Made by a program: the position numbers and the translations under genes
Virus record (IMG/VR): IMGVR_UViG_3300025789_000006
Coordinates: 1-53,156 of that record
Source: a virus
Length of the DNA stretch: 53,156 nt
Direction: 5' to 3' (one strand)
Notes under the pieces: generated by a model
Databases searched by the model: none
What the model saw: only the letters and a program-made list of their open reading frames with translations
What the model was told of the DNA's origin: nothing
Part shown: one piece after another, positions 1-53,156 of the stretch
How positions within the stretch are numbered: the first letter of the stretch is position 1
How the letters are laid out: the number at the start of each line of letters is the position of its first letter

Positions 1-127
1 CCAACTTGCGATGGGTTGATGGTCTGTCCGGTATAGGGTGAGGAGTATGTAGTCATGATTAGCTATCCACAGCAACGGCTTGTCGGTCACCAACACGAGA
101 CACATCCTCATCTTTCAGCGACTTGAT
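1..127. repeat. Terminal direct repeat, left copy (contig closure)
   Basis: The first 127 bases are identical to 53030-53156. An exact repeat of 127, a common largest assembly k-mer, is most simply the overlap left when a circular genome is assembled. It lies inside two ordinary genes (the end of the adaptor gene and the start of the next tail gene), which argues against a physical terminal repeat. Joining the ends makes the operon continuous. Confidence 0.95.
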
Positions 128-703
128 GGCTTCGCTGTATTTTTGTTGGAAGATCACGCGTTGATCATTTTTGAGAAAAGGCATTGCCTGCAACAAAGTG
201 CCGTACAGCATCGCTGTTGGGGCATTCTGGGTCAGCCAATTGGTTTGGTTTGTCGAGCTCAATGGAGCGATGCGCTCGTAGTACAGCACCTCGAAGTTGT
301 AGGCCGCATCCGGCGTCGGGGCGATGTACCAGTGATCCCAGTCAGTATCTGCGTAGTAGAGCGGCTTTGCTACATTGGCGTTGTCGGGCCAATAGTTGGT
401 CAGATACTCGTACTTGCGAAGCAAAACAGGGGTGCGATTGCCTGCGCTGTCCGTGATGCTCATGGACACGGTTTTGCGCCACCGAGCAGGCTTGGCAATT
501 GTTGGTTGACCAATATTCATCACCGACTCAGCGACTTGCAATTGGCCCAAGGTTTTGATCTCTTGGGCAATCTCAAACTCAGCCAGAGTAATGAAGGTGG
601 GAATAGCGTTAATGGTGGCTTGGTCTGACCGTTCTAGGTACTGAAGTACATAGTAAGTCAGACTGTCATAAGTCATTACCCATGATGGTGTATTGGTGCT
701 CAT
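59..703 (-). CDS. Head-to-tail adaptor protein (SU10/T7 adaptor type)
   Basis: A 214-residue protein resembling the adaptor ring that joins portal to tail nozzle in podoviruses of the T7, P22 and SU10 kinds. The N-terminal half is helical (residues 14-60, with the segment IPTFITLAEFEIAQEI typical of these adaptors). The rest alternates short beta stretches with Trp/Tyr-rich loops (YADTDWDHWYIAPTP), and a C-terminal helix ends in KSLKDEDVSRV. Its stop is 2 bases before the start of the next tail gene across the contig junction, and the nozzle-like gene follows that one, the usual adaptor-nozzle grouping. The family call is from memory of sequence patterns; a profile search would settle it. Confidence 0.7.
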   Translation of the reverse strand: MSTNTPSWVMTYDSLTYYVLQYLERSDQATINAIPTFITLAEFEIAQEIKTLGQLQVAESVMNIGQPTIAKPARWRKTVSMSITDSAGNRTPVLLRKYEYLTNYWPDNANVAKPLYYADTDWDHWYIAPTPDAAYNFEVLYYERIAPLSSTNQTNWLTQNAPTAMLYGTLLQAMPFLKNDQRVIFQQKYSEAIKSLKDEDVSRVGDRQAVAVDS

Positions 704-760
704 ATTTTCCCCATTGTTATGTCTATTTTCCCATCAGGTTAACAATCTCACAAGGTCACT

Positions 761-1231
761 TTATTTCAATAAAGATGCCTCTGCCATTCGTCTTTTTGTC
801 AGGCCCGGCAAAACCCTGCCGCATGCCTTGTTCCATTTCACAATCTCTTCGCAGGCCCCGCTCCAATCCTTGGCGTCAACCCGTTTTTTGAAGGTGGACA
901 CCCGGTAACTGCCAAGCCCCAAGTTGTAGGTGAAGCTGATCACCGCCGCCAAGCGACGATCCGGCTCGTTGGCGAGGCCGGGCGACAACTTGAGGGCGTT
1001 GCTCGCAAAATACAACAAATGCTGATCTAGGGCCTCTTGGGCCTTCTCTACAGGCCAAACAGTGTCAGGGCCAATGTCTGGCCCCGTACAACCCCATCCA
1101 ATCGTCCAAGGAGCCCCGTGTGAGCCCGGATCAGGGTAGGCTTGGCATCCACCGTCAGGCAAGCGCCTTGCGTAGCCTTCAAACGGCTTTACAAGGGATT
1201 CGCTCGCCAGTCTGATGGCGTCGCCGATCAT
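761..1231 (-). CDS. Endolysin, GH24 lysozyme (muramidase)
   Basis: A 156-residue T4-lysozyme-type muramidase that cuts the glycan strands of peptidoglycan at lysis. The GH24 signature is clear: KPFEGY with catalytic Glu18, then AYPDP (Asp34) and the WTIGWG strand (Thr43), followed by the second-lobe segment FTYNLGLGSYRVSTF and the C-terminal GLTKRR motif. There is no signal peptide or SAR anchor at the N terminus, so export should depend on a holin. Its start overlaps the end of the holin-like gene upstream by an ATGA junction, which places it in a lysis cassette. Length is normal for the family. Confidence 0.93.
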   Translation of the reverse strand: MIGDAIRLASESLVKPFEGYARRLPDGGCQAYPDPGSHGAPWTIGWGCTGPDIGPDTVWPVEKAQEALDQHLLYFASNALKLSPGLANEPDRRLAAVISFTYNLGLGSYRVSTFKKRVDAKDWSGACEEIVKWNKACGRVLPGLTKRRMAEASLLK

Positions 1232-1710
1232 TTTTGATACTTCTCAATCGCTCGACCCACAAACCAGAAGGTCAAGATCATGTTGAGCATGCCAAAGTCG
1301 TCTGCCGTCCAGTTGCCGACAATGATGTCGTGCCAATTAGCGCCGCTGTTGAAAGCGTAGACCATCACCGAAATCTTGAAGGCCACATACATGCCAAAGA
1401 GCACATAGGTGACCATGGGGCGCACAAGAGCAGACAGAGCCGCCACCCATGGGTAACTGGCCTTGGCCTCTTCGCCTTGTTCCTTGAACGCCTCTTGAAT
1501 TGCTTCCAGTTGAGCAGTGCTGTGCTCAACATATTTTTGTTCCATCGTGAACTGACCGCGCATCTTTTCCAGATCGGTCTGCAGGCCAAACATAGCCAGT
1601 TCGTGCTTGCGCTCGTCGTTCTTGTCGAGGTACTTCAGAATCTCAGGTGCCAAACGAAAAATGCCCCCTAAGAGGCTTCCAAAGACACCACCAGTTAGCC
1701 AGTCCAACAT
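1228..1710 (-). CDS. Putative holin, three-TM type
   Basis: A 160-residue membrane protein just upstream of the endolysin, overlapping its start. An N-terminal glycine-rich hydrophobic segment (LTGGVFGSLLGGIF) is followed by a charged coiled-coil region (KNDERKHELAMFGLQTDLEKMRGQ) and two hydrophobic helices near the C terminus (VRPMVTYVLFGMYVAF and FGMLNMILTFWFVGRAI). This matches the general layout of the GTA-type 3TM holins. I chose the ATG at 1710 because it has a GGGAG ribosome site and couples to the preceding gene through a TAATG overlap; an in-frame upstream ATG at 1743 has no such site. Confidence 0.65.
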   Translation of the reverse strand: MLDWLTGGVFGSLLGGIFRLAPEILKYLDKNDERKHELAMFGLQTDLEKMRGQFTMEQKYVEHSTAQLEAIQEAFKEQGEEAKASYPWVAALSALVRPMVTYVLFGMYVAFKISVMVYAFNSGANWHDIIVGNWTADDFGMLNMILTFWFVGRAIEKYQK

Positions 1711-2078
1711 TATTTGCTCCCAATATTTGATAGGGCCATGCACAATAAGCCGGCGCCAACACCAGTTGCAATTGCCTCAGTTGTCTCACCACCGAAGTGC
1801 GATGGATGAGAAATCAGGTCTGAAATTGCAGTTAAAAATCCAGTCAAGCCTGCCACAACAAATTTGTTGTCTTGCAGTTCTTTGCGACCAAAAAACGAAA
1901 TAAGGACAGCAAGACCGCCGGTCATTGCGCCCGTTTGAAGAGCCTTGATCCAATGAGGCAGTGTCAACGCGAGCACATTGCCTTGAACCATCATCATCAA
2001 GCAAGATGGCGTGGCCTCAGACAGCCTGCGAATAAAAATTTCAACTTTGACTTTTAACAATTCAAAAATTGGATTCAT
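1710..2078 (-). CDS. Small membrane protein of the lysis cassette
   Basis: A 122-residue protein not recognised by family. It has hydrophobic, glycine-rich segments (residues about 50-62 GAMTGGLAVLISF, 72-86 and 102-117 ATGVGAGLLCMALS) and so probably two or three membrane passes. Good ribosome site AAAGGA. It sits between a coiled-coil membrane protein and the putative holin, coupled to the latter by TAATG. It could be a second holin or antiholin; that is inference from position and topology only. Confidence 0.6.
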   Translation of the reverse strand: MNPIFELLKVKVEIFIRRLSEATPSCLMMMVQGNVLALTLPHWIKALQTGAMTGGLAVLISFFGRKELQDNKFVVAGLTGFLTAISDLISHPSHFGGETTEAIATGVGAGLLCMALSNIGSK

Positions 2079-2338
2079 TTTTTATTCCTTTCTTCAATGA
2101 GCCTTACCCTTACTTGGAGATCGTTGATTTCTCGCTCCAATTCGGACTTCAGTACATGTCTGCGCTCTGCCGAGATGGGGCTGTCAGTTGGTATGCCATC
2201 GGCAGTGATGAGCGCAGGCATCTTGCCTTCAATCTGCGTGAGACGGGTTTGAAACGAACTGACCTCACCCAAAAGCCACCCAATACAAACAACCAGTATG
2301 GGTAAAACCGCTTTCAAGATATCGGACAAATTCATCAT
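2075..2338 (-). CDS. Membrane-anchored coiled-coil protein, possible inner spanin
   Basis: An 87-residue protein with one N-terminal membrane helix (ILKAVLPILVVCIGWLLG) and a C-terminal charged coiled coil (RRHVLKSELEREINDLQVRVRLIEERNKK). This topology suits an Rz-like inner-membrane spanin, which helps disrupt the outer membrane, or a small phage holin partner. I see no lipoprotein o-spanin gene next to it or embedded in it, so the spanin reading is tentative. Two ATG codons in a row start it; it overlaps the next gene by 4 bases. Confidence 0.6.
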   Translation of the reverse strand: MMNLSDILKAVLPILVVCIGWLLGEVSSFQTRLTQIEGKMPALITADGIPTDSPISAERRHVLKSELEREINDLQVRVRLIEERNKK

Positions 2339-2340
2339 GT

Positions 2341-2559
2341 TTACCCCAAAAATTTCTTAACGAACTCAGCCGCGAAACCGGGGCCGAGAAGCACAGCAAC
2401 GATCACCGCATAAAGCAGGTACTCGATCTTTGCCATGCGCTTTGAGCCGTCGTCAAATCGTTCTGTGACGCCACTAAAAGACTCTTCGATCTTCTTGTAG
2501 CGTTCTGCACAGACGGCTTCATGGACTGATAGGCGTGTATCCAAGGATTCCTCCGACAT
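2341..2559 (-). CDS. Coiled-coil plus C-terminal TM protein (XhlA-like topology)
   Basis: A 72-residue protein with a polar, coiled-coil-prone N-terminal part (HEAVCAERYKKIEESFSGVTERFD) and a single C-terminal membrane helix (YLLYAVIVAVLLGPGFAAEFV). The layout recalls hemolysin XhlA-type proteins that assist lysis. Its ATG overlaps the stop of the preceding small gene (TAAATG), with an AAGGGGA ribosome site. The role is inferred from the neighbouring endolysin and holin candidates. Confidence 0.6.
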   Translation of the reverse strand: MSEESLDTRLSVHEAVCAERYKKIEESFSGVTERFDDGSKRMAKIEYLLYAVIVAVLLGPGFAAEFVKKFLG

Positions 2560-2733
2560 TTAGTCATATCCCCTTAGGGTCTTGGCGAGGCGAGCTCGTT
2601 GACCCTCTTTGCCGGGTTTCTTGGCGGCGGCGTTAAGCTTCTTCATCGGAATCTTCTTGCCTTCAGGAACATGGAGCTCCTTGTGCAAAGCGCCGGGATG
2701 CTTAATCGCTTTTTGAATCCACTTTTCAGCCAT
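2560..2733 (-). CDS. Small basic phage protein
   Basis: A 57-residue, very basic protein (starts MAEKWIQKAIKHPGALHK, ends LAKTLRGYD). The pattern WIQKAIKHPGALHK followed by KPGKEGQRARLAKTL is one I recognise from small hypothetical proteins in many phages; no function is established. High Lys/Arg content suggests nucleic-acid contact. Its stop overlaps the ATG of the following gene, which supports it as a real gene. Confidence 0.75.
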   Translation of the reverse strand: MAEKWIQKAIKHPGALHKELHVPEGKKIPMKKLNAAAKKPGKEGQRARLAKTLRGYD

Positions 2734-2749
2734 GATCAGCCTTTCGTAT

Positions 2750-2766
2750 TACTAATTTAATTAGTA
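2750..2766. repeat. 17-nt perfect palindrome, copy A
   Basis: TACTAATTTAATTAGTA, symmetric about its central base. It overlaps the stop codon of the 2757-3068 gene. One of five copies in the genome. Confidence 0.9.
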
Positions 2767-3068
2767 GTCGGTGCGTCGGTTGTAGGAACCTCAGCAGGCG
2801 CTTCAGTTGCTTCAGCAGGCGCCTCTGCGGCCTCCACAGGAGCTTCTTCAGCCACTGGGGCCTCTTCCACTGGTGCCTCAACAGCAGGCTCCTCTACGGG
2901 CGCTTGCACTGGTGCGGCAACAGGTTGAGAGGGAGGAGCCACCACTGCGTCTTTAGGTTGCATTGCCTCGTATTTGCCTTGCAAAAAGTCAATGAAACGG
3001 TGAATCTCTTCACTCACTTCAGAGTCAAATTCCTCAACATAAGTACGAATGTCGTTCAAAAATTGCAT
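2757..3068 (-). CDS. Hypothetical protein with Pro/Ala/Glu-rich tail
   Basis: A 103-residue protein. Residues 1-36 form an acidic helix (NDIRTYVEEFDSEVSEEIHRFIDFLQG). From residue 44 on it is a low-complexity run of Ala, Pro, Glu and Val with repeats such as EAPVEEAPVAEEAPVE, probably an extended linker. The last codons and the stop are formed by copy A of a 17-nt palindrome (2750-2766), giving the end PTTN. The HNH-like protein at 30006-30278 also ends TTN in a copy of the same palindrome. Ribosome site TAGGAG. Confidence 0.6.
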   Translation of the reverse strand: MQFLNDIRTYVEEFDSEVSEEIHRFIDFLQGKYEAMQPKDAVVAPPSQPVAAPVQAPVEEPAVEAPVEEAPVAEEAPVEAAEAPAEATEAPAEVPTTDAPTTN

Positions 3069-3083
3069 GATGGCTCCTATGGT

Positions 3084-3260
3084 TTAGTTTGGTGATGCCT
3101 CTGCAGGTGCAGGGGCGGCTTCGGCGGCAGGCTGTGCGCCTTGTGCCTGTGCTTGTTTCTGTACTTCTTGGATGAGGCCCGCAACTTCAACAAAGGGTTT
3201 GGAACCCAAATATTGCATGATTGCGTTGACCAAGTCTGTTGTTAGTTTGATTTCGTTCAT
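3084..3260 (-). CDS. Small hypothetical protein
   Basis: A 58-residue protein starting MNEIKLTTDLVNAIMQYLG, with an amphipathic helical body and an Ala/Pro/Gln-rich tail. The ATG at 3260 was preferred over an upstream in-frame start because it follows GGAGATG at good spacing. Proteins of this look are common next to fibre and lysis genes in phages; function unknown. The Ala/Pro-rich tail resembles that of its downstream neighbour. Confidence 0.6.
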   Translation of the reverse strand: MNEIKLTTDLVNAIMQYLGSKPFVEVAGLIQEVQKQAQAQGAQPAAEAAPAPAEASPN

Positions 3261-3279
3261 CTCACATCTCCGTGAAAAT

Positions 3280-3301
3280 GCCACCAAAATGGGGTGGTGG
3301 C
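3280..3301 (-). terminator. Weak hairpin, possible partial terminator
   Basis: Inverted repeat GCCACCA/TGGTGGC with an 8-nt loop. On the minus strand it is followed by ATTTTC, a poor U-tract. It may attenuate transcription or stabilise the 3' end of the 3315-3671 message. Confidence 0.35.
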
Positions 3302-3314
3302 TTCCCCTTAAATA

Positions 3315-3671
3315 TTATGCCGCAGGTGTAGACCAAGGCAAAGGCAATTGAACTTGGGACGGGTTCTTTTGCGCTTGAACACTTGCAGTTACGCTTGCTT
3401 CAGACGCCCCTTGATCAACGCCATTCGCCCAACACCATCCAACAACTTGAGATTGAGTAAGTTGCGAATATGGCGTAAATGATCCACCTGATGCGGGCAC
3501 AGGGAAAGAACAAGTGCCATACACATTGCTTGTGTAAGTCACAGGAGGTGTGGCAGTGGTGGTATCAGTACCAGTGCAACGCCATCCGGCAGTTAAGACG
3601 ACTTGTGAGTAGCCGTCAATTGTTTGTGTGGATGTTTCCATCCAGTCGATTGTCCATGCGATAGTGGTCAT
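3315..3671 (-). CDS. Small tail-fibre-associated protein (DUF7936-like)
   Basis: A 118-residue protein that begins MTTIAWTIDWME and carries the pattern YSQVVLTAGWRCTGTD, then FTPYSQLTQSQVVGWCW, and ends AQKNPSQVQLPLPW. This layout (a beta-rich N-terminal half, TxxQVxGW, QxxPxxxxLPW end) matches small uncharacterised proteins found beside tail fibres in aquatic phages. The precise family name is from memory. It lies 3 bases after the fibre with a self-cleaving chaperone, so a structural or fibre-assembly role is plausible but unproven. Confidence 0.6.
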   Translation of the reverse strand: MTTIAWTIDWMETSTQTIDGYSQVVLTAGWRCTGTDTTTATPPVTYTSNVYGTCSFPVPASGGSFTPYSQLTQSQVVGWCWANGVDQGASEASVTASVQAQKNPSQVQLPLPWSTPAA

Positions 3672-3673
3672 GA

Positions 3674-5605
3674 TTAAGCTCCTAGTTTAGATTTCAATTG
3701 ATTAACTTCTGCTGTCAATGCTTGGATAGATGCAATCATCAAGGGAATAAGTTCTGTATAGCGAACACCCAAATACCCTTCTATTTCACCTTCTTTTTTA
3801 ACTACATCCATTGCTTCTGGAACAACATTTTGAACAGTTGTTGCATCAACACCAACTTGTGGTTTGTTTTCTGCATCATTTTTCCAAGTGAATTTGATTG
3901 TTTTAATTTGAGCAATGTCAGTCAATGGGTCGGTATATGTCCCTGTGATGTTTTTCAGTTTGGGGTCGGAATATGATGTCCATGAAGTTGAACCCCAATT
4001 AAGTTGAACACCTGCACTGTTGGTGTTGTAAATAGTAAATGGGGGTGATGATGTGCTTGAACTGTTTCCAAGACGCAAATCCCACCATTTGCCAGATGCC
4101 GTATTATTAAAACGGCATACTGAATCCCAACTTGCATTACTGTTGTTTACATAAAGAGAGACATTTTGACCAGAGCATTGAAAGTTTGCACAATCTGTAT
4201 TACTTAAAACTGAAAGTTGTTGAGAAGGTGAACTTGTCCCGATACCTAGATAGCCTGCGCTAGTAAAGCGACCATATTCAGTGCCATTTGCATAAAAAGT
4301 CAATGGCACAGCACCGATTCCATAGATACGGTTTTCGGTTGCGCCACGCATTACTAATGCGCCATATCCTGAACCAGTTTGAATGCCAATACCGTCACTG
4401 CCTGATGCAGAGTAGACATTGAACTGTTGGTATTGACTACCGCCCGCACCAACAAGAACTTGTTGGGCGTAATTGATATACATTGCCTGTAGCTGTCCGG
4501 CTCCATTATTAACATAGAACCCAAGTTCGCCACGGTTAACTTGACCAGAGCCGATGAAGGTTCGGATGGAAGAAACATCGTAGTTGGTGGCGGTGTTGTA
4601 CCATTGAATCCGAGTAAGTTCTGACCCACTTGAGACACTACCCCACTGGGCCATGTTTCCGCTTACAGCAAGTTTTCCGTAGGTAGAAGAACCAACAATA
4701 CCAATGCCGACATTACCTCCATTGGGGGAAATGCCAATGTTTTGATATGCGGAACTGCCGTAGTCATATGCCTCCAATCGACCGTAAGTCGTTTCCCAAG
4801 ACAAGAAAATTCCCTTGCCCGTATAGGGCTGTAAACTGCCTTGAGCAACAACACTTGCGCTCGCACTAACGCCACCCGCAGATTGAATGTAGTAATTATT
4901 GTTGGATGGAGTCAATCCAACACCAAATTGACCTGTGGTTATAAAGCGACCTGCTTCTGCGCCGTTTGGTCTAAAAATTAAAGGATATGCACCACTTGTT
5001 CCAATAGCTAGAGATTGAGTGCTAGAGCCAGTATCAATGTATGAAGTACCACCGCTTTGGTACAACCGCATAACATCATTTGTACCATCATTAACTTTGA
5101 TGAAACCTGTTCCTGTAAGCGTTAATGATGTACCATTAAAAGTCAAATTAGCACTTGATTGAAAAGCGCTTGTTCCATTACCGTAAGGAATTTGGTTTGC
5201 AGTCAGCGAAGTCAAACCTGTGCCACCCGAAGCTACTGGCAAAGTTCCGGTTGTTAAAGCCGAGGTTGAAGTGGCATAAACAGCGCCACCAGAAGTAAAC
5301 GCAGTAAGTCCTGTACCACCGTTTGTGGTTGCCAATGTGCCTGCAACAGTCACAGCGCCTGTGGTTGCAGTGTTGGGGGTCAGGCCGGTTGTGCCAAAGC
5401 TGATTGAGGATACATTGATGTTGCCTGCTTTGGAAGCCAACACCTGCACATTACCTGATGCATCTTTGTAAAAAAGCTTGCCATCAAAGTAGTTCAATGC
5501 CAATTCAGCGCCCGACGCACTGCTTGTCAAGTTGGATGCAGAAGGCGTGTTTCCAGTTGAGCCACTGGCGTAAATTAGTATGGGGGTGTATCCGCTTTGT
5601 GCCAT
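3674..5605 (-). CDS. Tail fibre with C-terminal S74 intramolecular chaperone
   Basis: A 643-residue receptor-binding fibre. Residues 1-150 hold Gly/Thr-rich fibre repeats (FGTTGLTP...TLATTNGGTG) shared with the neighbouring 955-residue fibre. The middle is beta-rich with repeated GVGLTPS/GIGTSSPS-type units. From about residue 546 comes a peptidase S74 domain: the motif SDPKLK with the Ser and Lys of the autocatalytic pair five residues apart, then TDIAQIKTIKFTWK, VGVDATTVQNVVPEA, and a C-terminal coiled coil (LTAEVNQLKSKL). In this family the chaperone trimerises the fibre and then cuts itself off before the Ser. It is the second fibre gene of the late operon. Ribosome site TAAGGA. Confidence 0.88.
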   Translation of the reverse strand: MAQSGYTPILIYASGSTGNTPSASNLTSSASGAELALNYFDGKLFYKDASGNVQVLASKAGNINVSSISFGTTGLTPNTATTGAVTVAGTLATTNGGTGLTAFTSGGAVYATSTSALTTGTLPVASGGTGLTSLTANQIPYGNGTSAFQSSANLTFNGTSLTLTGTGFIKVNDGTNDVMRLYQSGGTSYIDTGSSTQSLAIGTSGAYPLIFRPNGAEAGRFITTGQFGVGLTPSNNNYYIQSAGGVSASASVVAQGSLQPYTGKGIFLSWETTYGRLEAYDYGSSAYQNIGISPNGGNVGIGIVGSSTYGKLAVSGNMAQWGSVSSGSELTRIQWYNTATNYDVSSIRTFIGSGQVNRGELGFYVNNGAGQLQAMYINYAQQVLVGAGGSQYQQFNVYSASGSDGIGIQTGSGYGALVMRGATENRIYGIGAVPLTFYANGTEYGRFTSAGYLGIGTSSPSQQLSVLSNTDCANFQCSGQNVSLYVNNSNASWDSVCRFNNTASGKWWDLRLGNSSSTSSPPFTIYNTNSAGVQLNWGSTSWTSYSDPKLKNITGTYTDPLTDIAQIKTIKFTWKNDAENKPQVGVDATTVQNVVPEAMDVVKKEGEIEGYLGVRYTELIPLMIASIQALTAEVNQLKSKLGA

Positions 5606-5614
5606 GTTTTTTCC

Positions 5615-8482
5615 TTAGAATGCGCCGCCTGCAATGCCACCTGTGATTGTGCCATTTGCCGCGTTACAAGTTATTGACGAGTTTACCAATTGTGGCAAAT
5701 TGCCGCTAGTCGCCGTTACGAAAGTTAGATAGTTTGTCGCGCCCGTAGAAGCCGCAGTCACCGCCGTGTTGACCGTGTTTGTGGCTCCCAAGTTGGCAAC
5801 AGTCGTTGTGCTAGAAACAACAAAAGGTGCGGTTCCAGTCGCCACCGTATTGGTCAATTGACCAGACATGTTCAAGGTTGTCACGCCTTGGATGTAACTG
5901 CTTGCCATGTTCAGACCGGCACTACCCCATGTGAGCAATCCTGTTGTACTATTGCCGGGAGGTAACAAATAACCGGCCCAGTTACCTGTCGCCGCACTTG
6001 CTGATGTCGAATAAATCCAACCTGCACCACCGGGAACAGCAGTCGCCAACAAATTGCCTGCGCTGTCTTGAACGGTGATATTGCCTGTTGAATCGTTGTC
6101 GATCACATAAGCTGTACCTGCCAAAATTGTGTTTTCAGCAGGCAGTTTGACTGTTTGTGTGTTTGTGCCGCTGAAGTTTTGGTAGAAGGTCGCAGTATTT
6201 GTCAGCGTTGTTGTGCCGCCTGCTGTGGGCACATTGGTGTAACCCGGCGCAAAGTTGTTGAACGATGCGATGGTGCTGACGGTACTTGCTGATCCAGTGC
6301 CGCCATTGGCTGTTGCAAGCGTTCCTGCCACAGTAATTGCGCCTGAGGTCGCGGTGGACGGTGTCAAACCTGTAGTGCCAAAACTGAGTGTGGTCACAGC
6401 CACGCCAGACAGAGTTGACCACTGTGGTGCTGTAGCCCCTGAGTTGACAGTCAAGATTTGTCCTGCAGACCCGATTGCTAGAGTGCTGAATGCGCTTGTG
6501 CCTGCACCATAAACCAAAGAACCAGTCGCAAGTGTTGAAAGACCCGTACCGCCGTTTGTGACAGTCAAAGAGCCAGACACATTGGTATTGGCAGTGCCAA
6601 GAGCCAAATTGCCAAACGCAGGAGCTCCTGCGCCGCCAGAAATTAAGGCATTTCCTGATGTTCCTGCGGCAGAATAGGCATGTGCAGTACCTGTGCCATA
6701 CCCAACACCGCCTGCGGTAGGCGTTGCTGTGCTGTTTGTACCGCCGTTTGCGATTGGCACGATACCAATAAGGCTCAATGCCTGCGCAGTTGTGGCGTTG
6801 GTCACAGCACTTGTGCCGTTGGCGTACATGAAACCAGTCAAACCGGTCACTGTGATGCTGTTAAATGCCTCAGAAGAGCTTCCCAAGACCTTTTCCCACA
6901 CAGAGCCGTTGAACACAGCCCAATCACCAACAGACCACAAGCTGATGCCATTCAAAGTGGTTGTACCTGCAGTCGAAACCACATAGTAGTAACCGTTTGT
7001 ACCGACTGATGAGGTCAATGTTGGGGTATTTGTCGCCGCATTCCATGTGCCTTGATAGGTAGTCGCGCCCGAAGCATTGGTGGTGATGCTTGTGATTTGA
7101 CCTTGAGCGTTGACCGTAATCTGTGGAATAGCCAAAGCAGACCCGTAAGTGCCTGCAGAGACGCCCGTATTTGTGATGGATGGTGTAATCGTGCCCGATC
7201 CATTGGTAATGGTGATGCCGGTGCCTGCGGTCAGCGTAGACAGCGTGTAGCCCGTACCATTACCAATTAGTAATTGTCCATTTGTAGGCGTTGTATTGAG
7301 CCCTGTACCGCCATTCGCGACAGGGGTTGTGCCCAAAAGCGTCAACAATTGAGCTGTGGTTGCGGCTGTATAGGCTGAAGTGCCGTTGGCGTAAGCAAAA
7401 CCTGTGAGTGTTCCTGCCACACCGGTACCGCCAGAGCCTGCATTGAGCGTACCGCCCAATACCACCGCGCTCGATGTCGGTGTATTTGGTGTCAAGCCTG
7501 TTGAGCCTGCGCTAAAAGTCGCAACACCTGAACCAGAGATCACTGAGCCCCAACCGCCGGTTGTGTAGGCTTCCAAAGTGCCGGTGTCGGTGTTGTAGCG
7601 GAACGCACCTTGTGCAGGTGTACCGCGCTGTGCTGTCGTGCCTGATGGCAACTGAACAAAGTTGGTGCCGGGCAGGGTTGGATTCGATGCAAGGCCAATC
7701 ACAGGCACACTGGTGCCGTTGGTGACCACAATTTGGTTGACTGTGCCTTGCACATTGGTCACAGAGCCACTGCCGGTGCCGATTGTTTGCCATGTGCTAC
7801 TTGCGTAGAACTCCATGGTCTGGGTATCGGTGTTGTAGCGCATGACGCCGTTGTTTGCCAAACGCTGTGCAGTGCCACCAGAAGGCAATTGAACGCCACC
7901 AGTGCCCGGCAAAACAGGATTTGACACCAGACTAATGGTTGGCGAGCCACCCACAGCATTGCCAAAAGCCACATTGATCTGATTGGTCGTACCACCGATG
8001 GCTGTTTGACTGAATGTCGAGCCATTGATGGTCATCAAACCAGTACCAGATAGACTGGACAGGTTTTGAAGGTTGGTGCTGAGGCCAAATGTGGGGTTTC
8101 CTGCGATGCCATCTGCGTTGGCGATGGTCATGCCTGCACCAACAGCCAAAAGCCTGTTGATGACCGTACTGGCCCCGTTCTTGACAATGATTCCGGTGCT
8201 CGCGGCGTTCAAACTTGCCGCCGGGCCCGTCATATTGATCTGCAGGGTGCTTCCTGCACCATTGTCAGTCAATGAAAGGCCAGAGGTGGCGCTCAAATAA
8301 CGAGCCTGAGTCAGCCCTGCAGTCGATCCAACGGTCAGGAAAGGGTAATTCAGCGCGCCGGCGCCTGCAATTGCGCCCGTGGTGGTCTGCGCGGTAACAC
8401 CGTTTTGAACGACAGGAACGAGCTCGGAGCCAGTCAAGGCTCCTGCTGTTGGTAGTTGGGTAATGGTTACTTGTCCACTCAT
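5615..8482 (-). CDS. Large repetitive tail fibre protein
   Basis: A 955-residue protein built almost wholly of Gly/Thr/Ala-rich fibre repeats. Units such as ANGGTGLNT, PIANGGTNST, VTNGGTGLST recur, as do AQRxxxxGxxRYNTDTxTxExY units (residues about 205-305) known from collar and side-tail fibres. A unit FGTTGLTPSTATSGAITVAGTLATANGGTG is nearly the same as one in the next fibre. The C terminus ends AGGAF, like NGGAF in the tail protein at 51838-53085. No chaperone domain is present, so it may be a shaft or need a separate tip. Start codon has only a weak ribosome site. Confidence 0.82.
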   Translation of the reverse strand: MSGQVTITQLPTAGALTGSELVPVVQNGVTAQTTTGAIAGAGALNYPFLTVGSTAGLTQARYLSATSGLSLTDNGAGSTLQINMTGPAASLNAASTGIIVKNGASTVINRLLAVGAGMTIANADGIAGNPTFGLSTNLQNLSSLSGTGLMTINGSTFSQTAIGGTTNQINVAFGNAVGGSPTISLVSNPVLPGTGGVQLPSGGTAQRLANNGVMRYNTDTQTMEFYASSTWQTIGTGSGSVTNVQGTVNQIVVTNGTSVPVIGLASNPTLPGTNFVQLPSGTTAQRGTPAQGAFRYNTDTGTLEAYTTGGWGSVISGSGVATFSAGSTGLTPNTPTSSAVVLGGTLNAGSGGTGVAGTLTGFAYANGTSAYTAATTAQLLTLLGTTPVANGGTGLNTTPTNGQLLIGNGTGYTLSTLTAGTGITITNGSGTITPSITNTGVSAGTYGSALAIPQITVNAQGQITSITTNASGATTYQGTWNAATNTPTLTSSVGTNGYYYVVSTAGTTTLNGISLWSVGDWAVFNGSVWEKVLGSSSEAFNSITVTGLTGFMYANGTSAVTNATTAQALSLIGIVPIANGGTNSTATPTAGGVGYGTGTAHAYSAAGTSGNALISGGAGAPAFGNLALGTANTNVSGSLTVTNGGTGLSTLATGSLVYGAGTSAFSTLAIGSAGQILTVNSGATAPQWSTLSGVAVTTLSFGTTGLTPSTATSGAITVAGTLATANGGTGSASTVSTIASFNNFAPGYTNVPTAGGTTTLTNTATFYQNFSGTNTQTVKLPAENTILAGTAYVIDNDSTGNITVQDSAGNLLATAVPGGAGWIYSTSASAATGNWAGYLLPPGNSTTGLLTWGSAGLNMASSYIQGVTTLNMSGQLTNTVATGTAPFVVSSTTTVANLGATNTVNTAVTAASTGATNYLTFVTATSGNLPQLVNSSITCNAANGTITGGIAGGAF

Positions 8483-8483
8483 G

Positions 8484-8870
8484 TTATTCGCTCGTCGGTG
8501 TAGATGGGTTTGGAGTAATGATGTCGTTGTTGCCCGTCTGTGTTGGTGTTTGTGTGTTGCCTTCAGTACTGATGTACCACTCGCTTGGATCGCCGCCCGG
8601 AATCTCTGTTCCAGTTGGCGTCAACACCAAACCTTCATCATCTGCCGCAACGCTGACATCGGGGCGAGGGAACTGCAAAGTAATCCGTTCAGTCTTGCGC
8701 GCAGGCAAACGATACGGGTCTTTCTCATCTGCGCAACCACGCTGACACACTTTCAGACCCGGAAAGTTTGGGTCAGGCATGGCTTCAATAATAGGACGCT
8801 TCATCTTGCATCTGTCGCAGATGAAGATCGCTATTACTGCATTGCCGGTGGTGTCGAGGAAGCGTGGCAT
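8484..8870 (-). CDS. Hypothetical protein with a four-Cys zinc-ribbon-like site
   Basis: A 128-residue protein. Residues 15-47 hold CDRC and CQRGC about 20 residues apart, consistent with a small zinc site. It is followed by RKTERITLQFPRP and a Thr/Pro/Asn-rich tail. It lies between the adaptor-like protein and the fibres, so a virion or fibre-attachment role is likely by position. I do not recognise the family with confidence. Confidence 0.55.
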   Translation of the reverse strand: MPRFLDTTGNAVIAIFICDRCKMKRPIIEAMPDPNFPGLKVCQRGCADEKDPYRLPARKTERITLQFPRPDVSVAADDEGLVLTPTGTEIPGGDPSEWYISTEGNTQTPTQTGNNDIITPNPSTPTSE

Positions 8871-8872
8871 GC

Positions 8873-9946
8873 TTACCTCGTGTAGACAGAAATATTCGGG
8901 GCGAAGTAGATCGGCGACTTATCGCGCTCTTCGTTCTCAGCCATGATGAAGTACTTCTCGGCTTGGCCTTCCAAGTAAGTGATGCGTCCTTGCTCGACAC
9001 CGGGCAGGATCATGCTCATCTGGTGGGCCAAGATGAATTGAATGGCCTGATTCCAACGCTGAGGAATCTCAAGCTGTCCATTCAGGTCGCCAACATCGTC
9101 AATCTGACGCGAGTACCACACAGTCATCTGCACAAATGGGTCAGATGGTGTGGGCCACAGCGTGATCTTTGCTTGAGGCAATTGACGATTGAACCAGAAC
9201 TGATACGGCTGATTGGCTGTGAAGTTCTTGTTGGGCAAATTCGTGTAGTCGTCGCGGTTCAAGCGCGCCATGGTGATCTCAGTCGAGTTGCAACCGAGAT
9301 ACCACTCATCCAAGGCCAAAGTTGTGCCACCAAACGCTTGGATGCGATAGTAGGCCACATTGGCGCCGGGATCGATGTCTTGATAAATCCACTGCCCGTT
9401 GGTCACGGTCACATTGGTGCCGGTGTACAGGGTCGTCCAGTTGGTTCCGTCGCTTGAACACTGCAGGTAGTAGTTCCATACCGCACTGCCATTGTTGGCA
9501 ATGTATGGCATGAAGCCAATTGACCCAATGTATTGGGTGTTCGACGCGCCGTAGTTGACCGTGAAGTTGCCGTTGGGCGATGTTTGTTGGCAGTAAGTGT
9601 TGATGTTGCCATCAGCGATGTTGCCCACCACGCCGCCTGCGCTCGATGTATACGACCCCACAGGGCGCGTCATAGTGCGATACAGGGCGTTTAAGACATC
9701 AACCCCACCCAGAGGTAGCAAGTACTCGTATTGATTGGGCTGAAGGCCGTATACGGTCTTGTTGATTGCCCAATAGTTGATGCCTTGGTTGATGAGGTTG
9801 CTGAGGGCAAAGAAAAGCGCCTGTTTAGAGGCTTGGACTTGTTCAACGGTGAGCTCTTCCGCAAGCTTACCCGATAGACGGGCACCTTGGTCAATGAACT
9901 GCTGTACGGTGACTACAGTTTGTCCGACAGTACCGCTGTAAGCCAT
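8873..9946 (-). CDS. Adaptor/tail-type protein with inserted F5/8C-like domain
   Basis: A 357-residue protein. The N terminus (residues 1-85) is helical and adaptor-like (VTVQQFIDQGARLSGKLAEE...YLLPLGGVDVLNALYRT), and the C terminus (residues 225-357) looks like the beta/helix part of podoviral adaptor or tail proteins (FWFNRQLPQAKITLWPTP, VWYSRQIDDVG). Between them, residues about 108-218 form a discoidin (F5/8 type C)-like module: IADGNINTYCQ, SSDGTNWTTLYTG, VAYYRIQAFGG. Such modules bind sugars or surfaces. The insertion interrupts the adaptor-like fold rather than being appended. Ribosome site AGGGTGG. Confidence 0.62.
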   Translation of the reverse strand: MAYSGTVGQTVVTVQQFIDQGARLSGKLAEELTVEQVQASKQALFFALSNLINQGINYWAINKTVYGLQPNQYEYLLPLGGVDVLNALYRTMTRPVGSYTSSAGGVVGNIADGNINTYCQQTSPNGNFTVNYGASNTQYIGSIGFMPYIANNGSAVWNYYLQCSSDGTNWTTLYTGTNVTVTNGQWIYQDIDPGANVAYYRIQAFGGTTLALDEWYLGCNSTEITMARLNRDDYTNLPNKNFTANQPYQFWFNRQLPQAKITLWPTPSDPFVQMTVWYSRQIDDVGDLNGQLEIPQRWNQAIQFILAHQMSMILPGVEQGRITYLEGQAEKYFIMAENEERDKSPIYFAPNISVYTR

Positions 9947-9949
9947 AAA

Positions 9950-10186
9950 TTACCACCCTTTGTGCTTAGGATTTTTGTGTTCTGCGGTGCTGATCTTTCC
10001 ACCCTTGGCATAACGACCTTTCAACAAAGCATGAATTGCTTTTGCTTCAGATGCGCCGACTTTTGGTTTTGAGCGATTGATTTCTTTGTCAACTGCCTCC
10101 TTGTTGTAAGAAGGTGCAGGTGCATCAATCAGCTTTTGTCTTTCTTTGGGCGACATATTGATTTTTGCCCATGGGTTGTATTCCAT
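9950..10186 (-). CDS. Small hypothetical protein, Lys/Gly-rich
   Basis: A 78-residue basic protein beginning MEYNPWAKINMSPKERQKL and ending YAKGGKISTAEHKNPKHKGW. The start at 10186 follows AAAGGAG. The KGGK and KHKG motifs resemble the C-terminal style of several neighbouring proteins (10198-10716, 11550-13355), suggesting a set of basic, Gly-rich virion-associated proteins. Function unknown. Confidence 0.55.
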   Translation of the reverse strand: MEYNPWAKINMSPKERQKLIDAPAPSYNKEAVDKEINRSKPKVGASEAKAIHALLKGRYAKGGKISTAEHKNPKHKGW

Positions 10187-10197
10187 AATTTTCTCCT

Positions 10198-10716
10198 TTA
10201 CCAACCGGGGCATTTCCAACGCTTGAGTGATGCTTTTGCCCGTTCAGCATCGCCTTTTGAATGTTCAACCACTCCCGACATTCTCGCGCAAAAACTGTCT
10301 TTACGCGAGCCGCCTTTGGGCTGTGGAGCTTTAAGGTGAGAACCCGTTTCGCGGTTGTACTTGGCGCGACCTTTTTCAGTCAATCCTGCGCCTTTTGATA
10401 CCGGCAATTTTTCTTTGCGACCAACAGAAAGAGAAGGGCCACCTTCTTTTTTCTTTACTGTCTTAGCAGACTGCTTGAAAGCATCTGCAGTGGGTGCTCC
10501 TTTGCTACCGGGCTTGCGCATCTTCTCGCCAGACCCATGGGCTATCCGCTCCTGTTTAGCATGGATGTTGGCATACAAACCGCCCTTAGCGAACTTCTTG
10601 CCTTCATCAGCCTTCACAAATTCTTTGCCAACTTTTTGAGGCACACCACCTACACCACCTTTGGTGTGAGCGGCGGCTTCCATCAGTCGGTGTTGTGCAG
10701 GTGATTTGCTAGGCAT
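10198..10716 (-). CDS. Basic protein with DUF6321-like C-terminal domain
   Basis: A 172-residue protein. Residues 1-110 are Lys/Gly/Ala-rich (MPSKSPAQHRLMEAAAHTKGG, KKFAKGGLYANIHAKQERIAHGSGEKMRKPG). The C-terminal 60 residues carry LTEKGRAKYNRETGSHLKAP, KDSFCARMSG and a final RWKCPGW, which I recognise as the DUF6321 pattern found in phages, function unknown. The start MPSKSP at 10716 was chosen because residues encoded further upstream look like read-through of the preceding gene. Two adjacent small genes share the KGG style. Confidence 0.7.
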   Translation of the reverse strand: MPSKSPAQHRLMEAAAHTKGGVGGVPQKVGKEFVKADEGKKFAKGGLYANIHAKQERIAHGSGEKMRKPGSKGAPTADAFKQSAKTVKKKEGGPSLSVGRKEKLPVSKGAGLTEKGRAKYNRETGSHLKAPQPKGGSRKDSFCARMSGVVEHSKGDAERAKASLKRWKCPGW

Positions 10717-10718
10717 GA

Positions 10719-11498
10719 TCAGGTACCTACGCCAGTTGTTGTGTTGGCATTCTGAATCAACTTGCCAGTCACAATAATGCCTGCCGCAATAGTTCCAGAG
10801 CTTGCCGACAACTGCCACTGAATATCAGTTTTCTGAGCATAACCAAATGGATCAGCCACGCGACTTGCCGTGTAGATAGACACAAAAGGCTGTTGCAACA
10901 CATTACGAGCCACGCCAGACACATTGTCTGCGGCTTGAACCTTATAGGTCACAGTCACAGTACCGGTGTAAGGGTTTGATGTGTTGGCTTCCACCCAATC
11001 CAAGAAGAAGGTGTAGCCTGCAGGCACAGTGTAAACAGTACTTTGTGAACGACCAATGCCGGGGTTAATCTGAGCCAAAGTATTGGTACTTTGTTTCAGC
11101 GTAATTGTGCCCACATTGGTTGTTTGACTGCTTCCTGCGGATGCCAAAGTCAAATTATTGATGCGGAAATAGCTGTTGACAGTCGTCACAGCAGTTGTAC
11201 CGTTCAAAAACAGGGTTTCCGAAATCGGATTGAAGTTAGCGTCAAGACCGCTGATCAAAACCGATGCCGAAGTGTTGTCTGATGCAGAGCTACTCACCAT
11301 TGTCAGCGTCGATGCTGAAGTTGGGTATGTGTAAGTGCTTGCGTTTTCCCAAACTGGGATAGATGTTGTGCCAACAGATGCTTGATAGCCAAAAATGCTG
11401 ACGGTGCTATGACCCAAAATTTGACCACGGGCTACTTGCAGATCAAATGGTTCAGTTTGACCACCACGGGTGATCGATGAAACGATTCCATTACTCAT
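10719..11498 (-). CDS. Putative virion structural protein, beta-rich
   Basis: A 259-residue protein, Thr/Ser/Ala-rich and predicted mostly beta. It starts MSNGIVSSITRGGQTEPFDLQVARGQILGHS, a beginning I associate with structural proteins encoded near the capsid gene in aquatic phages. The later part (TVYTVPAGYTFFLDWVEANTS, VTYKVQAADN) looks like a surface jelly-roll or collar protein. It lies after the terminator-like hairpin at 11518-11535. Exact role unknown; decoration or tail collar are the main options. Confidence 0.6.
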   Translation of the reverse strand: MSNGIVSSITRGGQTEPFDLQVARGQILGHSTVSIFGYQASVGTTSIPVWENASTYTYPTSASTLTMVSSSASDNTSASVLISGLDANFNPISETLFLNGTTAVTTVNSYFRINNLTLASAGSSQTTNVGTITLKQSTNTLAQINPGIGRSQSTVYTVPAGYTFFLDWVEANTSNPYTGTVTVTYKVQAADNVSGVARNVLQQPFVSIYTASRVADPFGYAQKTDIQWQLSASSGTIAAGIIVTGKLIQNANTTTGVGT

Positions 11499-11517
11499 AA
11501 TATGTCCTTTTAAAAGT

Positions 11518-11535
11518 GAGGGGCCGAAGCCCCTC
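11518..11535 (-). terminator. UUCG-loop hairpin, probable partial terminator
   Basis: On the minus strand GAGGGGC-TTCG-GCCCCTC, a seven-pair stem closed by a stable UUCG tetraloop, then ACTTTT. It sits between the His-rich protein gene and the 10719-11498 gene. The U-tract is short, so some read-through to the downstream tail genes is expected. Confidence 0.65.
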
Positions 11536-11549
11536 GCTTACTTCACACA

Positions 11550-13355
11550 TTAGCCTCTGCGCTTTTTCACAGGAGACATGGTCACAGATGTGATTGTCTT
11601 CGTGACGCTACCTTTTGGCGGCTTGCCTTCCAGAGGGCCCATCATTTTTGGCATATCGGACATGATTTTCTTGCCCAATCCACCCAACAATGCGGCTTTT
11701 CCACCTTTGGCATAGCCCTTGTGAACTTGGCTCATGGCTGTATCGTGGGCATCTTCAGCATCATCGGTGTGATAGTCGCCTTCCGTGAGGTGTTTGCCCT
11801 CAGGGTTAAAGAATTTCACGCGATGCTCGCCCCAGTCACGATCCTTGTACACCTTGGCTACATGGCCCTTAGGGCCGGTGTGGGTCTTAATCAAACGCAG
11901 ATTAGGTTTTTCTTGACCCCCATCTGCGTGGTGATGGACTTCGCCGCCCTTCTTAAAGGTTCCAGATTGCAAGCTGTTTGCCACAGGTTGGCTAACGAAA
12001 TGCTTGGGCATAGCCACAGGCTTGCCCATAGCATTCACATTACCCCCTGTGGCGTAGGCTTTTTTTGAGGCATGCCCTCCATGCTTATAGCCACCACCAT
12101 TAGCAAGCTTTACATCACCAGTTTTGGTGTTGGTTTTGCCTTTTGGAGTGGTGTCAGCAGGACGGTTTTCCCAATTGCCGCCTTCAACGGTGTCGCGTGT
12201 CTCGTACTTGTCGATTGCGCCGCCGTCAGCTTTGTGGTGCATCTTGTGATGAGCTTTGCCACCATGCTTGAAGCCACCTGCATTGCTCATGCGAACGCCG
12301 CCAGTGGCTTTGGAGCCGCTGAACTTGTCTGCAGTGTGCATGTCGGTGTCTTCGTAGTAGTGCTCATTGCCTTCAATGGTGCCACCCAAGCTGATCTTGC
12401 CGGAGTTCATGCTCTTCTTGGAGTCACTAGGGATAGTGTTTCCAGTAGAACCGCCTTCAGCAAAATGATGCTTTTTGTGAGCGTGACCGCCATGCTTATA
12501 GCCTGCGGCCTTACCCAACTTGACATCACCAGTCTTGCCACTGGTGTGATCGTGGTGCTCACCGTCGTGGATGTTGTTGACAAAGCGTTTTGCGTTGCCT
12601 TCAATGGTGGTTTTGGTTTCGTCGCGATCAATTTCGCCACCAGATGCATAGCTACCGCCCATGCACATCTTTTTGTGGTGAGCAAGCATGCGCTTGGCGT
12701 GAGCAGAACCGCCATCAGCCTTGCACATCTTTTCATAGTGCTTGCACATGGCTTTGTGGTGCTCATGAGAGCCCTCAGGATGACCAGAAGTCTTATGAAC
12801 TTTGCCACCGTGAGCGTGGTGAGCCATGCCACCATGCTTTTTGTGGTGAGCATGTGCCATGTCCAAAGCTTCGTGGTGGTGAAGTTCTTTTTCGAGCTTC
12901 TCGATCATCTTATGATCTGCAGAACCGCCCTTCTTCATGCCGCCAAGAGCTTTCTTGACCATCATGGCGCGAGCCATGCGTTGCTGAGGAGTCATTTGAC
13001 CCAAAGCCGCTTGACCCATAGGCTTCATGCCACCTGCAGGAGCACCCATTGCGCCGGGCATAGCACCGGGCATAGCGCCTCCCAAAGCCTTGTGAGCAAC
13101 TTTGCCACCCTTCTTGTACATCTGGGGGTTCATTGCCTTCACACGAGCCATCATGGAAGGCTTCTTGGGGGCCTTACCGGCCTCAGAAGCAAAAGCCTGA
13201 TGCATACCACCCATGGCATGGTGTTGCATAGCCTTGTGACCATGCTCAGAATGCTCTTTGTGGTGCTTGGCTTTGACTTTGCCACCTTTTTTGAGCTTCA
13301 AGGACACTGAAGGCTCATCGGTGTACATCTTCACCATTGGTTTGAATTCAGACAT
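11550..13355 (-). CDS. Histidine/lysine/glycine-rich repeat protein
   Basis: A 601-residue basic protein dominated by His, Lys and Gly. After MSEFKPMVKMYTDEPS comes a long run of HH, KHGG and HHK motifs (residues 25-300, for example AHHKKHGGMAHHAHGG). Three longer imperfect repeats of the form GDVKLxxxxGYKHGGHAxKKxxxxxGG lie near residues 285, 360 and 420, separated by TIEGN/TVEGG segments. Residues 500-560 are less biased (LIKTHTGPKGHVAKVYKDRDWGEHRVKFFNPEGKH) and could fold. The composition suggests metal binding or DNA neutralisation. It sits in the capsid gene cluster with a good AGGAGG ribosome site, so it is expected in virions. I know no named family. Confidence 0.75.
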   Translation of the reverse strand: MSEFKPMVKMYTDEPSVSLKLKKGGKVKAKHHKEHSEHGHKAMQHHAMGGMHQAFASEAGKAPKKPSMMARVKAMNPQMYKKGGKVAHKALGGAMPGAMPGAMGAPAGGMKPMGQAALGQMTPQQRMARAMMVKKALGGMKKGGSADHKMIEKLEKELHHHEALDMAHAHHKKHGGMAHHAHGGKVHKTSGHPEGSHEHHKAMCKHYEKMCKADGGSAHAKRMLAHHKKMCMGGSYASGGEIDRDETKTTIEGNAKRFVNNIHDGEHHDHTSGKTGDVKLGKAAGYKHGGHAHKKHHFAEGGSTGNTIPSDSKKSMNSGKISLGGTIEGNEHYYEDTDMHTADKFSGSKATGGVRMSNAGGFKHGGKAHHKMHHKADGGAIDKYETRDTVEGGNWENRPADTTPKGKTNTKTGDVKLANGGGYKHGGHASKKAYATGGNVNAMGKPVAMPKHFVSQPVANSLQSGTFKKGGEVHHHADGGQEKPNLRLIKTHTGPKGHVAKVYKDRDWGEHRVKFFNPEGKHLTEGDYHTDDAEDAHDTAMSQVHKGYAKGGKAALLGGLGKKIMSDMPKMMGPLEGKPPKGSVTKTITSVTMSPVKKRRG

Positions 13356-13367
13356 GACAGCCTCCTA

Positions 13368-14345
13368 TTAAGCTTGAGTCACGCCAAGAGCACCAGTGCG
13401 AGTTGCATTGGGGCCTGCGGCGATACCGGGCAGTGCGATGACAACCACCAAACGCTTGATGCCGTTGGTGGCGCTAGATGGGATGTAGGTGCCACGAACA
13501 TCACCGGTGATCGAAGTTGCAGGGTTGGTCATGTCAGCAACTGCAAGCGTACCTGCGTCGTTGGCAAGGGTATTGTTCCAACCTGCGCGAACAATGTAGC
13601 CTGCATCAAACACACGCAATGGCAAACCGAGTTTGTCGGTAGTACCAACAGTCACTGCGGCGCCAGAGCCACCACCTGCACCAACCACAGAAGCGATCTG
13701 ATAGAAAGCTTTGTTGCCGGGTGTAGTTGCGTTGGCAACTGTGGTGATTTGCTCAGTCATTGGTTGACCGTAGTAGTCATAGCCCGACACGGTGTAGGTG
13801 CGAGGTGTACCACCTGATGTCAAGAAGATGGAAACAGCGCGAGGCGTATCCAACTGAATGACAGTTGTACCGTCGGTGCGCACCACAGACTTGGCAGAAG
13901 TACCTGCAGTCAATGTCAATGCGCCTGCGGCGGCAGGAGTTTGCGAAGCGGCAATGTTTGCGGCTTGCAGAGTTTGAGGGATTACATCCCAGACATACTC
14001 ACGACCCAATGGGCCCACGCCAACTTCCATTGGAGATGGATCGCCAAGGCCAGAATTACCTGAGGCATAAATTGTGATTGAGCCAGTTGCAGACGAAGAT
14101 TGGCTCAAGGTATAAGTACCAGTGCCACCTGCGCCAGTCAAAAAGGCAGAAATGTAAGAATTGGCGGTGATACCAGTGCCGGAAACATATTGTCCCAGTA
14201 CCAAAGTGTCACCAGAGAGCATCGATGTCACAGTCATCGTGGTGCCAGTTACGGAACCAGTAATAACGGCTTCAGCGTTCGTGTTGTTTGTACCGATATA
14301 GCCTTGGGCAGTACCCAAGAACAAGTCATCACTAAATTGAGGCAT
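13368..14345 (-). CDS. Putative capsid-associated structural protein
   Basis: A 325-residue beta-rich protein directly downstream of the major capsid gene. Residues 27-93 form an inserted module ([15 protein letters not shown]...[12 protein letters not shown]...[17 protein letters not shown]) of a type that recurs in many unrelated phage structural proteins. The remainder ([43 protein letters not shown]) is typical of proteins encoded next to capsid genes and may form a decoration or collar layer. Strong AAGGAG site. Separated from the capsid gene by a strong terminator, so its message level may be set separately. Confidence 0.62.
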
Positions 14346-14386
14346 TTTTTTCTCCTTGTGGCTTGAACCACTCAGGTTTCAAAAAA

Positions 14387-14408
14387 GGGTGGGTTTTTAG
14401 GCCCACCC
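14387..14408 (-). terminator. Intrinsic terminator after the major capsid gene
   Basis: On the minus strand GGGTGGG, an 8-nt loop and CCCACCC form a perfect seven-pair stem followed by TTTTTT. It lies just after the stop of the major capsid gene. Late genes downstream lack an obvious new promoter, so partial read-through or antitermination must occur. Confidence 0.88.
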
Positions 14409-14416
14409 CACATTTT

Positions 14417-15331
14417 TTACATACCGGGCGTACCGTATGCACAGCGTGGGTCAGTAAAGCCCACAGCGTAGCGCTCAGTAGCCTTGTAACGCATAGTGTC
14501 AGTTTCGAAGTCGCCTTCCATGGTTTTCTCCAAACGACGACGCATCAAGAGCTTGAAGCCCTCAGGAGCGTCGGTTTGAACCCACCATGCAGTAGCGGAA
14601 GTCAAACGAGACAGAACAGCGGCACCTTCGTCAAGCAAACCGATAGATTTGATTGGGTTGATGTCGTTGTTTGCGTTACCAGTACGCAGAACAGATTTCA
14701 ACAACACTTCAGCTTGGAAGATATTGCCGGGAGCCACGATCAATTGACGGGGCACCAAGCGAATACGCTTGCCGTTGTTGTCCACTGCTTGACGGATTTG
14801 AATCAACATCTGTTCGAGAGATGTTTGAGACAACACGGCGGCAGTAGCCAATTGGTTGCTGAAGGTACCGTTGACGATTGGGTGTGCAGTGTTGATCAAA
14901 GACACACCGTCGCCGCCGGGATAGGCGCTGTTGAAGGCCGTATTGAGAATGTTCGCAGACAACAATTCTTTGGTTTCCACCAAGGATTGTGCCAAGTGAC
15001 GAGCATAAACTTGACCGATACGGATGTGGTCGCCGTCTTCAACGAGAACCTTGGTCAAAGCGAAGGCCAAGCCATACACTTTGTAGAGGTAACGCTGTAA
15101 GAACAACACGCCACCTTGCTGATAGGTCACTGGAGTACCGTCAGGCAATTGTGGAGCGGCGCCGAATCCATACAGGACAGGCTCTTCGTGGTAGTTACGA
15201 GGAATACCATCTTCCTCACGGAAAACGCGTGACCATTCGTCAGCGCGTTGATCATAGACTCCGTCGAAACATTCGTTGAGAATTGGTTCAACAATCGAAC
15301 GGAAATCCGTACTTCGCATTGGTGCGGCCAT
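14417..15331 (-). CDS. Major capsid protein
   Basis: A 304-residue capsid protein that builds the icosahedral head. It begins MAAPMRSTDFRSIVEPILNE and carries hallmarks I recognise from capsid proteins of aquatic podovirus-like phages: EEPVLYGFG, FLQRYLYKVYGLAFALTKVLVEDGD (a spine-helix-like region), NTAHPIVNGTFSN, and the C-terminal MEGDFETDTMRYKATERYAVGFTDPRCAYG. An HK97-type fold is expected. It lies between the decoration protein and a terminator, downstream of scaffold and portal, with an AAAAGGAG ribosome site. Length is normal for this group. Confidence 0.9.
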   Translation of the reverse strand: MAAPMRSTDFRSIVEPILNECFDGVYDQRADEWSRVFREEDGIPRNYHEEPVLYGFGAAPQLPDGTPVTYQQGGVLFLQRYLYKVYGLAFALTKVLVEDGDHIRIGQVYARHLAQSLVETKELLSANILNTAFNSAYPGGDGVSLINTAHPIVNGTFSNQLATAAVLSQTSLEQMLIQIRQAVDNNGKRIRLVPRQLIVAPGNIFQAEVLLKSVLRTGNANNDINPIKSIGLLDEGAAVLSRLTSATAWWVQTDAPEGFKLLMRRRLEKTMEGDFETDTMRYKATERYAVGFTDPRCAYGTPGM

Positions 15332-15344
15332 GATTTAGCTCCTT

Positions 15345-15944
15345 TTAAGCAATAGCAGTTACAGCACCGAAGAACTGTGACTGTGCGTTAACGACACGAA
15401 CGATGGTGTAGGCATCGCCCCACGCATTGTCCACATAGGGGGCCAAATCAACGACACGCATTTGACCTTGGACGGTATTACCGGCGGCAGTAGCAGAGCC
15501 CAAAGTGGCTTGCGACAGACCTGTGGTAGTAGAGCCTGCGGTCACATTGGTGAAGTTGTACTCGTTACCGATGGTAGTCTGAGCCATTGAGCCGTCAGCT
15601 TGGATTTCGTACACGATGTTTTGGTCGTTGTAGAAATAAGCAACGCAGGAACCGGTGGTGTACGCGGTGCTTGCAGGCCAATAGTTAGAGATACGACGGC
15701 GACCAGTTGTATCAGTCCACTCAACGCCTGCAAAGGCGCCAGACCAAGCCACGGCAGAGCCGGAAGCAGGGTTGGTTGTCAAGGGGATGATGACACCGGC
15801 TGATGCTGAATAAGCAACAGGTTGGCCTTTCAAAATGTTGTTTGAATAGCCAGAGGTAATTCCATTAGCAAGCGCTTGGGCGCGATCCAGACCAGAAGGG
15901 TGGAACGCAGGGCGCAAACCAAATGGAGCTGATGTACTAGACAT
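15345..15944 (-). CDS. Putative capsid decoration/stabilisation protein
   Basis: A 199-residue protein immediately upstream of the capsid gene. It begins MSSTSAPFGLRPAFHPSG, an opening I know from proteins encoded next to phage capsid genes. It has beta-rich Gly/Thr/Ala content with motifs ILKGQPVAYSASAGVIIPL, GAFAGVEWTDTTGRR and a C-terminal DAYTIVRVVNAQSQFFG. Position and composition fit a head decoration protein that stabilises the expanded shell. Ribosome site TAGGAG. Confidence 0.7.
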   Translation of the reverse strand: MSSTSAPFGLRPAFHPSGLDRAQALANGITSGYSNNILKGQPVAYSASAGVIIPLTTNPASGSAVAWSGAFAGVEWTDTTGRRRISNYWPASTAYTTGSCVAYFYNDQNIVYEIQADGSMAQTTIGNEYNFTNVTAGSTTTGLSQATLGSATAAGNTVQGQMRVVDLAPYVDNAWGDAYTIVRVVNAQSQFFGAVTAIA

Positions 15945-15961
15945 ATGTTTCTCCTAAGAAG

Positions 15962-16504
15962 TTAACCCGAAAAGACGGGCATTTTGTTTGGTTGCTGATC
16001 AAAAGAGCCCATACCTTCGCCTTCAACTTGTACCAATGGACGACCTGAGCTGTCACGCCCCTGCAGGCTTTCCATTTGAATCTTGACTTTCTCTGCTTCT
16101 TCACGAGGTTTGTCGTGATGCATGAGGGTCATGACCTCTTGGAAGAGCTCCATAGGAAGCTTGAACAGCAACATTTCGTTGCATGATATGTAGCCAACAT
16201 GCTCACCTGACTTCACTCGATAATCTTCATAACCGGGCAACTCTTCCGACTTAACGGGTACATAGCCGAGGCGAATTCGCTTATCAATGCTGTCATAGCT
16301 GTTGGTTGTTGAAAGCCAGCAAAGGTGCCACCCGTCCATTTCGGGTAACTTAGGCAATGCTGATTGCGTCCACTCCTCACTCCACATCTTTCGGCGTTCC
16401 TGTGTCGAAGCGAACTTTTCTTGAGGCGCTACGCGTCCTGCTTCCCCGTTTTCACGGTCTTGGCGTCCGTTAGCGTTCAAAGATTTTTTGAGTCTAGATT
16501 CCAT
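15962..16504 (-). CDS. Hypothetical head-cluster protein
   Basis: A 180-residue protein with a basic N terminus (KKSLNANGRQDRENG) and a more ordered centre (MWSEEWTQSALPKLPEMDGWHLCWLSTTNSYDSIDKRIRLGYVPVK) rich in Trp and Tyr. The C-terminal part has an amphipathic helix (REEAEKVKIQMESLQG). Proteins with this pattern occur between scaffold and capsid genes in related phages, but I know no assigned function. It could be a scaffold accessory or minor head protein. AGGGGA ribosome site. Confidence 0.6.
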   Translation of the reverse strand: MESRLKKSLNANGRQDRENGEAGRVAPQEKFASTQERRKMWSEEWTQSALPKLPEMDGWHLCWLSTTNSYDSIDKRIRLGYVPVKSEELPGYEDYRVKSGEHVGYISCNEMLLFKLPMELFQEVMTLMHHDKPREEAEKVKIQMESLQGRDSSGRPLVQVEGEGMGSFDQQPNKMPVFSG

Positions 16505-16521
16505 AATGTTTTCCCCTTAGA

Positions 16522-17487
16522 TTAGTTGTTACGGTTTGCGCGATCAAACGCAATAAAGTTTTTGATCATGCGAGCTTTTCGCTCAGGGTTGTCCCAAGCA
16601 CCCGCGTCCTTCATAGCTCTCACCCTTTCAGGTGAAAGTACAAATTGGGAGCGGTTAGAGCCCCCATATGCCGCTGATGCTTCTCGTCCTGAGCTAGTCA
16701 CAACATTCCTTGGTCGTCTGACATTACGATTTCCGTCGTCATTGTTTCCATTGTACCTATGAGGCAATTCTTTTTGCAAACGGCTATCAAATTCTTCCCA
16801 ATATTCGGGATCAGCCGGATTCCAACCTTGATTTGCCATGATCTCATCGACCTTTTTGGCAATCTTGCTGTCAGAGTCATTGTTGGCAGGGTTGTACCAA
16901 CGGTTCTTGTTCATCCAGTCCTTTGCAAGGCGCTGAACTTGTGGGTTTGCAGGGGGCGCGTCATTGGGTTGCTTCAAATTGCGCTCTGCTTGGTTCTTCA
17001 ACTGACGCAAATGCTTGACTTCCTCTTGAGCATTCATCATCAGCGTCTGAGCCGCCACCATAGCCTGTCCATCGCCGGCCTGTGTGGCCTCTGCGATCTT
17101 CATTTTGGCGTATTCAAGGCGCGTCATCGCGTCGTCAGCCGCTTTATCGATCTTGACGACCTGTTCGGCCTTGGTATTGCGCTCTAACTGGTTCAAGCGG
17201 CGCTTGAATTCCTCGTTTTCACGCTGTAATTGTTGAAGACGGACATCTTTTTCCTGATTTGTCTTGCGAATCAGGTCTTTTTTTGCCCGGCGACGGTTGC
17301 GTTTTGCGTCACGCACCTCTGCGCTGTCATTTGGGTTGTCTGCATCCGCGTCATTGGCCTCTTTTGCACGATCAAACCCGTTTTGTTCTTCAACAACTTC
17401 AGGTTCGAGCATTTTTTCAGGCACTTCGACGGTTGCAGAGCCGTCATTTAGCTCTTCAACTTCGATATTCTCTTTAGCTTCTGCCAT
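16522..17487 (-). CDS. Putative scaffold protein
   Basis: A 321-residue, highly charged protein. Residues 1-60 are acidic and disordered (ENIEVEELNDGSATVEVPEK). A long basic/coiled-coil segment follows (RNRRRAKKDLIRKTNQEKDVRLQQLQRENEEFKRRLNQLERN, then helices to about residue 180). The C terminus holds KDWMNKNRWYNPANNDSDSKIAKKVDEIMA and RSQFVLSPERVRAMKDAGAWDNPERKARMIKNFIAFDR. This architecture (acidic, coiled coil, small basic C-terminal helix domain that would bind the capsid protein) fits a scaffold, and the gene lies between portal and capsid. AGGAG ribosome site. Confidence 0.75.
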   Translation of the reverse strand: MAEAKENIEVEELNDGSATVEVPEKMLEPEVVEEQNGFDRAKEANDADADNPNDSAEVRDAKRNRRRAKKDLIRKTNQEKDVRLQQLQRENEEFKRRLNQLERNTKAEQVVKIDKAADDAMTRLEYAKMKIAEATQAGDGQAMVAAQTLMMNAQEEVKHLRQLKNQAERNLKQPNDAPPANPQVQRLAKDWMNKNRWYNPANNDSDSKIAKKVDEIMANQGWNPADPEYWEEFDSRLQKELPHRYNGNNDDGNRNVRRPRNVVTSSGREASAAYGGSNRSQFVLSPERVRAMKDAGAWDNPERKARMIKNFIAFDRANRNN

Positions 17488-17498
17488 GTTTTTTCTCC

Positions 17499-17960
17499 TT
17501 ACACATAGGCTTTGAACGAAAGCGGGTCATCAGTGACCTTAGCAATCAGTTCGTGGTCGTTAATCGTCATGAATAACACGGGTTCTTGAAACTCTTGGTC
17601 GGCTTCCGATGGGACATTGCGCTCCCAACGATCACCACCCCACTTTGGAACCCGTACAAAGTCACCAATCTCAGCCCATGAGCCCTCAGGCCATGGTTGC
17701 ATGGTGTCCCTGTTCTTGAAAGCAAGCGGCCCAATTGCCACGACCTTGCCGATCATGTTGTTCCACTTTTCGTTTTCTTTGGTTTCATCGACGATGATGA
17801 TGCGGCCTGCCTTCTTTTTGATTCGACGCAGTTGCACAATCACACGACCACCGTAAGGAGCTTGTCCTGCCGGTACATCAGGGAACGCCCATGCCATTTC
17901 TTCGGCGTTAGGCGCTCCTGATTGTCCCTCGATGGTAGGGATGTCTTTAATGTCACTCAT
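17499..17960 (-). CDS. GroES-like co-chaperonin
   Basis: A 153-residue protein whose core (residues 35-150) follows the Cpn10 pattern: YGGRVIVQLRRIKKKAGRIII, a loop region, GKVVAIGPLA, EIGDFVRVPKWGG and a final strand FMTINDHELIAKV. In phages such as T4 (gp31) a GroES substitute works with host GroEL to fold the capsid protein. Here the gene lies in the head cluster, supporting the same job. It is longer than GroES (about 97 residues), with N- and C-terminal extensions. The start at 17960 follows GGAGAT. The family call is by pattern; structure prediction would confirm it. Confidence 0.7.
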   Translation of the reverse strand: MSDIKDIPTIEGQSGAPNAEEMAWAFPDVPAGQAPYGGRVIVQLRRIKKKAGRIIIVDETKENEKWNNMIGKVVAIGPLAFKNRDTMQPWPEGSWAEIGDFVRVPKWGGDRWERNVPSEADQEFQEPVLFMTINDHELIAKVTDDPLSFKAYV

Positions 17961-18017
17961 TTTTAAATCTCCATCACCATATTTCAGGTGCATAAGCGCG
18001 CTTAATCAGCGCATTGG

Positions 18018-18197
18018 TTAAAGTTTGCCTTCTTCTTCTTCCAAGATGTTGTCAATAATGTCTAAGGTTGCTTGCAACCCTTGATGCTCACCGACTAATC
18101 GTTGGTACGACTCCCAATTGATTGGCGCCCCTACGGATAGAGCCACCTTCAACTCGTCTTGTCGTAATTTGATCCTATGGATCAGTTGCTCAATCAT
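18018..18197 (-). CDS. Small coiled-coil protein
   Basis: A 59-residue protein beginning MIEQLIHRIKLRQDELKVAL and ending in an acidic helix (DIIDNILEEEEGKL). It is almost entirely helical. It overlaps the preceding small gene by an ATGA junction, supporting translation. Similar short helical proteins occur after portal genes in other phages; function unknown. A 12-nt palindrome TAAGCGCGCTTA lies just downstream at 17993-18004. Confidence 0.7.
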   Translation of the reverse strand: MIEQLIHRIKLRQDELKVALSVGAPINWESYQRLVGEHQGLQATLDIIDNILEEEEGKL

Positions 18198-18367
18198 TTA
18201 TTCTTTTTGGTCACAGCATGTGCCAGACCGCCAGATTTTTTACCTTCAGAGGAAGATTGACTTCCACCCTTAGGTTGCATTGAAGTGCCGTCAAGTTTTT
18301 CGCCTTGAGCGATACGCTTGTGTTGCGGCACATCAATGGTTCTCTGTTCGTAATCAGATGTTGCCAT
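18194..18367 (-). CDS. Small hydrophilic protein after portal
   Basis: A 57-residue, Lys/Ser/Gly-rich protein (starts MATSDYEQRTIDVPQHKRI, ends AVTKKNK). Its ATG lies within the last codons of the portal gene and its stop overlaps the next start, so it is translationally coupled on both sides. Probably disordered; function unknown. Confidence 0.65.
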   Translation of the reverse strand: MATSDYEQRTIDVPQHKRIAQGEKLDGTSMQPKGGSQSSSEGKKSGGLAHAVTKKNK

Positions 18368-20831
18368 TTGGAGCTCCTTGTGGTTGAGGTTGTGGCCCTT
18401 GTGGGGCCGGTGGTGTCACAGGCATTTGAGGTACCTGTGCTTGAGCTTGAGCCGCTTGTCGAATCGTCTCATGCGTCATCTTGGCGTTCTCAATGGCAAT
18501 CTTAGTCTGATTGTCCATCTGAGCTTTTTGTTGATCCAGAGCCAAACGAGCCTGAGCCAGTTGAGCGTCTTGCTGATCTTTCTGGGTCTTGCGCTGTGTC
18601 TCAGCCATGCTTGTCTGCTGTACCACTTGTGCATCAGGTGGTATTGGAGGTGGCTTGGGTTGACTGCGCTCTTGAGCCATTTGAATGATCTTCTGGAACG
18701 ACGGCATCAAGTCACCAAACACATCATTGACATCCAACATCACATGGGCGCCAATGGTCGTGAAGACCTTGTCGATGGTCGGTGTGAGGTTCGGATTATC
18801 GTAGTCGTCAATTGGCTTGCCGGTCATCTCTTGCACATAGCCATTCGAGCGGTTCAAGTACCACAAGGTCATGTGCTGTTTCAAATGCTCGATCAAGTTG
18901 TTGAGGTATGCCGGGTCTGCAAATGGGTTTTGGCCCAAGAACGGATTCATAGCAAACTGCAAGTGGTCTTGAATGTGAGCAATGTGATCTTGTTGGATGT
19001 ACGCATAGGCTGACTGGCCCACGAGCATTGCCGCATTCTCATCTGCTGAGGTGCGTTGCTCAGGTGCAGGCACATCATTCATGATGTCGTTGATGTTGGG
19101 CACTTTCATTTGCTTGAGCATGCGAGCAATCACTGGCCCAATCTTGAACTGATCAGGGAACTGCTGTGCCAACTGCAACACTGCCTGAGACTGCGCCATG
19201 CGCTGAGTCTCAGAAAAAATGTTGGGATCAGACACCGGCTGTACATCGGTGTTCTTGGAGAAGTCTTCGCGCGTGATCTCAAGGTCAGACACGATGTCTG
19301 CTTTTTGCATGTCGTCAAAGTACCAACGGTTCAGGCGGCACAGAATCTTCAACACACGAGCTTGTGATGCATGCAGGCGCGCATGGATTGATGAGTAGAC
19401 TTGAGAGCCTTGCTCGATCAATGCTTGCGTGGTGCCCACAGGCGACTGTGCATTCACATCGGCAATCTTCTCTTCAGCCGTCGTGACCACAGAACTCGTG
19501 GCTTTGTCCAAGAAGCCAAGCAGTTGGAAGAGCACATCGCTTGGTGGGTTGAAGGGCATCGGCATAGCGATCTGCCGGATGTCTTGCACACCGGGCGCGC
19601 CTTCAATCTCAATGATCTGGGTTACATCGACCTGCTGAGACTGCCCACTAATCTTCGCGCCCTTGAGCTTAAGCATAGTAGCGGCGTTGTTAATGTGAGC
19701 ACTGTCCAGTAGAGCGCGGAGAGAGCCAGTAAGAGCGGCAGACAGACCGCCAATGAGATGAGGTAGGCCAATAGCGTAAGCACCGCGCCATGGAATGAAT
19801 TTGAACTCCACGACCCAGTCAAGTTTGGTGAGCGTCTCATCTGCTTCCTCCCAGTTGCGGTACAAACCAACGACCTCGTTGTCGAGCACATCAATCATCA
19901 AGATGTAAGGCGCGTTTTTGCCCTTGCTGTGCTTGTCTTCTTCGAGCTCAAGCCATGTGTAGATGTGATAGACGGTGCGAATGCCGTCCTTGTTCTCTTC
20001 GAACTGCTTGCCTTCAATCTTGTTGTTGGCCTTGGCTACCTTGCCTTCATCAATCGTGCCGGATGCCTGCACATAGTTGATGTCGCGGTACATGCCCGAC
20101 TTGATGCGGCGCTCGAACTCGAATTGGGTGATCTCGTGAATCTCAGCGGCGCGCTGTGCCGTGTAAAAGTTGGTTGCCGCAAAGGGCAGGATCACACGGT
20201 CAATCGGCAGGAACTCGATGCATGGACGCTTCTTGTCTTCGTCGTACCACAGTTTCATGTACTGTGAGCCGCCGAGTGGCAGTTGGGTCAGCAGTTGTTC
20301 TTGTTCGTCGCGGAACTCTTCGATCTGCTCAGTGATCTGCCAGTTGAGGTACTCGACCTTGCGATCTGCCACCGCCGTCTTGAGATCGTCAACCTTACCA
20401 ATGATCTTCGACTTGACCGGGCCATCTGGTGGAAAGAGCTCTTTGATTGCGCGAGCGGCAAAGTCAACGCAACCCTCAGCCATGGCAGGATGCACGACCT
20501 TAGAGGCTCCCATAAAGGTTGCACCTCCGGGGGCATCATTGCCCATACCAGTCCGTTTAATACCCTCTTCATATTGTTTGTCGCGCAGTTCTCGTGCCTG
20601 CTTATCGCTCTCAAGTAAGTCTAAGTAATTGAAGACGATGTCCGACAAAACACCGGGATCAACAGAGTCTGCTAGGTTGTCATAGAACTCTGGGTTGAAT
20701 TCTGGGCCATCGTCAATGTCAACAATGGCTGAACCGTCTGGCAATTCGTCAGTGTCGAATGCAGGCATGTCCATCACAGCGGAGCCGTCTTCTTGCTCTT
20801 GAATGTTTAGGTCGTCGTCTTTTTCAGCCAT
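18354..20831 (-). CDS. Portal protein (P22-like)
   Basis: An 825-residue portal, the dodecameric ring at the packaging vertex. The length and order of segments match P22-type portals: an acidic N terminus, the head part with KLWYDEDKKRPCIEFLPIDRVILPFAATNFYTAQRAAEIHE, the wing and stem region with GLPHLIGGLSAALTGSLRALLD, VTTAEEKIADVNAQSPVGTTQALIEQGSQVYSSIHARLHASQARVLKILCRLNRWY, and a long Gln/Ala-rich C-terminal helix (about residues 715-800) that would form the barrel. The very end is Pro/Gln-rich and flexible. It is flanked by terminase and scaffold genes, the expected order. Confidence 0.92.
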   Translation of the reverse strand: MAEKDDDLNIQEQEDGSAVMDMPAFDTDELPDGSAIVDIDDGPEFNPEFYDNLADSVDPGVLSDIVFNYLDLLESDKQARELRDKQYEEGIKRTGMGNDAPGGATFMGASKVVHPAMAEGCVDFAARAIKELFPPDGPVKSKIIGKVDDLKTAVADRKVEYLNWQITEQIEEFRDEQEQLLTQLPLGGSQYMKLWYDEDKKRPCIEFLPIDRVILPFAATNFYTAQRAAEIHEITQFEFERRIKSGMYRDINYVQASGTIDEGKVAKANNKIEGKQFEENKDGIRTVYHIYTWLELEEDKHSKGKNAPYILMIDVLDNEVVGLYRNWEEADETLTKLDWVVEFKFIPWRGAYAIGLPHLIGGLSAALTGSLRALLDSAHINNAATMLKLKGAKISGQSQQVDVTQIIEIEGAPGVQDIRQIAMPMPFNPPSDVLFQLLGFLDKATSSVVTTAEEKIADVNAQSPVGTTQALIEQGSQVYSSIHARLHASQARVLKILCRLNRWYFDDMQKADIVSDLEITREDFSKNTDVQPVSDPNIFSETQRMAQSQAVLQLAQQFPDQFKIGPVIARMLKQMKVPNINDIMNDVPAPEQRTSADENAAMLVGQSAYAYIQQDHIAHIQDHLQFAMNPFLGQNPFADPAYLNNLIEHLKQHMTLWYLNRSNGYVQEMTGKPIDDYDNPNLTPTIDKVFTTIGAHVMLDVNDVFGDLMPSFQKIIQMAQERSQPKPPPIPPDAQVVQQTSMAETQRKTQKDQQDAQLAQARLALDQQKAQMDNQTKIAIENAKMTHETIRQAAQAQAQVPQMPVTPPAPQGPQPQPQGAPNGNI

Positions 20832-20833
20832 GA

Positions 20834-21025
20834 TTATCCTTTATTGCCTGAGTGCTTGTGCTTGGCTCGTGCAAGACTTTTTAAATTTAAGCCTTTGTGT
20901 GCCTTATGCGCATCAGGGCTGTGCAAGTGATGCTTGTGCTTGACATGGTCTTCAGGGTCATTGTGGTGCTCCAGTCCATGGAACTGGGCATAAAAATGAT
21001 GTGAGTCTAGTTTCTTCTTGCTCAT
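20834..21025 (-). CDS. Small histidine-rich protein
   Basis: A 63-residue protein with many His residues (DSHHFYAQFHGLEHHNDPEDHVKHKHHLHSPDAHKAH in two runs) and a basic end. The start at 21025 (MSKKKLDSHH) overlaps the end of the preceding gene. Composition echoes the large His-rich protein at 11550-13355 and would bind divalent metal ions in solution. Lies between the Gp88-domain protein and the portal. Function unknown. Confidence 0.65.
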   Translation of the reverse strand: MSKKKLDSHHFYAQFHGLEHHNDPEDHVKHKHHLHSPDAHKAHKGLNLKSLARAKHKHSGNKG

Positions 21026-22779
21026 ACTTCCCATCCTTCGTCATTTGATTTTTCTCTAGGCGCAGGCTCTTGTGGTTGGATATGCACCGTTCTGTTCTGC
21101 GGTATTGTCTCACCCAACTTAGGCTTGCCAGTCTTTGCCGATATCTCAGTGGTCGGCACACGGGCATACCTGCCGTCTTCTTTCTTCATCAACTGTGGAT
21201 CGTACTTCACAAAGAATCCGTTAGAGTCAATGTGAGCGTTGCCTTTCTCACCGATGGCCTTCTTGTTCTTAAGGCCCACGATCACGCCATGCTCGCCCTC
21301 AGGCTGAATGTCCAGTGGTCGGAAGTCATGGCTGTCACCGTTGATGACCTTGAACACTTTGCCAGTCTCATGATCAACGATCTGGTGGGGCAGATGCTCA
21401 TTGTGTGTGAAGGCCATCGCCACATTGTCGCCACCCTCCAACCGACGGCGCATCTGCTTCCAGTTGCTGTGTGGATTGTGGACATCTTGATCGCTCACAC
21501 CAGTGCTTGAGTAAGTGTAGTGGTGGTTGGGCGCGATGGGGTTGGTGTTGTTCTTGGTGTAGTCATAGAAGGTCACATCAGGGTGACCGTTGATGATGGC
21601 CTTGTGGACTCGTGGATTGATGTCCGACAGCACATTGAGGCGCACACCTAAGTGGTTGTTGTTCTGTGCCGCAATCGCTTTGGCGTCCTGAATCTCATCG
21701 TACAGCTTGACAGCAAACGAGTGAGGGTCGTTGATCATCGCCAAGGTCTTGTTGAGACTGTTCAGGCGTGGGCCCTTAAACTCTTCAAGGTTGGTACCGC
21801 CACCCAGTTTGAAGTAGTTGCCTGAGGTCTTGCCTAAGCACTCTTCCTTACACGATGCTGAGTTGGGGCAGGTGTTGAACTTGCCTTGACCAAACGCAGG
21901 AGCCAATGCCAGACCAGTCGTCTCGACACCGCGCCCATCGGGAAGCTTGATGGCCTCCTCGCCGCCCTTCTCAGACTTGATGAGCTTGGCGTTCTTGCCA
22001 AGCAAGTCCTTGGGCTTGTTGTCGCTTGTGCGGCCTACATGGTTGGACACCATCTCAGCGGCTCTCACGCTGTTCATCATGCGGTGATGTGCAGGCAGTG
22101 CCAAGTGATGAGCAATCGCCTCATCGAAGGCGCGAGCCAGACTGGCGATGCTTGGGCTACCGGCGTCATAGGGTGTGAAGCCATTGGGGGTCTTCACTGC
22201 ACCTTGAGTCGCAGGCATGATATTGAATACACGGCGCTTTGGTGGCTGACCACCATCACCCATGTGAGGAAAAGCATCACGGGCTTTCTTCTTCAGGAGC
22301 TCAAGTCGCATTGCACCACCTGAGGCCATGCCGGGCGCGGCTCCAGTGGCAGGTGCAGGAGGTGGGGCCATAGCCGCCAGAGCTTGGCCTTGAGGCGTCA
22401 TTTGAAGCATGTTGCCCATCTGTGCAGGAGCTCCACCGCTTGGGCCAGTGGGCGCGCCACCGGGAGCAGGAGGAGTGCCGGGCGTCGCACCGGGAGCACC
22501 GGGCTGACCGGGCTGAGGTTGACCGGGCACAGGTGCAGGGATTGGATTGAGTTGTTGACCGGGCTGTTGGGAGTTGGTGTCCACGCCACCGATTGGCATG
22601 CCTTTGTTGGTCGCTACGCCACCGATTGATGGGATGCCACCAATTGCTTTGGGGTTGGGGTTGACGAACATCTTGGGCTCCATGTCCAGAGCTTCATTCA
22701 CGCCGATGCTGTCCATGAGGTCGGGGTTTCTGTGCTGTGCCAGATTGACGCGCATCTGCGCTAGTGATGGGGTGTCCAT
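21022..22779 (-). CDS. Gp88-domain protein with Pro/Gly-rich N-terminal half
   Basis: A 585-residue protein. Residues 1-170 are low-complexity Pro/Gly/Ala/Gln (GQPQPGQPGAPGATPGTPPAPGG). Residues 170-290 include RLELLKKKARDAFPHMGDGG and a helical stretch. From about 285 a Gp88-like domain appears: RGVETTGLALAPAFGQGKFNTCPNSASCKEECLG with four clustered Cys, then SDINPRVHKAIINGHPDVTFYDYTKNNTNPIAPNHHYTYSSTG and HLPHQIVDHETGKVFKVINGDSHDFR. Gp88 proteins are phage proteins of unknown function. Placement between terminase and portal, with a long flexible N terminus, suggests a virion or packaging role here. Good GGAGG ribosome site. Confidence 0.68.
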   Translation of the reverse strand: MDTPSLAQMRVNLAQHRNPDLMDSIGVNEALDMEPKMFVNPNPKAIGGIPSIGGVATNKGMPIGGVDTNSQQPGQQLNPIPAPVPGQPQPGQPGAPGATPGTPPAPGGAPTGPSGGAPAQMGNMLQMTPQGQALAAMAPPPAPATGAAPGMASGGAMRLELLKKKARDAFPHMGDGGQPPKRRVFNIMPATQGAVKTPNGFTPYDAGSPSIASLARAFDEAIAHHLALPAHHRMMNSVRAAEMVSNHVGRTSDNKPKDLLGKNAKLIKSEKGGEEAIKLPDGRGVETTGLALAPAFGQGKFNTCPNSASCKEECLGKTSGNYFKLGGGTNLEEFKGPRLNSLNKTLAMINDPHSFAVKLYDEIQDAKAIAAQNNNHLGVRLNVLSDINPRVHKAIINGHPDVTFYDYTKNNTNPIAPNHHYTYSSTGVSDQDVHNPHSNWKQMRRRLEGGDNVAMAFTHNEHLPHQIVDHETGKVFKVINGDSHDFRPLDIQPEGEHGVIVGLKNKKAIGEKGNAHIDSNGFFVKYDPQLMKKEDGRYARVPTTEISAKTGKPKLGETIPQNRTVHIQPQEPAPREKSNDEGWEV

Positions 22780-22809
22780 TATTCCTCCGATGATTTTCTA
22801 TCAATTATC

Positions 22810-23079
22810 CTATGCGGATTGCTTGCCGTCCACCGGCAATTGGGGCACCGGTTGTCCCCCTGACAGACTCCGAGACTCTCGCAACTCCTCTTGCTCTTTG
22901 CGCCACTTGATCCACTCACGCAGTTGTTGGACGGCGAGTTGCTCCCAGATTTCTGTGCGGTCTTGGACGCTGATCTCGAACCGGTTTTCGCAGACCGTGG
23001 TGCGCACTCCATCGAGGTGCATGACGCGTTTGTAGGTGCCATCTCGTTGTTCATAGTACAAGTAGTCTTCATCTGCCAT
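22810..23079 (-). CDS. Hypothetical protein
   Basis: An 89-residue protein starting MADEDYLYYEQRDGTYKRVMHLDG, with beta strands followed by a helical stretch rich in Trp and Glu (EIWEQLAVQQLREWIKWRKEQEELRES). Strong GGAGA ribosome site. Lies between the large terminase and the Gp88-domain gene, just after two copies of a 17-nt palindrome. Not recognised. Confidence 0.6.
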   Translation of the reverse strand: MADEDYLYYEQRDGTYKRVMHLDGVRTTVCENRFEISVQDRTEIWEQLAVQQLREWIKWRKEQEELRESRSLSGGQPVPQLPVDGKQSA

Positions 23080-23099
23080 GCTGTCTCCTCTCTGGTTGA

Positions 23100-23116
23100 T
23101 ACTAATTAAATTAGTA
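23100..23116. repeat. 17-nt perfect palindrome, copy B
   Basis: TACTAATTAAATTAGTA, between the large terminase gene and the 22810-23079 gene, 12 bases from copy C. Confidence 0.9.
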
Positions 23117-23128
23117 GGTAGAAACCCT

Positions 23129-23145
23129 TACTAATTAAATTAGTA
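23129..23145. repeat. 17-nt perfect palindrome, copy C
   Basis: TACTAATTAAATTAGTA, just after the large terminase stop. With copy B it makes a direct pair with starts 29 bases apart, the only clustered pair of the five. Confidence 0.9.
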
Positions 23146-23149
23146 GTGG

Positions 23150-24583
23150 TCATTGCGAATAAGGGTTTTGACGCCCCTTCATGTTGTAAATCTCTGCGTC
23201 ACTGATGTCATCGGGTTCGAGCTCCTCACGGGGGCCGGGATCAATGCTGATCCACCCGGCGTCCCTCAAGTACCGCAGGGCCTGACTGATGCAGTCCACG
23301 AACTCATCATGGATTGTGCCCTCAGGGAATGAACAGATTTGTGACACCATGCCCTCGGCCCAGTCACGCACGAAGCCGGGGGTCTTGGAGCTCTCAGGCA
23401 CCCAGACGCGCCCTGCCTTGATGATGTTGGCGACGATGGACAGGCGCTGTATCTTGTCGGCCCGTCCGGGGTTGTAGGGCATGACCGGCAGGTGGGCGCG
23501 CTGTAAGTCTTGGATCAGGGAGATGCCTGCGCTCTTGTCTTCGATCAGGATCAGGTCAACGAGCTTGCGGGTCTTGCCTTCACCGTAGACCACCTCGAAC
23601 TCGCTCATGATCTTGGGGCGCAGGTCAGGGTACTGCAGGTGCTCTTGCCAACAGTCGATGATAAGCACCGACATGGCTCCGTCCTCTGGGCGATAGACGC
23701 CAAGGGTCATGTGGCCCGTGGGGTCGTTGTGGGTTTTGTCCGAGGTAGCGCAGTCCACCGACTGGATGATGTACTCGAACTTGGGGAAGGGCTTGTCTTT
23801 GGGCCAGAGCCTAAACCACTCACGGCGAACGATGCCGCCTTCCTCAGGGTCAATGATCTCAGCGTGAATCTCCTGCCTGCCGAGGTTGGTGCCCTCGTAC
23901 TGCAAAATCTGCTTCTGGAAGGAGGGCGCAAGGTTGTCCTTGTTGATGTAGGTCGATGCCTTGGTGATCACCACATCGTCGTTCTCACGGCTCAAGAGCT
24001 CCATGATCAGGGGTTTGGGCTTGGGCGTCGTGGTGGCGATGATGCGGGTTCGTTGGCCCAGACGCACCGCGAATTGAATCTGATCCCATGCGGCCTGCAG
24101 GTCATCGTAGGCGGCGAGCTCATCGAGCCATGCGCCATGCCACTGACCACCACGGAAACGCTCCGGCTCCGATGCCGGGATGCCCTTGATGAATGAGCCA
24201 TTGATGAGCCTGAGCTCGTGCAGGGCTTTGTTGTAGTCCTCGATCAGGGAAGGTGGGCACACATTGAGCAGGCCAGAGTCACCTTCGAAGCAGGTGCCAC
24301 GGATGTCGCCTGATGTGGGCGCGGAGACGAGCCATCGACTGCCGGGCATATCCCATGCCCACTCAAGTAGCGTCTCAGTGGCGGCGCGGGTCTTGCCGGC
24401 TCCACGGCCTGCGAGCATGAGCCAGATGTTCCACCATTCGCCTGCAGGCTCAATCTGGTGCTTGTGGGCGCCCTTCATCCACTTCATGCGCCAATTGATC
24501 ACCGTCTGGGCAATATTCGTCCGTTGGGCGTAATCCTCTTTGAGGGTGTCTTCGTCGTCAAGGATAAGGTCTACAACACTCAT
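23150..24583 (-). CDS. Terminase large subunit
   Basis: A 477-residue packaging motor: ATPase plus headful or site-specific nuclease. ATPase motifs: Walker A AGRGAGKT at residues 58-65, Walker B GAWLDELA at 150-157 with Asp154-Glu155, and the coupling segment IIATTTPKP near 181. Nuclease (RNase H fold) acidic residues: Asp277 in QSVDCATS, Glu348/Asp349 in LILIEDKSAG, and Asp426/Asp430 in HDEFVDCIS. The order and length fit the Terminase_6-type family. It follows the small terminase and an unknown gene with overlapping starts and stops. Confidence 0.96.
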   Translation of the reverse strand: MSVVDLILDDEDTLKEDYAQRTNIAQTVINWRMKWMKGAHKHQIEPAGEWWNIWLMLAGRGAGKTRAATETLLEWAWDMPGSRWLVSAPTSGDIRGTCFEGDSGLLNVCPPSLIEDYNKALHELRLINGSFIKGIPASEPERFRGGQWHGAWLDELAAYDDLQAAWDQIQFAVRLGQRTRIIATTTPKPKPLIMELLSRENDDVVITKASTYINKDNLAPSFQKQILQYEGTNLGRQEIHAEIIDPEEGGIVRREWFRLWPKDKPFPKFEYIIQSVDCATSDKTHNDPTGHMTLGVYRPEDGAMSVLIIDCWQEHLQYPDLRPKIMSEFEVVYGEGKTRKLVDLILIEDKSAGISLIQDLQRAHLPVMPYNPGRADKIQRLSIVANIIKAGRVWVPESSKTPGFVRDWAEGMVSQICSFPEGTIHDEFVDCISQALRYLRDAGWISIDPGPREELEPDDISDAEIYNMKGRQNPYSQ

Positions 24584-24900
24584 ACGGGCTTGATGATGGC
24601 GTAGGGTTCATTGGTGCGCTTCTGGGCGTCCTCGATGGCGTGGAGGTCTTCCAGAATCTCTCTGTTGACCACAATCAGGTCACGATCAAATAGCCAACTC
24701 TCGATCACATTGGTCGAGTCCTTGCCCCACATGAATACGGGCCAGAGGTACAGGCGAATGCGAAAACGCCAAGAGATGAGCATGTGGGTGTGAGTGTGAT
24801 ACCAGACCCACCGGAAGGTCACATAGGGCTTGCGCCATGTGCCAAGCGTGATATTGAGGCCAACACGGGCTATGCGGCCCTCAGGTGTGTACTTAATCAT
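24580..24900 (-). CDS. Hypothetical protein between terminase genes
   Basis: A 106-residue protein rich in aromatic residues (RKPYVTFRWVWYHTHTHMLISWRFRIRLYLWPVFMW). The centre may form amphipathic beta strands or associate with membrane. It overlaps the small terminase stop and the large terminase start by ATGA junctions, so it is translated within the packaging operon. Not recognised. Confidence 0.6.
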   Translation of the reverse strand: MIKYTPEGRIARVGLNITLGTWRKPYVTFRWVWYHTHTHMLISWRFRIRLYLWPVFMWGKDSTNVIESWLFDRDLIVVNREILEDLHAIEDAQKRTNEPYAIIKPV

Positions 24901-25397
24901 TCTGCTTGCCTTTGCATCTTGATGGCCTTCAAGAGCTCGCCAAACACGCCGAGGTTGTGTTCATGCACCACTGGGCTCTCGTCGTCTCCTGAGTGAATTG
25001 TGCGGTCACCATACTTCTTGGGCTTGAGCTTCATGGCTGTCCACTTCCGGGCCTCAATGCGTTGCTTCTGGTAGGCCACATAGCCGGAGTCGATCTTCAG
25101 GTCGATGACATTGCCGTCCTTGTCCTTGATCTCAAGCATCTCAGGCTTTTCGTCAGCGATGGCGACGATTTCGTCAGCGTGGGTGTCAGCCTGCTCCTCC
25201 CGCGCGCGTGTGTAGTTCTCCGCAAACTCCTTGTGGCGCAACAACCATTCGTACACTGTGGACTGCACAGGATATCCCTCCTCCATGCATATCCGTCTCA
25301 GAGACTCCCCCATAGATAGCCTCTGGCATATCTTGTTGGCTATCTCTTCACTGTATGTGGATGGAGCTCCCACCTTGTTCTTTGTCTTGGTCGTCAT
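24897..25397 (-). CDS. Terminase small subunit (Sf6-like)
   Basis: A 166-residue DNA-recognition subunit. Residues 9-60 form a helix-turn-helix (GAPSTYSEEIANKICQRLSMGESLRRIC, then STVYEWLLRHKEFAENYTRAREEQADTHADEIVAIADE), the pattern of Sf6-type small terminases, which form a ring and bind the packaging site. The C terminus continues with KLKPKKYGDR and a helical tail. First gene after the late promoter candidate and directly upstream of the packaging genes. Ribosome site AAGGAAG. Confidence 0.88.
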   Translation of the reverse strand: MTTKTKNKVGAPSTYSEEIANKICQRLSMGESLRRICMEEGYPVQSTVYEWLLRHKEFAENYTRAREEQADTHADEIVAIADEKPEMLEIKDKDGNVIDLKIDSGYVAYQKQRIEARKWTAMKLKPKKYGDRTIHSGDDESPVVHEHNLGVFGELLKAIKMQRQAE

Positions 25398-25440
25398 ACT
25401 CTTCCTTTTTGGCGCGCAATCTTTTCAGCGCATAGGCATA

Positions 25441-25470
25441 AGTGTAACTCTTAGTTCGTTTTTGCGTAAA
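25441..25470 (-). promoter_or_regulatory. Candidate late promoter upstream of the small terminase
   Basis: On the minus strand TTTACG (25465-25470) and TACACT (25441-25446) are spaced 18 bases, each matching four of six sigma70 consensus bases. It lies between the early-unit terminator and the first late gene. Weak hexamers suggest need for an activator or modified polymerase. Confidence 0.45.
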
Positions 25471-25484
25471 TAGGCCAAAAAAAA

Positions 25485-25506
25485 GGGAAGGCTTTTACAC
25501 CTTCCC
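25485..25506 (-). terminator. Strong intrinsic terminator ending the leftward early unit
   Basis: On the minus strand GGGAAGG, an 8-nt loop and CCTTCCC form a perfect stem followed by TTTTTTTT. It stands after the 25542-25949 gene and before the small terminase, separating early from late transcription. Confidence 0.92.
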
Positions 25507-25541
25507 AAAATTGCCCCTCGTGGGCAGGGCAACTGCAATCT

Positions 25542-25949
25542 TCAGAATCCGTTCTTAATCTTCAGCTTGGCTTCGGTTCGCTTCATCAATTCCCAGTCTG
25601 AATCCGTGCTTTCCCAAAGCTGATTGGCCTCCTCATCCGTCAGCCCAATCCATTCACGCTGTGGTTGTGGTGTGGTGTAGAGGGGTTCATTCAAACAACC
25701 TTCTCCACCAATACTTTCTGCAAACCAGAAACCAAATTCAGGTTCGTTTGGATACGAAACTCGCCACGCCACAGGCTCTTGCTTCTCTGCTTGCTCTATG
25801 GCTTGGCGTAGGGATGTGGCCTGTACTGTCGCAAAACATTTTGCTTCGTACATACTATTTGCTAGCGATCCAACACTTCTGTCGTGGTCGTACCAACTTG
25901 CGATGTCTTCAAACGCCTCCAGCGCCTGTTTCATTGCTTCTATGCTCAT
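25542..25949 (-). CDS. Hypothetical early-region protein
   Basis: A 135-residue protein beginning MSIEAMKQALEAFEDIASWYDHDRS. The second half has EPVAWRVSYPNEPEFGF and LYTTPQPQREWIGLTDEEANQLW, a pattern found in many small phage proteins of unknown role. ATG at 25949 follows GAGAGGA; an upstream in-frame start was rejected. Last gene before the early terminator. Confidence 0.65.
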   Translation of the reverse strand: MSIEAMKQALEAFEDIASWYDHDRSVGSLANSMYEAKCFATVQATSLRQAIEQAEKQEPVAWRVSYPNEPEFGFWFAESIGGEGCLNEPLYTTPQPQREWIGLTDEEANQLWESTDSDWELMKRTEAKLKIKNGF

Positions 25950-26197
25950 GAATTCCTCTCTTTGAGCATTTCCTGCATGCGCAGGAGCATGAGCTCTGGC
26001 CTTCCCTGCCATCTGTCATCACACAGGATTTCTGCGATCTCCTTGTGCTTGAGGTCTTTCCACTCTCTTGGATGATCGTACAGGGGTTTCTCGTTCCAGT
26101 AGGGATACCGCTCATGCCAGTCTTTGCGGGTTTCGGTCAGCACTGGGTGCTCTTCGTCGTCGTCGATGTAGTAGTGGTAAGCAACTGGTTTTGACAT
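25946..26197 (-). CDS. Hypothetical early-region protein
   Basis: An 83-residue acidic and aromatic protein (MSKPVAYHYYIDDDEEHPVLTET, then DWHERYPYWNEKPLYDH and a C-terminal helix EIAEILCDDRWQGRPELMLLRMQEMLKE). Ends with an ATGA overlap with the next gene. Not recognised. Confidence 0.6.
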   Translation of the reverse strand: MSKPVAYHYYIDDDEEHPVLTETRKDWHERYPYWNEKPLYDHPREWKDLKHKEIAEILCDDRWQGRPELMLLRMQEMLKERNS

Positions 26198-26198
26198 G

Positions 26199-26597
26199 TC
26201 AGCCCTCTATGCGCGCCCGGATGATGTCTTGGAACTGTCCGATCAAGTCCCATCGACCTTGGATGTAGTCACTGTTGGCGGCGATGCCGTTCTTAAGTTT
26301 CAACAGCTCCTCTTCGAGCTCTTTGCGCTCTTTGTTGCGCTCTTCCTTTAGTCGCCCAGAGAATGCCTGCGCGATCCACATCATGAAGGATTTGGCGCTC
26401 TCTTCCATGTCGCCCTCAAACTTGAGCTCCGGGCCGTTGAAGTCGAGCCGCCCAACCACTTTGGCATTCATGCCATCAATGACATTATGAAAAATAATGT
26501 TGTAATTCTGCTTGAGGTTGATCTTAAGTTCGGTTGGCACGATAAAGGCTTCTTCCACCTCATCACCCCATGGATACTTATCCAAGGGCTCAGTCAT
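26199..26597 (-). CDS. Hypothetical protein with coiled coil
   Basis: A 132-residue protein. Residues 1-60 look beta-rich (FIVPTELKINLKQNYNIIFHNVIDGMNAKVVGRLDFNG). Residues 75-115 form a charged coiled coil (FSGRLKEERNKERKELEEELLKLKNG). The ATG at 26597 is preferred over an in-frame GTG at 26606 because CGGAG lies 8 bases upstream of it. Not recognised. Confidence 0.55.
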   Translation of the reverse strand: MTEPLDKYPWGDEVEEAFIVPTELKINLKQNYNIIFHNVIDGMNAKVVGRLDFNGPELKFEGDMEESAKSFMMWIAQAFSGRLKEERNKERKELEEELLKLKNGIAANSDYIQGRWDLIGQFQDIIRARIEG

Positions 26598-26835
26598 GGT
26601 GCTCACTCCGAGTCAGGCGGCTTGATGCCCACGACTTGTACGCCTTGAGCTCCTTGTTCTCCTCCTTCAGGCGCTCGATCTCGCCTCTCTGGTGGTTCAT
26701 GATGCTGTGAGCTCGCTCAATCCAGTCCTTGACCTCTTGAGGCATGCCGAAGGTGGGCTCCTTTGAGATCGCGGTGGTTTTCTTTGCCGGCGCCTTCTTT
26801 GCCGGGACTTTCTTTGCGACGGTCTTAGTTGCCAT
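26590..26835 (-). CDS. Small basic protein with histone-H1-like tail and coiled coil
   Basis: An 81-residue protein. Residues 1-23 are a Lys/Ala/Pro tail (KKVPAKKAPAKK) like that of bacterial histone H1-like and some phage DNA-binding proteins. The rest is a helical, coiled-coil domain (IERAHSIMNHQRGEIERLKEENKELK). A DNA-associated early protein is plausible. The start MATKTVAKK at 26835 lies inside the end of the upstream gene. Confidence 0.6.
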   Translation of the reverse strand: MATKTVAKKVPAKKAPAKKTTAISKEPTFGMPQEVKDWIERAHSIMNHQRGEIERLKEENKELKAYKSWASSRLTRSEHHD

Positions 26836-27031
26836 TGTTTTGCTTTCTGCAGGCTTCACGCACTGCTTTAGGGAAGTCAGGGGAAATCTCTGCAATGCGG
26901 CAATCGTACTTGGCCTCATGCTGTACGGGCACCAGATCAGGCATGAAGGCCATGCCAACGATGAATGCCACGAAGAGGGTGCCGATGATGATTTTGTCGA
27001 GGAGGGATTCCTCTTGCTGTTGGTAGTTCAT
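26825..27031 (-). CDS. Small single-TM protein
   Basis: A 68-residue protein with an N-terminal polar stretch (MNYQQQEESLLD), one membrane helix (KIIIGTLFVAFIVGMAFM) and a periplasmic-type C-terminal part with two Cys. Its end overlaps the start of the histone-like gene. Could modify the host envelope early in infection; function unknown. Confidence 0.6.
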   Translation of the reverse strand: MNYQQQEESLLDKIIIGTLFVAFIVGMAFMPDLVPVQHEAKYDCRIAEISPDFPKAVREACRKQNNGN

Positions 27032-27035
27032 GATC

Positions 27036-27302
27036 TTACGCTTCCTCCACAGTGATTTTGTATTTCTTGCCAAGGTATTCTGCCTCGATGGTTTTCTTGG
27101 TGGTGAGCAGGTAGCCGCCCTCTGGGTGAAGGTCAGACTTTACTGTGCTTGTAGCCACGCCAGTCACTGGCAGGGCATGCTTGATGCTGTTGGCGATGTA
27201 GTCGCAGTAGGCCATTATGCTTGTGGCCTTGCCTGCGGTGTCGAGGGCAATTTCTACCACTTTGTTGGTGGACATCTTGATCATTGGTTTGAAGTCTTCC
27301 AT
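27036..27302 (-). CDS. Hypothetical early protein
   Basis: An 88-residue protein starting MEDFKPMIKMSTNKVVEIALDTAG, predicted mixed alpha/beta. Strong AAGGAGA ribosome site sets the start at 27302. The opening DFKPMIKM resembles the opening EFKPMVKM of the His-rich virion protein at 11550-13355. Function unknown. Confidence 0.6.
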   Translation of the reverse strand: MEDFKPMIKMSTNKVVEIALDTAGKATSIMAYCDYIANSIKHALPVTGVATSTVKSDLHPEGGYLLTTKKTIEAEYLGKKYKITVEEA

Positions 27303-27312
27303 GTCATTCTCC

Positions 27313-27561
27313 TTAGTTGAAATATTCAGCAATCTCTGACTCAATCTCTTGGGTCATCTTGTCGTCAAGCTTGCGCTCAAGCCATGCGGCTTTGCGACCA
27401 CGACGGTCAAGCACTTCGAACTCACACTCGGTGTAGCCATGGTAGTCCCAGTCACTGGCGGCGTGGTAGCTGTAAGAGCCCTTCACGCACTCGTAGTGGG
27501 TCACGCCAATGATGCATGGGATGCCTGCGACACGGCTTTCAATTTCTGCGATGTATGACAT
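27313..27561 (-). CDS. Hypothetical early protein, first gene of an operator-controlled transcript
   Basis: An 82-residue protein (MSYIAEIESRVAGIPCIIGVTHYECVKGSYSYHAASDWDYHGYTECEFEVLDRRGRKA) with a beta-rich centre. I have seen similar short proteins in phages of Gram-negative bacteria, without known role. Its leader has a promoter with an operator-like palindrome (27606-27622) and a hairpin shared with two other early leaders, so it is likely expressed early and regulated. Confidence 0.68.
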   Translation of the reverse strand: MSYIAEIESRVAGIPCIIGVTHYECVKGSYSYHAASDWDYHGYTECEFEVLDRRGRKAAWLERKLDDKMTQEIESEIAEYFN

Positions 27562-27582
27562 ATCTAACTCCTTGTTTGAACC

Positions 27583-27594
27583 TGCTTCGTTGCA
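27583..27594 (-). promoter_or_regulatory. Conserved leader hairpin, copy 1
   Basis: Minus-strand leader TCACTGCAACGAAGCAGG with stem CTGC/GCAG, then CAAGGAG before the start codon. Closely matches the leaders at 29898-29915 and 38418-38435. Confidence 0.6.
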
Positions 27595-27603
27595 GTGATT
27601 AGA

Positions 27604-27634
27604 ATTCTAACACAAAGTTAGATTGTGTCGTCAA
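27604..27634 (-). promoter_or_regulatory. Early promoter with operator-like palindrome O1
   Basis: On the minus strand TTGACG (27629-27634) and TAGAAT (27604-27609) at 19-base spacing. Between and over the -10 lies TCTAACACAAAGTTAGA (27606-27622, plus-strand reading), with perfect six-base arms. A bound protein there would block polymerase. Confidence 0.65.
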
Positions 27635-27658
27635 CATTTATTTTTGTAGGTACTTTCC

Positions 27659-28000
27659 CTAATGTTTGGTCGGCGGTGGCCTGCAGGTGTTCCAGTCGCC
27701 AAACTGGCCCAGATTCATGACCTTGTCGAGCAAGTCCTGCGTTGCCTGCGATGCATGGGCATTGTCGAACTTGTGTTTGACCTCCTTCATCATGATGTGC
27801 ATGAAGGGGTCTATTTCGCCCCCACGGCGCTCCACGATGAGGATGGATAGGGTCATGAGGGTGGTGCTGATATTTGCCGCCACAGACAGGCATACATCGT
27901 GTCCATGCTTATCCATGATCTGGTGGAAGTACCGTTGAATGAGCGGGTCAACCCTTTTCAGAAGCTCCCCGACCTTTTCGATGTCTTTTTCGATACTCAT
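27659..28000 (-). CDS. Hypothetical helical protein
   Basis: A 113-residue mostly helical protein (MSIEKDIEKVGELLKRVDPLIQRYFHQIMDKHG, then VAANISTTLMTLSILIVERRG, and a tail ending CRPPPTKH). Overlaps the upstream gene by ATGA. Not recognised; no membrane segment long enough to call. Confidence 0.58.
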   Translation of the reverse strand: MSIEKDIEKVGELLKRVDPLIQRYFHQIMDKHGHDVCLSVAANISTTLMTLSILIVERRGGEIDPFMHIMMKEVKHKFDNAHASQATQDLLDKVMNLGQFGDWNTCRPPPTKH

Positions 28001-28254
28001 CACTGCACCATTTGGCTAGGGATGCGATTGCGAATCTTCTCGGCGATCTCATCTTGGCCTGCCTCTTTGGCGATGTCTGCGCAGGCTTGGCGCTCGATGA
28101 AGATGGCCTGCTTGGTCGTCTCAATTGCCACCTGCATGATCTCAGCCTTGGCAAGCACCAAAGCCTCGTCGAATTCAATTTGAGTGAAGAACTTCATGGT
28201 TCCTGCGTTTCCCAACAATTGGCGAGCCAATGGGCTCAATTCTTTCTTTTCCAT
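28000..28254 (-). CDS. Hypothetical helical protein
   Basis: An 84-residue protein (MEKKELSPLARQLLGNAGTMKF, then a long helix FDEALVLAKAEIMQVAIETTKQAIFIERQACADIAKEAGQ). The helix pattern IERQACADIAKEAG occurs in many small phage proteins. Directly follows the tiny membrane protein gene and overlaps the next one. Function unknown. Confidence 0.6.
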   Translation of the reverse strand: MEKKELSPLARQLLGNAGTMKFFTQIEFDEALVLAKAEIMQVAIETTKQAIFIERQACADIAKEAGQDEIAEKIRNRIPSQMVQ

Positions 28255-28365
28255 TTAATACCTCTCGTTTTTTTGTAACCACCACAACATGCCAAGCGCC
28301 ACCAAAATAATTACCACGATGGTAAGGCCGGCAATCAAAAGAAAATTTAGGATGGTCGTGATCAT
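28255..28365 (-). CDS. Tiny membrane protein (36 aa)
   Basis: MITTILNFLLIAGLTIVVI opens a protein that is one long membrane helix followed by WWLQKNERY. It fits exactly between its neighbours: the stop abuts the next ATG and its start overlaps the previous stop. This tiling supports a real gene. Confidence 0.65.
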   Translation of the reverse strand: MITTILNFLLIAGLTIVVIILVALGMLWWLQKNERY

Positions 28366-28574
28366 TTAATTCGTGCCACCTTCGCGCGCTTCATCACCAA
28401 CTCGTACTCGGCCTTGGCCTTGTCGTCGAGCTTACGCAATGGAAGTCCCTGATAGAACTTCCATTTGGCTTGAAACTCAGGCAACTCACTTGCAGGCACC
28501 CAACCCATCTGGCGCCACCTCACGGTGATGTCGGTGCCTGTTGGTGTCCAGACATGTTCGTTATCTTGATTCAT
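28362..28574 (-). CDS. Hypothetical protein
   Basis: A 70-residue protein (MNQDNEHVWTPTGTDITVRWRQMGWVPASE, then FQAKWKFYQGLPLRKLDDKAKAEYELVMKRAKVARIK). AAAGGAGG ribosome site fixes the start. The N-terminal pattern WTPTGTDITVRWRQMGWVP resembles short phage proteins of unknown role. Confidence 0.62.
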   Translation of the reverse strand: MNQDNEHVWTPTGTDITVRWRQMGWVPASELPEFQAKWKFYQGLPLRKLDDKAKAEYELVMKRAKVARIK

Positions 28575-29020
28575 GCTACCTCCTTTGTGTTGATGCCCAG
28601 ATGACTGAGCCCTTCGGGTGTGATCCTCCAAACGACTGCTTTACGCTTGGAGACAGTTTGACGCCGGTGGCCTGAATCTTCAACCAGTCCTGCGTCCATC
28701 AGAGTGACCCTACAAGGCCGGTATGAGTTGCCCGGCATGTTGAGGGCCTGCTGACCTTCTTCGTCGGTGATAGGCCGCTTTGCGATAGCCACCAACACCG
28801 AGCGTCGCACATCACTGAACTTCTCAGATGCCTTCAGGGCCGAGGCGATGCTCGTGTCACTATGGCGTTGATGTGGTGGGAGCTCGCCGAGTGACTTGCG
28901 CTTCTTGCGCGACATCTTGGCGATCTCCGTTTTCACAGCTTGGATTGCCGCACCAGTGTCTGCGTGTGTCCAGTCACTGGTGAGGACTTCCAAGATCAAT
29001 TGAAGGTCTTGGAGTGTCAT
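28571..29020 (-). CDS. Putative winged-helix protein
   Basis: A 149-residue protein. The N terminus is helical (MTLQDLQLILEVLTSDW). The C-terminal 85 residues look like a winged helix: RRSVLVAIAKRPITDEEGQQALNMPGNSYRPCRVTLMDAGLVEDSG, then RKAVVWRITPEGLSHLG as the wing. This is the layout of MarR/phage-replication-type DNA-binding domains. It may regulate early genes or act in replication. The ATG at 29020 is one base after the upstream stop (TGATATG), so it relies on coupling rather than its own ribosome site. Confidence 0.58.
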   Translation of the reverse strand: MTLQDLQLILEVLTSDWTHADTGAAIQAVKTEIAKMSRKKRKSLGELPPHQRHSDTSIASALKASEKFSDVRRSVLVAIAKRPITDEEGQQALNMPGNSYRPCRVTLMDAGLVEDSGHRRQTVSKRKAVVWRITPEGLSHLGINTKEVA

Positions 29021-29021
29021 A

Positions 29022-29327
29022 TCAAAAGTTGTAATCGTAAAACTTCTGTGGTGAATTCGATAGCCCAAACCGGCGCCCATGCTTGTCCTTCCATGTGCCC
29101 GACTTATGCAGGCGAATGCGGATGATTGGGTTCTGAGGATTGCTCTTGATGTGCCATGCCTGCGCGTTGTCGCTCACCGCGCTGAAGCCGCCGGGCACGA
29201 AGGTGGTCTTGACGCTCTCGTCCTTCTCTGCATCCATCTCTCGCACTTCAAGAGTCCTGTCGCTGACCTTCTTCACGACCTCGTAGGGATTGACATCTGA
29301 CCAACCGTAGTGATTTGCGTAGTTCAT
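29022..29327 (-). CDS. Hypothetical protein
   Basis: A 101-residue beta-rich protein (MNYANHYGWSDVNPYEVVKKVSDRTLEVREM, then FVPGGFSAVSDNAQAWHIKSNPQNPIIRIRLHKSGTWKDKHGRRFGLS). I recognise it as a type often found in phages and plasmids without an assigned role. AAGGAG ribosome site. Confidence 0.65.
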   Translation of the reverse strand: MNYANHYGWSDVNPYEVVKKVSDRTLEVREMDAEKDESVKTTFVPGGFSAVSDNAQAWHIKSNPQNPIIRIRLHKSGTWKDKHGRRFGLSNSPQKFYDYNF

Positions 29328-29330
29328 GAT

Positions 29331-29525
29331 TTACTCCTTGGAAATTGCGCGTTGCAGGGCCTCGATGAGGGCTTCGGTTTCTTCGCGGGACATAGCCACT
29401 GATGCGTGACCGCCGGGGAAGAAGATAGACATGTGTGAACCGTCGTCAAAGTCGCTGACCATGATCTTGCGGTCAGACTCGACGATCTTGATGGAGGTGT
29501 CTTTGTTTTCGATTGTTACGCTCAT
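29331..29525 (-). CDS. Hypothetical protein
   Basis: A 64-residue protein: beta-rich N terminus (MSVTIENKDTSIKIVESDRKIMVSDFDDG) and C-terminal helix (REETEALIEALQRAISKE). TTAGGAG ribosome site. A small GC hairpin (29539-29552) lies directly upstream of that site. Confidence 0.6.
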   Translation of the reverse strand: MSVTIENKDTSIKIVESDRKIMVSDFDDGSHMSIFFPGGHASVAMSREETEALIEALQRAISKE

Positions 29526-29557
29526 GGTGATCTCCTAAGGGGCCGAGGCCCCGTTGA

Positions 29558-29878
29558 TTATTTGACTGGGGTTACTCGGATGTCGGCGCGGCCTTCTTTG
29601 CGGAAGGTGTCGAGCACATCATCTTGGATGCCGTAGGAGACGCAGAGCTTGCCGTAATCAACGGTGCCCTTAACTTGCACGAGCTTGATGTCAACGCTGT
29701 GCAACTCACCTTGGTGTTTGCCTTCGCCGTACTTGTTGGCGATGGCCTCTTTCATGGCCTTGACTTGTTCTGCCAGAGCTTTGGCTTGTTGGTCGAGCAC
29801 AAAGAGTGCATCGATGTCAGATACGAGAGACTCGACAGTTGCGAGGGCTTGAATGTTTGCTTGAACTTCTGTGATCAT
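29558..29878 (-). CDS. Hypothetical early protein under operator O2
   Basis: A 106-residue protein. A coiled-coil N-terminal half (ITEVQANIQALATVESLVSDIDALFVLDQQAKALAEQVKAMKEAIANKYG) is followed by a beta-rich end (LHSVDIKLVQVKGTVDYGKLCVSYGI...RADIRVTPVK). The pattern is common among phage early proteins near recombination genes. Its leader has the best promoter-operator of the genome (29921-29948) and the conserved leader hairpin. Confidence 0.65.
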   Translation of the reverse strand: MITEVQANIQALATVESLVSDIDALFVLDQQAKALAEQVKAMKEAIANKYGEGKHQGELHSVDIKLVQVKGTVDYGKLCVSYGIQDDVLDTFRKEGRADIRVTPVK

Positions 29879-29897
29879 TTCGATCTCCTTGATTAAA

Positions 29898-29915
29898 CCT
29901 GCGACAGTGCAGTGA
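29898..29915 (-). promoter_or_regulatory. Conserved leader hairpin, copy 2
   Basis: Minus-strand leader TCACTGCACTGTCGCAGG, stem CTGC/GCAG with a different loop from copy 1, followed by CAAGGAG. Confidence 0.6.
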
Positions 29916-29920
29916 TGAGA

Positions 29921-29948
29921 AGTATAACTCTAAGTTAGAGTCTTGCAA
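29921..29948 (-). promoter_or_regulatory. Early promoter with embedded palindrome O2
   Basis: TTGCAA (29943-29948) and TATACT (29921-29926) are 16 bases apart on the minus strand. The spacer holds ACTCTAAGTTAGAGT (29927-29941), a perfect palindrome with seven-base arms, related to the other operator sites but with a shorter centre. Confidence 0.7.
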
Positions 29949-29998
29949 GCACTTTTTAAAAATATTTTCTAAGGAAAACCCTAATGTTGCTTTTACGC

Positions 29999-30015
29999 TA
30001 CTAATTTAATTAGTA
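29999..30015. repeat. 17-nt perfect palindrome, copy D
   Basis: TACTAATTTAATTAGTA. It supplies the last codons and stop of the HNH-like gene, giving a TTN ending. Confidence 0.9.
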
Positions 30016-30278
30016 GTCAGGAACTTAAACACATGCCGGATGGTCACATTCAGGGCATCGAGCTGATCCATCTTGGCAATAGCCCACGCGCGCTTGTTCC
30101 CATGCCATCCCATGTTCGAGCCTTGGTGGCAGGACTTGCAGAGGGCCACCACCGTAAAGTGCTCACCTTGCTCGATGTGGTGTGCATCACTGGGCCCCGG
30201 CTGTCCACAGACTGAGCAGGGCTGTTCTTTGACGAGCCCCACCCACTTCTTTTCAAGCGTGTCGTAACTGCCGTTCAT
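30006..30278 (-). CDS. HNH-like / Ref-type zinc protein
   Basis: A 90-residue protein with the pattern PCSVCGQPGPSDAHHIEQG, then ALCKSCHQGSNMGWHG, and KRAWAIAKMDQLDAL. The two Cys pairs and the AHHI...CHQG spacing match small HNH-type nucleases and phage Ref (recombination enhancement) proteins, which cut DNA with RecA. Residues: Cys21/Cys24, His33-His34, Cys47/Cys50, His51. It is near a RuvC-like gene, fitting a role in recombination. The gene ends in a palindrome copy. Confidence 0.72.
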   Translation of the reverse strand: MNGSYDTLEKKWVGLVKEQPCSVCGQPGPSDAHHIEQGEHFTVVALCKSCHQGSNMGWHGNKRAWAIAKMDQLDALNVTIRHVFKFLTTN

Positions 30279-30568
30279 AGGCCAACGATCTCATTCGGGA
30301 ATTTGAAATAAGGAGTTGAGTTGCCGTCGGGTGTGTAAGGTGCGGCGGCGCCGGTTTCGTTGAATGCCGCGAACGAATGCCCCTGCAATTGCTCAAGCAG
30401 GCCAACACACATGTTGTAGGACAAAGGCGCCTTCACAAGCTCTTTGTGCCGCTCCATGAGTTGACCAACCATGTCGATCTGCTGACGAATCATCATCATG
30501 ACGGCGAGCCGGTGGTCGCGCGCAAGCTTCTCTTTTTGCCAGACTTCGGTTTCTTTTAAGTGCTTCAT
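30275..30568 (-). CDS. Hypothetical helical protein
   Basis: A 97-residue protein with a helical N terminus (KETEVWQKEKLARDHRLAVMMMIRQQIDMVGQLMERHKEL) and a Pro/Gly-rich C terminus (GAAAPYTPDGNSTPYFKFPNE). AGGAG ribosome site; ATGA overlap with the HNH-like gene. Not recognised. Confidence 0.58.
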   Translation of the reverse strand: MKHLKETEVWQKEKLARDHRLAVMMMIRQQIDMVGQLMERHKELVKAPLSYNMCVGLLEQLQGHSFAAFNETGAAAPYTPDGNSTPYFKFPNEIVGL

Positions 30569-30578
30569 GTTTTCTCCT

Positions 30579-30917
30579 TCACATTACTGATTTATCCATC
30601 ACCCTGTTGGAGGCTTCAGTTGAGCGCCAAACCTCGATTCGAGCCTGCGCTGATACCAATCCCCATCTGAGTGTCTCTTCGGCCTCCACGGCCCCCTCTA
30701 GGCCCTTGAGCAGTTCCACATACGATGGGTCTGCATAGGCTTCGATCTCTGCCGCCGCCACGGTCTTGATGCCGCGCGACAATGCGGCCTTCATCAGCAT
30801 GGCTTTTTGGCTCTTGCGGTACTCTTCCAAGTAGGTGCGGTGAGCCTTGGCCTCGGCGTATTTGCGACCATGCGTGTAGAGGTAGTCCACCGCGTCGTTA
30901 ATGTCCTTTTGGTTCAT
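30579..30917 (-). CDS. Hypothetical helical protein
   Basis: A 112-residue, all-helical protein (KYAEAKAHRTYLEEYRKSQKAMLMKAALSRG, then AAAEIEAYADPSYVELLKGLEGAVEAEETLRWGLVSAQARIEVWRS). The layout recalls short phage proteins encoded near ssDNA-annealing genes; no function can be assigned. AGGAG ribosome site. Confidence 0.6.
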   Translation of the reverse strand: MNQKDINDAVDYLYTHGRKYAEAKAHRTYLEEYRKSQKAMLMKAALSRGIKTVAAAEIEAYADPSYVELLKGLEGAVEAEETLRWGLVSAQARIEVWRSTEASNRVMDKSVM

Positions 30918-31062
30918 TCCAATACTCCTCTACCCAGTGTTCATAAAAGCCCCAACAAATCAGCCAATCCCACATCAACTTTTGCGCCATTGGATTGCGT
31001 GAGTCGGAATAGAACTTTGCCATCTGCAGGCAAGTTTCTTTTGGTGGTGCTTTGCTACTCAT
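30898..31062 (-). CDS. Small hypothetical protein
   Basis: A 54-residue protein beginning MSSKAPPKETCLQMAKFYSD and ending EEYWNEPKGH, rich in Trp (WDWLICWGFYEHW). It overlaps the RuvC-like gene end and the start of the next gene, as expected in this tightly packed region. Confidence 0.6.
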   Translation of the reverse strand: MSSKAPPKETCLQMAKFYSDSRNPMAQKLMWDWLICWGFYEHWVEEYWNEPKGH

Positions 31063-31508
31063 ACCCCAAACCTCGCAATCAGTGCCGCGTCAGCCAGTGC
31101 TTGGCCTTGGCCTTTCTTGTCCAAGCATTGCCACTTGGGCCACATCTGAATGGCCTTCACGCGCGCCGCGTCTTTGTCGCTTCCAATGAGCCCTGCGGCC
31201 TTTTTCCACTTCTGTGGTGTCACCAGTTCATAGGGCGTCATGACCGCGCCCAGAATGCCCTCTATGACGCCGCAGGAGTGCCCAAAGTTGAACGACGAGC
31301 TCACGCCTTGCTTTGGCATTGAATGCACGAATTCGACATACACCTTGAGGGCGCCTGAATCGAAGATGAATCGGGCCAGTGAAGCCGCGTTCACCTTGGT
31401 GGTCGAGCCAACCTTCATGGTGGGCATCAACAGCCATTCGATGGGCTCGCCATCCTCAAGCAGAACAATCGCGCCCGATGCGCCGGGATCAATTCCAATC
31501 ACTCTCAT
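31059..31508 (-). CDS. RuvC-like Holliday junction resolvase
   Basis: A 149-residue RNase H-fold nuclease. It begins MRVIGIDPGASGAIVLL with catalytic Asp7, continues with VYVEFVHSMP (Glu59) and ends SDKDAARVKAIQMWPKW...ADAALIARFG (acidic residue Asp140). These are the RuvC/phage resolvase positions. It probably resolves branched DNA before packaging. The start at 31508 is set by the IGIDPG motif; longer in-frame sequence upstream has no homology-like features. Overlaps the next upstream gene by 20 bases. Confidence 0.85.
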   Translation of the reverse strand: MRVIGIDPGASGAIVLLEDGEPIEWLLMPTMKVGSTTKVNAASLARFIFDSGALKVYVEFVHSMPKQGVSSSFNFGHSCGVIEGILGAVMTPYELVTPQKWKKAAGLIGSDKDAARVKAIQMWPKWQCLDKKGQGQALADAALIARFGV

Positions 31509-31755
31509 GTACTGACCTTTCACTGTTGACCATGTGTTGATGCATCTCTTCCAATGCGTTGAGCTCGTCCTCGAATCGGCGCTTGAGCTCGTTGAGAGCC
31601 TTGGAGGCCAGATCATCTGCGCCGTGGTACATGATGCTGATCAGATCAGCCTCAGGCATGCGGTTTAAGATGTCTTTGACGGTCTTGATTTGGTTGGGCA
31701 ATATGCCGGGCTTTCCTTGAACAGACAGCCAGTAGGCGAAGTCATCGGACACCAT
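31489..31755 (-). CDS. Hypothetical helical protein
   Basis: An 88-residue acidic, helical protein (FAYWLSVQGKPGILPNQIKTVKDILNRMPEADLISIMYHGADDLASKALNELKRRFEDELNALEE in two helices). GGGAGA ribosome site. It overlaps the RuvC-like gene, so the two are probably co-translated. Not recognised. Confidence 0.58.
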   Translation of the reverse strand: MVSDDFAYWLSVQGKPGILPNQIKTVKDILNRMPEADLISIMYHGADDLASKALNELKRRFEDELNALEEMHQHMVNSERSVHESDWN

Positions 31756-32047
31756 GTTTTGTCTCCCTCAGTTTGAACCACTCACAGCGTTGCAAGATGA
31801 ATCGCAGTGGGGTTTGTGGTTGGCGCTTGTGGTCAACAATCTTTGAACAGGTCTTCCTGTTGTCGTTGTAGTTTTGACACTCGAAACACAAACGCCGGTC
31901 ATCGGTACCGTCTTTGTCTCGCTCCCAGAGTTTGTCTGCGAGCTCCCATGCTTCGTCAGGAGATAAGCCTTCCGTCTCGAAGCGTTGCCGGCGGCGTTCG
32001 TGTCGTTTGACATAGATGTCGATCTCTTCTGGCTTAAGTAGCCTCAT
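31742..32047 (-). CDS. Putative zinc-binding protein under operator O3
   Basis: A 101-residue protein. The N-terminal half is helical and basic (RLLKPEEIDIYVKRHERRRQRFETEGLSPDEAWELADKLWERD). Residues 54-89 hold LCFECQNYND...TCSKI and LQRCEWF, four Cys consistent with a zinc site. This Cys arrangement is common in small phage early proteins. First gene after the O3 promoter; TTGGAGG ribosome site. Confidence 0.65.
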   Translation of the reverse strand: MRLLKPEEIDIYVKRHERRRQRFETEGLSPDEAWELADKLWERDKDGTDDRRLCFECQNYNDNRKTCSKIVDHKRQPQTPLRFILQRCEWFKLRETKHGVR

Positions 32048-32064
32048 GTTGACCCTCCAATAAA

Positions 32065-32080
32065 ATCACAATATTGTGAT
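32065..32080. promoter_or_regulatory. 16-nt perfect palindrome in an early leader
   Basis: ATCACAATATTGTGAT, fully symmetric, in the leader of the 31742-32047 gene downstream of its -10. It may be a second operator or form an RNA hairpin just before the ribosome site. Confidence 0.7.
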
Positions 32081-32115
32081 GTTAGAGAGTCTAACACAGA
32101 ATTAGACAATGACAA
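32081..32115 (-). promoter_or_regulatory. Early promoter with operator O3 and an adjoining palindrome
   Basis: TTGTCA (32110-32115) and TAGACT (32088-32093) at 16-base spacing on the minus strand. TCTAACACAGAATTAGA (32090-32106) overlaps the -10. GTTAGAGAGTCTAAC (32081-32095), another palindrome, shares its left arm, giving a tandem pair of half sites. Confidence 0.68.
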
Positions 32116-32329
32116 CAGTTGAAGTCTCTCGTTCAACTATCAACTTTCCTTCTGTGACGAAGTTCCAATCCACACCGTTTGGATCCATCTCTGTCCATGC
32201 TACGGATTGAATCTTCACCCCTTTACAGATGATCTCTTTGTTGTTCTCATCGAACACGCGCCACTTGTGATCAACGGTGCCGCGCCCCGGTTGGCCTGCG
32301 GTTTTGTTGTAGCGAATGCGGTATTTCAT
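32102..32329 (-). CDS. Hypothetical beta-rich protein
   Basis: A 75-residue protein (MKYRIRYNKTAGQPGRGTVDHKWRVFDENNKEIICKGVKIQSVAWTEM, ending TSTVVIV), probably a small beta sheet. Its last codons overlap the O3 promoter region. Ribosome site AGGTGA; overlaps the oxygenase gene end. Not recognised. Confidence 0.6.
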   Translation of the reverse strand: MKYRIRYNKTAGQPGRGTVDHKWRVFDENNKEIICKGVKIQSVAWTEMDPNGVDWNFVTEGKLIVERETSTVVIV

Positions 32330-32970
32330 ATCACCTCCACTTTAGGGTCAGCCGCCGCCTCCTGTGGTGCTTGCGTGACGCCAAGATTCATGTGGACGAA
32401 CTTCACCGATTGCTCGCGGTTAAGGTTGCGGCTGAACTGGTGAGGCAACCATGCCGGTGTGAAGATGAGTGTGCCCTCTTCAGGCGTGAAGACCACCTGC
32501 GTCGATGCAGGCGCGACTTTCTTGTTGTCCTTAACCGGCAAATTGGTGATGACTTTGCCGGGGCGTGGATCGTGAATCACCATCTTCATGGCGTTCTTTG
32601 GCATGTTGAGGAAGTAGAACGCGCTGATCGCCGCGCCGTTGCCGTGGACATGAGTCTCCATGGCAGATTGGAAGTTGTGCTCTTGAGTCCACATCTCTTG
32701 AAAGAAGGTGACCAAGTTGTCCATGTTGTAGCCCTGAGCCGCGAAGATGTTCCATGCGGTTTGGGAGACATACTGCGCAAACTCTGCGGCATCCGGCTCG
32801 TGCGAGAAGCTTGCAGTCATCACGGTCATGGGGTTCTTTTTGTTCTTGTGCCGCGCCCTTGACTTGGCAAGGTATTGATTCGAAATCTTGCGAATGGGTT
32901 CCAAAAACTGTGGCAACTTCACCGCGTAGATCGGGGTGGTGAAGTAGTGGAACTCTTCAAGTTTGTCCAT
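32326..32970 (-). CDS. 2-oxoglutarate/Fe(II)-dependent oxygenase-like protein
   Basis: A 214-residue protein resembling phage 2OG-Fe(II) oxygenases. Metal-site candidates are His107 and His109 in ETHVHGNG and His177 in PAWLPHQFSRN, with Arg185 to hold 2-oxoglutarate. The intervening DPRPG (134-138) and EEGTLIFTPAWLPH segments are the family pattern. Usual members have HxD or HxH at the first site, so the core is intact. Such enzymes are frequent in aquatic phages; substrates are mostly unknown. First gene after operator O4. Confidence 0.78.
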   Translation of the reverse strand: MDKLEEFHYFTTPIYAVKLPQFLEPIRKISNQYLAKSRARHKNKKNPMTVMTASFSHEPDAAEFAQYVSQTAWNIFAAQGYNMDNLVTFFQEMWTQEHNFQSAMETHVHGNGAAISAFYFLNMPKNAMKMVIHDPRPGKVITNLPVKDNKKVAPASTQVVFTPEEGTLIFTPAWLPHQFSRNLNREQSVKFVHMNLGVTQAPQEAAADPKVEVI

Positions 32971-32996
32971 GTTTTTCTCCTGATTGAACTATCAAA

Positions 32997-33015
32997 AGTC
33001 TAACACGGAATTAGA
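32997..33015 (-). promoter_or_regulatory. Operator O4 over the oxygenase promoter
   Basis: TCTAACACGGAATTAGA (32999-33015) overlaps TAGACT (32997-33002, minus strand) as in O3 and O5. No good -35 is visible at the right distance. Confidence 0.6.
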
Positions 33016-33302
33016 ACTTTGCGTAGGGAAAATGGAAGGTCTTTTGACCTTAATCAAAATTACCCTTTCTTTATTTCTACCTTACTGTCTCTTTCCTGAT
33101 ACCCAGAGGTGGACAGACTCAGCCCTCCCAAGAGAGGATGAGCCTTCACAGATACCCGTCGGAGTTTCTGACCCGTCAGTCGTTCGATGTAAGGGCACTC
33201 ACTTCGCCACCCTTTGCTCTATCTCAACATCTTTCCCGTAGTAGAGCTGTCCCTGATCGCTACCGCCAGTGCGCGTCCGATTCAGCGACAAAGTATGAGA
33301 TC
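33016..33302. other. Non-coding stretch with several short hairpins
   Basis: No convincing gene on either strand. It holds short inverted repeats: AAGGTC/GACCTT (33034-33049), CTGA/TCAG (near 33165-33180), and GCTCTA/TAGAGC (about 33218-33250). It may be part of the RNA locus or simply leader and trailer sequence. No homology recognised. Confidence 0.4.
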
Positions 33303-33423
33303 AAAAAAAAGCCGTTAAGACAAACCCCGGTGAGAACACATCCTTCTTTTGGAAGGACGGCACCCCATTCGGGGTCGGAGTTTGACTTAACGGCTTTCGC
33401 TTGCACAGGTTCTCACGCCTTGC
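33303..33423 (-). ncRNA. Structured ~120-nt RNA with intrinsic terminator
   Basis: On the minus strand a TATAAT/TTGACA promoter precedes a predicted RNA. A closing stem (33376-33394 with 33311-33329) pairs GCCGTTAAG/CTTAACGGC, one mismatch, then CAAAC/GTTTG and further pairs. It encloses two hairpins: ACCCC-GAAT-GGGGT (33362-33375) and TCCTTC/GAAGGA (33341-33357). GTGAGAAC (33409-33416) outside the closing stem is complementary to GTTCTCAC (33330-33337) inside it, a possible pseudoknot. The closing stem runs into eight T residues (33303-33310), an intrinsic terminator. No open reading frame is evident. I do not recognise an RNA family. Confidence 0.75.
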
Positions 33424-33429
33424 AAGTGA

Positions 33430-33460
33430 ATTATAACCACAAGCAAATTTTGCTTGTCAA
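33430..33460 (-). promoter_or_regulatory. Consensus sigma70 promoter for the structured RNA
   Basis: Perfect TTGACA (33455-33460) and perfect TATAAT (33430-33435) on the minus strand, 19 bases apart, with a hairpin-forming ACAAGCAAA/TTTGCTTGT element between them. Best pair of hexamers noticed in the window. Predicted start near 33423. Confidence 0.7.
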
Positions 33461-33470
33461 GTCTTTTTTT

Positions 33471-33543
33471 GGGGTGAAGGGGAGAATCGAACTCTCGCTG
33501 ACAGATTCACAGGCTGTCGTGCTACCACTACACTACCGACACC
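33471..33543 (-). tRNA. Degenerate tRNA-His(GTG) candidate
   Basis: Minus-strand sequence GGTGTCGGTAGTGTAGTGG opens a tRNA-like fold with a good D arm (GTGT/GCAC), anticodon loop CTGTGAA (GTG), T loop TTCGATT and a 3' end CACCCCA that would include an encoded CCA. The leading G and the C before CCA suit tRNA-His. Two mismatches in the acceptor stem, one at the base of the anticodon loop and one in the T stem suggest decay or a specialised use. Confidence 0.6.
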
Positions 33544-33552
33544 ATAAAGTGG

Positions 33553-33627
33553 CTGTGGTATTTGGAATCGAACCAAACTCATTCTCGGTTAACAGCCGAG
33601 CGCATACACCTTGCTTGCTCTACCACA
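33553..33627 (-). tRNA. tRNA-Asn(GTT)
   Basis: Minus-strand fold: acceptor TGTGGTA/TACCACA (seven pairs), D arm with a three-pair stem, anticodon stem CTCGG/CCGAG with loop CTGTTAA (anticodon GTT, Asn), T stem TTTGG/CCAAA with loop TTCGATT. CCA is not encoded. Middle gene of a three-tRNA cluster. Confidence 0.88.
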
Positions 33628-33658
33628 ATGGGATAGGGTCAATTTCGATGATGATTGG

Positions 33659-33730
33659 TCTGTGCGGTAGGGATCGAACCTACGACCTCGTGTGCCCAAG
33701 ACACGCGCGCTACCACTGCGCTACGCACAG
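33659..33730 (-). tRNA. tRNA-Pro(TGG)
   Basis: Minus-strand fold: acceptor CTGTGCG/CGCACAG, D stem GCGC/GCGC, anticodon stem CGTGT/ACACG with loop CTTGGGC (anticodon TGG, Pro), T stem GTAGG/CCTAC with loop TTCGATC. 72 nt, no encoded CCA. First tRNA after the cluster promoter. Confidence 0.92.
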
Positions 33731-33771
33731 AGATAGGGGGTCGTGGGAGAGATGTGTTCATGATTGGATGA

Positions 33772-33801
33772 ATTATATACATGAGATGGCTGTCATGTAC
33801 A
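33772..33801 (-). promoter_or_regulatory. Promoter candidate for the tRNA cluster
   Basis: TATAAT (33772-33777) on the minus strand, with TGTACA (33796-33801; four of six -35 bases) 18 bases upstream. Lies 42 bases before tRNA-Pro. Confidence 0.5.
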
Positions 33802-33819
33802 TTTTTTTGAGTTTTGTAA

Positions 33820-34067
33820 ACATGACCCTTCTGTTTCTTGGTGGGTCATACCTCAGACGGGTCAGATTAACCGTCGAGCCTTCGGCTTATGCAAGTTGTT
33901 GGTGGCCGCAAATGGGGAACTGTGGACTGAACCACTCGCCCGATCACCGCATCTGCCACCAACACAACTGGAGACTGAAAGGCAGTTGGCGACGCGCAGT
34001 GAAGCACCAAGTCGTTTCCCACGCCAATCCCCATGTGTGTTGGCGCTGATGTTTACAGTCCATCAGC
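33820..34067. other. Array of consecutive hairpins, possible long structured RNA
   Basis: No convincing gene. Inverted repeats follow one another: ATGACCC/GGGTCAT (about 33822-33850), GACGG/CCGTC (about 33856-33875), a short AGCC/GGCT hairpin, TGTTGGTGGC/GCCACCAACA (33897-33906 with 33955-33964) enclosing GTGG/CCAC, CAACTG/CAGTTG (33965-33988), CGCCAA/TTGGCG (34022-34045) and GCTGATG/CATCAGC (about 34044-34066). Strand of transcription is unclear; minus is likelier from context. It lies between the primase-like gene and the tRNA promoter. Confidence 0.5.
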
Positions 34068-34083
34068 ACGACTTTCTAGAGAG

Positions 34084-34950
34084 TCAGGAGTATACCGCTG
34101 ATCTTCTACATTCGATGATTTTTTCCACCACCTTAAAAACGCTCTCCTTGGTATGTAGATCATTCGCATCCCATCCGACGGTGTCAGCCATCGTCCAAGG
34201 CAATCCGGTGGCCTCTGCGGCCTTCCTGCCCGTCTCTGAGGCATCGTTGTCGGCAAAGATGAACCGGTTGCCGGGTATCTGGTCAGCCACCGCAATCATG
34301 TTCGATGCTGAGAAGCACACTATCACCGAGGCCATCACGCCACAGCTCCTAAGGGCTTGATGCACCGACAGGCCGGTGGCATACCCTTCAACCAACCACG
34401 CCTCAGGCAGGCTCCTGTTGCCGATGTAAAAAACCGCATGCTTGGCCCTCATGCCGTGGAGCATCTTCTTTTCGTATTGTCGCGCGTCGTAGTCGTAGTA
34501 AATCTGCTGATAGCCCTGCAAAGCCATCGTGCTGACATTGCGCATGGGCACCAACAGCTTGTTGTCCAACACGAGCCCCAACTCATTTTTAAAACCCTTG
34601 AACTGCAGGTAGGCGTGGTTCTCTTTCTTAGCTGACCTGAGCGTGATGTCAGCCTGCAGGGCCACCCGTTGGTAGCCTGCCTCCTTGTCGGACTGCTGTA
34701 CGCGCCGTTTATCGGCCCATGCGCGCTTTTCTGCGTCAGTCCATGGTTTGGCATGAGGGTCTTCGTACCAAACGACTCTGGCCTCTCCTGACCAATCCAT
34801 GACCCATCCGCGCTGACCATCCCAGAAGTAGGCGCCATTGTCTGACTTGGGCTTGCTGACCGTACCAGTTCGCTTGATGCGCTCAGAAGGGTACAGCTTG
34901 TCGTGGTCGATCTCTACCCCGTGAGCTCGTGCAAAGTCGATGAAGCTCAT
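34084..34950 (-). CDS. Toprim-domain DNA primase-like protein
   Basis: A 288-residue protein. Residues 1-60 resemble the N-terminal part of phage primases (SFIDFARAHGVEIDHDKLYPSERIKRTGT, then SDNGAYFWDGQRGWVMDW). The Toprim centre has the acidic residue in AWLVEGYATG (about residue 186) and the DxD-type site FADNDASETG (about 235), followed by DTVGWDANDLH. In primases this site holds Mg for primer synthesis. There is no helicase domain attached; the separate SF2 helicase nearby is not of the DnaB type. Start MSFIDFARAHG at 34950 was chosen for its match to primase N termini. Confidence 0.82.
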   Translation of the reverse strand: MSFIDFARAHGVEIDHDKLYPSERIKRTGTVSKPKSDNGAYFWDGQRGWVMDWSGEARVVWYEDPHAKPWTDAEKRAWADKRRVQQSDKEAGYQRVALQADITLRSAKKENHAYLQFKGFKNELGLVLDNKLLVPMRNVSTMALQGYQQIYYDYDARQYEKKMLHGMRAKHAVFYIGNRSLPEAWLVEGYATGLSVHQALRSCGVMASVIVCFSASNMIAVADQIPGNRFIFADNDASETGRKAAEATGLPWTMADTVGWDANDLHTKESVFKVVEKIIECRRSAVYS

Positions 34951-35144
34951 GATGCACTCACTGGGTAAAAGGTCACAACACCACTGGGCCAATGAATAGT
35001 GACACTGCAACCCAACTTTTTGGATGTGCTTGAAATCCAATGCTTGATTGCAGGCTCATACATCAATTTTTCAAGCAAACGCAAACTGATAGTCGCATCT
35101 TCGCCGCGATTCACCCTCTCGGCAATCCATGCTTCGATATTCAT
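34947..35144 (-). CDS. Small hypothetical protein
   Basis: A 65-residue protein (MNIEAWIAERVNRGEDATISLRLLEKLMYE, ending TIHWPSGVVTFYPVSAS), mixed helix and strand. Strong AAGGAGG ribosome site. Overlaps the primase-like gene by ATGA, suggesting co-translation. Not recognised. Confidence 0.62.
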   Translation of the reverse strand: MNIEAWIAERVNRGEDATISLRLLEKLMYEPAIKHWISSTSKKLGCSVTIHWPSGVVTFYPVSAS

Positions 35145-35350
35145 AGATCACCCCTCCTTATGGCCCTCAAAACTCGATCTGCGGTATCTTTCAAAGTGCC
35201 AAGAAGTGCAACACTTGCTCTGATAGAGCATGCATCACGCTCATGCTGTGCTACCAGTTTGGCAAAGCGTTTAAGTGCTTTTGGATGCGTTGCTAAACAA
35301 CTTGGTAAGTTTGCCTCTCTAGCCATCTCAATAATTTGTTCGTCAGTCAT
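35141..35350 (-). CDS. Small hypothetical helical protein
   Basis: A 69-residue protein (MTDEQIIEMAREANLPSCLATHPKALKRFAKLVAQHERDACSIRA). The phrase IIEMAREAN...FAKLVAQHERDAC is frequent in short phage early proteins; role unknown. Overlaps both neighbours. Confidence 0.65.
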   Translation of the reverse strand: MTDEQIIEMAREANLPSCLATHPKALKRFAKLVAQHERDACSIRASVALLGTLKDTADRVLRAIRRGDL

Positions 35351-35535
35351 TCTCCGCTACCTCCGTATGACTGGTAGGTGTAGGTGGTCTGCTTCAGCAT
35401 CAACTTGAGATTTTTCTTGAACAGTCGAAGCTCGGCAAGTCTGATCTTGTCCTTGAGCTCGTGGTGAAGCTTGATTCTGGTTAAGAGTGCCGCCTCACGG
35501 TTGGCAATCAATGCGTCAATGGTTTTTGCTTTCAT
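35347..35535 (-). CDS. Small basic helical protein
   Basis: A 62-residue Lys/Leu-rich helical protein (KTIDALIANREAALLTRIKLHHELKDKIRLAELRLFKKNLKLMLKQ). GAGGAG ribosome site. Coupled to neighbours by 4-base overlaps. Not recognised. Confidence 0.58.
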   Translation of the reverse strand: MKAKTIDALIANREAALLTRIKLHHELKDKIRLAELRLFKKNLKLMLKQTTYTYQSYGGSGE

Positions 35536-35810
35536 TTCAAGTACTCCTCTTCAATCTCTAAAGCTCGTTTGAGAACAATGTCTAATGTCGATCCACACAC
35601 CTTGTGAAAACCAACAGGTGTATCTGGATACCACTGCAACTCCCACAGTTCATCGGTGTCGATGCACTTTTGTTTGTCCTCAGGCGAAACCCAATAATGC
35701 TCATCATCAACAGATGGGTGATATCCGACTCTTTCTGCCACCGTCTCGTAGTAGTCCTTGTGCTCGTTGTGAGTCAAGTACAGGCCCGCTTTGTGTTTTG
35801 GAAAAATCAT
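35532..35810 (-). CDS. Hypothetical protein
   Basis: A 92-residue protein (MIFPKHKAGLYLTHNEHKDYYETVAERVGYHPSVDDEHYWVSPEDKQKCIDTDELWELQWYPDTPVGF) rich in His, Tyr and Trp, with an acidic C-terminal helix. ATG at 35810 follows AAGGAG; overlaps the helicase stop. Not recognised. Confidence 0.6.
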   Translation of the reverse strand: MIFPKHKAGLYLTHNEHKDYYETVAERVGYHPSVDDEHYWVSPEDKQKCIDTDELWELQWYPDTPVGFHKVCGSTLDIVLKRALEIEEEYLK

Positions 35811-37333
35811 CGTCCTGCTCCTTTTTTCCATGCAATGTTCATCTGTTGAATCTTGTTGTACACATTCCTGTTGATCTCGACCATCGGGGCATTACTGAAT
35901 GCCCACTTCGATTCTTGGCCTGTGATCTGCCGGTATAAGTGCCATGCCCTGCCTGACTGCGCGTCTGCCTTGCTGTGAATCCGCGCATACGAACACAGTT
36001 GATGCCACAAGTGTTCGGCGTTGTCTGCGAGTTTCTTTTTGTTCTTGCCTTCACCGATGAAGATTTCCTTCATGTGGCCCGGCACCGCGTCGCTGATCTC
36101 ACGGCTCACGCGCTCGTAACCGCAAGCCATGCACCGCTTGTGGAAAGGTGTGTAGCCACACTTCGGACAGCCCTTGGTATCGAACTCCTCCTTCGTGCGC
36201 ACTGTCTTGTCGAGCTTCTCGCCATCGTCGAGCTTCTCCAACCCGTTGAAGTAGATGTCGTTGAAGTCTTCAAAGAACCGGATGATGTTGCCGCTGAAGT
36301 CGAGCAGGTGGCAATCCTTCTTGCCTGTCTCAGGCGAGCTCCGCAGGCCACGGCCCCACATCTGAATCGCAGTCGAGAGTGACTTGCGCAATGGGCGCGC
36401 ATCGCAGATACAGCCAACATCAGGCACATCAAAGCCCTTTGCGAGGGCCTCCACGCTGATCAACACGCGCAGGTAGGTGTCAGGCTTGCGGTACTCCTTC
36501 AAGAGTTCCTCGCGCTCGCGCTCCTTCGTCTCAGAGGTGAACATCGCCGCCATGATGCCTTGGGCAATGAACTGCCTGCAGAGCTCTTCACAGTGGGCGA
36601 TGGTGGCCCCAAACACGATGGTCTTACGGTTGTCGCCGAACTTGATCCAGTCGTTGACCACATCACCTACGATCTTGAGCTCGCGCTCCTCAGCCGCCTT
36701 GTCTGTCCACTCGCCACCTTTGACCTCTGCGCCGGTCATATCGGGCTTTTGGCACGAGAAAATCCGCATGGGCACCAGAGTACCCTCCTGCGTGAGATCG
36801 TTCATCGTGGTTGCATTTACCAAGTTGGTAAAGATTTTTCCAAGGCCCGGCGTGAAGGGCGTGGCAGACAGGCCAATGACCGTTGCGTTTGTTGCTTTTG
36901 CAAACTCAGTCCATGCCTTGTATGTGGTGTGCGCTTCATCGACCACCAACACATCCATTTGAGGCCAGAACGCGCGCTTGGCGACGGTCTGCACACTGGC
37001 AATTTGGAAGAGCTCACTTGGCCTGCGGCGCCAATGGTTGGCTTGAATGACGCCATGGTTGTACATGCCGTAGCGGTCAGCCACCGCAGAGGTTTGGTTG
37101 ATCAGCGTGGTGCGGTCACACAGGAACACAGCGCGCTTGCCCTTTTGGATTGCTTCATTACAAATTCGTAATCCAAGGTAAGTCTTACCGGCCCCTGTGG
37201 GCGCCATGATCAACTGGTTTTTATGTCCCTCACGAAACCCTTGGCGCAGGGCTTCATGGGCATCAATTTGGAATTGACGAGGGGTTGGGAATCCATCATC
37301 ACGCCCACTTGGCGCTAGGAGTTTTGAGGTCAT
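35807..37333 (-). CDS. SF2 (DEAD/DEAH-type) helicase with C-terminal zinc finger
   Basis: A 508-residue ATP-dependent helicase. Motif I APTGAGKT (residues 44-51), motif II VDEAH (131-135), motif III SATPF (156-160), and motif VI QMWGRGLR later, with AKGFDVPDVGCICDARP before it. This is the ResIII/RecQ-like two-domain core found in many phages, sometimes linked to replication start. Near residue 400 four Cys (CPKCGY...CMACGY) form a probable zinc finger. The start overlaps the ParB-like gene by ATGA. Confidence 0.92.
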   Translation of the reverse strand: MTSKLLAPSGRDDGFPTPRQFQIDAHEALRQGFREGHKNQLIMAPTGAGKTYLGLRICNEAIQKGKRAVFLCDRTTLINQTSAVADRYGMYNHGVIQANHWRRRPSELFQIASVQTVAKRAFWPQMDVLVVDEAHTTYKAWTEFAKATNATVIGLSATPFTPGLGKIFTNLVNATTMNDLTQEGTLVPMRIFSCQKPDMTGAEVKGGEWTDKAAEERELKIVGDVVNDWIKFGDNRKTIVFGATIAHCEELCRQFIAQGIMAAMFTSETKEREREELLKEYRKPDTYLRVLISVEALAKGFDVPDVGCICDARPLRKSLSTAIQMWGRGLRSSPETGKKDCHLLDFSGNIIRFFEDFNDIYFNGLEKLDDGEKLDKTVRTKEEFDTKGCPKCGYTPFHKRCMACGYERVSREISDAVPGHMKEIFIGEGKNKKKLADNAEHLWHQLCSYARIHSKADAQSGRAWHLYRQITGQESKWAFSNAPMVEINRNVYNKIQQMNIAWKKGAGR

Positions 37334-38133
37334 TTTTTGGCTTTCAGTTTGTCATTTTCTTTTTGAAGTTTCTTGACCATTTTCACGGCCTCGTTGCGCT
37401 CATTCATGAGTCCATGAAGGCGTGTCTCTAGTTGAGCATTCAAGTAGTTCAGGCGCTTGATTTCTTCGTGTGCTGTCGCCAGTGCATCGTCTGAGTCCAA
37501 GAGCTTGTACATGGCCTCTTGGTCAGCAATCAGCGCCAACTCTGCCGCCTTGATTTCCTCGTCTGAGGGCGCCTCACCGGCGTAGGGATTTTCCCTATCT
37601 GTTGGTTTTTCACTACTAATTAAATTAGTATTTTGTTTCTCTTGAATCTTCTTCTCGAAGTGCTTCTTGACGCTCTCTGCCTGCTTCTTTTTGCGCTCTG
37701 GGTCACGCACTGAAGCCACAAAGGGCTGAGATACCACGCAGATTTTGGCGATCTCGTAGTTGCTCTTGTCCTTGAGCAGTGGGTTGTTAATGGCGTTCTC
37801 AACACTGCGCTCTTTGTCGGCCCGTGTGCGAGCTCTACCGTGTTTGCCGTTGGCGCCGTATGAGTCCACTTGGGCATCAAACTGCGAGCCGGGCAAATAG
37901 TTGACATTGATTTCCTTCACGCCAAGTTGCTTGTACGCAAGGTAGCGATGGAAGCCATCTGATAGCCAGTGGTGCGAACCGTCAAAGCGTGTCTCAATCG
38001 GGTCGTACTCCATGTCATTCTTCAGATCGTCAACGATCTTCTGAATCCAGTTGGCGTCCATCTCTACTCTTGATTGGGTGTCTCCATCGATCCTCACGGT
38101 GTTGATGGGTACCAATTTCAGCGTTCTTTTCAT
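37330..38133 (-). CDS. ParB-like DNA-binding protein with C-terminal coiled coil
   Basis: A 267-residue protein. Residues 1-95 follow the ParB/Srx N-terminal domain (VPINTVRIDGDTQSRVEMDANWIQKIVDDLKN, then SDGFHRYLAYKQLG; the GxHR nucleotide-binding type motif is SDGFHR). Residues 110-150 look like a helix-turn-helix (NYEIAKICVVSQPFVASVRDPERK). Residues 215-267 form a coiled coil. Such proteins in phages may act as nucleases or regulators rather than in partition. Copy E of the 17-nt palindrome lies inside the gene at about residue 170. Confidence 0.8.
   Translation of the reverse strand: MKRTLKLVPINTVRIDGDTQSRVEMDANWIQKIVDDLKNDMEYDPIETRFDGSHHWLSDGFHRYLAYKQLGVKEINVNYLPGSQFDAQVDSYGANGKHGRARTRADKERSVENAINNPLLKDKSNYEIAKICVVSQPFVASVRDPERKKKQAESVKKHFEKKIQEKQNTNLISSEKPTDRENPYAGEAPSDEEIKAAELALIADQEAMYKLLDSDDALATAHEEIKRLNYLNAQLETRLHGLMNERNEAVKMVKKLQKENDKLKAKK
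37614..37630. repeat. 17-nt perfect palindrome, copy E
   Basis: TACTAATTAAATTAGTA, inside the ParB-like gene where it is read as part of an Asn-Thr-Asn-Leu-Ile-Ser stretch between domains. Confidence 0.9.
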
Positions 38134-38152
38134 TCACATCTCCTGTTAAATT

Positions 38153-38353
38153 TCAGTCAAATAAATCGGGGCGTAGTTCTTTTGCTGTGACCAGTCCTTG
38201 CGTTGCCTTCTCGATCTTCTTTGCCAACTCTGCTGAAGGTCGGCGAGCTTTCCTCAATAACAATCCCAACCATGTTGGGGTGATGCCGAGGTACTCAGCC
38301 ATCTCTTTCTTGGCCCCGTAGGGCTCTTCCTCGAAATATTTTTTTAGGTTCAT
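38153..38353 (-). CDS. YdaS/Cro-like helix-turn-helix repressor
   Basis: A 66-residue regulator. MNLKKYFEEEPYGAKKEMAEYLGITPTWLGLLLRKARRPSAELAKKIEKATQG is a standard five-helix Cro/YdaS fold, with the recognition helix about residues 25-37, and it ends VTAKELRPDLF, the usual end of the YdaS group. It sits at the divergent control region and its own leader holds operator O5, so it probably represses itself and the other O-site promoters. AGAAAGGAG ribosome site. Confidence 0.85.
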   Translation of the reverse strand: MNLKKYFEEEPYGAKKEMAEYLGITPTWLGLLLRKARRPSAELAKKIEKATQGLVTAKELRPDLFD

Positions 38354-38381
38354 AGAACTCCTTTCTGAAACTCTAACAAAT

Positions 38382-38413
38382 AGTCTAACACAAAATTAGA
38401 TTTGTGGTATAGT
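38382..38413. promoter_or_regulatory. Divergent early control region with operator O5
   Basis: TCTAACACAAAATTAGA (38384-38400) overlaps both a leftward -10 (TAGACT, 38382-38387) and a rightward promoter (CTAACA 38385-38390, 17-base spacer, TATAGT 38408-38413). An extra half site TCTAAC lies at 38372-38377. One bound dimer could shut both directions. Confidence 0.7.
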
Positions 38414-38417
38414 CTTT

Positions 38418-38435
38418 TCACGGCACAGTCGCCGG
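38418..38435 (+). promoter_or_regulatory. Conserved leader hairpin, copy 3
   Basis: Plus-strand leader TCACGGCACAGTCGCCGG with stem CGGC/GCCG, then GGTC/GACC and CAAGGAG before the SSB-like gene. Compared with copies 1 and 2, one stem pair changes from T-A to G-C, which keeps the pairing. Confidence 0.62.
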
Positions 38436-38472
38436 GTAAAGGTCAGTAAGACCGTTTTTCAAGGAGTAAGAG

Positions 38473-39132
38473 ATGAGCTTTTATGTAGAAGACAAGGGTG
38501 GGAATTTCGAGCGAAGCCCTCCCGGTATGCACTTAGCAAGGTGCTACCGAATCGTGGACTTGGGCACACAAAAGTCCGAGTATATGGGTCAAACCAAGTA
38601 CCTCCACAAGATCATGATCGGGTGGGAACTTCACGGTGTAGACGACAGTGGCAAACCCCTCAAGATGATAGACGGGCGCCCCTTTGCAATCTTCAAAAAC
38701 TATACGCTTAGTTGGTCTGAGAAAGCAAATCTTCGCCTTGATCTACAGTCATGGCGCGGTAAGCCCTTCAGCCAAGAAGAGATGCGCAAGTTTGACCTAA
38801 AGAATGTTTTGGGTGCATGGTGCATGCTCAATGTGATCGAGCGCCAAGGTCAGAATGGCAACACCTACTCCAATGTGGACAGCGTGTCGCCAGTGCCCAC
38901 CATCATCAAGCAAAACGGCCTGCCAAATCCGGTCAACAAGAACGAGATGTTCAATCTGCAGGAGCCTGACTGGGTTCTGTTTGAAACATTCAGCGACAAC
39001 CTGAAACAAAAGATCATCAACTCGCCAGAGTTTGAAAAGGTCAAGAAGGCCGCTGACTACCAGAAGGACGCAAACGCTGAGGCCAACTCACCGAAGCCTG
39101 CGTTCGACGAAGACGACGACATCCCTTTCTGA
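38473..39132 (+). CDS. Single-stranded-DNA-binding-like protein with SSB-type tail
   Basis: A 219-residue protein, first of the rightward unit. Residues 1-160 are beta-rich (HLARCYRIVDLGTQKSEYMGQTKYLHKIMIGWELHG, then FAIFKNYTLSWSEKANLRLDLQSWRGK, KNVLGAWCMLNVIERQGQNGNTYSNVDSV), consistent with an OB fold of the phage SSB-like kind. The end is an acidic flexible tail finishing DEDDDIPF, matching the DDDIPF tip by which bacterial SSB recruits partner proteins. Ribosome site AAGGAG. It is followed by RtcB and a nuclease, both likely to act on nucleic acids it coats. Confidence 0.82.
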   Translation: MSFYVEDKGGNFERSPPGMHLARCYRIVDLGTQKSEYMGQTKYLHKIMIGWELHGVDDSGKPLKMIDGRPFAIFKNYTLSWSEKANLRLDLQSWRGKPFSQEEMRKFDLKNVLGAWCMLNVIERQGQNGNTYSNVDSVSPVPTIIKQNGLPNPVNKNEMFNLQEPDWVLFETFSDNLKQKIINSPEFEKVKKAADYQKDANAEANSPKPAFDEDDDIPF

Positions 39133-39134
39133 TC

Positions 39135-40331
39135 ATGAAACAAGTCATTCAAGAAGAGGGCTCGCGCCCAATCAAAATTTGGACTGACGATGTAGAAGGA
39201 GAGGCGCTAACTCAACTTAAGAATTTGGCGCGTCTACCTTTTATCAACCATCATGGCGTGGTTTGCATGCCTGATGTTCATGCAGGAAAAGGCTCTACCG
39301 TGGGCACTGTTATTGCCACCGAGAAAGCCATCATTCCTGCGGCTGTAGGTGTTGACATTGGTTGTGGCATGAATGCTGTCAGAACCTCATTAAAAGCTTC
39401 CGACTTGCCCGAATCCTTGAAAGATATTCGCGCCCAAATTGAGCGCGACATCCCGCTGGGTGCAGGTGGTCGTTTACAGCGAGATGAAGAGGTCAACAAT
39501 CGGTTAGGTCGCCTTCCTAAAACATCATTCAATCTTTGCGAAAACCTCAACGAGATTGCCGGTGATTACTGGAAAAAAGCCGCGCCCCAACTTGGCACAC
39601 TTGGATCAGGCAATCATTTCATTGAACTTTGCATTGATGAGAATCAAGATGTGTGGGTCATGCTTCACTCTGGCTCTCGTGGCATTGGCAACATGATTGG
39701 GTCGCACTACATCGAAAAAGCCAAGCGTCAAATGGAAAAATTCTTTATCAGCTTGCCTGATTCAGACTTGGCCTATTTGCCTGAGGACACTGAAGATTTC
39801 AATGACTACATGGAAGCCGTTCAGTGGGCGCAAGACTATGCTTTGGAAAATCGAAAGTTGATGATGGAAGTTGTTTTGGTAGCGCTCAAAAAGCATATTC
39901 CAAAAGAATTCACGATTACCCAAGAGGCGATCAATTGCCATCACAACTATGTCGAAAAGGAGCATCACTTTGGACGAAATCTCTGGGTTACCCGTAAAGG
40001 AGCTATTCGTGCGAGATCAGGAGACTTGGGAATTATTCCGGGTTCTATGGGTCAAAAATCGTATATTGTCCGTGGAAAAGGTGAGCTTCAATCCTATTGT
40101 TCTTGTTCGCATGGGGCAGGACGCAGTATGTCCAGAGCTGAGGCTAAAAGGCGTTTCAGCATTGATGACCTCATCAAGCAAACCGAAGGTGTCGAGTGCC
40201 GCAAAGATGCGTCAGTTATTGACGAAATTCCTAGTAGCTACAAAGACATTGATCAAGTCATGGCGAACCAAACAGACTTAGTCGAAGTGGTTCATATTCT
40301 CAAACAAGTCATGTGCGTCAAAGGAGCATAA
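39135..40331 (+). CDS. rtcB: RtcB-type RNA ligase
   Basis: A 398-residue RtcB ligase, which joins RNA ends with 2',3'-cyclic or 3'-phosphate to 5'-OH using GTP and Mn. Active-site residues are present: Asp74 and Cys77 in VGVDIGCGM, His161 in LGSGNHFIE, His178 in LHSGSRGIG, His269-His270 in CHHNYVE, and the GTP-accepting His326 in SCSHGAGRSMSR. PDVHAGKGSTVG (46-57) and GSMGQKSYIVRG (303-314) are also in place. Length is normal. It lies two bases after the SSB-like gene and one base before the nuclease gene. With phage tRNA genes present, tRNA repair is the favoured role. Confidence 0.95.
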   Translation: MKQVIQEEGSRPIKIWTDDVEGEALTQLKNLARLPFINHHGVVCMPDVHAGKGSTVGTVIATEKAIIPAAVGVDIGCGMNAVRTSLKASDLPESLKDIRAQIERDIPLGAGGRLQRDEEVNNRLGRLPKTSFNLCENLNEIAGDYWKKAAPQLGTLGSGNHFIELCIDENQDVWVMLHSGSRGIGNMIGSHYIEKAKRQMEKFFISLPDSDLAYLPEDTEDFNDYMEAVQWAQDYALENRKLMMEVVLVALKKHIPKEFTITQEAINCHHNYVEKEHHFGRNLWVTRKGAIRARSGDLGIIPGSMGQKSYIVRGKGELQSYCSCSHGAGRSMSRAEAKRRFSIDDLIKQTEGVECRKDASVIDEIPSSYKDIDQVMANQTDLVEVVHILKQVMCVKGA

Positions 40332-41126
40332 ATGACAACAATCATCGCAAGATCAGCAGAGAGTGTTCACTGGTACAAAGCCGAAGACGGCGCACCACAG
40401 TACACCGTAAAAGCAAAGGATGGCTCAGACCGTCCCACGACCCTCAGGGACGCGCGAAAGATGAACTTGGTACCTTCGGTCACCACCGTTCTGAAAATCG
40501 CCGCAAAGCCCGGTTTGGAGGTCTGGAAGCAGGAGCAAATGCTTCTCGCCGCCCTTACCCTGCCGCGCAAACCTGAAGAGTCTGAGAAGGACTTCATCGC
40601 CCGTATCGTTGCCGACTCAAAAGAGACAGGCAAGCAAGCGGCTGAACTGGGCACACGCATCCATGAATCCATCGAGGCATGGTACGAGGGTGTGCGTGGT
40701 GACATCTTTCACCGTGAGATTGCTGAGGCGTTTGAAGAAAAAGTCTTCATCCACTTTGGCACTCACCCACACCAACCATGGCTCACAGAGCGGTCTTTTG
40801 CAAGCCCTCTGGGGTATGGCGGCAAGATCGACTTGTACTGCAAGCCGGATCAGCATGCGCCCACCGGCATCGTACTTGACGCCAAGTCAAAAGACTTTGA
40901 TGAGGACGACAAGGTCGAGGCATACGATGAGCACCTGCTACAGCTTGCGGCCTACCGCCATGGTTTGGGACTGCCTCACGCTCGTTGCGCCAATGTCTTC
41001 GCATCACGCACTAAACCCGGTCTGATCAAGATCGTGGAATGGTCTGAGGAAGACTTGACGCGCGGGTGGGAAATGTTCAAGTGCCTGTTGCAATACTGGC
41101 AACTCAAAAATCAATTTGGAGTATGA
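40332..41126 (+). CDS. PD-(D/E)XK nuclease, RecB/Cas4-like
   Basis: A 264-residue nuclease. Pattern: GTRIHESIEAW (His111), GYGGKIDLYC (Asp167), VLDAKSKD (Asp183-Ala-Lys185 in place of E-x-K), and HLLQLAAYRHGL (Gln204 and Tyr208, the QxxxY motif of RecB-type nucleases). Such exonucleases process DNA ends for recombination or degrade host DNA. It starts one base after the rtcB stop and the next gene overlaps its stop. Confidence 0.85.
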   Translation: MTTIIARSAESVHWYKAEDGAPQYTVKAKDGSDRPTTLRDARKMNLVPSVTTVLKIAAKPGLEVWKQEQMLLAALTLPRKPEESEKDFIARIVADSKETGKQAAELGTRIHESIEAWYEGVRGDIFHREIAEAFEEKVFIHFGTHPHQPWLTERSFASPLGYGGKIDLYCKPDQHAPTGIVLDAKSKDFDEDDKVEAYDEHLLQLAAYRHGLGLPHARCANVFASRTKPGLIKIVEWSEEDLTRGWEMFKCLLQYWQLKNQFGV

Positions 41127-41350
41127 AAATGAAGGAAAGAATCTATCTCGTCACCGGCAACAACCAAACCGCTTTGGTCAATGCACCAAGCCGTCAAAGT
41201 GCCGTTGCGTTTATTGCGAATAGCCAATTCACCGCTGAGGTTGCATCTCAGATGGACTTGGTCAAATTGCTGACCGCCGGTATGAAAGTGCAACAGGCGC
41301 GTCAGGCCAACCAAGAACTCGACTTTGAAGGGGAAGAAGATGCTAAGTAA
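41123..41350 (+). CDS. Hypothetical small protein
   Basis: A 75-residue protein (MKMKERIYLVTGNNQTALVNAPSRQSAVAFIANSQFTAEVASQMDLVKLLTAGMKVQQA) with an acidic tail. The start at 41123 overlaps the nuclease stop (ATGA). Proteins of this look commonly follow phage exonuclease genes; no assigned function. Confidence 0.7.
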   Translation: MKMKERIYLVTGNNQTALVNAPSRQSAVAFIANSQFTAEVASQMDLVKLLTAGMKVQQARQANQELDFEGEEDAK

Positions 41351-41588
41351 AAAAGAGGTCAACAAGATATTCCACGAGGTTCAACTTGAGGACAACTACA
41401 ACTTCCTCGAAGACGACCTGCATAAGCTTGCAAACGCCTTTGTGCGCGCCGCTCGCCCTGCCATCATGAAGGAAGAGCTCGCGACCTGCGCAGAAATCGT
41501 GGGCCACTTAAACCCCAATGTGGGCGCCAAGCTCCTTGAGGTGCGTGTGCCTGTAATCAAAGGTTTGGAGGCCAACCCATGCGCATGA
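41340..41588 (+). CDS. Hypothetical helical protein
   Basis: An 82-residue protein (MLSKKEVNKIFHEVQLEDNYNFLEDDLHKLANAFVRAARPAIMKEELATCAEIVGHLNP). The ATG at 41340 was preferred over an in-frame TTG at 41325; GGGGAAGA precedes it. It begins inside the preceding gene and overlaps the next. Not recognised. Confidence 0.65.
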   Translation: MLSKKEVNKIFHEVQLEDNYNFLEDDLHKLANAFVRAARPAIMKEELATCAEIVGHLNPNVGAKLLEVRVPVIKGLEANPCA

Positions 41589-41656
41589 TCTTCAACTTCA
41601 TTTTTGTGATGGGTTTGATCGTCCTATTCGCCAATTACTTCGTCTGGTTTAAGTAA
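41579..41656 (+). CDS. Tiny membrane peptide (25 aa)
   Basis: MRMIFNFIFVMGLIVLFAN opens a peptide that is one membrane helix, ending VWFK. It overlaps the preceding stop and ends just before the terminator. Tight tiling favours a real gene, but short length keeps this tentative. Confidence 0.5.
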   Translation: MRMIFNFIFVMGLIVLFANYFVWFK

Positions 41657-41661
41657 AAAAC

Positions 41662-41681
41662 GCCCCCCACTGAAGGGGGGC
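41662..41681 (-). terminator. Strong intrinsic terminator for the leftward late unit
   Basis: GCCCCCC-ACTGAA-GGGGGGC, a perfect seven-pair stem. On the minus strand it is followed by GTTTTTT, the correct orientation to end late transcription arriving from 41717. On the plus strand the tail is CAAAAC, so it may stop the rightward unit only weakly. Confidence 0.9.
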
Positions 41682-41716
41682 AAAACACTGAGGGAGATGA
41701 TCTCAGCGTGAAGGAA

Positions 41717-43036
41717 CTACTTAGTCCAAGAGTCTGGTAAATGGCTCGCGCCCCACTTCTTGATTTCGGGCCAATTCTCATAAACATCATGCGCAAGGAC
41801 ACCGGCACCGGCTAACCCACCGGCAACGGCTGTCCCTGCCGCAATCTCAGGTGCCATAAGACCTGCCGCCGCAACCATAGGAGCGGCTTGTGCAAGACCG
41901 CCAAGCCCACTTACAGCGTGTTTGATGGCTCCAGTGGTGTCACCACCATGCCAAGCATCAGCGGCTTGTCCAAACTCATATGGAGCCGCTAGAGCCGCCG
42001 CAGGGCCACCATACTTCCTGATCAAGCGTCCACCGCTTTCCACGATGTCGCCAAGCATGGAACCCTTCGTCGCAATATTCTCAAGTCTTTGAGCGTTTGC
42101 AGGATTCATCTCTGCCGTGTTGGCGTTAAGGTTGCCCGTCTGTTGGGCTGACTTGCCAGTCAATCGGCTGACTTCTTTGCCTGTTGCTTGTGCGTTAGCT
42201 TTGGCGGCTTCCAACCGTTGAGTTGCGGCGTCACGCTGAGGCTGAATCTTGATCTCGGCCTTTGCCTTGGCGTCAGCCACCTTTTGCTCATAGGCAAGTT
42301 TGTCAGCCTCGGCTTTGTCCAATGCGGCTTGTTTGCGCTCCATCTGAGCCTTTTGCGCCGCAGGGTCAAGGGCCAACCCAGTCTCTTTCTCTATCGCTGT
42401 GCCGGGGGCAATTTCCTGAGTACGCAAAGAAGCCGCTTCATTCGCAGGAATGACGACTTTTTGTGTGTGCGACATGCTTGGAGAAGTTTTGTCAAATTCG
42501 TTTGGAACAAACTTGCCTTCATAGTTTTCTACTCCGGGGCCACCCTCGTGGCTGAATTCCAATTTGACCGGCTCCTTGGGTGGAGGCTCAGGCAGATCGG
42601 CAGGATCAATGTTCTTGTTCAGAGCTTCTTCGCTGTGCCAAAACTTGTGACCCAGTTCAGCTTCTGCCAATTCAGCCTCATTGGGCGCATGGTTCAAGAT
42701 AGCTTGATCAAGCGCTTTGTTGGTGTTGCGCACATTGATTGCATTGTTGCGAGCCGCATCAGGAATCATCGTTGCCTGATTGATTTTGTGAGCGGCATAG
42801 CCTGCGGCGCCACCACCCAAAACCTCACCAATGCCGGGGCCACCGCTAGGCGCCTGTTGATCTACTTTGATGGTGCCATAGTTCATCTCAGGCAAGCCTT
42901 TATAGCCTGCATCTGCGTTTCCTTGAGGCTCTTTGCGCACAACCTCTTCATTAGGCGCTAAGGCTTTTTTTTCCTCGCCATCTGCAGGAGTTTCTGCTCC
43001 ATAAATATCATTTAAGCCTGAAGAATACTTACCCAT
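41717..43036 (-). CDS. Putative internal virion (ejection) protein
   Basis: A 439-residue protein. N-terminal half: disordered and Pro/Glu/Ala-rich (ETPADGEEKKALAPNEEVVRKEP). Residues 215-310 are a long Lys/Ala/Gln coiled coil (AQKAQMERKQAALDKAEADKLAYEQKVADAKAKAEIK). Residues 340-425 have Gly/Ala-rich hydrophobic helices (GGPAAALAAPYEFGQAADAWHGG, MVAAAGLMAPEIAAGTAVAGGLAGAGVLAHDVYENWPEIKKW) that could insert in a membrane. This suits a protein ejected with DNA. Last gene before the late terminator. Confidence 0.65.
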   Translation of the reverse strand: MGKYSSGLNDIYGAETPADGEEKKALAPNEEVVRKEPQGNADAGYKGLPEMNYGTIKVDQQAPSGGPGIGEVLGGGAAGYAAHKINQATMIPDAARNNAINVRNTNKALDQAILNHAPNEAELAEAELGHKFWHSEEALNKNIDPADLPEPPPKEPVKLEFSHEGGPGVENYEGKFVPNEFDKTSPSMSHTQKVVIPANEAASLRTQEIAPGTAIEKETGLALDPAAQKAQMERKQAALDKAEADKLAYEQKVADAKAKAEIKIQPQRDAATQRLEAAKANAQATGKEVSRLTGKSAQQTGNLNANTAEMNPANAQRLENIATKGSMLGDIVESGGRLIRKYGGPAAALAAPYEFGQAADAWHGGDTTGAIKHAVSGLGGLAQAAPMVAAAGLMAPEIAAGTAVAGGLAGAGVLAHDVYENWPEIKKWGASHLPDSWTK

Positions 43037-44999
43037 TGTTTGCCCCCTTCTTCTTAGCGGCAGTTTGTTCTCTAAATTTCTTTACTTCGTTTTCAAGAGC
43101 TTGGTTATAGTCATCAATGATGGACTGTTGGCTTTTGGCGCGTGATGCGTCATACAAAGGCACAGGTGATTTGGAATCCAATACAAAATCAGGGTGAGTG
43201 TTGGTAATCAATTTTTGATGATCCAAATACAAATCACGGTTCATGCGTTGAGCCAGATTTGATTGACGAATATACAAACGCGCGGCGGCAGGTGAAGTCT
43301 CAGGATGAGCACTTGCATCAGCCAAAATACCTAGTTCAGCATTGCGAGCGGTGCTTGGGCTTACACCTGCTGATTTTTGATTGTTTAATGCCATCTGCGC
43401 TAAATTGCGATATACCTCTTGCGCAAAAGGAACTACCTCAGCAGGCAAAGAAGCTTGAGCAATTTTTTGCAAATTAACGCCGACTTGAGCATTGAAGTCT
43501 GCCAAATTCACATTCACGCCACCTTGAACCAATTGAGCCAAGCCAGACAATAATCCCTTACCGCCAAAAATACCCATGACTTGATCAAAGCGCGGGTCTT
43601 GTGCTTCAGACTCTAAGTTACTGATAGGGCGCATTACATTGGCATGCACTTGATTGCTTCCAGTAGCATTCAGGCCATCAGCATATGTTTTGCCTTGACC
43701 ATTCAAATAAGCTTGCGTTTCTTTAATACCGGCTTCTTGATTAGTGTAAGGATTGATGGGCGATGCATCACGCCAATTGGAAACAATCACCTCGCGCTTG
43801 CTTGGCTGTTTGGTGGTGTCTTCAGGCTTCTTGACTTGAGCAGTTTGTGCAGGAGCCTGAGCACCAGTTGTGTCGCGCTCCCAATGGTTGGGGTCGTACT
43901 GTGAGCTCTTGGGGTTTGTAGCCCATGCAGGCTGATGCCAACCCTTGTCGTCCAAAAGTTTTTTCTGATCGTCTGTAAGCTTTTTAGTGTCGATGTCCAT
44001 TGCATCGCCAGACAAGTGTTTGCCACCATTTGCGGCAACAGGCAAACCTTGCTTGGTGTACCAATTGCCATTTGCATCTTGGTGATCTTTCAGCGCATCT
44101 TGCTCTTCTTGAGTGCGGATGTTGCTGATGATTGGAACGCCTGCCTTGTGCAATGCATAGACATCTTCGCTTGCGCGCGCGCCGTTGGGCAACACATAAA
44201 TGTTCTTTGTTTGTGGCTGTGCTTGAGGGGCAGGAGCCGCAGGAGGTACAGCAGAAGGCAATGTGCGACCTGCGTTGTCACCGCCAATGTTGGCCTCAAT
44301 GCCGCCCTTATTGGGAACAACTGCACCTTGACCTTCTTGTGCATTGACAGTCGGGCCTTTATCGCCACCGGCAACATTGTCAGGAATAACGCCAGAGCCG
44401 CCACCGCCTGCACCGCCACCGGTGCCACTATTTGCACCAGTTGGGTATTTCCCTGTGTCTGGCAGGCCCATCTCATTGAGCGGAGGCATGGGCTCTCCAC
44501 GCGCTTGGTAGTTTTGCTTAGTGATTGCGATGTTGTTTGCAACTTCAGCGGCTCTGCCTGACTGGGATTTCAAGAGCATCTCACCGCGCTTGGGTGACAA
44601 GTTTGTAATCTCTTGAATTTCAGCAGGCGTGAGTTGACGGTTCTCTGTCTTTGCTTTGGTGACAATGTCTGCCGCTTTGGCTTCGTTGCCCAACAGCATG
44701 TTGGTCTGAGCTTTTGTGAGCTCCAGTTGGCTGACAGGAATTTGGTTTTGACGCTTCTCTTCAACCCAATCACCCAAGGCATCAGATGCACTACCCAAGG
44801 AGGCCACAAAACCGCCTAATTGGGGCTTGGCAAAGCCTGCCGCTACCTTGAACCAGTTTGGATGGTCATAGCGGTGCTGTAGGGCTTCTATGGCCTTGGA
44901 TTGGGCATCTCTGAGCTCCTGCAGGCGATCAGTATCCGCACCATACAAGTTGGTGTTTGACAAATCCATTGCCTTGGCTAAACCGCCGATATCTGCCAT
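43029..44999 (-). CDS. Internal virion protein with M15 peptidoglycan peptidase domain
   Basis: A 656-residue protein. Residues about 290-380 form a peptidase M15 (D-Ala-D-Ala carboxypeptidase/endolysin type) domain: SNIRTQEEQ, HLSGDAMDID (zinc ligands His and Asp of HxxGxAxD, near residue 328) and DPNHWE (near 370, with the general-base Glu usually before the last His replaced by Asp-Pro-Asn before HWE). This would cut peptide cross-links during DNA entry. N- and C-terminal parts are helical (LQELRDAQSKAIEALQHRYDHPNWF; YRNLAQMALNNQKSAGVSPSTARNAELGILADASAHPETSPAAARLYIRQ). The start at 44999 couples to the upstream gene by TAATG with GGGAGAA. Confidence 0.8.
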   Translation of the reverse strand: MADIGGLAKAMDLSNTNLYGADTDRLQELRDAQSKAIEALQHRYDHPNWFKVAAGFAKPQLGGFVASLGSASDALGDWVEEKRQNQIPVSQLELTKAQTNMLLGNEAKAADIVTKAKTENRQLTPAEIQEITNLSPKRGEMLLKSQSGRAAEVANNIAITKQNYQARGEPMPPLNEMGLPDTGKYPTGANSGTGGGAGGGGSGVIPDNVAGGDKGPTVNAQEGQGAVVPNKGGIEANIGGDNAGRTLPSAVPPAAPAPQAQPQTKNIYVLPNGARASEDVYALHKAGVPIISNIRTQEEQDALKDHQDANGNWYTKQGLPVAANGGKHLSGDAMDIDTKKLTDDQKKLLDDKGWHQPAWATNPKSSQYDPNHWERDTTGAQAPAQTAQVKKPEDTTKQPSKREVIVSNWRDASPINPYTNQEAGIKETQAYLNGQGKTYADGLNATGSNQVHANVMRPISNLESEAQDPRFDQVMGIFGGKGLLSGLAQLVQGGVNVNLADFNAQVGVNLQKIAQASLPAEVVPFAQEVYRNLAQMALNNQKSAGVSPSTARNAELGILADASAHPETSPAAARLYIRQSNLAQRMNRDLYLDHQKLITNTHPDFVLDSKSPVPLYDASRAKSQQSIIDDYNQALENEVKKFREQTAAKKKGANNG

Positions 45000-46621
45000 T
45001 ATTTTCTCCCACCGGGCAAGCCGCCAAGATGACGAGTTGACCTGCATCCAATACTGCCACCGCCTTTAGCGCTTACTAAACCACCTTCAGCGCAACCTTT
45101 GAACCAACATTTGACATCGCACAAAAGGTTAGAACAGCATGCAATACCTTTAATGAGTCCGGCACCTGCCGCCAATCCAGACAGAGGTGACATGCACATC
45201 GTTGTCTTGACACTGGTAGGAATCTGCGCGCCCTGCAACAAGCTTGAAAGCTTGGACAAGGTCGTGAATGGATAGCATTGTTGGTTTTGCTTGATGGTCT
45301 GGCATTGAGCACCCAGAGTCGCCAAAGCGTTGATACAAGCCAGATTCTGACCTGCCGCTTGTACGCCAAGAGAACCCATGCCTTGACCTGCCGCTGTGAG
45401 CGCGCGAGCCTGTTCTGCCGCCATCGTTCCGGCTGTTTGGCCTGCCTGCAGATTGGCTGTGTTGAAGCCCTGTTGAGCATTTGCCGCAGTAGAGCCCAAG
45501 TTTGCCGCAATTTGATTTGCCGCAGTTTGCTGTTGGCCCAAAGTGCCACCGGCGTTGATCAAGTTTTGCATCTGAGATGCAGTCAATTGACCTGTAGTGC
45601 CACCCAAAGTACCCAACAAGTTTTGTTGTTGTTGAGCCAATGAACCTGCAGTTTGACCTGCTTGCAACGCTGTAGATGCGCACTTTGCCGCCAAGCAACC
45701 AGTGGTGCCTGCCAAGCCTGCAAGCAAGCTTTGTTGCTGTTCGCCCAATGTACCGGCAGTCTGACCAAGCCCTGCGCAAATCTGTTGTTTCTGGCCTGCG
45801 GCAGTAAGAGCTTGACCGTAGCCTTGGTTTTCCATGTTGGCGATCTGACTGTTCAAGCATTGCATTGCGTTGGCCTCAACTTGGCCCAACACTTGAGCAC
45901 CACGCTGAGAACCAAATTGACCTGAGCCAACAGCCGCCGCAGTGGCTTGAGGAGCCAAATTCTGCTGAATGTTGCGGTTAGCAATGTCTGACATGTTTTG
46001 CACAGCAGACTGCAAATAAGGGCTCATGTAAGACTGAGCCAACTGAGCAGTGCAAGTGCCTGATACTTTGTTCAAGTAAGGCTGTGCCGCGCATAAACCG
46101 CCTCTTGAAGCGGCCTTGCAAATCAATCCTTGTGCTGTGCCTAAAATGTTTGTACCAAGAGCTTTGCTCAAATCAGGTTGAGCCGCGCATAGACCACCTT
46201 TAGCCGCCGCTTGTTGAATGTATGGGCTCGCCGCACCTGCCGCACACAATGCTGTGCCTTTGGCAATGTCAGGAGTTGCCGCCTGCACACCAGTGGTAGC
46301 CATGGCCTGATTGGCATATGGCTGAAGGGTTGACAGTGGGTTGGTGCTCGTGCCTGCGGTCAGGAAAGGAGCCGCAGAACCGGTGATGTTCTGTTTAGCC
46401 GCGCATCCCAACAAATTTTGAGCAGTTGCAAAGTTGCCCTGTTGGGCTCCAAAGTTTGTCGCGGCCTTACAAAAAGCCTCTTGTTGCAGGGGTTGAGCCC
46501 CTACGAACTGTGCGCCACACTGTGCCTGCTGACCTTTGGTTGCTAGGTTTTGAAGGTAGTTCGTGTAATACGACGGCGCACAGGTCGATTTATTTTGTGA
46601 GGACTGTAGTAAGTTTGCCAT
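44999..46621 (-). CDS. Cysteine-studded Ala/Gln/Gly-rich internal virion protein
   Basis: A 540-residue protein, mostly helical Ala/Gln/Gly sequence with repeats such as TAGTLGEQQQSLLAGLAGTTG and TAGSLAQQQQNLLGTLGGTTG. I count 23 Cys, scattered about one per 25 residues, several at places where comparable proteins usually carry Ala, Thr or Ser (for example KGGLCAAQP twice). The C terminus has a denser group (ACCSNLLCDVKCWFKGCAEGG). It lies between the M15 protein and the cysteine-rich giant, in the cluster of presumed ejection proteins. AGGGAACG ribosome site. Confidence 0.72.
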   Translation of the reverse strand: MANLLQSSQNKSTCAPSYYTNYLQNLATKGQQAQCGAQFVGAQPLQQEAFCKAATNFGAQQGNFATAQNLLGCAAKQNITGSAAPFLTAGTSTNPLSTLQPYANQAMATTGVQAATPDIAKGTALCAAGAASPYIQQAAAKGGLCAAQPDLSKALGTNILGTAQGLICKAASRGGLCAAQPYLNKVSGTCTAQLAQSYMSPYLQSAVQNMSDIANRNIQQNLAPQATAAAVGSGQFGSQRGAQVLGQVEANAMQCLNSQIANMENQGYGQALTAAGQKQQICAGLGQTAGTLGEQQQSLLAGLAGTTGCLAAKCASTALQAGQTAGSLAQQQQNLLGTLGGTTGQLTASQMQNLINAGGTLGQQQTAANQIAANLGSTAANAQQGFNTANLQAGQTAGTMAAEQARALTAAGQGMGSLGVQAAGQNLACINALATLGAQCQTIKQNQQCYPFTTLSKLSSLLQGAQIPTSVKTTMCMSPLSGLAAGAGLIKGIACCSNLLCDVKCWFKGCAEGGLVSAKGGGSIGCRSTRHLGGLPGGRK

Positions 46622-46624
46622 GAT

Positions 46625-49207
46625 TTACTTCGTTCCCTTTTTTATGTAATCAAGGGGAGACTTAGCCTTCGGTGGAATCTTAGACAGAGGAGCGTTGCGC
46701 TTATGAGCTCGCAACTTTTCACGCATGCCGTCCAAAATTTCTGCCCCTCGCTTATTATCTCCTTGTCCAAGCGCCGTGACAAACGCCGCAGGGAAGACAT
46801 ACTCGCCGTCAGCAATCTTGGCAGGCACAGGATTGGCTCCTGCAACGCCACCATCTGCATGACGATGTACGCGGTGAGGCACCTTGGTTCTAAAGCCATC
46901 AAGCACCTGCTTACCGGCCTTGCTTGAACCGTCGCCCAGTGCAGATACTGTCTCAGCATCCATCACATAGTCGCCGTCGTGAAGCATGGCAGGAATGTCG
47001 TCAGACTGTCCAGTACCACCACCGCAAGCGTAATACCCGGTCACACCAGTGATGAACTCAGGGTGGTGACCTTTGGGTGTTGCGCTATGGTAAGCCGCAG
47101 GCAATCCACCGCCTTCAGCATGGCCTGTGATGCCTTGATAAATGTGAGACAAGGGCGCATTGGTAAAATGTTGGCCTGAACCGCGATTCACCAAAATCTC
47201 AGGTTGACTGCATGCGAACTTTGGTTCGTATTTTGAAATGTCAAAAGCGTCATTTTTGGATTTTGTAGCCTCAGCAGTGGCGTCTTTAATGGCTTGAATC
47301 TTTTTGCAGATGCAAGTTTCTTCAGAGTCTTCAGTGCCACCACCAGAGAAATGATGGACTTGACCACCAGAGGCCAGACAGCCATATCCCAAACCTTTAT
47401 CAGGAGAGATTTGGCAGGCCATCACGCGCTGATTGACAGTGCCCAAAAGATTGCTTGAATCGCCAACTGCATTGGTAGTCAACTTAGCCAAGTTAGCAAT
47501 TTTGGCCTTACCACCACTTGCGGCATGGAACAAACCACCCTCGGCAAGGCAACCGTAGCCAAGACCTTTGCAAGGTGAAATTTGACATGCGGCAACTTTG
47601 CCGCTTGCGTTGCTCAAGCCACCAATGTTTTCACCGATGTTGCCAGTACCAAGCTTGGCAAGTTCAAGCGCTTTCTTAGCGCCACCGGCCTTCAATAGGT
47701 TGGCAACACCGCATAAGGCTGATGGGCCACCTTGACCTTTAGCAGAACCTTGAGCAGGCTTCTTGACAGGCTTGTGTTTTGCAGGCTTTTTGCCTGTTGG
47801 GCCTTTTGATTTCTTAGGCTTGCACTTGTCTGTACAGCAACATTGATCGCAACAGCAAGTGTCACAGCAACAAGTGTCGCAACAGCACATGTCGCAACAG
47901 CAGGTGTCGCAACAGCACATATCACAGCAACACATATCACAGCAACATGTATCGCAACAGCAAGTATCGCAACAGCAGGTATCACAGCATGCACAGCAAT
48001 CTGTACAGCAGGTATCACAGCAAGCTGTACAGCAATCTGTACAACAAGTCGTGCAATCGCATCCACAGCATGAAACACAGCAACCTACACAGCAACCCTC
48101 AGGGGTGCAGTCAGAAGAACATGGAGTTTCACAGCTTGGGGTGCAACCGCAAGGCAAGCAAGGTTCGCATGGTGTGCAGGTATTGCATGGAGCGCAGGGA
48201 TCAACACAGCATGGCAAGCATGTACAAGTAGTGCAAGTTGGGATGCAAGATGCACAGGTACAGCAGAAGCAAGGCACACAGCAGAATGGCGAGCAAACGC
48301 CGCATGCTAGGCCACCACTGCAGAATGTTGGGGTGCAGAAATTAGTTGTGCAAACACCGGGTGTGCAGGCGCCGGGTGTGCAAAGGCTTGGCATACAGCC
48401 TGTTGGAAGGCAAGTCGTGCCGGGCTGTGTGATGCAAGTTTGACCGGGGTTATAGCCTTTGTCACAGCAAATTGGTTGACAAACATCACATCCGGTTTGT
48501 GCGCATGGGCCAGAAATACAAGAGGTGTTGGGTTGGGTTATACATTGCTGACCGGGGCCATAACCCTTATCACAGCAACATACGCCGCATGTGCAAGGCA
48601 AACATCCGCATGCAGGCCCTTCAATACATGTTGTAGGTGTACACATGGGGGTGCAGGCGCATGCCATGCAAACACCACAAGGCTGACCAATGCATGTGCC
48701 GGGGTTACCTATGCAAGTGCCGGGATTGTATGGATTGTGACCGCAGTCAAAACTGCATCCAGAGGTGCAAACGCATGAACAGCATTCCATGCAACCTGCA
48801 CAGCACAAACCGCTTTGGTTTGTTGATCCAATGCATTGTTCACAGCCGCCGTAACAAGTATTGCAGGTATTGGCACATTCTCCAGTACCGCAATTATCTC
48901 CAACACAAGAAATACAAGATTCACATCCTACAGCGCAAGCGACGCATCCTGCCGAGCACAGGAAACAGGCAACACTGTCTACCGCGCATACTGCGCAAGC
49001 CGCATCACCTAAAACGCACAAGAAGCTTGTTGCGCCACCCGTGGCGACATCCAAGGCCAAGCTTGCAAGGGCTCCAATACCGCCGCCACCACCATAATGA
49101 TGAGCGACTTGACCGCAATTCAGAATGTCATCTGCTTGAGGTTGTGGGTCGTGTAATTGCGCGCCCTGATTGCGATTGCTATAACCGCCAAAAATTATTT
49201 TGCTCAT
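46625..49207 (-). CDS. Giant cysteine-rich internal virion protein
   Basis: An 860-residue protein. Residues 31-462 are extremely Cys-rich: I count about 131 Cys there, as CxxC, CC and finally about ten tandem copies of a five-residue CCCDx unit (x is Thr, Met or Gln). A Lys/Pro-rich hinge follows (KKSKGPTGKKPAKHKPVKK). The C-terminal half has two AC-Q-ISP-KGLGYGCL units (near residues 545 and 605) and two units of the form IPAMLHDGDYVMDAETVSALGDGS...LDGFRTK / VPAKIADGEYVFPAAFVTALGQGD...LDGMREK, which I recognise from internal or tape-like proteins of aquatic podoviruses. That shared frame shows the Cys region is truly coded. No relative known to me has such a domain. Confidence 0.82.
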   Translation of the reverse strand: MSKIIFGGYSNRNQGAQLHDPQPQADDILNCGQVAHHYGGGGGIGALASLALDVATGGATSFLCVLGDAACAVCAVDSVACFLCSAGCVACAVGCESCISCVGDNCGTGECANTCNTCYGGCEQCIGSTNQSGLCCAGCMECCSCVCTSGCSFDCGHNPYNPGTCIGNPGTCIGQPCGVCMACACTPMCTPTTCIEGPACGCLPCTCGVCCCDKGYGPGQQCITQPNTSCISGPCAQTGCDVCQPICCDKGYNPGQTCITQPGTTCLPTGCMPSLCTPGACTPGVCTTNFCTPTFCSGGLACGVCSPFCCVPCFCCTCASCIPTCTTCTCLPCCVDPCAPCNTCTPCEPCLPCGCTPSCETPCSSDCTPEGCCVGCCVSCCGCDCTTCCTDCCTACCDTCCTDCCACCDTCCCDTCCCDTCCCDMCCCDMCCCDTCCCDMCCCDTCCCDTCCCDQCCCTDKCKPKKSKGPTGKKPAKHKPVKKPAQGSAKGQGGPSALCGVANLLKAGGAKKALELAKLGTGNIGENIGGLSNASGKVAACQISPCKGLGYGCLAEGGLFHAASGGKAKIANLAKLTTNAVGDSSNLLGTVNQRVMACQISPDKGLGYGCLASGGQVHHFSGGGTEDSEETCICKKIQAIKDATAEATKSKNDAFDISKYEPKFACSQPEILVNRGSGQHFTNAPLSHIYQGITGHAEGGGLPAAYHSATPKGHHPEFITGVTGYYACGGGTGQSDDIPAMLHDGDYVMDAETVSALGDGSSKAGKQVLDGFRTKVPHRVHRHADGGVAGANPVPAKIADGEYVFPAAFVTALGQGDNKRGAEILDGMREKLRAHKRNAPLSKIPPKAKSPLDYIKKGTK
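47833..47997. repeat. 15-bp tandem repeats coding the CCCDx units
   Basis: About 11 imperfect copies of a 15-bp unit (plus-strand form CAACAGCAnRTRTCR) within the cysteine-rich gene. Third-position differences with conserved amino acids suggest selection for the Cys-Cys-Cys-Asp pattern rather than very recent slippage. Confidence 0.85.
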
Positions 49208-49575
49208 AATTTAATCATCCAGTTATAACCTGCGCGATCAGATTCCTTTACAGGAACATTTATCTGTCTACCAAGTCGTCTAAGTAAATTGATAATCCCG
49301 CCGTTGTCGGCTTTGCCGTACAAACGATGGATGCCGCGTCGCTCGATATTTCTAAAGAATCGAACCAATGTTCGAGCCAGAACGACGGGTGGGTCTTGTG
49401 TGAAAAGGTGGGCAGAAAATTCGCCGGGTGCGATCTTTTCCAAGAGAAGCGAGGTCTTGCCGCCGTGTAAAAGAATGCCGCCATCTTTGACGGTTTTGGC
49501 AACCGCGCCCATGACGAGATTGTGATCCAAGCCCCTTTGCTTGGAGTCGTGTGTTATGACTTCTGACGGTTTCAT
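49204..49575 (-). CDS. GNAT-like small virion protein
   Basis: A 123-residue protein (MKPSEVITHDSKQRGLDHN, then GGKTSLLLEKIAPGEFSAHLFTQDPPVVLARTLVRFFRNIERRGIHRLYGKADNGGIINLLRRLGRQINVPV). The strand-helix order and the final Arg-rich helix suggest an acetyltransferase-like fold, as in small internal virion proteins of T7-like phages. The ATG at 49575 follows AGGAG. It overlaps the Cys-rich gene start, in keeping with a core-protein cluster. Confidence 0.6.
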   Translation of the reverse strand: MKPSEVITHDSKQRGLDHNLVMGAVAKTVKDGGILLHGGKTSLLLEKIAPGEFSAHLFTQDPPVVLARTLVRFFRNIERRGIHRLYGKADNGGIINLLRRLGRQINVPVKESDRAGYNWMIKL

Positions 49576-49823
49576 TAAAAGTTCTCCTGTACTGGTGTGA
49601 CAGACATGATCCCTGTCATAGCCATTGCCCATTCTTGCCAGTTCGCATAACTTCTATGGTCTGGCACCCCAGACTGGACAAAATATCCAATCCCATTTAA
49701 TCCATCTACCCACTGCCTCCAGTTTTCTTCGGGCACATGGCCCAACTGGTTTGACGCAAACAGCTCTTCCATCAGTTTGTTGTACTGATCCCAAGTCATT
49801 CCTCGTGGGTCATAACTTATCAT
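49575..49823 (-). CDS. Small hypothetical virion-cluster protein
   Basis: An 82-residue protein (MISYDPRGMTWDQYNKLMEELFASNQLGHVPEENWRQWVDGLNGIGYFVQSGVPDHRSYANWQEWAMAMTG) with many Trp. It is of a kind I recall beside nozzle genes in podovirus-like phages. Its stop overlaps the next ATG (TAATG type coupling) and its start the nozzle gene end. Function unknown. Confidence 0.62.
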   Translation of the reverse strand: MISYDPRGMTWDQYNKLMEELFASNQLGHVPEENWRQWVDGLNGIGYFVQSGVPDHRSYANWQEWAMAMTGIMSVTPVQENF

Positions 49824-51838
49824 GGGTTTCCTGTTCCGCGAACATCGCCAGTTTCCACATTCAGCACAACACGGCCTAAGAAATAGTTACCGTTTTGGGT
49901 GTTTGACTCAAACCGCAACCGCATTTCACGGCGTTGTTCTTTTAAATCTATTTTAAGGGTAGACGGCTCAAAAGTGTAGGGCTCAGAGGCGATGTCAGTG
50001 TCGTCTGCATAGCCCTTACCCGTGACAATCATGTCCATCTGCCCAACTTGTTGAAAGTCAGGTTCTACGCGCTCCAAACGCGTCCATAAGTTGTCGCCAC
50101 CCTGAGGTGAACCCACCAAACCGGCAGAGGTGCCCAAGACATTTGTCTCAAAGGCAGAATAGATGGCATTGACATGGTTCAAATACACTTCATCGGTGCC
50201 TTGTTCATGCACCCACAAGTCGTATTGACCGGTGTCGTTTTGATTGTTTGCCGCCCAAATAGGCTTCTTGTACACCTCCGAGAAGGTGCCTGCAGAGCGT
50301 CGAGCGCCCGGTGCAGAGCCTGCGTCATACCAAATCTTGTCGCGCACATTGAAGACAATCGCGTCGGTGCATTCTGTGGCGTCGCCGCGTGGATAGAACC
50401 ACCAGATTTCACCCCAACGAGGCACTTTGCTCACCCACACTTTTTGACGCTGTGCGGTGTTGACATTGTCAAAGAACCAGTTCAGGTTTTGACTGTTGGG
50501 AACTTCTTGAACAACACCGTTGTACATCAAGAATCGGTCAGTGCCCACCCAGTAGTAAACGCCGTCGTATTCAATCACGCACGAGCTCGACATGATCGAA
50601 GACTGTTGGGTGATCAAGTCATAGCGCCAGTAGAGCGTCGATGTGCCCACATTCTGAGGCGCATAGGTCACGCGCACCACTGAGTCAAGTGTCCAGAAAA
50701 GCCCAGAGGGGGAGGTTGTGCCTCCCCGTAGAGGCAAACCTTTAATGACCTTGGTAGAGGCCACATTGTTGGCATTCGAGTCAGCAGATGTCCAGTCGTT
50801 GAAGTTGCCTGCGGCGCAGTTCTGAATCAGGCCGTTGTTGCCGTACACAAAGAGGTACGGATACAGCATCACAACACCACCAGACACGCTGATGTTGTTG
50901 TCAAAAGTCAAGGTAACAGTGGCTGATGCGGTAGCCGCGTTGTTCAAGACTACCGTCCACACGCCTGCGACCAATGAGGCAGACACGATCACCGTGTTGG
51001 CAGGGATGCCTGCACCAGTCACAGACACGCCGGGCCCCATGGCGACATTGGTCGTCGTAAAGGTCACATTCTTGGACATGTTGGTGGTGGTACCCGTCTG
51101 TGAAAAGACGCCTACAGGCGTCATTGTTGTGCCGGTAAAGGGGCCAATCAAAGGTCGGGTGTTGGTCGTGTTGTCGATGTGCTCAAGGTTCAAACCCGGA
51201 TGCGCAATCACATTGTTGTTGCCGGTGCCGTAGGGGTCGTATCCGGTGTCAAACTGCCACAAATTGAGGTCATTGGGGGTGAAGGCTGAGTTGGCAGTAA
51301 TAACGCCTGCAAAGCCCGATCCTGAGCCGCCAATGCTTGCGTTGCTGATCGTGAAGCTCTCGCCATACGGGTATGTGGCTGTGCCGCCGTTGGTGATGGC
51401 AACTGAGAACACTTGGTTGCTCGACACGACCACAGTCGCCAAAGCACCGGTGCCCGTCGTAGTAACAAGTGGCACATTGGTATAGGTGCCGTTCACATAG
51501 CCAGTGCCTTGTGTGACGATGCTCACTCCAGTCACAGAGCCAACAGGATTGATGGCAGTTGGGCCAGAGCCCACAGCATCATCGTTGTCGATTGTCCACT
51601 GCTGAATGCTGTCGCTGAACCCTGAGATCACCCATGTGTGACCATCTTGGGACTGCAAGATCATGCCTCGGCTGATGCCGGGCGCGTTCACGAAGGACGC
51701 AGTGTAGCCACCCATCTTGCGTGGGCGCCCGTATTGGAAGCGACACCATTCACCGTCGATGTAGCAAGGGGCCGCAAAGAGCGTACCGTCGCGCTGTATG
51801 CCGGGTGGTATTGCAAGGATGGCGACTTTTGCAGTCAT
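49820..51838 (-). CDS. Tail nozzle/stabilisation protein with inserted beta modules
   Basis: A 672-residue protein resembling P22 gp10/T7 nozzle-type proteins: MTAKVAILAIPPGIQRDGTLFAAPCYIDGEWCRFQYGRPRKMGGY, then LYPYLFVYGNNGLIQNCAAGNFNDWTSADSN, RGGTTSPSGLFWTLDSVVRVTY, EYDGVYYWVGTDRFLMYNG, and the C-terminal MRLRFESNTQNGNYFLGRVVLNVETGD. Between residues 100-195 and 235-310 are two Gly/Thr-rich beta insertions (VTGVSIVTQGTGYVNGTYTNVPLVTTTG; MSKNVTFTTTNVAMGPGVSVTGAGIPANTVIVSAS) of Ig-like or fibre type. Lies next to the adaptor across the contig junction. Confidence 0.82.
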   Translation of the reverse strand: MTAKVAILAIPPGIQRDGTLFAAPCYIDGEWCRFQYGRPRKMGGYTASFVNAPGISRGMILQSQDGHTWVISGFSDSIQQWTIDNDDAVGSGPTAINPVGSVTGVSIVTQGTGYVNGTYTNVPLVTTTGTGALATVVVSSNQVFSVAITNGGTATYPYGESFTISNASIGGSGSGFAGVITANSAFTPNDLNLWQFDTGYDPYGTGNNNVIAHPGLNLEHIDNTTNTRPLIGPFTGTTMTPVGVFSQTGTTTNMSKNVTFTTTNVAMGPGVSVTGAGIPANTVIVSASLVAGVWTVVLNNAATASATVTLTFDNNISVSGGVVMLYPYLFVYGNNGLIQNCAAGNFNDWTSADSNANNVASTKVIKGLPLRGGTTSPSGLFWTLDSVVRVTYAPQNVGTSTLYWRYDLITQQSSIMSSSCVIEYDGVYYWVGTDRFLMYNGVVQEVPNSQNLNWFFDNVNTAQRQKVWVSKVPRWGEIWWFYPRGDATECTDAIVFNVRDKIWYDAGSAPGARRSAGTFSEVYKKPIWAANNQNDTGQYDLWVHEQGTDEVYLNHVNAIYSAFETNVLGTSAGLVGSPQGGDNLWTRLERVEPDFQQVGQMDMIVTGKGYADDTDIASEPYTFEPSTLKIDLKEQRREMRLRFESNTQNGNYFLGRVVLNVETGDVRGTGNP

Positions 51839-53085
51839 TAGAACGCTCCACCGTTGATGCCAACAGGCAACAAGAGGCCAGTGGCAGTCAATTGACCTGC
51901 CGCAAGCCCAGAAATTGCAAAACCAATTTGGCCCGATGCCGCTAAGTACAAGCCGGTTGATGGGTTGCTTTGGAAAGCCAACGAAGGCGCGGCGGCTGAA
52001 CCGTTACCAATCTTCAAGTTTTGGATAAAGCTTGAGGTCGATGTCTGAGCGTTGTAGACATTCGTTCCATCGCAAATCGCAATGATCGTTTGACCCTGAG
52101 GCAAAGTAATGGTCGTGCCGCCAACAACGCCGGTTGAGAATGTCAGCGAGAATGAGCCAGAGGTGTTGTTTTGGAGTGAGTAAAACTGCACCGTTGGAGG
52201 CAAAATGATCGTGCAATTTGATGTCAGTGTGCCGGTGTATTCCTGAATGATGCTCGATGCCTGCACAGAGGTCAGCGTTACAGTGCCACCGGTGACCGGC
52301 AAACTTAACAAAGTAAAAAAGAACTGTGCAGACTGACCATAGGCATAGGTGTACCAGTTCGTGCCGTCGGTGGTGACGACAAACGATTCTCCCAACTGCA
52401 ACTGCGCAGATGTACTGGTGAAGTCAATCGTGCTTGTGCCTTGCGCAACAACATTCAAGATGCCTGTGCCGTCGTTCTTGAGCACCGCATACCAACTTGC
52501 GCCAACAGTTGCGGCCTGAGGCAAAGTGACTGTGCCTGCGCCACCAGTCCACACATACAGCGACGATTGGTCTTGCGAATTGAGTGTGTAATTCGAGGCA
52601 AATTGATTGACCGCAAGCACCGTGTTGAGGGTGTTGTTGATGGCCTCCAAGCCATAGCCTGCAAGCGCACTTGCGCTGTAGGCCGAGGTGCCAATACCCA
52701 AAGCAATCGTTGACCATGAGCCATTGATTGTGGTGTTGTCAGTCAGGTAGATGTAGTAGGTGTTGACTGTCGAGGTCGTCGGTGCAACAGGGATTGTCTG
52801 AATCGTGCCGCCGGAGTTGTTGGCGACAGTGAACGAATACTGCGAGCCATTCCCAATGTTGCGAACGATGAATGCTTGACCAACAGAGACTTCCAAAGCA
52901 GGCGGCAAAATCAACTGCAAACCATTGGCTGTTGCGATCACATCGATGATGTTAGCAACTACATTCGAGCTGTTGCTGTTGATGGGCCACTGCAGAGTTG
53001 TGTTGGTGCTGATTGTCAGCGCCTCATACCCAACTTGCGATGGGTTGATGGTCTGTCCGGTATAGGGTGAGGAGTATGTAGTCAT
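51838..53085 (-). CDS. Beta-rich tail protein, fibre or spike type
   Basis: A 415-residue protein starting MTTYSSPYTGQTINPSQVGYEALTISTNTTLQWPIN. It is Ser/Thr/Gly-rich with repeating beta units (GQAFIVRNIGNGSQYSFTVANNSGG; ILPPTVQFYSLQNNTSGSFSLTFS). Near the end GSAAAPSLAFQSNPSTGLYLAASGQIGFAISG is a known phage-fibre motif, and it finishes GGAF like the 955-residue fibre. It lies between adaptor and nozzle genes. Could form an appendage at the tail neck. Starts inside the contig repeat. Confidence 0.75.
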   Translation of the reverse strand: MTTYSSPYTGQTINPSQVGYEALTISTNTTLQWPINSNSSNVVANIIDVIATANGLQLILPPALEVSVGQAFIVRNIGNGSQYSFTVANNSGGTIQTIPVAPTTSTVNTYYIYLTDNTTINGSWSTIALGIGTSAYSASALAGYGLEAINNTLNTVLAVNQFASNYTLNSQDQSSLYVWTGGAGTVTLPQAATVGASWYAVLKNDGTGILNVVAQGTSTIDFTSTSAQLQLGESFVVTTDGTNWYTYAYGQSAQFFFTLLSLPVTGGTVTLTSVQASSIIQEYTGTLTSNCTIILPPTVQFYSLQNNTSGSFSLTFSTGVVGGTTITLPQGQTIIAICDGTNVYNAQTSTSSFIQNLKIGNGSAAAPSLAFQSNPSTGLYLAASGQIGFAISGLAAGQLTATGLLLPVGINGGAF

Positions 53086-53156
53086 GATTAGCTATCCACA
53101 GCAACGGCTTGTCGGTCACCAACACGAGACACATCCTCATCTTTCAGCGACTTGAT
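53030..53156. repeat. Terminal direct repeat, right copy (contig closure)
   Basis: Exact copy of bases 1-127. It holds the start of the 51838-53085 gene and, from 53088, the last codons of the adaptor gene found complete at 59-703. The non-redundant genome is therefore about 53,029 bp. Confidence 0.95.
53088..53156 (-). other. Duplicate end of the adaptor gene (assembly overlap)
   Basis: The last 22 codons and the stop of the adaptor gene at 59-703, repeated because the contig ends overlap. Not a separate gene. Confidence 0.95.

Follow-up and report, generated by a model that had tools for sequence, protein, structure and literature searches.

The closest described counterparts of the protein considered here are the internal head proteins of phage T4, which are basic and variable; one of them, IPI, is ejected and is a small, folded inhibitor, and for another, IPIII, the first ten residues suffice for capsid targeting (PMC9026906). 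A published proposal of a different kind, the iron-in-tail-fibre Trojan Horse or Ferrojan model, rests on the HxH motif (PMC11705849). In cyanophages and pelagiphages, capsid-cluster proteins with DUF6321 or phrog_16028 modules are basic, carry GG motifs and adjoin scaffold or capsid genes. Our search of the literature on lysine/glycine-rich virion proteins returned nothing. Here we describe a lysine- and glycine-rich protein, characterized by KGG repeats, from an IMG/VR virus record 53,156 bases long, the whole of which is referred to below as the window.

The gene lies on the minus strand, exactly at the bounds given by an earlier sequence-only reading, which named no strand. We regard it as real because the ribosome binding site AATAGGAGGCTGTC precedes its ATG and because over 500 viral loci conserve the protein sequence; the plus-strand ORF that overlaps it (12072-13310, 412 aa) seems to be a side effect of composition. 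The 601 residues include 89 G, 84 K, 60 A and 58 H (9.7%), with 27 non-overlapping GG and a net charge of +41 (K, R, D and E counted). Against same-composition shuffles, HH (14 observed, 5.5±2.2 expected) and KHGG (4 observed, 0.18 expected) are far above chance, consistent with the dense HH/KHGG motifs that the sequence-only reading had noticed; HxH is at chance level (8 against 5.5±2.2). The beyond-chance hallmark of the protein is, however, not histidine but the motif [FYM][KA]xGGx[VAIS], found 9 times as against 0.07 in shuffles (maximum of 2 across 5000 shuffles). The three longer repeats reported earlier are also present, each terminating in ..TG[DG]V[KR]..NxGG[FY]KHGG.

Table 1. Coordinates of the KGG-repeat gene, its segments and other genes of the window discussed in the text.
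Feature	Position	Strand	Basis
KGG-repeat protein, 601 aa	11550..13355	minus	ORF, ATG at 13355
Ribosome binding site AATAGGAGGCTGTC, 5' of the ATG of the KGG-repeat gene	13356..13375	minus	sequence
Conserved N-terminal peptide, aa 1-27 (MSEFKPMVKMYTDEPSVSLKLKKGGKV), candidate targeting tag	13275..13355	minus	median pairwise identity 0.89
Helical segments, aa 115-169	12849..13013	minus	AlphaFold pLDDT about 70-90
His/Cys-rich helical hairpin, aa 196-231, part of His-rich members only	12663..12770	minus	AlphaFold pLDDT >85
Three long repeats, aa ~246-290, 326-366, 386-427, predicted disordered	12075..12620	minus	sequence and AlphaFold
Conserved linear motif, aa 425-472 (..YATGG..PVANSLQSGTFKKGG..), 48 aa, predicted disordered	11940..12083	minus	median identity 0.77
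phrog_7884 domain, aa 491-544, four strands and a helix	11724..11885	minus	profile E 8e-14; AlphaFold
Small gene (YAKGG..) with LLKGRY module	9950..10219	minus	ORF list, sequence
KGG-type neighbour with phrog_16028 and DUF6321	10198..10716	minus	likely ATG at 10716
Cement-like position beside the capsid gene, near-constant synteny partner	13368..14345	minus	100/114 loci
Major capsid protein	14417..15331	minus	annotation of the window
Scaffold-like gene	16522-17487		gene scan
His-rich small ORF, 66 aa, 21% His	20834-21034	minus	ORF list
88-aa protein unrelated to the KGG-repeat protein, starts MEDFKPMIKM, own ribosome binding site	27036..27302	minus	sequence
Cys-rich protein, 860 aa, 16% Cys, runs such as CCCDTCCCDMCCC	46625-49207	minus	sequence

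Relatives of the protein were recovered at 33 viral loci in a first scan and at least 578 in a profile scan, and are abundant in freshwater phage contigs; the one GenBank phage found to encode such a protein is MW202545 from Manatee Spring. Four contigs from genome collections carry it: one in a MAG labelled Akkermansia and three in freshwater betaproteobacterial MAGs, the latter pointing to, without proving, Burkholderiales-type hosts. A relative at L038:3649-4314 lies on a contig binned as Akkermansia muciniphila, perhaps through a binning error or by virtue of another host.

The genes of the window are arranged in the order terminase, Gp88-like, His-rich 66-aa ORF, portal, GroES, scaffold-like, capsid, cement-like, KGG-repeat, phrog_8198 protein, DUF6321 protein and tail genes. 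The earlier placing of a repeat protein in the capsid cluster is borne out, the protein also being basic, and the search for homologues beside capsid genes that had been suggested with it located the major capsid gene in 106 of the 114 KGG-repeat loci and the cement-like neighbour in 100. Hence, a role in the virion is reasonable, and the charge makes contact with packaged DNA possible. The capsid proteins of the relatives are 90–96% identical to that of the window as against 33–50% for the KGG-repeat proteins (minimum and median in each case), so that the latter constitute the fast part of a slow head. In the closest cultured phages, namely Caulobacter phage RW and others with a capsid protein 78% identical, no KGG-repeat protein was found in the head region; thus, it is dispensable at the lineage level. 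The more distant DSL-LC04 and Planktothrix phages encode, downstream of the capsid gene, basic proteins of 75–300 aa in which a few GG motifs occur, which we take as a likeness only and not as homology. Next to the tail genes, the window itself encodes a further KGG-type protein with DUF6321 and phrog_16028 (Table 1), relatives of which are flanked by the scaffold and capsid genes in HTVC168P and Bylgja, both Pelagibacter phages; these proteins share the basic character, GG motifs and gene neighbourhood of the 601-aa protein but differ in their modules, neither of which it possesses. Elsewhere in the mostly minus-strand genome, an RtcB-like RNA ligase (39135-40331, plus strand; phrog_1075, E 1e-154) is the middle one of three adjacent plus-strand genes of at least 200 aa (38473-41126).

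Conservation within the protein is uneven. The median pairwise identity is highest in aa 1-27 and the 48-aa core motif (Table 1), followed by the phrog_7884 domain (0.74), the linker that separates these two segments (0.63) and the tail (0.52); at GG positions, the reference residue is retained at 0.84, compared with 0.57 for other residues. Across the family, conservation thus extends to the basic charge, a KGG density of one GG per ~24 aa, the core motif and the N-terminal decapeptide (FKPMVKM), in which F4, P6, M7, V8, K9 and M10 are invariant. An AlphaFold model built with 67 sequences places 395 of the 601 residues at pLDDT <50, i.e., two thirds of the chain are predicted to be disordered, including most of both aa 1-27 and aa 425-472. 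High conservation of short segments predicted to be disordered is as expected of docking motifs.

The one confidently predicted globular unit (aa 486-545; mean pLDDT 88 when folded alone) corresponds to the phrog_7884 domain, with most of the profile covered (positions 9-61 of 66); it occurs in 28 of the 68 aligned members. Foldseek returned no match for it at E 0.001 or better, and the AP2-like (6sy0, VIA-align Z 6.7, rmsd 5.3 over 63) and MmoD-like (6d7k, VIA-align Z 6.6, rmsd 2.1 over 56) folds, being tied in the noise range, were not used. The genomic contexts of the domain are more telling. In the T7-like Pseudomonas phage CHF1, it is not a module of a head-cluster protein as in the window but a complete stand-alone 66-aa early gene (CHF1_02, E 2.6e-25), lying among the first genes, after the terminal repeat and before the RNA polymerase gene; likewise, it precedes the RNA polymerase gene in phage Alpheus. 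In T7-like phages, the region before this gene is the one read first by the host polymerase. At the locus L169 of a T4-like phage, by contrast, the domain forms one module of a 663-aa polyprotein, whose gene is directly followed by the head maturation protease, scaffold and major head genes, the position at which T4 has its prohead core genes. Thus, one kind of phage uses phrog_7884 as a first-expressed protein, and two others use it as a head-cluster module. Other modules are also exchanged: that of the small LLKGRY gene of the window is fused to the KGG-repeat protein in L024, L027 and L112. None of the optional modules has a Pfam match; LLKGRY shows weak matches only (E 0.005–0.04) to small-gene regions of Rhizobium and Roseobacter phages, and searches with the module of L037 returned none.

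The N-terminal decapeptide, MSEFKPMVKM, recurs in near-identical form (MEDFKPMIKM; common element FKPM[VI]KM) at the start of the unrelated 88-aa protein of the window (Table 1). It is kept in the relatives of the latter from L185 and L186, the second of which is 57% identical overall, and is absent in those from L187–L191. Its presence at the head of two unrelated proteins, taken together with the T4 IPIII precedent, suggests by analogy that it is a putative head-targeting peptide.

What we observe is thus a gene, its conservation pattern, predicted disorder, sharing of modules, synteny, and the early-gene and prohead-gene contexts of one of those modules. Based on the synteny with the capsid gene, the conserved segments and prevalence of predicted disorder, the phrog_7884 contexts, the module swaps and the decapeptide on a second protein, we tentatively propose, as a reading a little short of an even chance, that the KGG-repeat protein is a capsid-internal carrier working like the T4 internal head proteins. 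Briefly, the decapeptide and the 48-aa core motif would dock it to conserved parts of the head during assembly, and the KGG-rich linkers would keep the chain unfolded and able to pass the portal. The carrier would thus be built into the head and leave it with the DNA, and small modules, here the phrog_7884 domain, might be the cargo, acting in the host as soon as infection begins. Histidine would fill the linkers, and a helical hairpin that is optional, in a clade-specific manner. The phrog_7884 cargo cannot be the whole function, given its restriction to fewer than half of the aligned members, and both the Caulobacter cousins that have no KGG-repeat protein in the head region and the relatives of the 88-aa protein from which the decapeptide is absent count against the proposal.

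Several alternatives deserve to be weighed against it. The sequence-only reading had offered metal loading as a possible function, besides neutralization of packaged DNA. In the metal reading, His tracts would hold Fe, Zn, Ni or Cu in the particle for entry via siderophore receptors or for storage. The abundance of His, the excess of HH and the placement of H197, H200, C204 and C211 of the window protein on one face of the predicted hairpin (face analysis) speak for it, but comparison with relatives makes it distinctly improbable. The His content of 77 distinct members is bimodal: 26 have 1.2–2.8%, 51 have 6.2–11.6% and none lie between, and the drop occurs without loss of the rest. Neither GG density (0.041±0.004 per residue) nor net charge per residue varies much. 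No His is invariant among the 68 aligned members; many of those in the window protein sit in insertions absent from relatives, and in relatives His is mostly replaced by K, A, S or gaps. The hairpin Cys residues are likewise not kept. On a protein tree built without the His-containing columns, the His-rich state requires three changes, namely one main clade and two reversals (L027 and L037), as against seven on the capsid tree, which fits gene exchange between phages. An effect of the sample was rejected, as both classes occur under the same metagenome prefixes (e.g., 3300032236, 3300032225 and 3300032223), and no neighbouring gene shifts its own His content much with the class. In a separate observation, the gene just downstream (L112:11470-11889 and equivalents) is of a 139-aa type in 6 of 12 His-poor versus 0 of 21 His-rich loci (Fisher p 8e-4, uncorrected and with ancestry not controlled).

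The metal theme fares no better when extended to other proteins. The likeness to the HxH iron sites of tail fibres (PMC11705849) is one of histidine content only: the KGG-repeat gene adjoins the capsid gene, its HxH is unenriched and its His is not conserved, and the tail fibre genes of the window (3674-5605 and 5615-8482) encode only 0–0.1% His. The Cys-rich protein that had been drawn into the theme shares just its C-terminal ~200–260 aa (SDDIPAMLHDGDYV.., with a weak tape-measure match) with 11 relatives, most of which have Cys-free sequences in place of its N-terminal part; 8 of the 10 readable orthologues have 0–1.4% Cys (overall range 0 to 15%). Nor does Cys-richness coincide with the His-rich state: His-rich KGG-repeat members (L062, L087 and L095) are paired with Cys-poor orthologues. 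The smaller His-rich protein does exist, at 20834-21034 rather than the 20834-21025 reported earlier; its few relatives have 9–12% His and a common FYHQFH..HHNDP, and it was detected in 7 of 114 loci, many of which do not reach that far. Hence, the bimodal His, chance-level HxH, nearly His-free tail proteins and non-conserved Cys-richness lead us to reject metal loading as a family function. As judged from these sequences, histidine is a trait of some relatives only and not the point of the KGG-repeat protein. More generally, when a single genome shows a striking His- or Cys-rich composition, this can prove on comparison to be no more than a peculiarity of its clade.

A better contender, if on balance unlikely, is a head-building or DNA-condensing protein that delivers nothing: a disordered basic chain would line the capsid inside or lie on the packaged DNA, with the [FY]xxGG motifs, which are regularly spaced, binding repeated sites on the capsid or DNA. 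The net charge of +5 to +10 per 100 residues and the GG density held by all 77 members, the preferential conservation of GG, the constant place beside the capsid gene and the similarly placed smaller proteins of the DSL-LC04 and Planktothrix phages would all suit such a role. This leaves the recurrence of phrog_7884 as a stand-alone early gene unexplained, and by simple arithmetic one chain would neutralize little of the ~106,000 phosphates unless present in many hundred copies. The GG motifs invite a further comparison: the core precursors of adenovirus are cleaved at (M/L/I)xGG-X, and the repeated hydrophobic-x-x-GG sites, with GG as the best conserved feature, might mark a precursor cut by a protease into many peptides. 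However, no prohead, head or cysteine protease was recognized among the scanned genes of the window and the likeness to adenovirus is one of the site only, making this very improbable. The placement of the gene in an assembly cluster with GroES and a scaffold-like gene could also indicate a chaperone-like assembly aid or scaffold helper absent from the finished particle; yet the window has a separate scaffold-like gene and a helper would have no need of early-gene modules, and we consider this improbable as well.

Returning to the capsid-internal carrier, a bolder version of it can be framed for freshwater Burkholderiales-type phages as a whole, wherein the disordered KGG chain would be an exchangeable delivery string of the capsid, with the decapeptide, grafted onto an unrelated protein as well, sending proteins into the head, and with small host-takeover domains, which other phages have to express from their first genes, being pre-loaded and injected. 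We regard this generalization as unlikely, slightly more so than the condensing protein. If the carrier reading is true, it would mean: (i) a second way, alongside the T4 internal proteins, for tailed phages to introduce basic proteins and takeover domains into cells; (ii) a short peptide tag for loading phage heads; (iii) a first handle on phrog_7884 as a domain common to virion and early genes.

How far, then, does the parallel with T4 extend? The KGG-repeat protein has no detectable homology to the T4 internal proteins, and searches by sequence found no solved relatives of it. Its N-terminal region has no LxE or IxE site, the only one in the protein being near aa 523; together with the lack of a recognized prohead protease among the scanned genes, this indicates that the T4 maturation route is not copied, and on these three grounds we do not file it as a member of that group. 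Moreover, T4 uses separate small proteins where the window encodes a single long KGG-linked chain. Nevertheless, in its architecture it appears to resemble IPI, IPII and IPIII (PMC9026906): like them, it would combine a short conserved N-terminus, a basic variable body and a small alpha/beta domain in a head-gene neighbourhood.

Follow-up and report, generated by a model that had tools for sequence, protein, structure and literature searches.

A cysteine-packed protein pair in the DNA-delivery gene cluster of an uncultured phage lineage

Introduction

How short-tailed phages build an envelope-spanning channel from proteins that must first pass a narrow tail is an open question. It is raised here by a viral DNA of 53,156 nucleotides (IMG/VR record IMGVR_UViG_3300025789_000006, positions 1 to 53,156; this whole stretch is called the window below), in whose DNA-delivery cluster two adjacent genes, A and B, encode a Cys-packed pair of proteins; such delivery proteins are otherwise almost free of Cys. 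The trait is common to A and B in this virus and in dozens of uncultured relatives and runs through a lineage. The same proteins occur naturally with no Cys or with many, and this set of phages makes the channel-building question testable. Among open-access articles (PMC) on Cys-rich phage ejection, virion or tape-measure proteins, none describing the A/B trait was found, as judged from the listings; 'cysteine' and 'disulfide' are absent from the main text of PMC8954989, PMC11784390 and PMC12633501, and PMC9509320 has 'cysteine' once, as a mass-spectrometry setting.

The cassette and its cysteine-free norm

The cassette runs in the order nozzle, small ORFs, A, B, C and D:

49820..51838, minus strand: tail nozzle protein, upstream of the cassette (phrog_3287, E 2.3e-24; PDB 8zkk 'nozzle gp16', E 4.5e-8)
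49204..49632, minus strand: 142-residue ORF overlapping the start of A by four bases (ATGA), at the place of T7 gene 13 (sequence)
46625..49207, minus strand: gene A, Cys-dense protein of the probable ejection cassette, 860 residues, 141 Cys (sequence, relatives)
44999..46621, minus strand: gene B, helical, probable remote relative of SU10 gp21/gp22 and partner of A, 540 residues, 23 Cys (sequence, relatives, PHROG)
43029..45047, minus strand: gene C, next cassette gene, 672 residues, no Cys; start perhaps at an inner ATG at 44999 (sequence, relatives)
41717..43036, minus strand: gene D, 439 residues, no Cys (sequence, domain search)

The genome carries this nozzle and an SU10-type adaptor, both of short-tailed phages. 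In a podovirus ejection cassette the genes come after the nozzle gene and close with a peptidoglycan lyase; here the nozzle gene precedes the cassette, and of 33 D proteins 8 have an SLT (lytic transglycosylase) domain, which was not detected in the window copy. The gene order after the nozzle, with an SLT domain in the last gene of some relatives, is like that of T7 gp14-gp15-gp16 (12-13-14-15-16) and, beside the T7 ejectosome, of P22 gp7-gp20-gp16. No similarity was found between the 142-residue ORF and T7 gp13; a family search with the window D gave no hit and tblastn with it returned nothing, and a PDB profile search with C gave a single match, due to chance (E 0.038). When 53 further ORFs of the window were compared with Pfam, none of the matches was to a thiol-oxidoreductase family.

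Known ejection proteins have no Cys in 15 of the 16 checked from T7, P22, SP6, phiKMV and SU10 (T7 gp15 and gp16; P22 gp7, gp20 and gp16; SP6 gp35-37; phiKMV ORF35, gp36 and gp37; SU10 gp20-24), the sole exception being T7 gp14 with one Cys. This norm is a regularity observed here in five phages and not a published definition, and it is not total for internal proteins, since three Cys are present in T7 gp13, whose annotation is internal virion protein. C and D conform to it, whereas A and B, with 141 and 23 Cys, differ in this from the T7 and P22 proteins.

The cysteine-dense domain of A is a real coding sequence

Gene A has the following parts:

47822..49117, minus strand: Cys-dense region, residues 31-462, 131 Cys (sequence, codon-level comparison, disorder prediction)
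47843..47977, minus strand: nine tandem CCCDx units, residues 411-455 (sequence; 15-base tandem array at 47846-47983)
47717..47821, minus strand: residues 463-497, rich in Lys and Pro and following the Cys region (sequence; several relatives have a basic stretch at this place too)
46703..47062, minus strand: C-terminal part, about residues 716-835, carrying two DGDYV/DGEYV repeats (alignment, PHROG tape-measure matches, model)

The frame is open over all 860 codons, and the first Cys is residue 31. The sequence-only reading had put about 131 Cys within residues 31-462 and about ten tandem CCCDx units at their end; the count is exactly 131 of the 141, and the array holds as nine tandem units, starting at residues 411, 416, 421, 426, 431, 436, 441, 446 and 451 and followed by CCC at 456-458, with a lone extra CCCDK at residue 210 apart from them. 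After 1000 base shuffles of the gene, a mean of 30.7 and a maximum of 47 Cys were obtained.

An artefact or neutral expansion through slippage of a TGY-codon repeat, mis-assembly or a wrong frame might be suspected, as the 15-base array makes up part of the domain. However, gene A is identical to the letter in two other contigs, L003 (IMG dataset 3300025401) and L005 (3300025383). The frame was further examined by codon-level comparison in four pairs, of which only one, the informative close pair L033/L135, has a clear synonymous excess in the domain (57 synonymous versus 22 nonsynonymous codon differences; 19, 10 and 63 changes at codon positions 1, 2 and 3); over the whole protein of this pair, 29 of 95 aligned Cys pairs are TGC/TGT swaps and Cys is one-sided at three sites. 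In the other three pairs Cys is retained, while other residues and domain length change fast: the window and L011 differ in the domain by 86 synonymous and 143 nonsynonymous codons with 107 Cys kept (35 swaps) and 27 one-sided, the window and L023 by 91 and 156 with 108 kept (38 swaps) and 27 one-sided, and L011 and L023 by 12 and 27 with 114 kept (3 swaps) and 6 one-sided. The last pair lends the artefact some colour, the remainder of A being identical there. The trait is nevertheless present in 51 different B and many A proteins, and the Cys counts of the two genes covary (see below), which, with the synonymous bias and Cys retention in L033/L135, leaves an artefact very improbable. The claim of the sequence-only reading that the region is not a frame artefact is thus borne out by the open frame, the two identical contigs and the synonymous Cys-codon differences.

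Over codons 31-462 the +1 and +2 frames contain 7 and 22 stops, respectively, so an Ala/Val-rich +1-frame ORF over A and a Gln-rich antisense ORF (47859-48443) look like by-products and were set aside as mere reflections of the Cys codons. A reassignment of TGY codons seems unlikely, because the Cys excess is confined to A and B.

Composition of A and possible metal binding

Some relatives are denser in Cys than the window A, and the domain attains up to 66 Cys per 100 residues; we know of no other phage protein of such density. In the 20 densest stretches of A proteins CxxC spacing is enriched (0.233 versus 0.124 in shuffled sequences, with none of 500 shuffles reaching 0.233) and CxC spacing in the Cys regions is depleted (0.185 versus 0.233 shuffled). 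In 20 A proteins the Cys regions have little His (0-1.6%) and few aromatic residues (0-5.7%). The region is predicted to be disordered: the AlphaFold model of A has a mean pLDDT of 41.7 and block values of about 29-44 across the Cys-dense part, and only the two DGD/EYV repeats are modelled better. These repeats give a match to a 'tape measure' PHROG in 32 of 34 A proteins, in line with the earlier recognition of a known phage motif; a PDB profile search with the C-terminus yielded, apart from one chance match, nothing but the DGEYV motif in a tape measure protein (E 0.00095). A shares the repeats with such proteins (PHROG 6090 and 24; PDB 8zdo chain S) but differs from them in that the match is confined to the C-terminus, in length (860 versus 1151-1853 positions) and in having the Cys domain. 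The DGEYV motif occurs in certain tape measure proteins and is not diagnostic of their function. Tape measure proteins are long helical rods that fix the length of a long tail; the low-confidence model of A is disordered, and the genome has the nozzle and adaptor of short-tailed phages.

Extreme Cys content, low complexity and few aromatics are features of metallothioneins and keratin-associated proteins, and A resembles them in all three. The domain of A might be a metal-thiolate module, loaded in the reducing cytoplasm with many soft metals such as Zn(II), Cu(I) or Fe-S, that would fold into a compact bead or export metal in the virion; B would share the sites. The CxxC enrichment, four possible ligands in each CCCDx unit (three Cys and an Asp) and the scarcity of His and aromatics are in its favour, as is the retention of Cys amid changing residues between the window and L011 or L023, metallothionein-like sequences keeping Cys while the rest changes. 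CxC, however, is common in metallothioneins and depleted here, no Pfam family and hence no metallothionein profile matches A, and A differs from both protein classes also in its CxxC enrichment, its local density of up to 66% and its place in a phage cassette. Metal binding by itself moreover gives no account of the absence of single-Cys B proteins, of Cys-free C and of the paired Cys of D described below, and we regard it as unlikely.

Distribution of the trait among relatives

Of the scans by which relatives were collected, two kept the best 80 loci (of at least 575 with Cys-free patterns, and of 195 with patterns in which Cys was an option); the patterns contained Cys in one viral scan and in the genome scan. 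The 158 sequences with B, window included, gave 90 distinct B cores, of which 11 incomplete ones were dropped. Among the remaining 79 full-length B proteins, the Cys count is bimodal: 28 have none, 51 have 7-42, and none has 1-6. Where B is Cys-rich, A has at least three Cys in 40 of 47 phages; where B is Cys-free, in 0 of 26. Because each relative's ORF was started at its first ATG, A length and N-terminal Cys may be overestimated in some (e.g., L006, L008, L012). The A and B counts covary after tree correction in the main clade, to which the test was restricted (42 of the 47 Cys-rich rows; r 0.59, p 4e-5, 41 contrasts; signs 28 to 9). With C and D assigned by position, as the next two ORFs of at least 250 residues after B, and not by tested kinship, C has no Cys in 69 of 69 and D none in 56 of 62 and exactly two in the other six. 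In five of these six the pair lies 11-12 residues apart in one motif, the spacing that a structural disulfide would give.

Cys-rich and Cys-free relatives share datasets (e.g., 3300025357, 3300032223, 3300032242), so bulk habitat alone does not set the Cys state. Two short contigs from the genome scan, binned in betaproteobacterial MAGs, are a weak hint at a betaproteobacterial host, perhaps a freshwater one. By tblastn with A or B, no host-assigned record with Cys-rich A/B was found; the queries gave only MW202545, a Cys-rich record from Manatee Spring that lists no host and is probably a metagenome assembly, and, as remote relatives, four Caulobacter phages, of which GB2A, the one examined, is Cys-free in A to D.

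The cysteines and kinship of B

Three B codons stand out in the alignment:

45335..45337, minus strand: Cys429; 49 of 51 Cys-rich B have Cys here, and 24 of 28 Cys-free B have Asp
45194..45196, minus strand: Cys476, Cys in 43 of 51 Cys-rich B
45044..45046, minus strand: Cys526 in the C-terminal tail; of 51 Cys-rich rows 47 have Cys and three are gapped, and few Cys-free rows reach the column

The other Cys turn over between relatives, 184 alignment columns holding any Cys among the 51 Cys-rich B. Counts are odd in 27 and even in 24 of these, with no even-number bias, and no specific Cys-Cys partner columns were found in B (107 co-changes versus 159 expected), so a fixed set of intramolecular disulfides in B is unsupported. 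Such turnover, together with the great sulfur density, the loose choice of positions and the varying length of the A domain between near-identical phages, would suit a reactive-thiol or antioxidant shield. A and B would then serve as sulfur stored in the head, there to take up peroxide or other oxidants and electrophiles, or to react with thiols of the host during entry. Near-invariant C429, C476 and C526 nevertheless point to defined places for Cys in B, and the two kinds of relative, Cys-rich and Cys-free, share datasets; a shield seems rather improbable.

B is predicted to consist of long helices. The PHROG 4287 'DNA ejection protein' profile, that of SU10 (Kuravirus) gp21/gp22, matches 9 of 75 B proteins, the best being Cys-rich L151 (1.2e-5) and Cys-free L063 (6.4e-4), both along most of their length; the window B falls below the threshold. 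By profile-profile comparison (hhalign), B resembles SU10 gp22/gp21 weakly (probability 0.5-3.5%, E 0.012-0.12) and shows no similarity to SP6 gp35 or P22 gp7. A PDB profile search with B found no match, and Foldseek with the B model found none in PDB at E 0.001 or better and three in BFVD, all uncultured phage proteins without a useful named function. B is probably a remote relative of SU10 gp21/gp22 in a cassette of the same kind, differing from the Cys-free SU10 proteins in its up to 42 Cys and its Cys tail. SU10 gp20-24 are ejection proteins by experiment, and gp21/gp22 leave the virion, according to PMC9509320.

This kinship, together with the position between the nozzle and the SLT gene, speaks against A and B remaining in the particle as a scaffold, plug or tip of head or tail, stabilised by disulfides outside the cell. 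Since A matches named families only as 'tape measure' PHROGs through its C-terminus, such a structural part has some appeal; it is nonetheless decidedly improbable.

A proposed cysteine-armed ejection module

Because B is probably akin to SU10 gp21/gp22, A and B most likely act as one ejection module, armed with Cys in a cassette that normally lacks it, and both are presumably present in virions and ejected. The sequence-only reading had taken A for a virion protein, perhaps with a new class of ejection-protein domain: the place of A, most likely in an ejection cassette, stands through the PHROG 4287 matches of B relatives, and the two chemistries put forward there, metal binding or disulfides, are both kept here as possibilities. 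That reading had overlooked the trait in B, its all-or-none state there, its spread through a lineage and the denser relatives. That A and B are adjacent podovirus ejection proteins cross-linked through Cys into a conduit by late periplasmic oxidation is our preferred explanation, held tentatively. The parallel with the T7 order, the PHROG 4287 matches, the Cys-free norm, the all-or-none Cys of B, the A-B covariation, the paired Cys of D and the CxxC enrichment are consistent with it. The window B and D lack a family hit, the profile-profile comparison of B is weak, B shows neither partner columns nor an even-number bias, T7 gp13 departs from the Cys-free norm, the 53 further ORFs gave no match to a thiol-oxidoreductase family, and CCC runs and 66 Cys per 100 residues could hardly be satisfied by disulfides only; these points count against it.

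In such a conduit, the pair would have been re-equipped as a Cys module in one lineage. B would contribute long helices with a few nearly fixed Cys and many that come and go, and A a disordered Cys-dense domain between its N-terminus and the DGEYV-repeat C-terminus, with a basic linker next to it in several relatives. Packed in the head in a reduced and flexible state, both would exit early through the tail and meet oxidising conditions in the host periplasm; disulfides would form there inside each protein and from A to B, and would set the conduit as a covalent sleeve. Oxidation would have to come late, since a protein cross-linked beforehand could hardly pass the tail. C and D, going on through peptidoglycan and inner membrane, would stay Cys-free and so not be caught. 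A strict split between proteins that must cross-link (A and B) and those that must not (C and D) would account at once for the all-or-none Cys count and for the rule that ejection proteins lack Cys; this fuller form of a Cys-cured two-protein conduit is somewhat doubtful. The high-Cys pair suggests a new chemical way to lock or load a viral DNA conduit, and the Cys domain of A is a possible source of cross-linking or metal-binding polymers.

Gene order and probable ejection proteins

The 53156-base virus record looks like a short-tailed phage, with the following genes:

59-703, SU10-type adaptor (PF24175)
18354-20831, portal
23150-24583, terminase
49820-51838, minus strand, nozzle protein (phrog_3287; PDB nozzle gp16, E 4.5e-8)
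46625-49207, minus strand, A, the cysteine-dense protein
44999-46621, minus strand, B, the next gene
43029-45047, minus strand, C
41717-43036, minus strand, D

Beyond the nozzle gene come ORFs of 82 and 142 aa, followed by A, B, C and D (860, 540, 672 and 439 aa); from the 82-aa ORF through D, all lie on the minus strand and nearly touch or overlap. This cassette resembles the 12-13-14-15-16 gene order of T7, although no similarity between the 142-aa ORF and T7 gp13 was found. A contains 141 Cys (16.4%) and B 23 (4.3%), C and D have none, and the remaining large genes of the window range from 0 to 2.6%. The podovirus ejection cassette is a known frame; in searches of the open-access (PMC) literature, no description of its Cys module was found.

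PHROG 4287, annotated as DNA ejection protein, is matched by nine of 75 B proteins, at best at 1.2e-5 (Cys-rich, contig L151) and in a Cys-free B at 6.4e-4 (L063), and by SU10 gp21 and gp22 at 1e-117 and 1e-109. Since the window's own B falls below threshold for this family and profile-profile comparison of B is weak, its kinship to SU10 gp21/gp22 is remote and only probable. SU10 gp20-24 are present in virions and absent from the genome-release intermediate, according to PMC9509320. B is predicted to form long helices (mean pLDDT 67, pTM 0.32). In the predicted structure of A, the Cys region has no confident fold and only two DGEYV repeats fold; a tape-measure PHROG is matched by 32 of 34 A proteins. 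Among 33 D proteins, eight carry an SLT lytic transglycosylase domain; the window's D gave no match.

The same phage encodes an RtcB tRNA-splicing ligase (39135-40331, plus strand; phrog_1075, E 1e-154) and genes for tRNA-His, tRNA-Asn and tRNA-Pro (33471-33730, minus strand). A Pfam scan of 53 window ORFs gave single matches to Cpn10, 2OG-Fe(II) oxygenase, a YdaS-type toxin and histone-H1-like HC2.

Cysteine domain of A

The sequence-only reading had described a Cys-dense domain of CxxC and CCCDx repeats in A, and this was borne out, with 131 Cys in residues 31-462 and nine tandem CCCDx units at its end. Base-shuffled versions of the gene encode 30.7 Cys on average, against 141 in A, and identical copies of the gene occur in two further contigs from different datasets. 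The densest 100-residue stretches hold 66 Cys in L135, 64 in L033, 63 in L042 and 53 in the window.

Codon-level comparison was made for four pairs of A genes. The Cys domains of L033 and L135 differ by 57 synonymous versus 22 nonsynonymous changes, and at aligned sites Cys stands in both at 95 (29 of them TGC/TGT swaps) and in one only at three. Between the window and L011 or L023, the counts are 86/143 and 91/156, and non-Cys residues have drifted; Cys is kept at 107 and 108 sites and one-sided at 27 in each, figures flattered by an aligner that favours Cys matches. L011 and L023 differ by 12 synonymous and 27 nonsynonymous codons in this domain; their A proteins (815 and 844 aa) are identical outside it, and the flanking contig is 97-99% alike. 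The Cys domain of A thus conserves Cys yet changes fast, owing partly to repeat turnover; for L011 and L023, assembly error within the repeats may play a part.

Distribution of the cysteine-rich state

Three viral-contig scans, one genome-contig scan and a phage collection gave 158 sequences with B among the matches listed, the window counted, with 90 distinct B. The 79 full-length B fall into 28 without Cys and 51 with 7-42; counts of 1-6 do not occur. A ranges from 0 to 141 Cys (n=84). Of 47 phages with a Cys-rich B, 40 have at least three Cys in A, whereas all 26 with a Cys-free B have fewer. C, taken with D in relatives as the next two ORFs of at least 250 aa after B, lacks Cys throughout (69/69); D lacks it in 56 of 62 and has exactly two in the other six, the pair lying 11-12 residues apart within one motif in five, which looks like a structural disulfide. 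On this sequence evidence, the Cys trait runs through the family and belongs to two genes, A and B. Since Cys-rich and Cys-free relatives come from the same datasets, the state does not depend on habitat alone.

The five D proteins (L008, L026, L040, L115, L175) share the motif C...NI(D/N)CG, whose two Cys may form a disulfide in the SLT domain.

Cys at window positions 429, 476 and 526 of B is near-invariant among the 51 Cys-rich proteins (49, 43 and 47, respectively); at these places Cys-free B usually carry a different residue or a gap. Cys occurs in at least one Cys-rich B in 184 alignment columns, and judged from the alignment these proteins combine a few fixed with many wandering cysteines. 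Several relatives, such as database record MW202545, have a B with its own C-terminal Cys tail.

Two contigs with Cys-rich B (L101, L102; Cys-rich A in one) are binned in two betaproteobacterial MAGs, which makes betaproteobacteria a possible host group.

Origins of the state

On a B tree built from 283 columns without Cys in any row, well supported branches force three changes of the Cys-rich state, which is seen in the 46 members of a main clade, in L055 and in a group of four (L088, L089, L091, L093). Rooting on a Cys-free Caulobacter phage, on a long branch, would mean three gains; if the root lay inside a Cys-rich group, there would be two gains and one loss, and a single gain costs more changes. 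B of L055 (6972-8234) is a mosaic, nearest a Cys-free B over its first 200 residues (L062, 58%) and Cys-rich L008 over the remainder (61%), with nine Cys in each half, as if a Cys-rich tail had been acquired by recombination and the other half had then gained Cys too. The best case for separate origins is therefore the main clade versus the group of four.

Within the main clade, tree-corrected Cys counts of A and B are correlated (r 0.59, p 4e-5, 41 contrasts; same sign in 28, opposite in nine), which suggests that A and B have a chemistry in common. In the group of four, B has 13-16 Cys and A 0-1, showing that B can be Cys-rich by itself.

Possible function

In five phages, few and hand-picked, ejection proteins are generally Cys-free: T7 gp15 and gp16, P22 gp7, gp20 and gp16, SP6 gp35-37, phiKMV ORF35/gp36/gp37 and SU10 gp20-24 have none, the exceptions being T7 gp14 with one and gp13, likewise annotated as internal, with three. 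Nozzle, terminase or maturase genes counted in P22, SP6, phiKMV and SU10 have 3-7. The bimodal counts in B agree with this rule: a protein that unfolds and then refolds in an oxidising compartment seems unable to tolerate one or two stray thiols but able to use many. A review of ejection proteins (PMC8954989) assigns ejected T7 gp14 to the outer membrane and ejected gp15 to the periplasm.

We prefer periplasmic curing of an A/B conduit, in which A and B would exit early with reduced thiols, and disulfides within and between them would make the conduit more rigid or seal it. Arguments for curing are that the two Cys-rich genes are linked, that A/B are set apart from C/D, that Cys in D is paired and that CxxC spacing is enriched in A (0.233 versus 0.124 in shuffles). 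Against curing, Cys partner columns were sought in B and not found, nor was an even-number bias of Cys counts in Cys-rich B (27 odd, 24 even), and the CCC runs suit metal clusters equally. The main rival is a metal-thiolate module. A thiol shield, or A and B as structural proteins that are not ejected, would come after that module.

At least one segment of the VTVTGKK/VVVTGQR type occurs in 11 of 89 A proteins and in no B, C or D; such segments are repeated in A of L112, L115, L009, L010 and L063, alternating with Cys clusters in the first two, and resemble TonB-box motifs of outer-membrane receptors.
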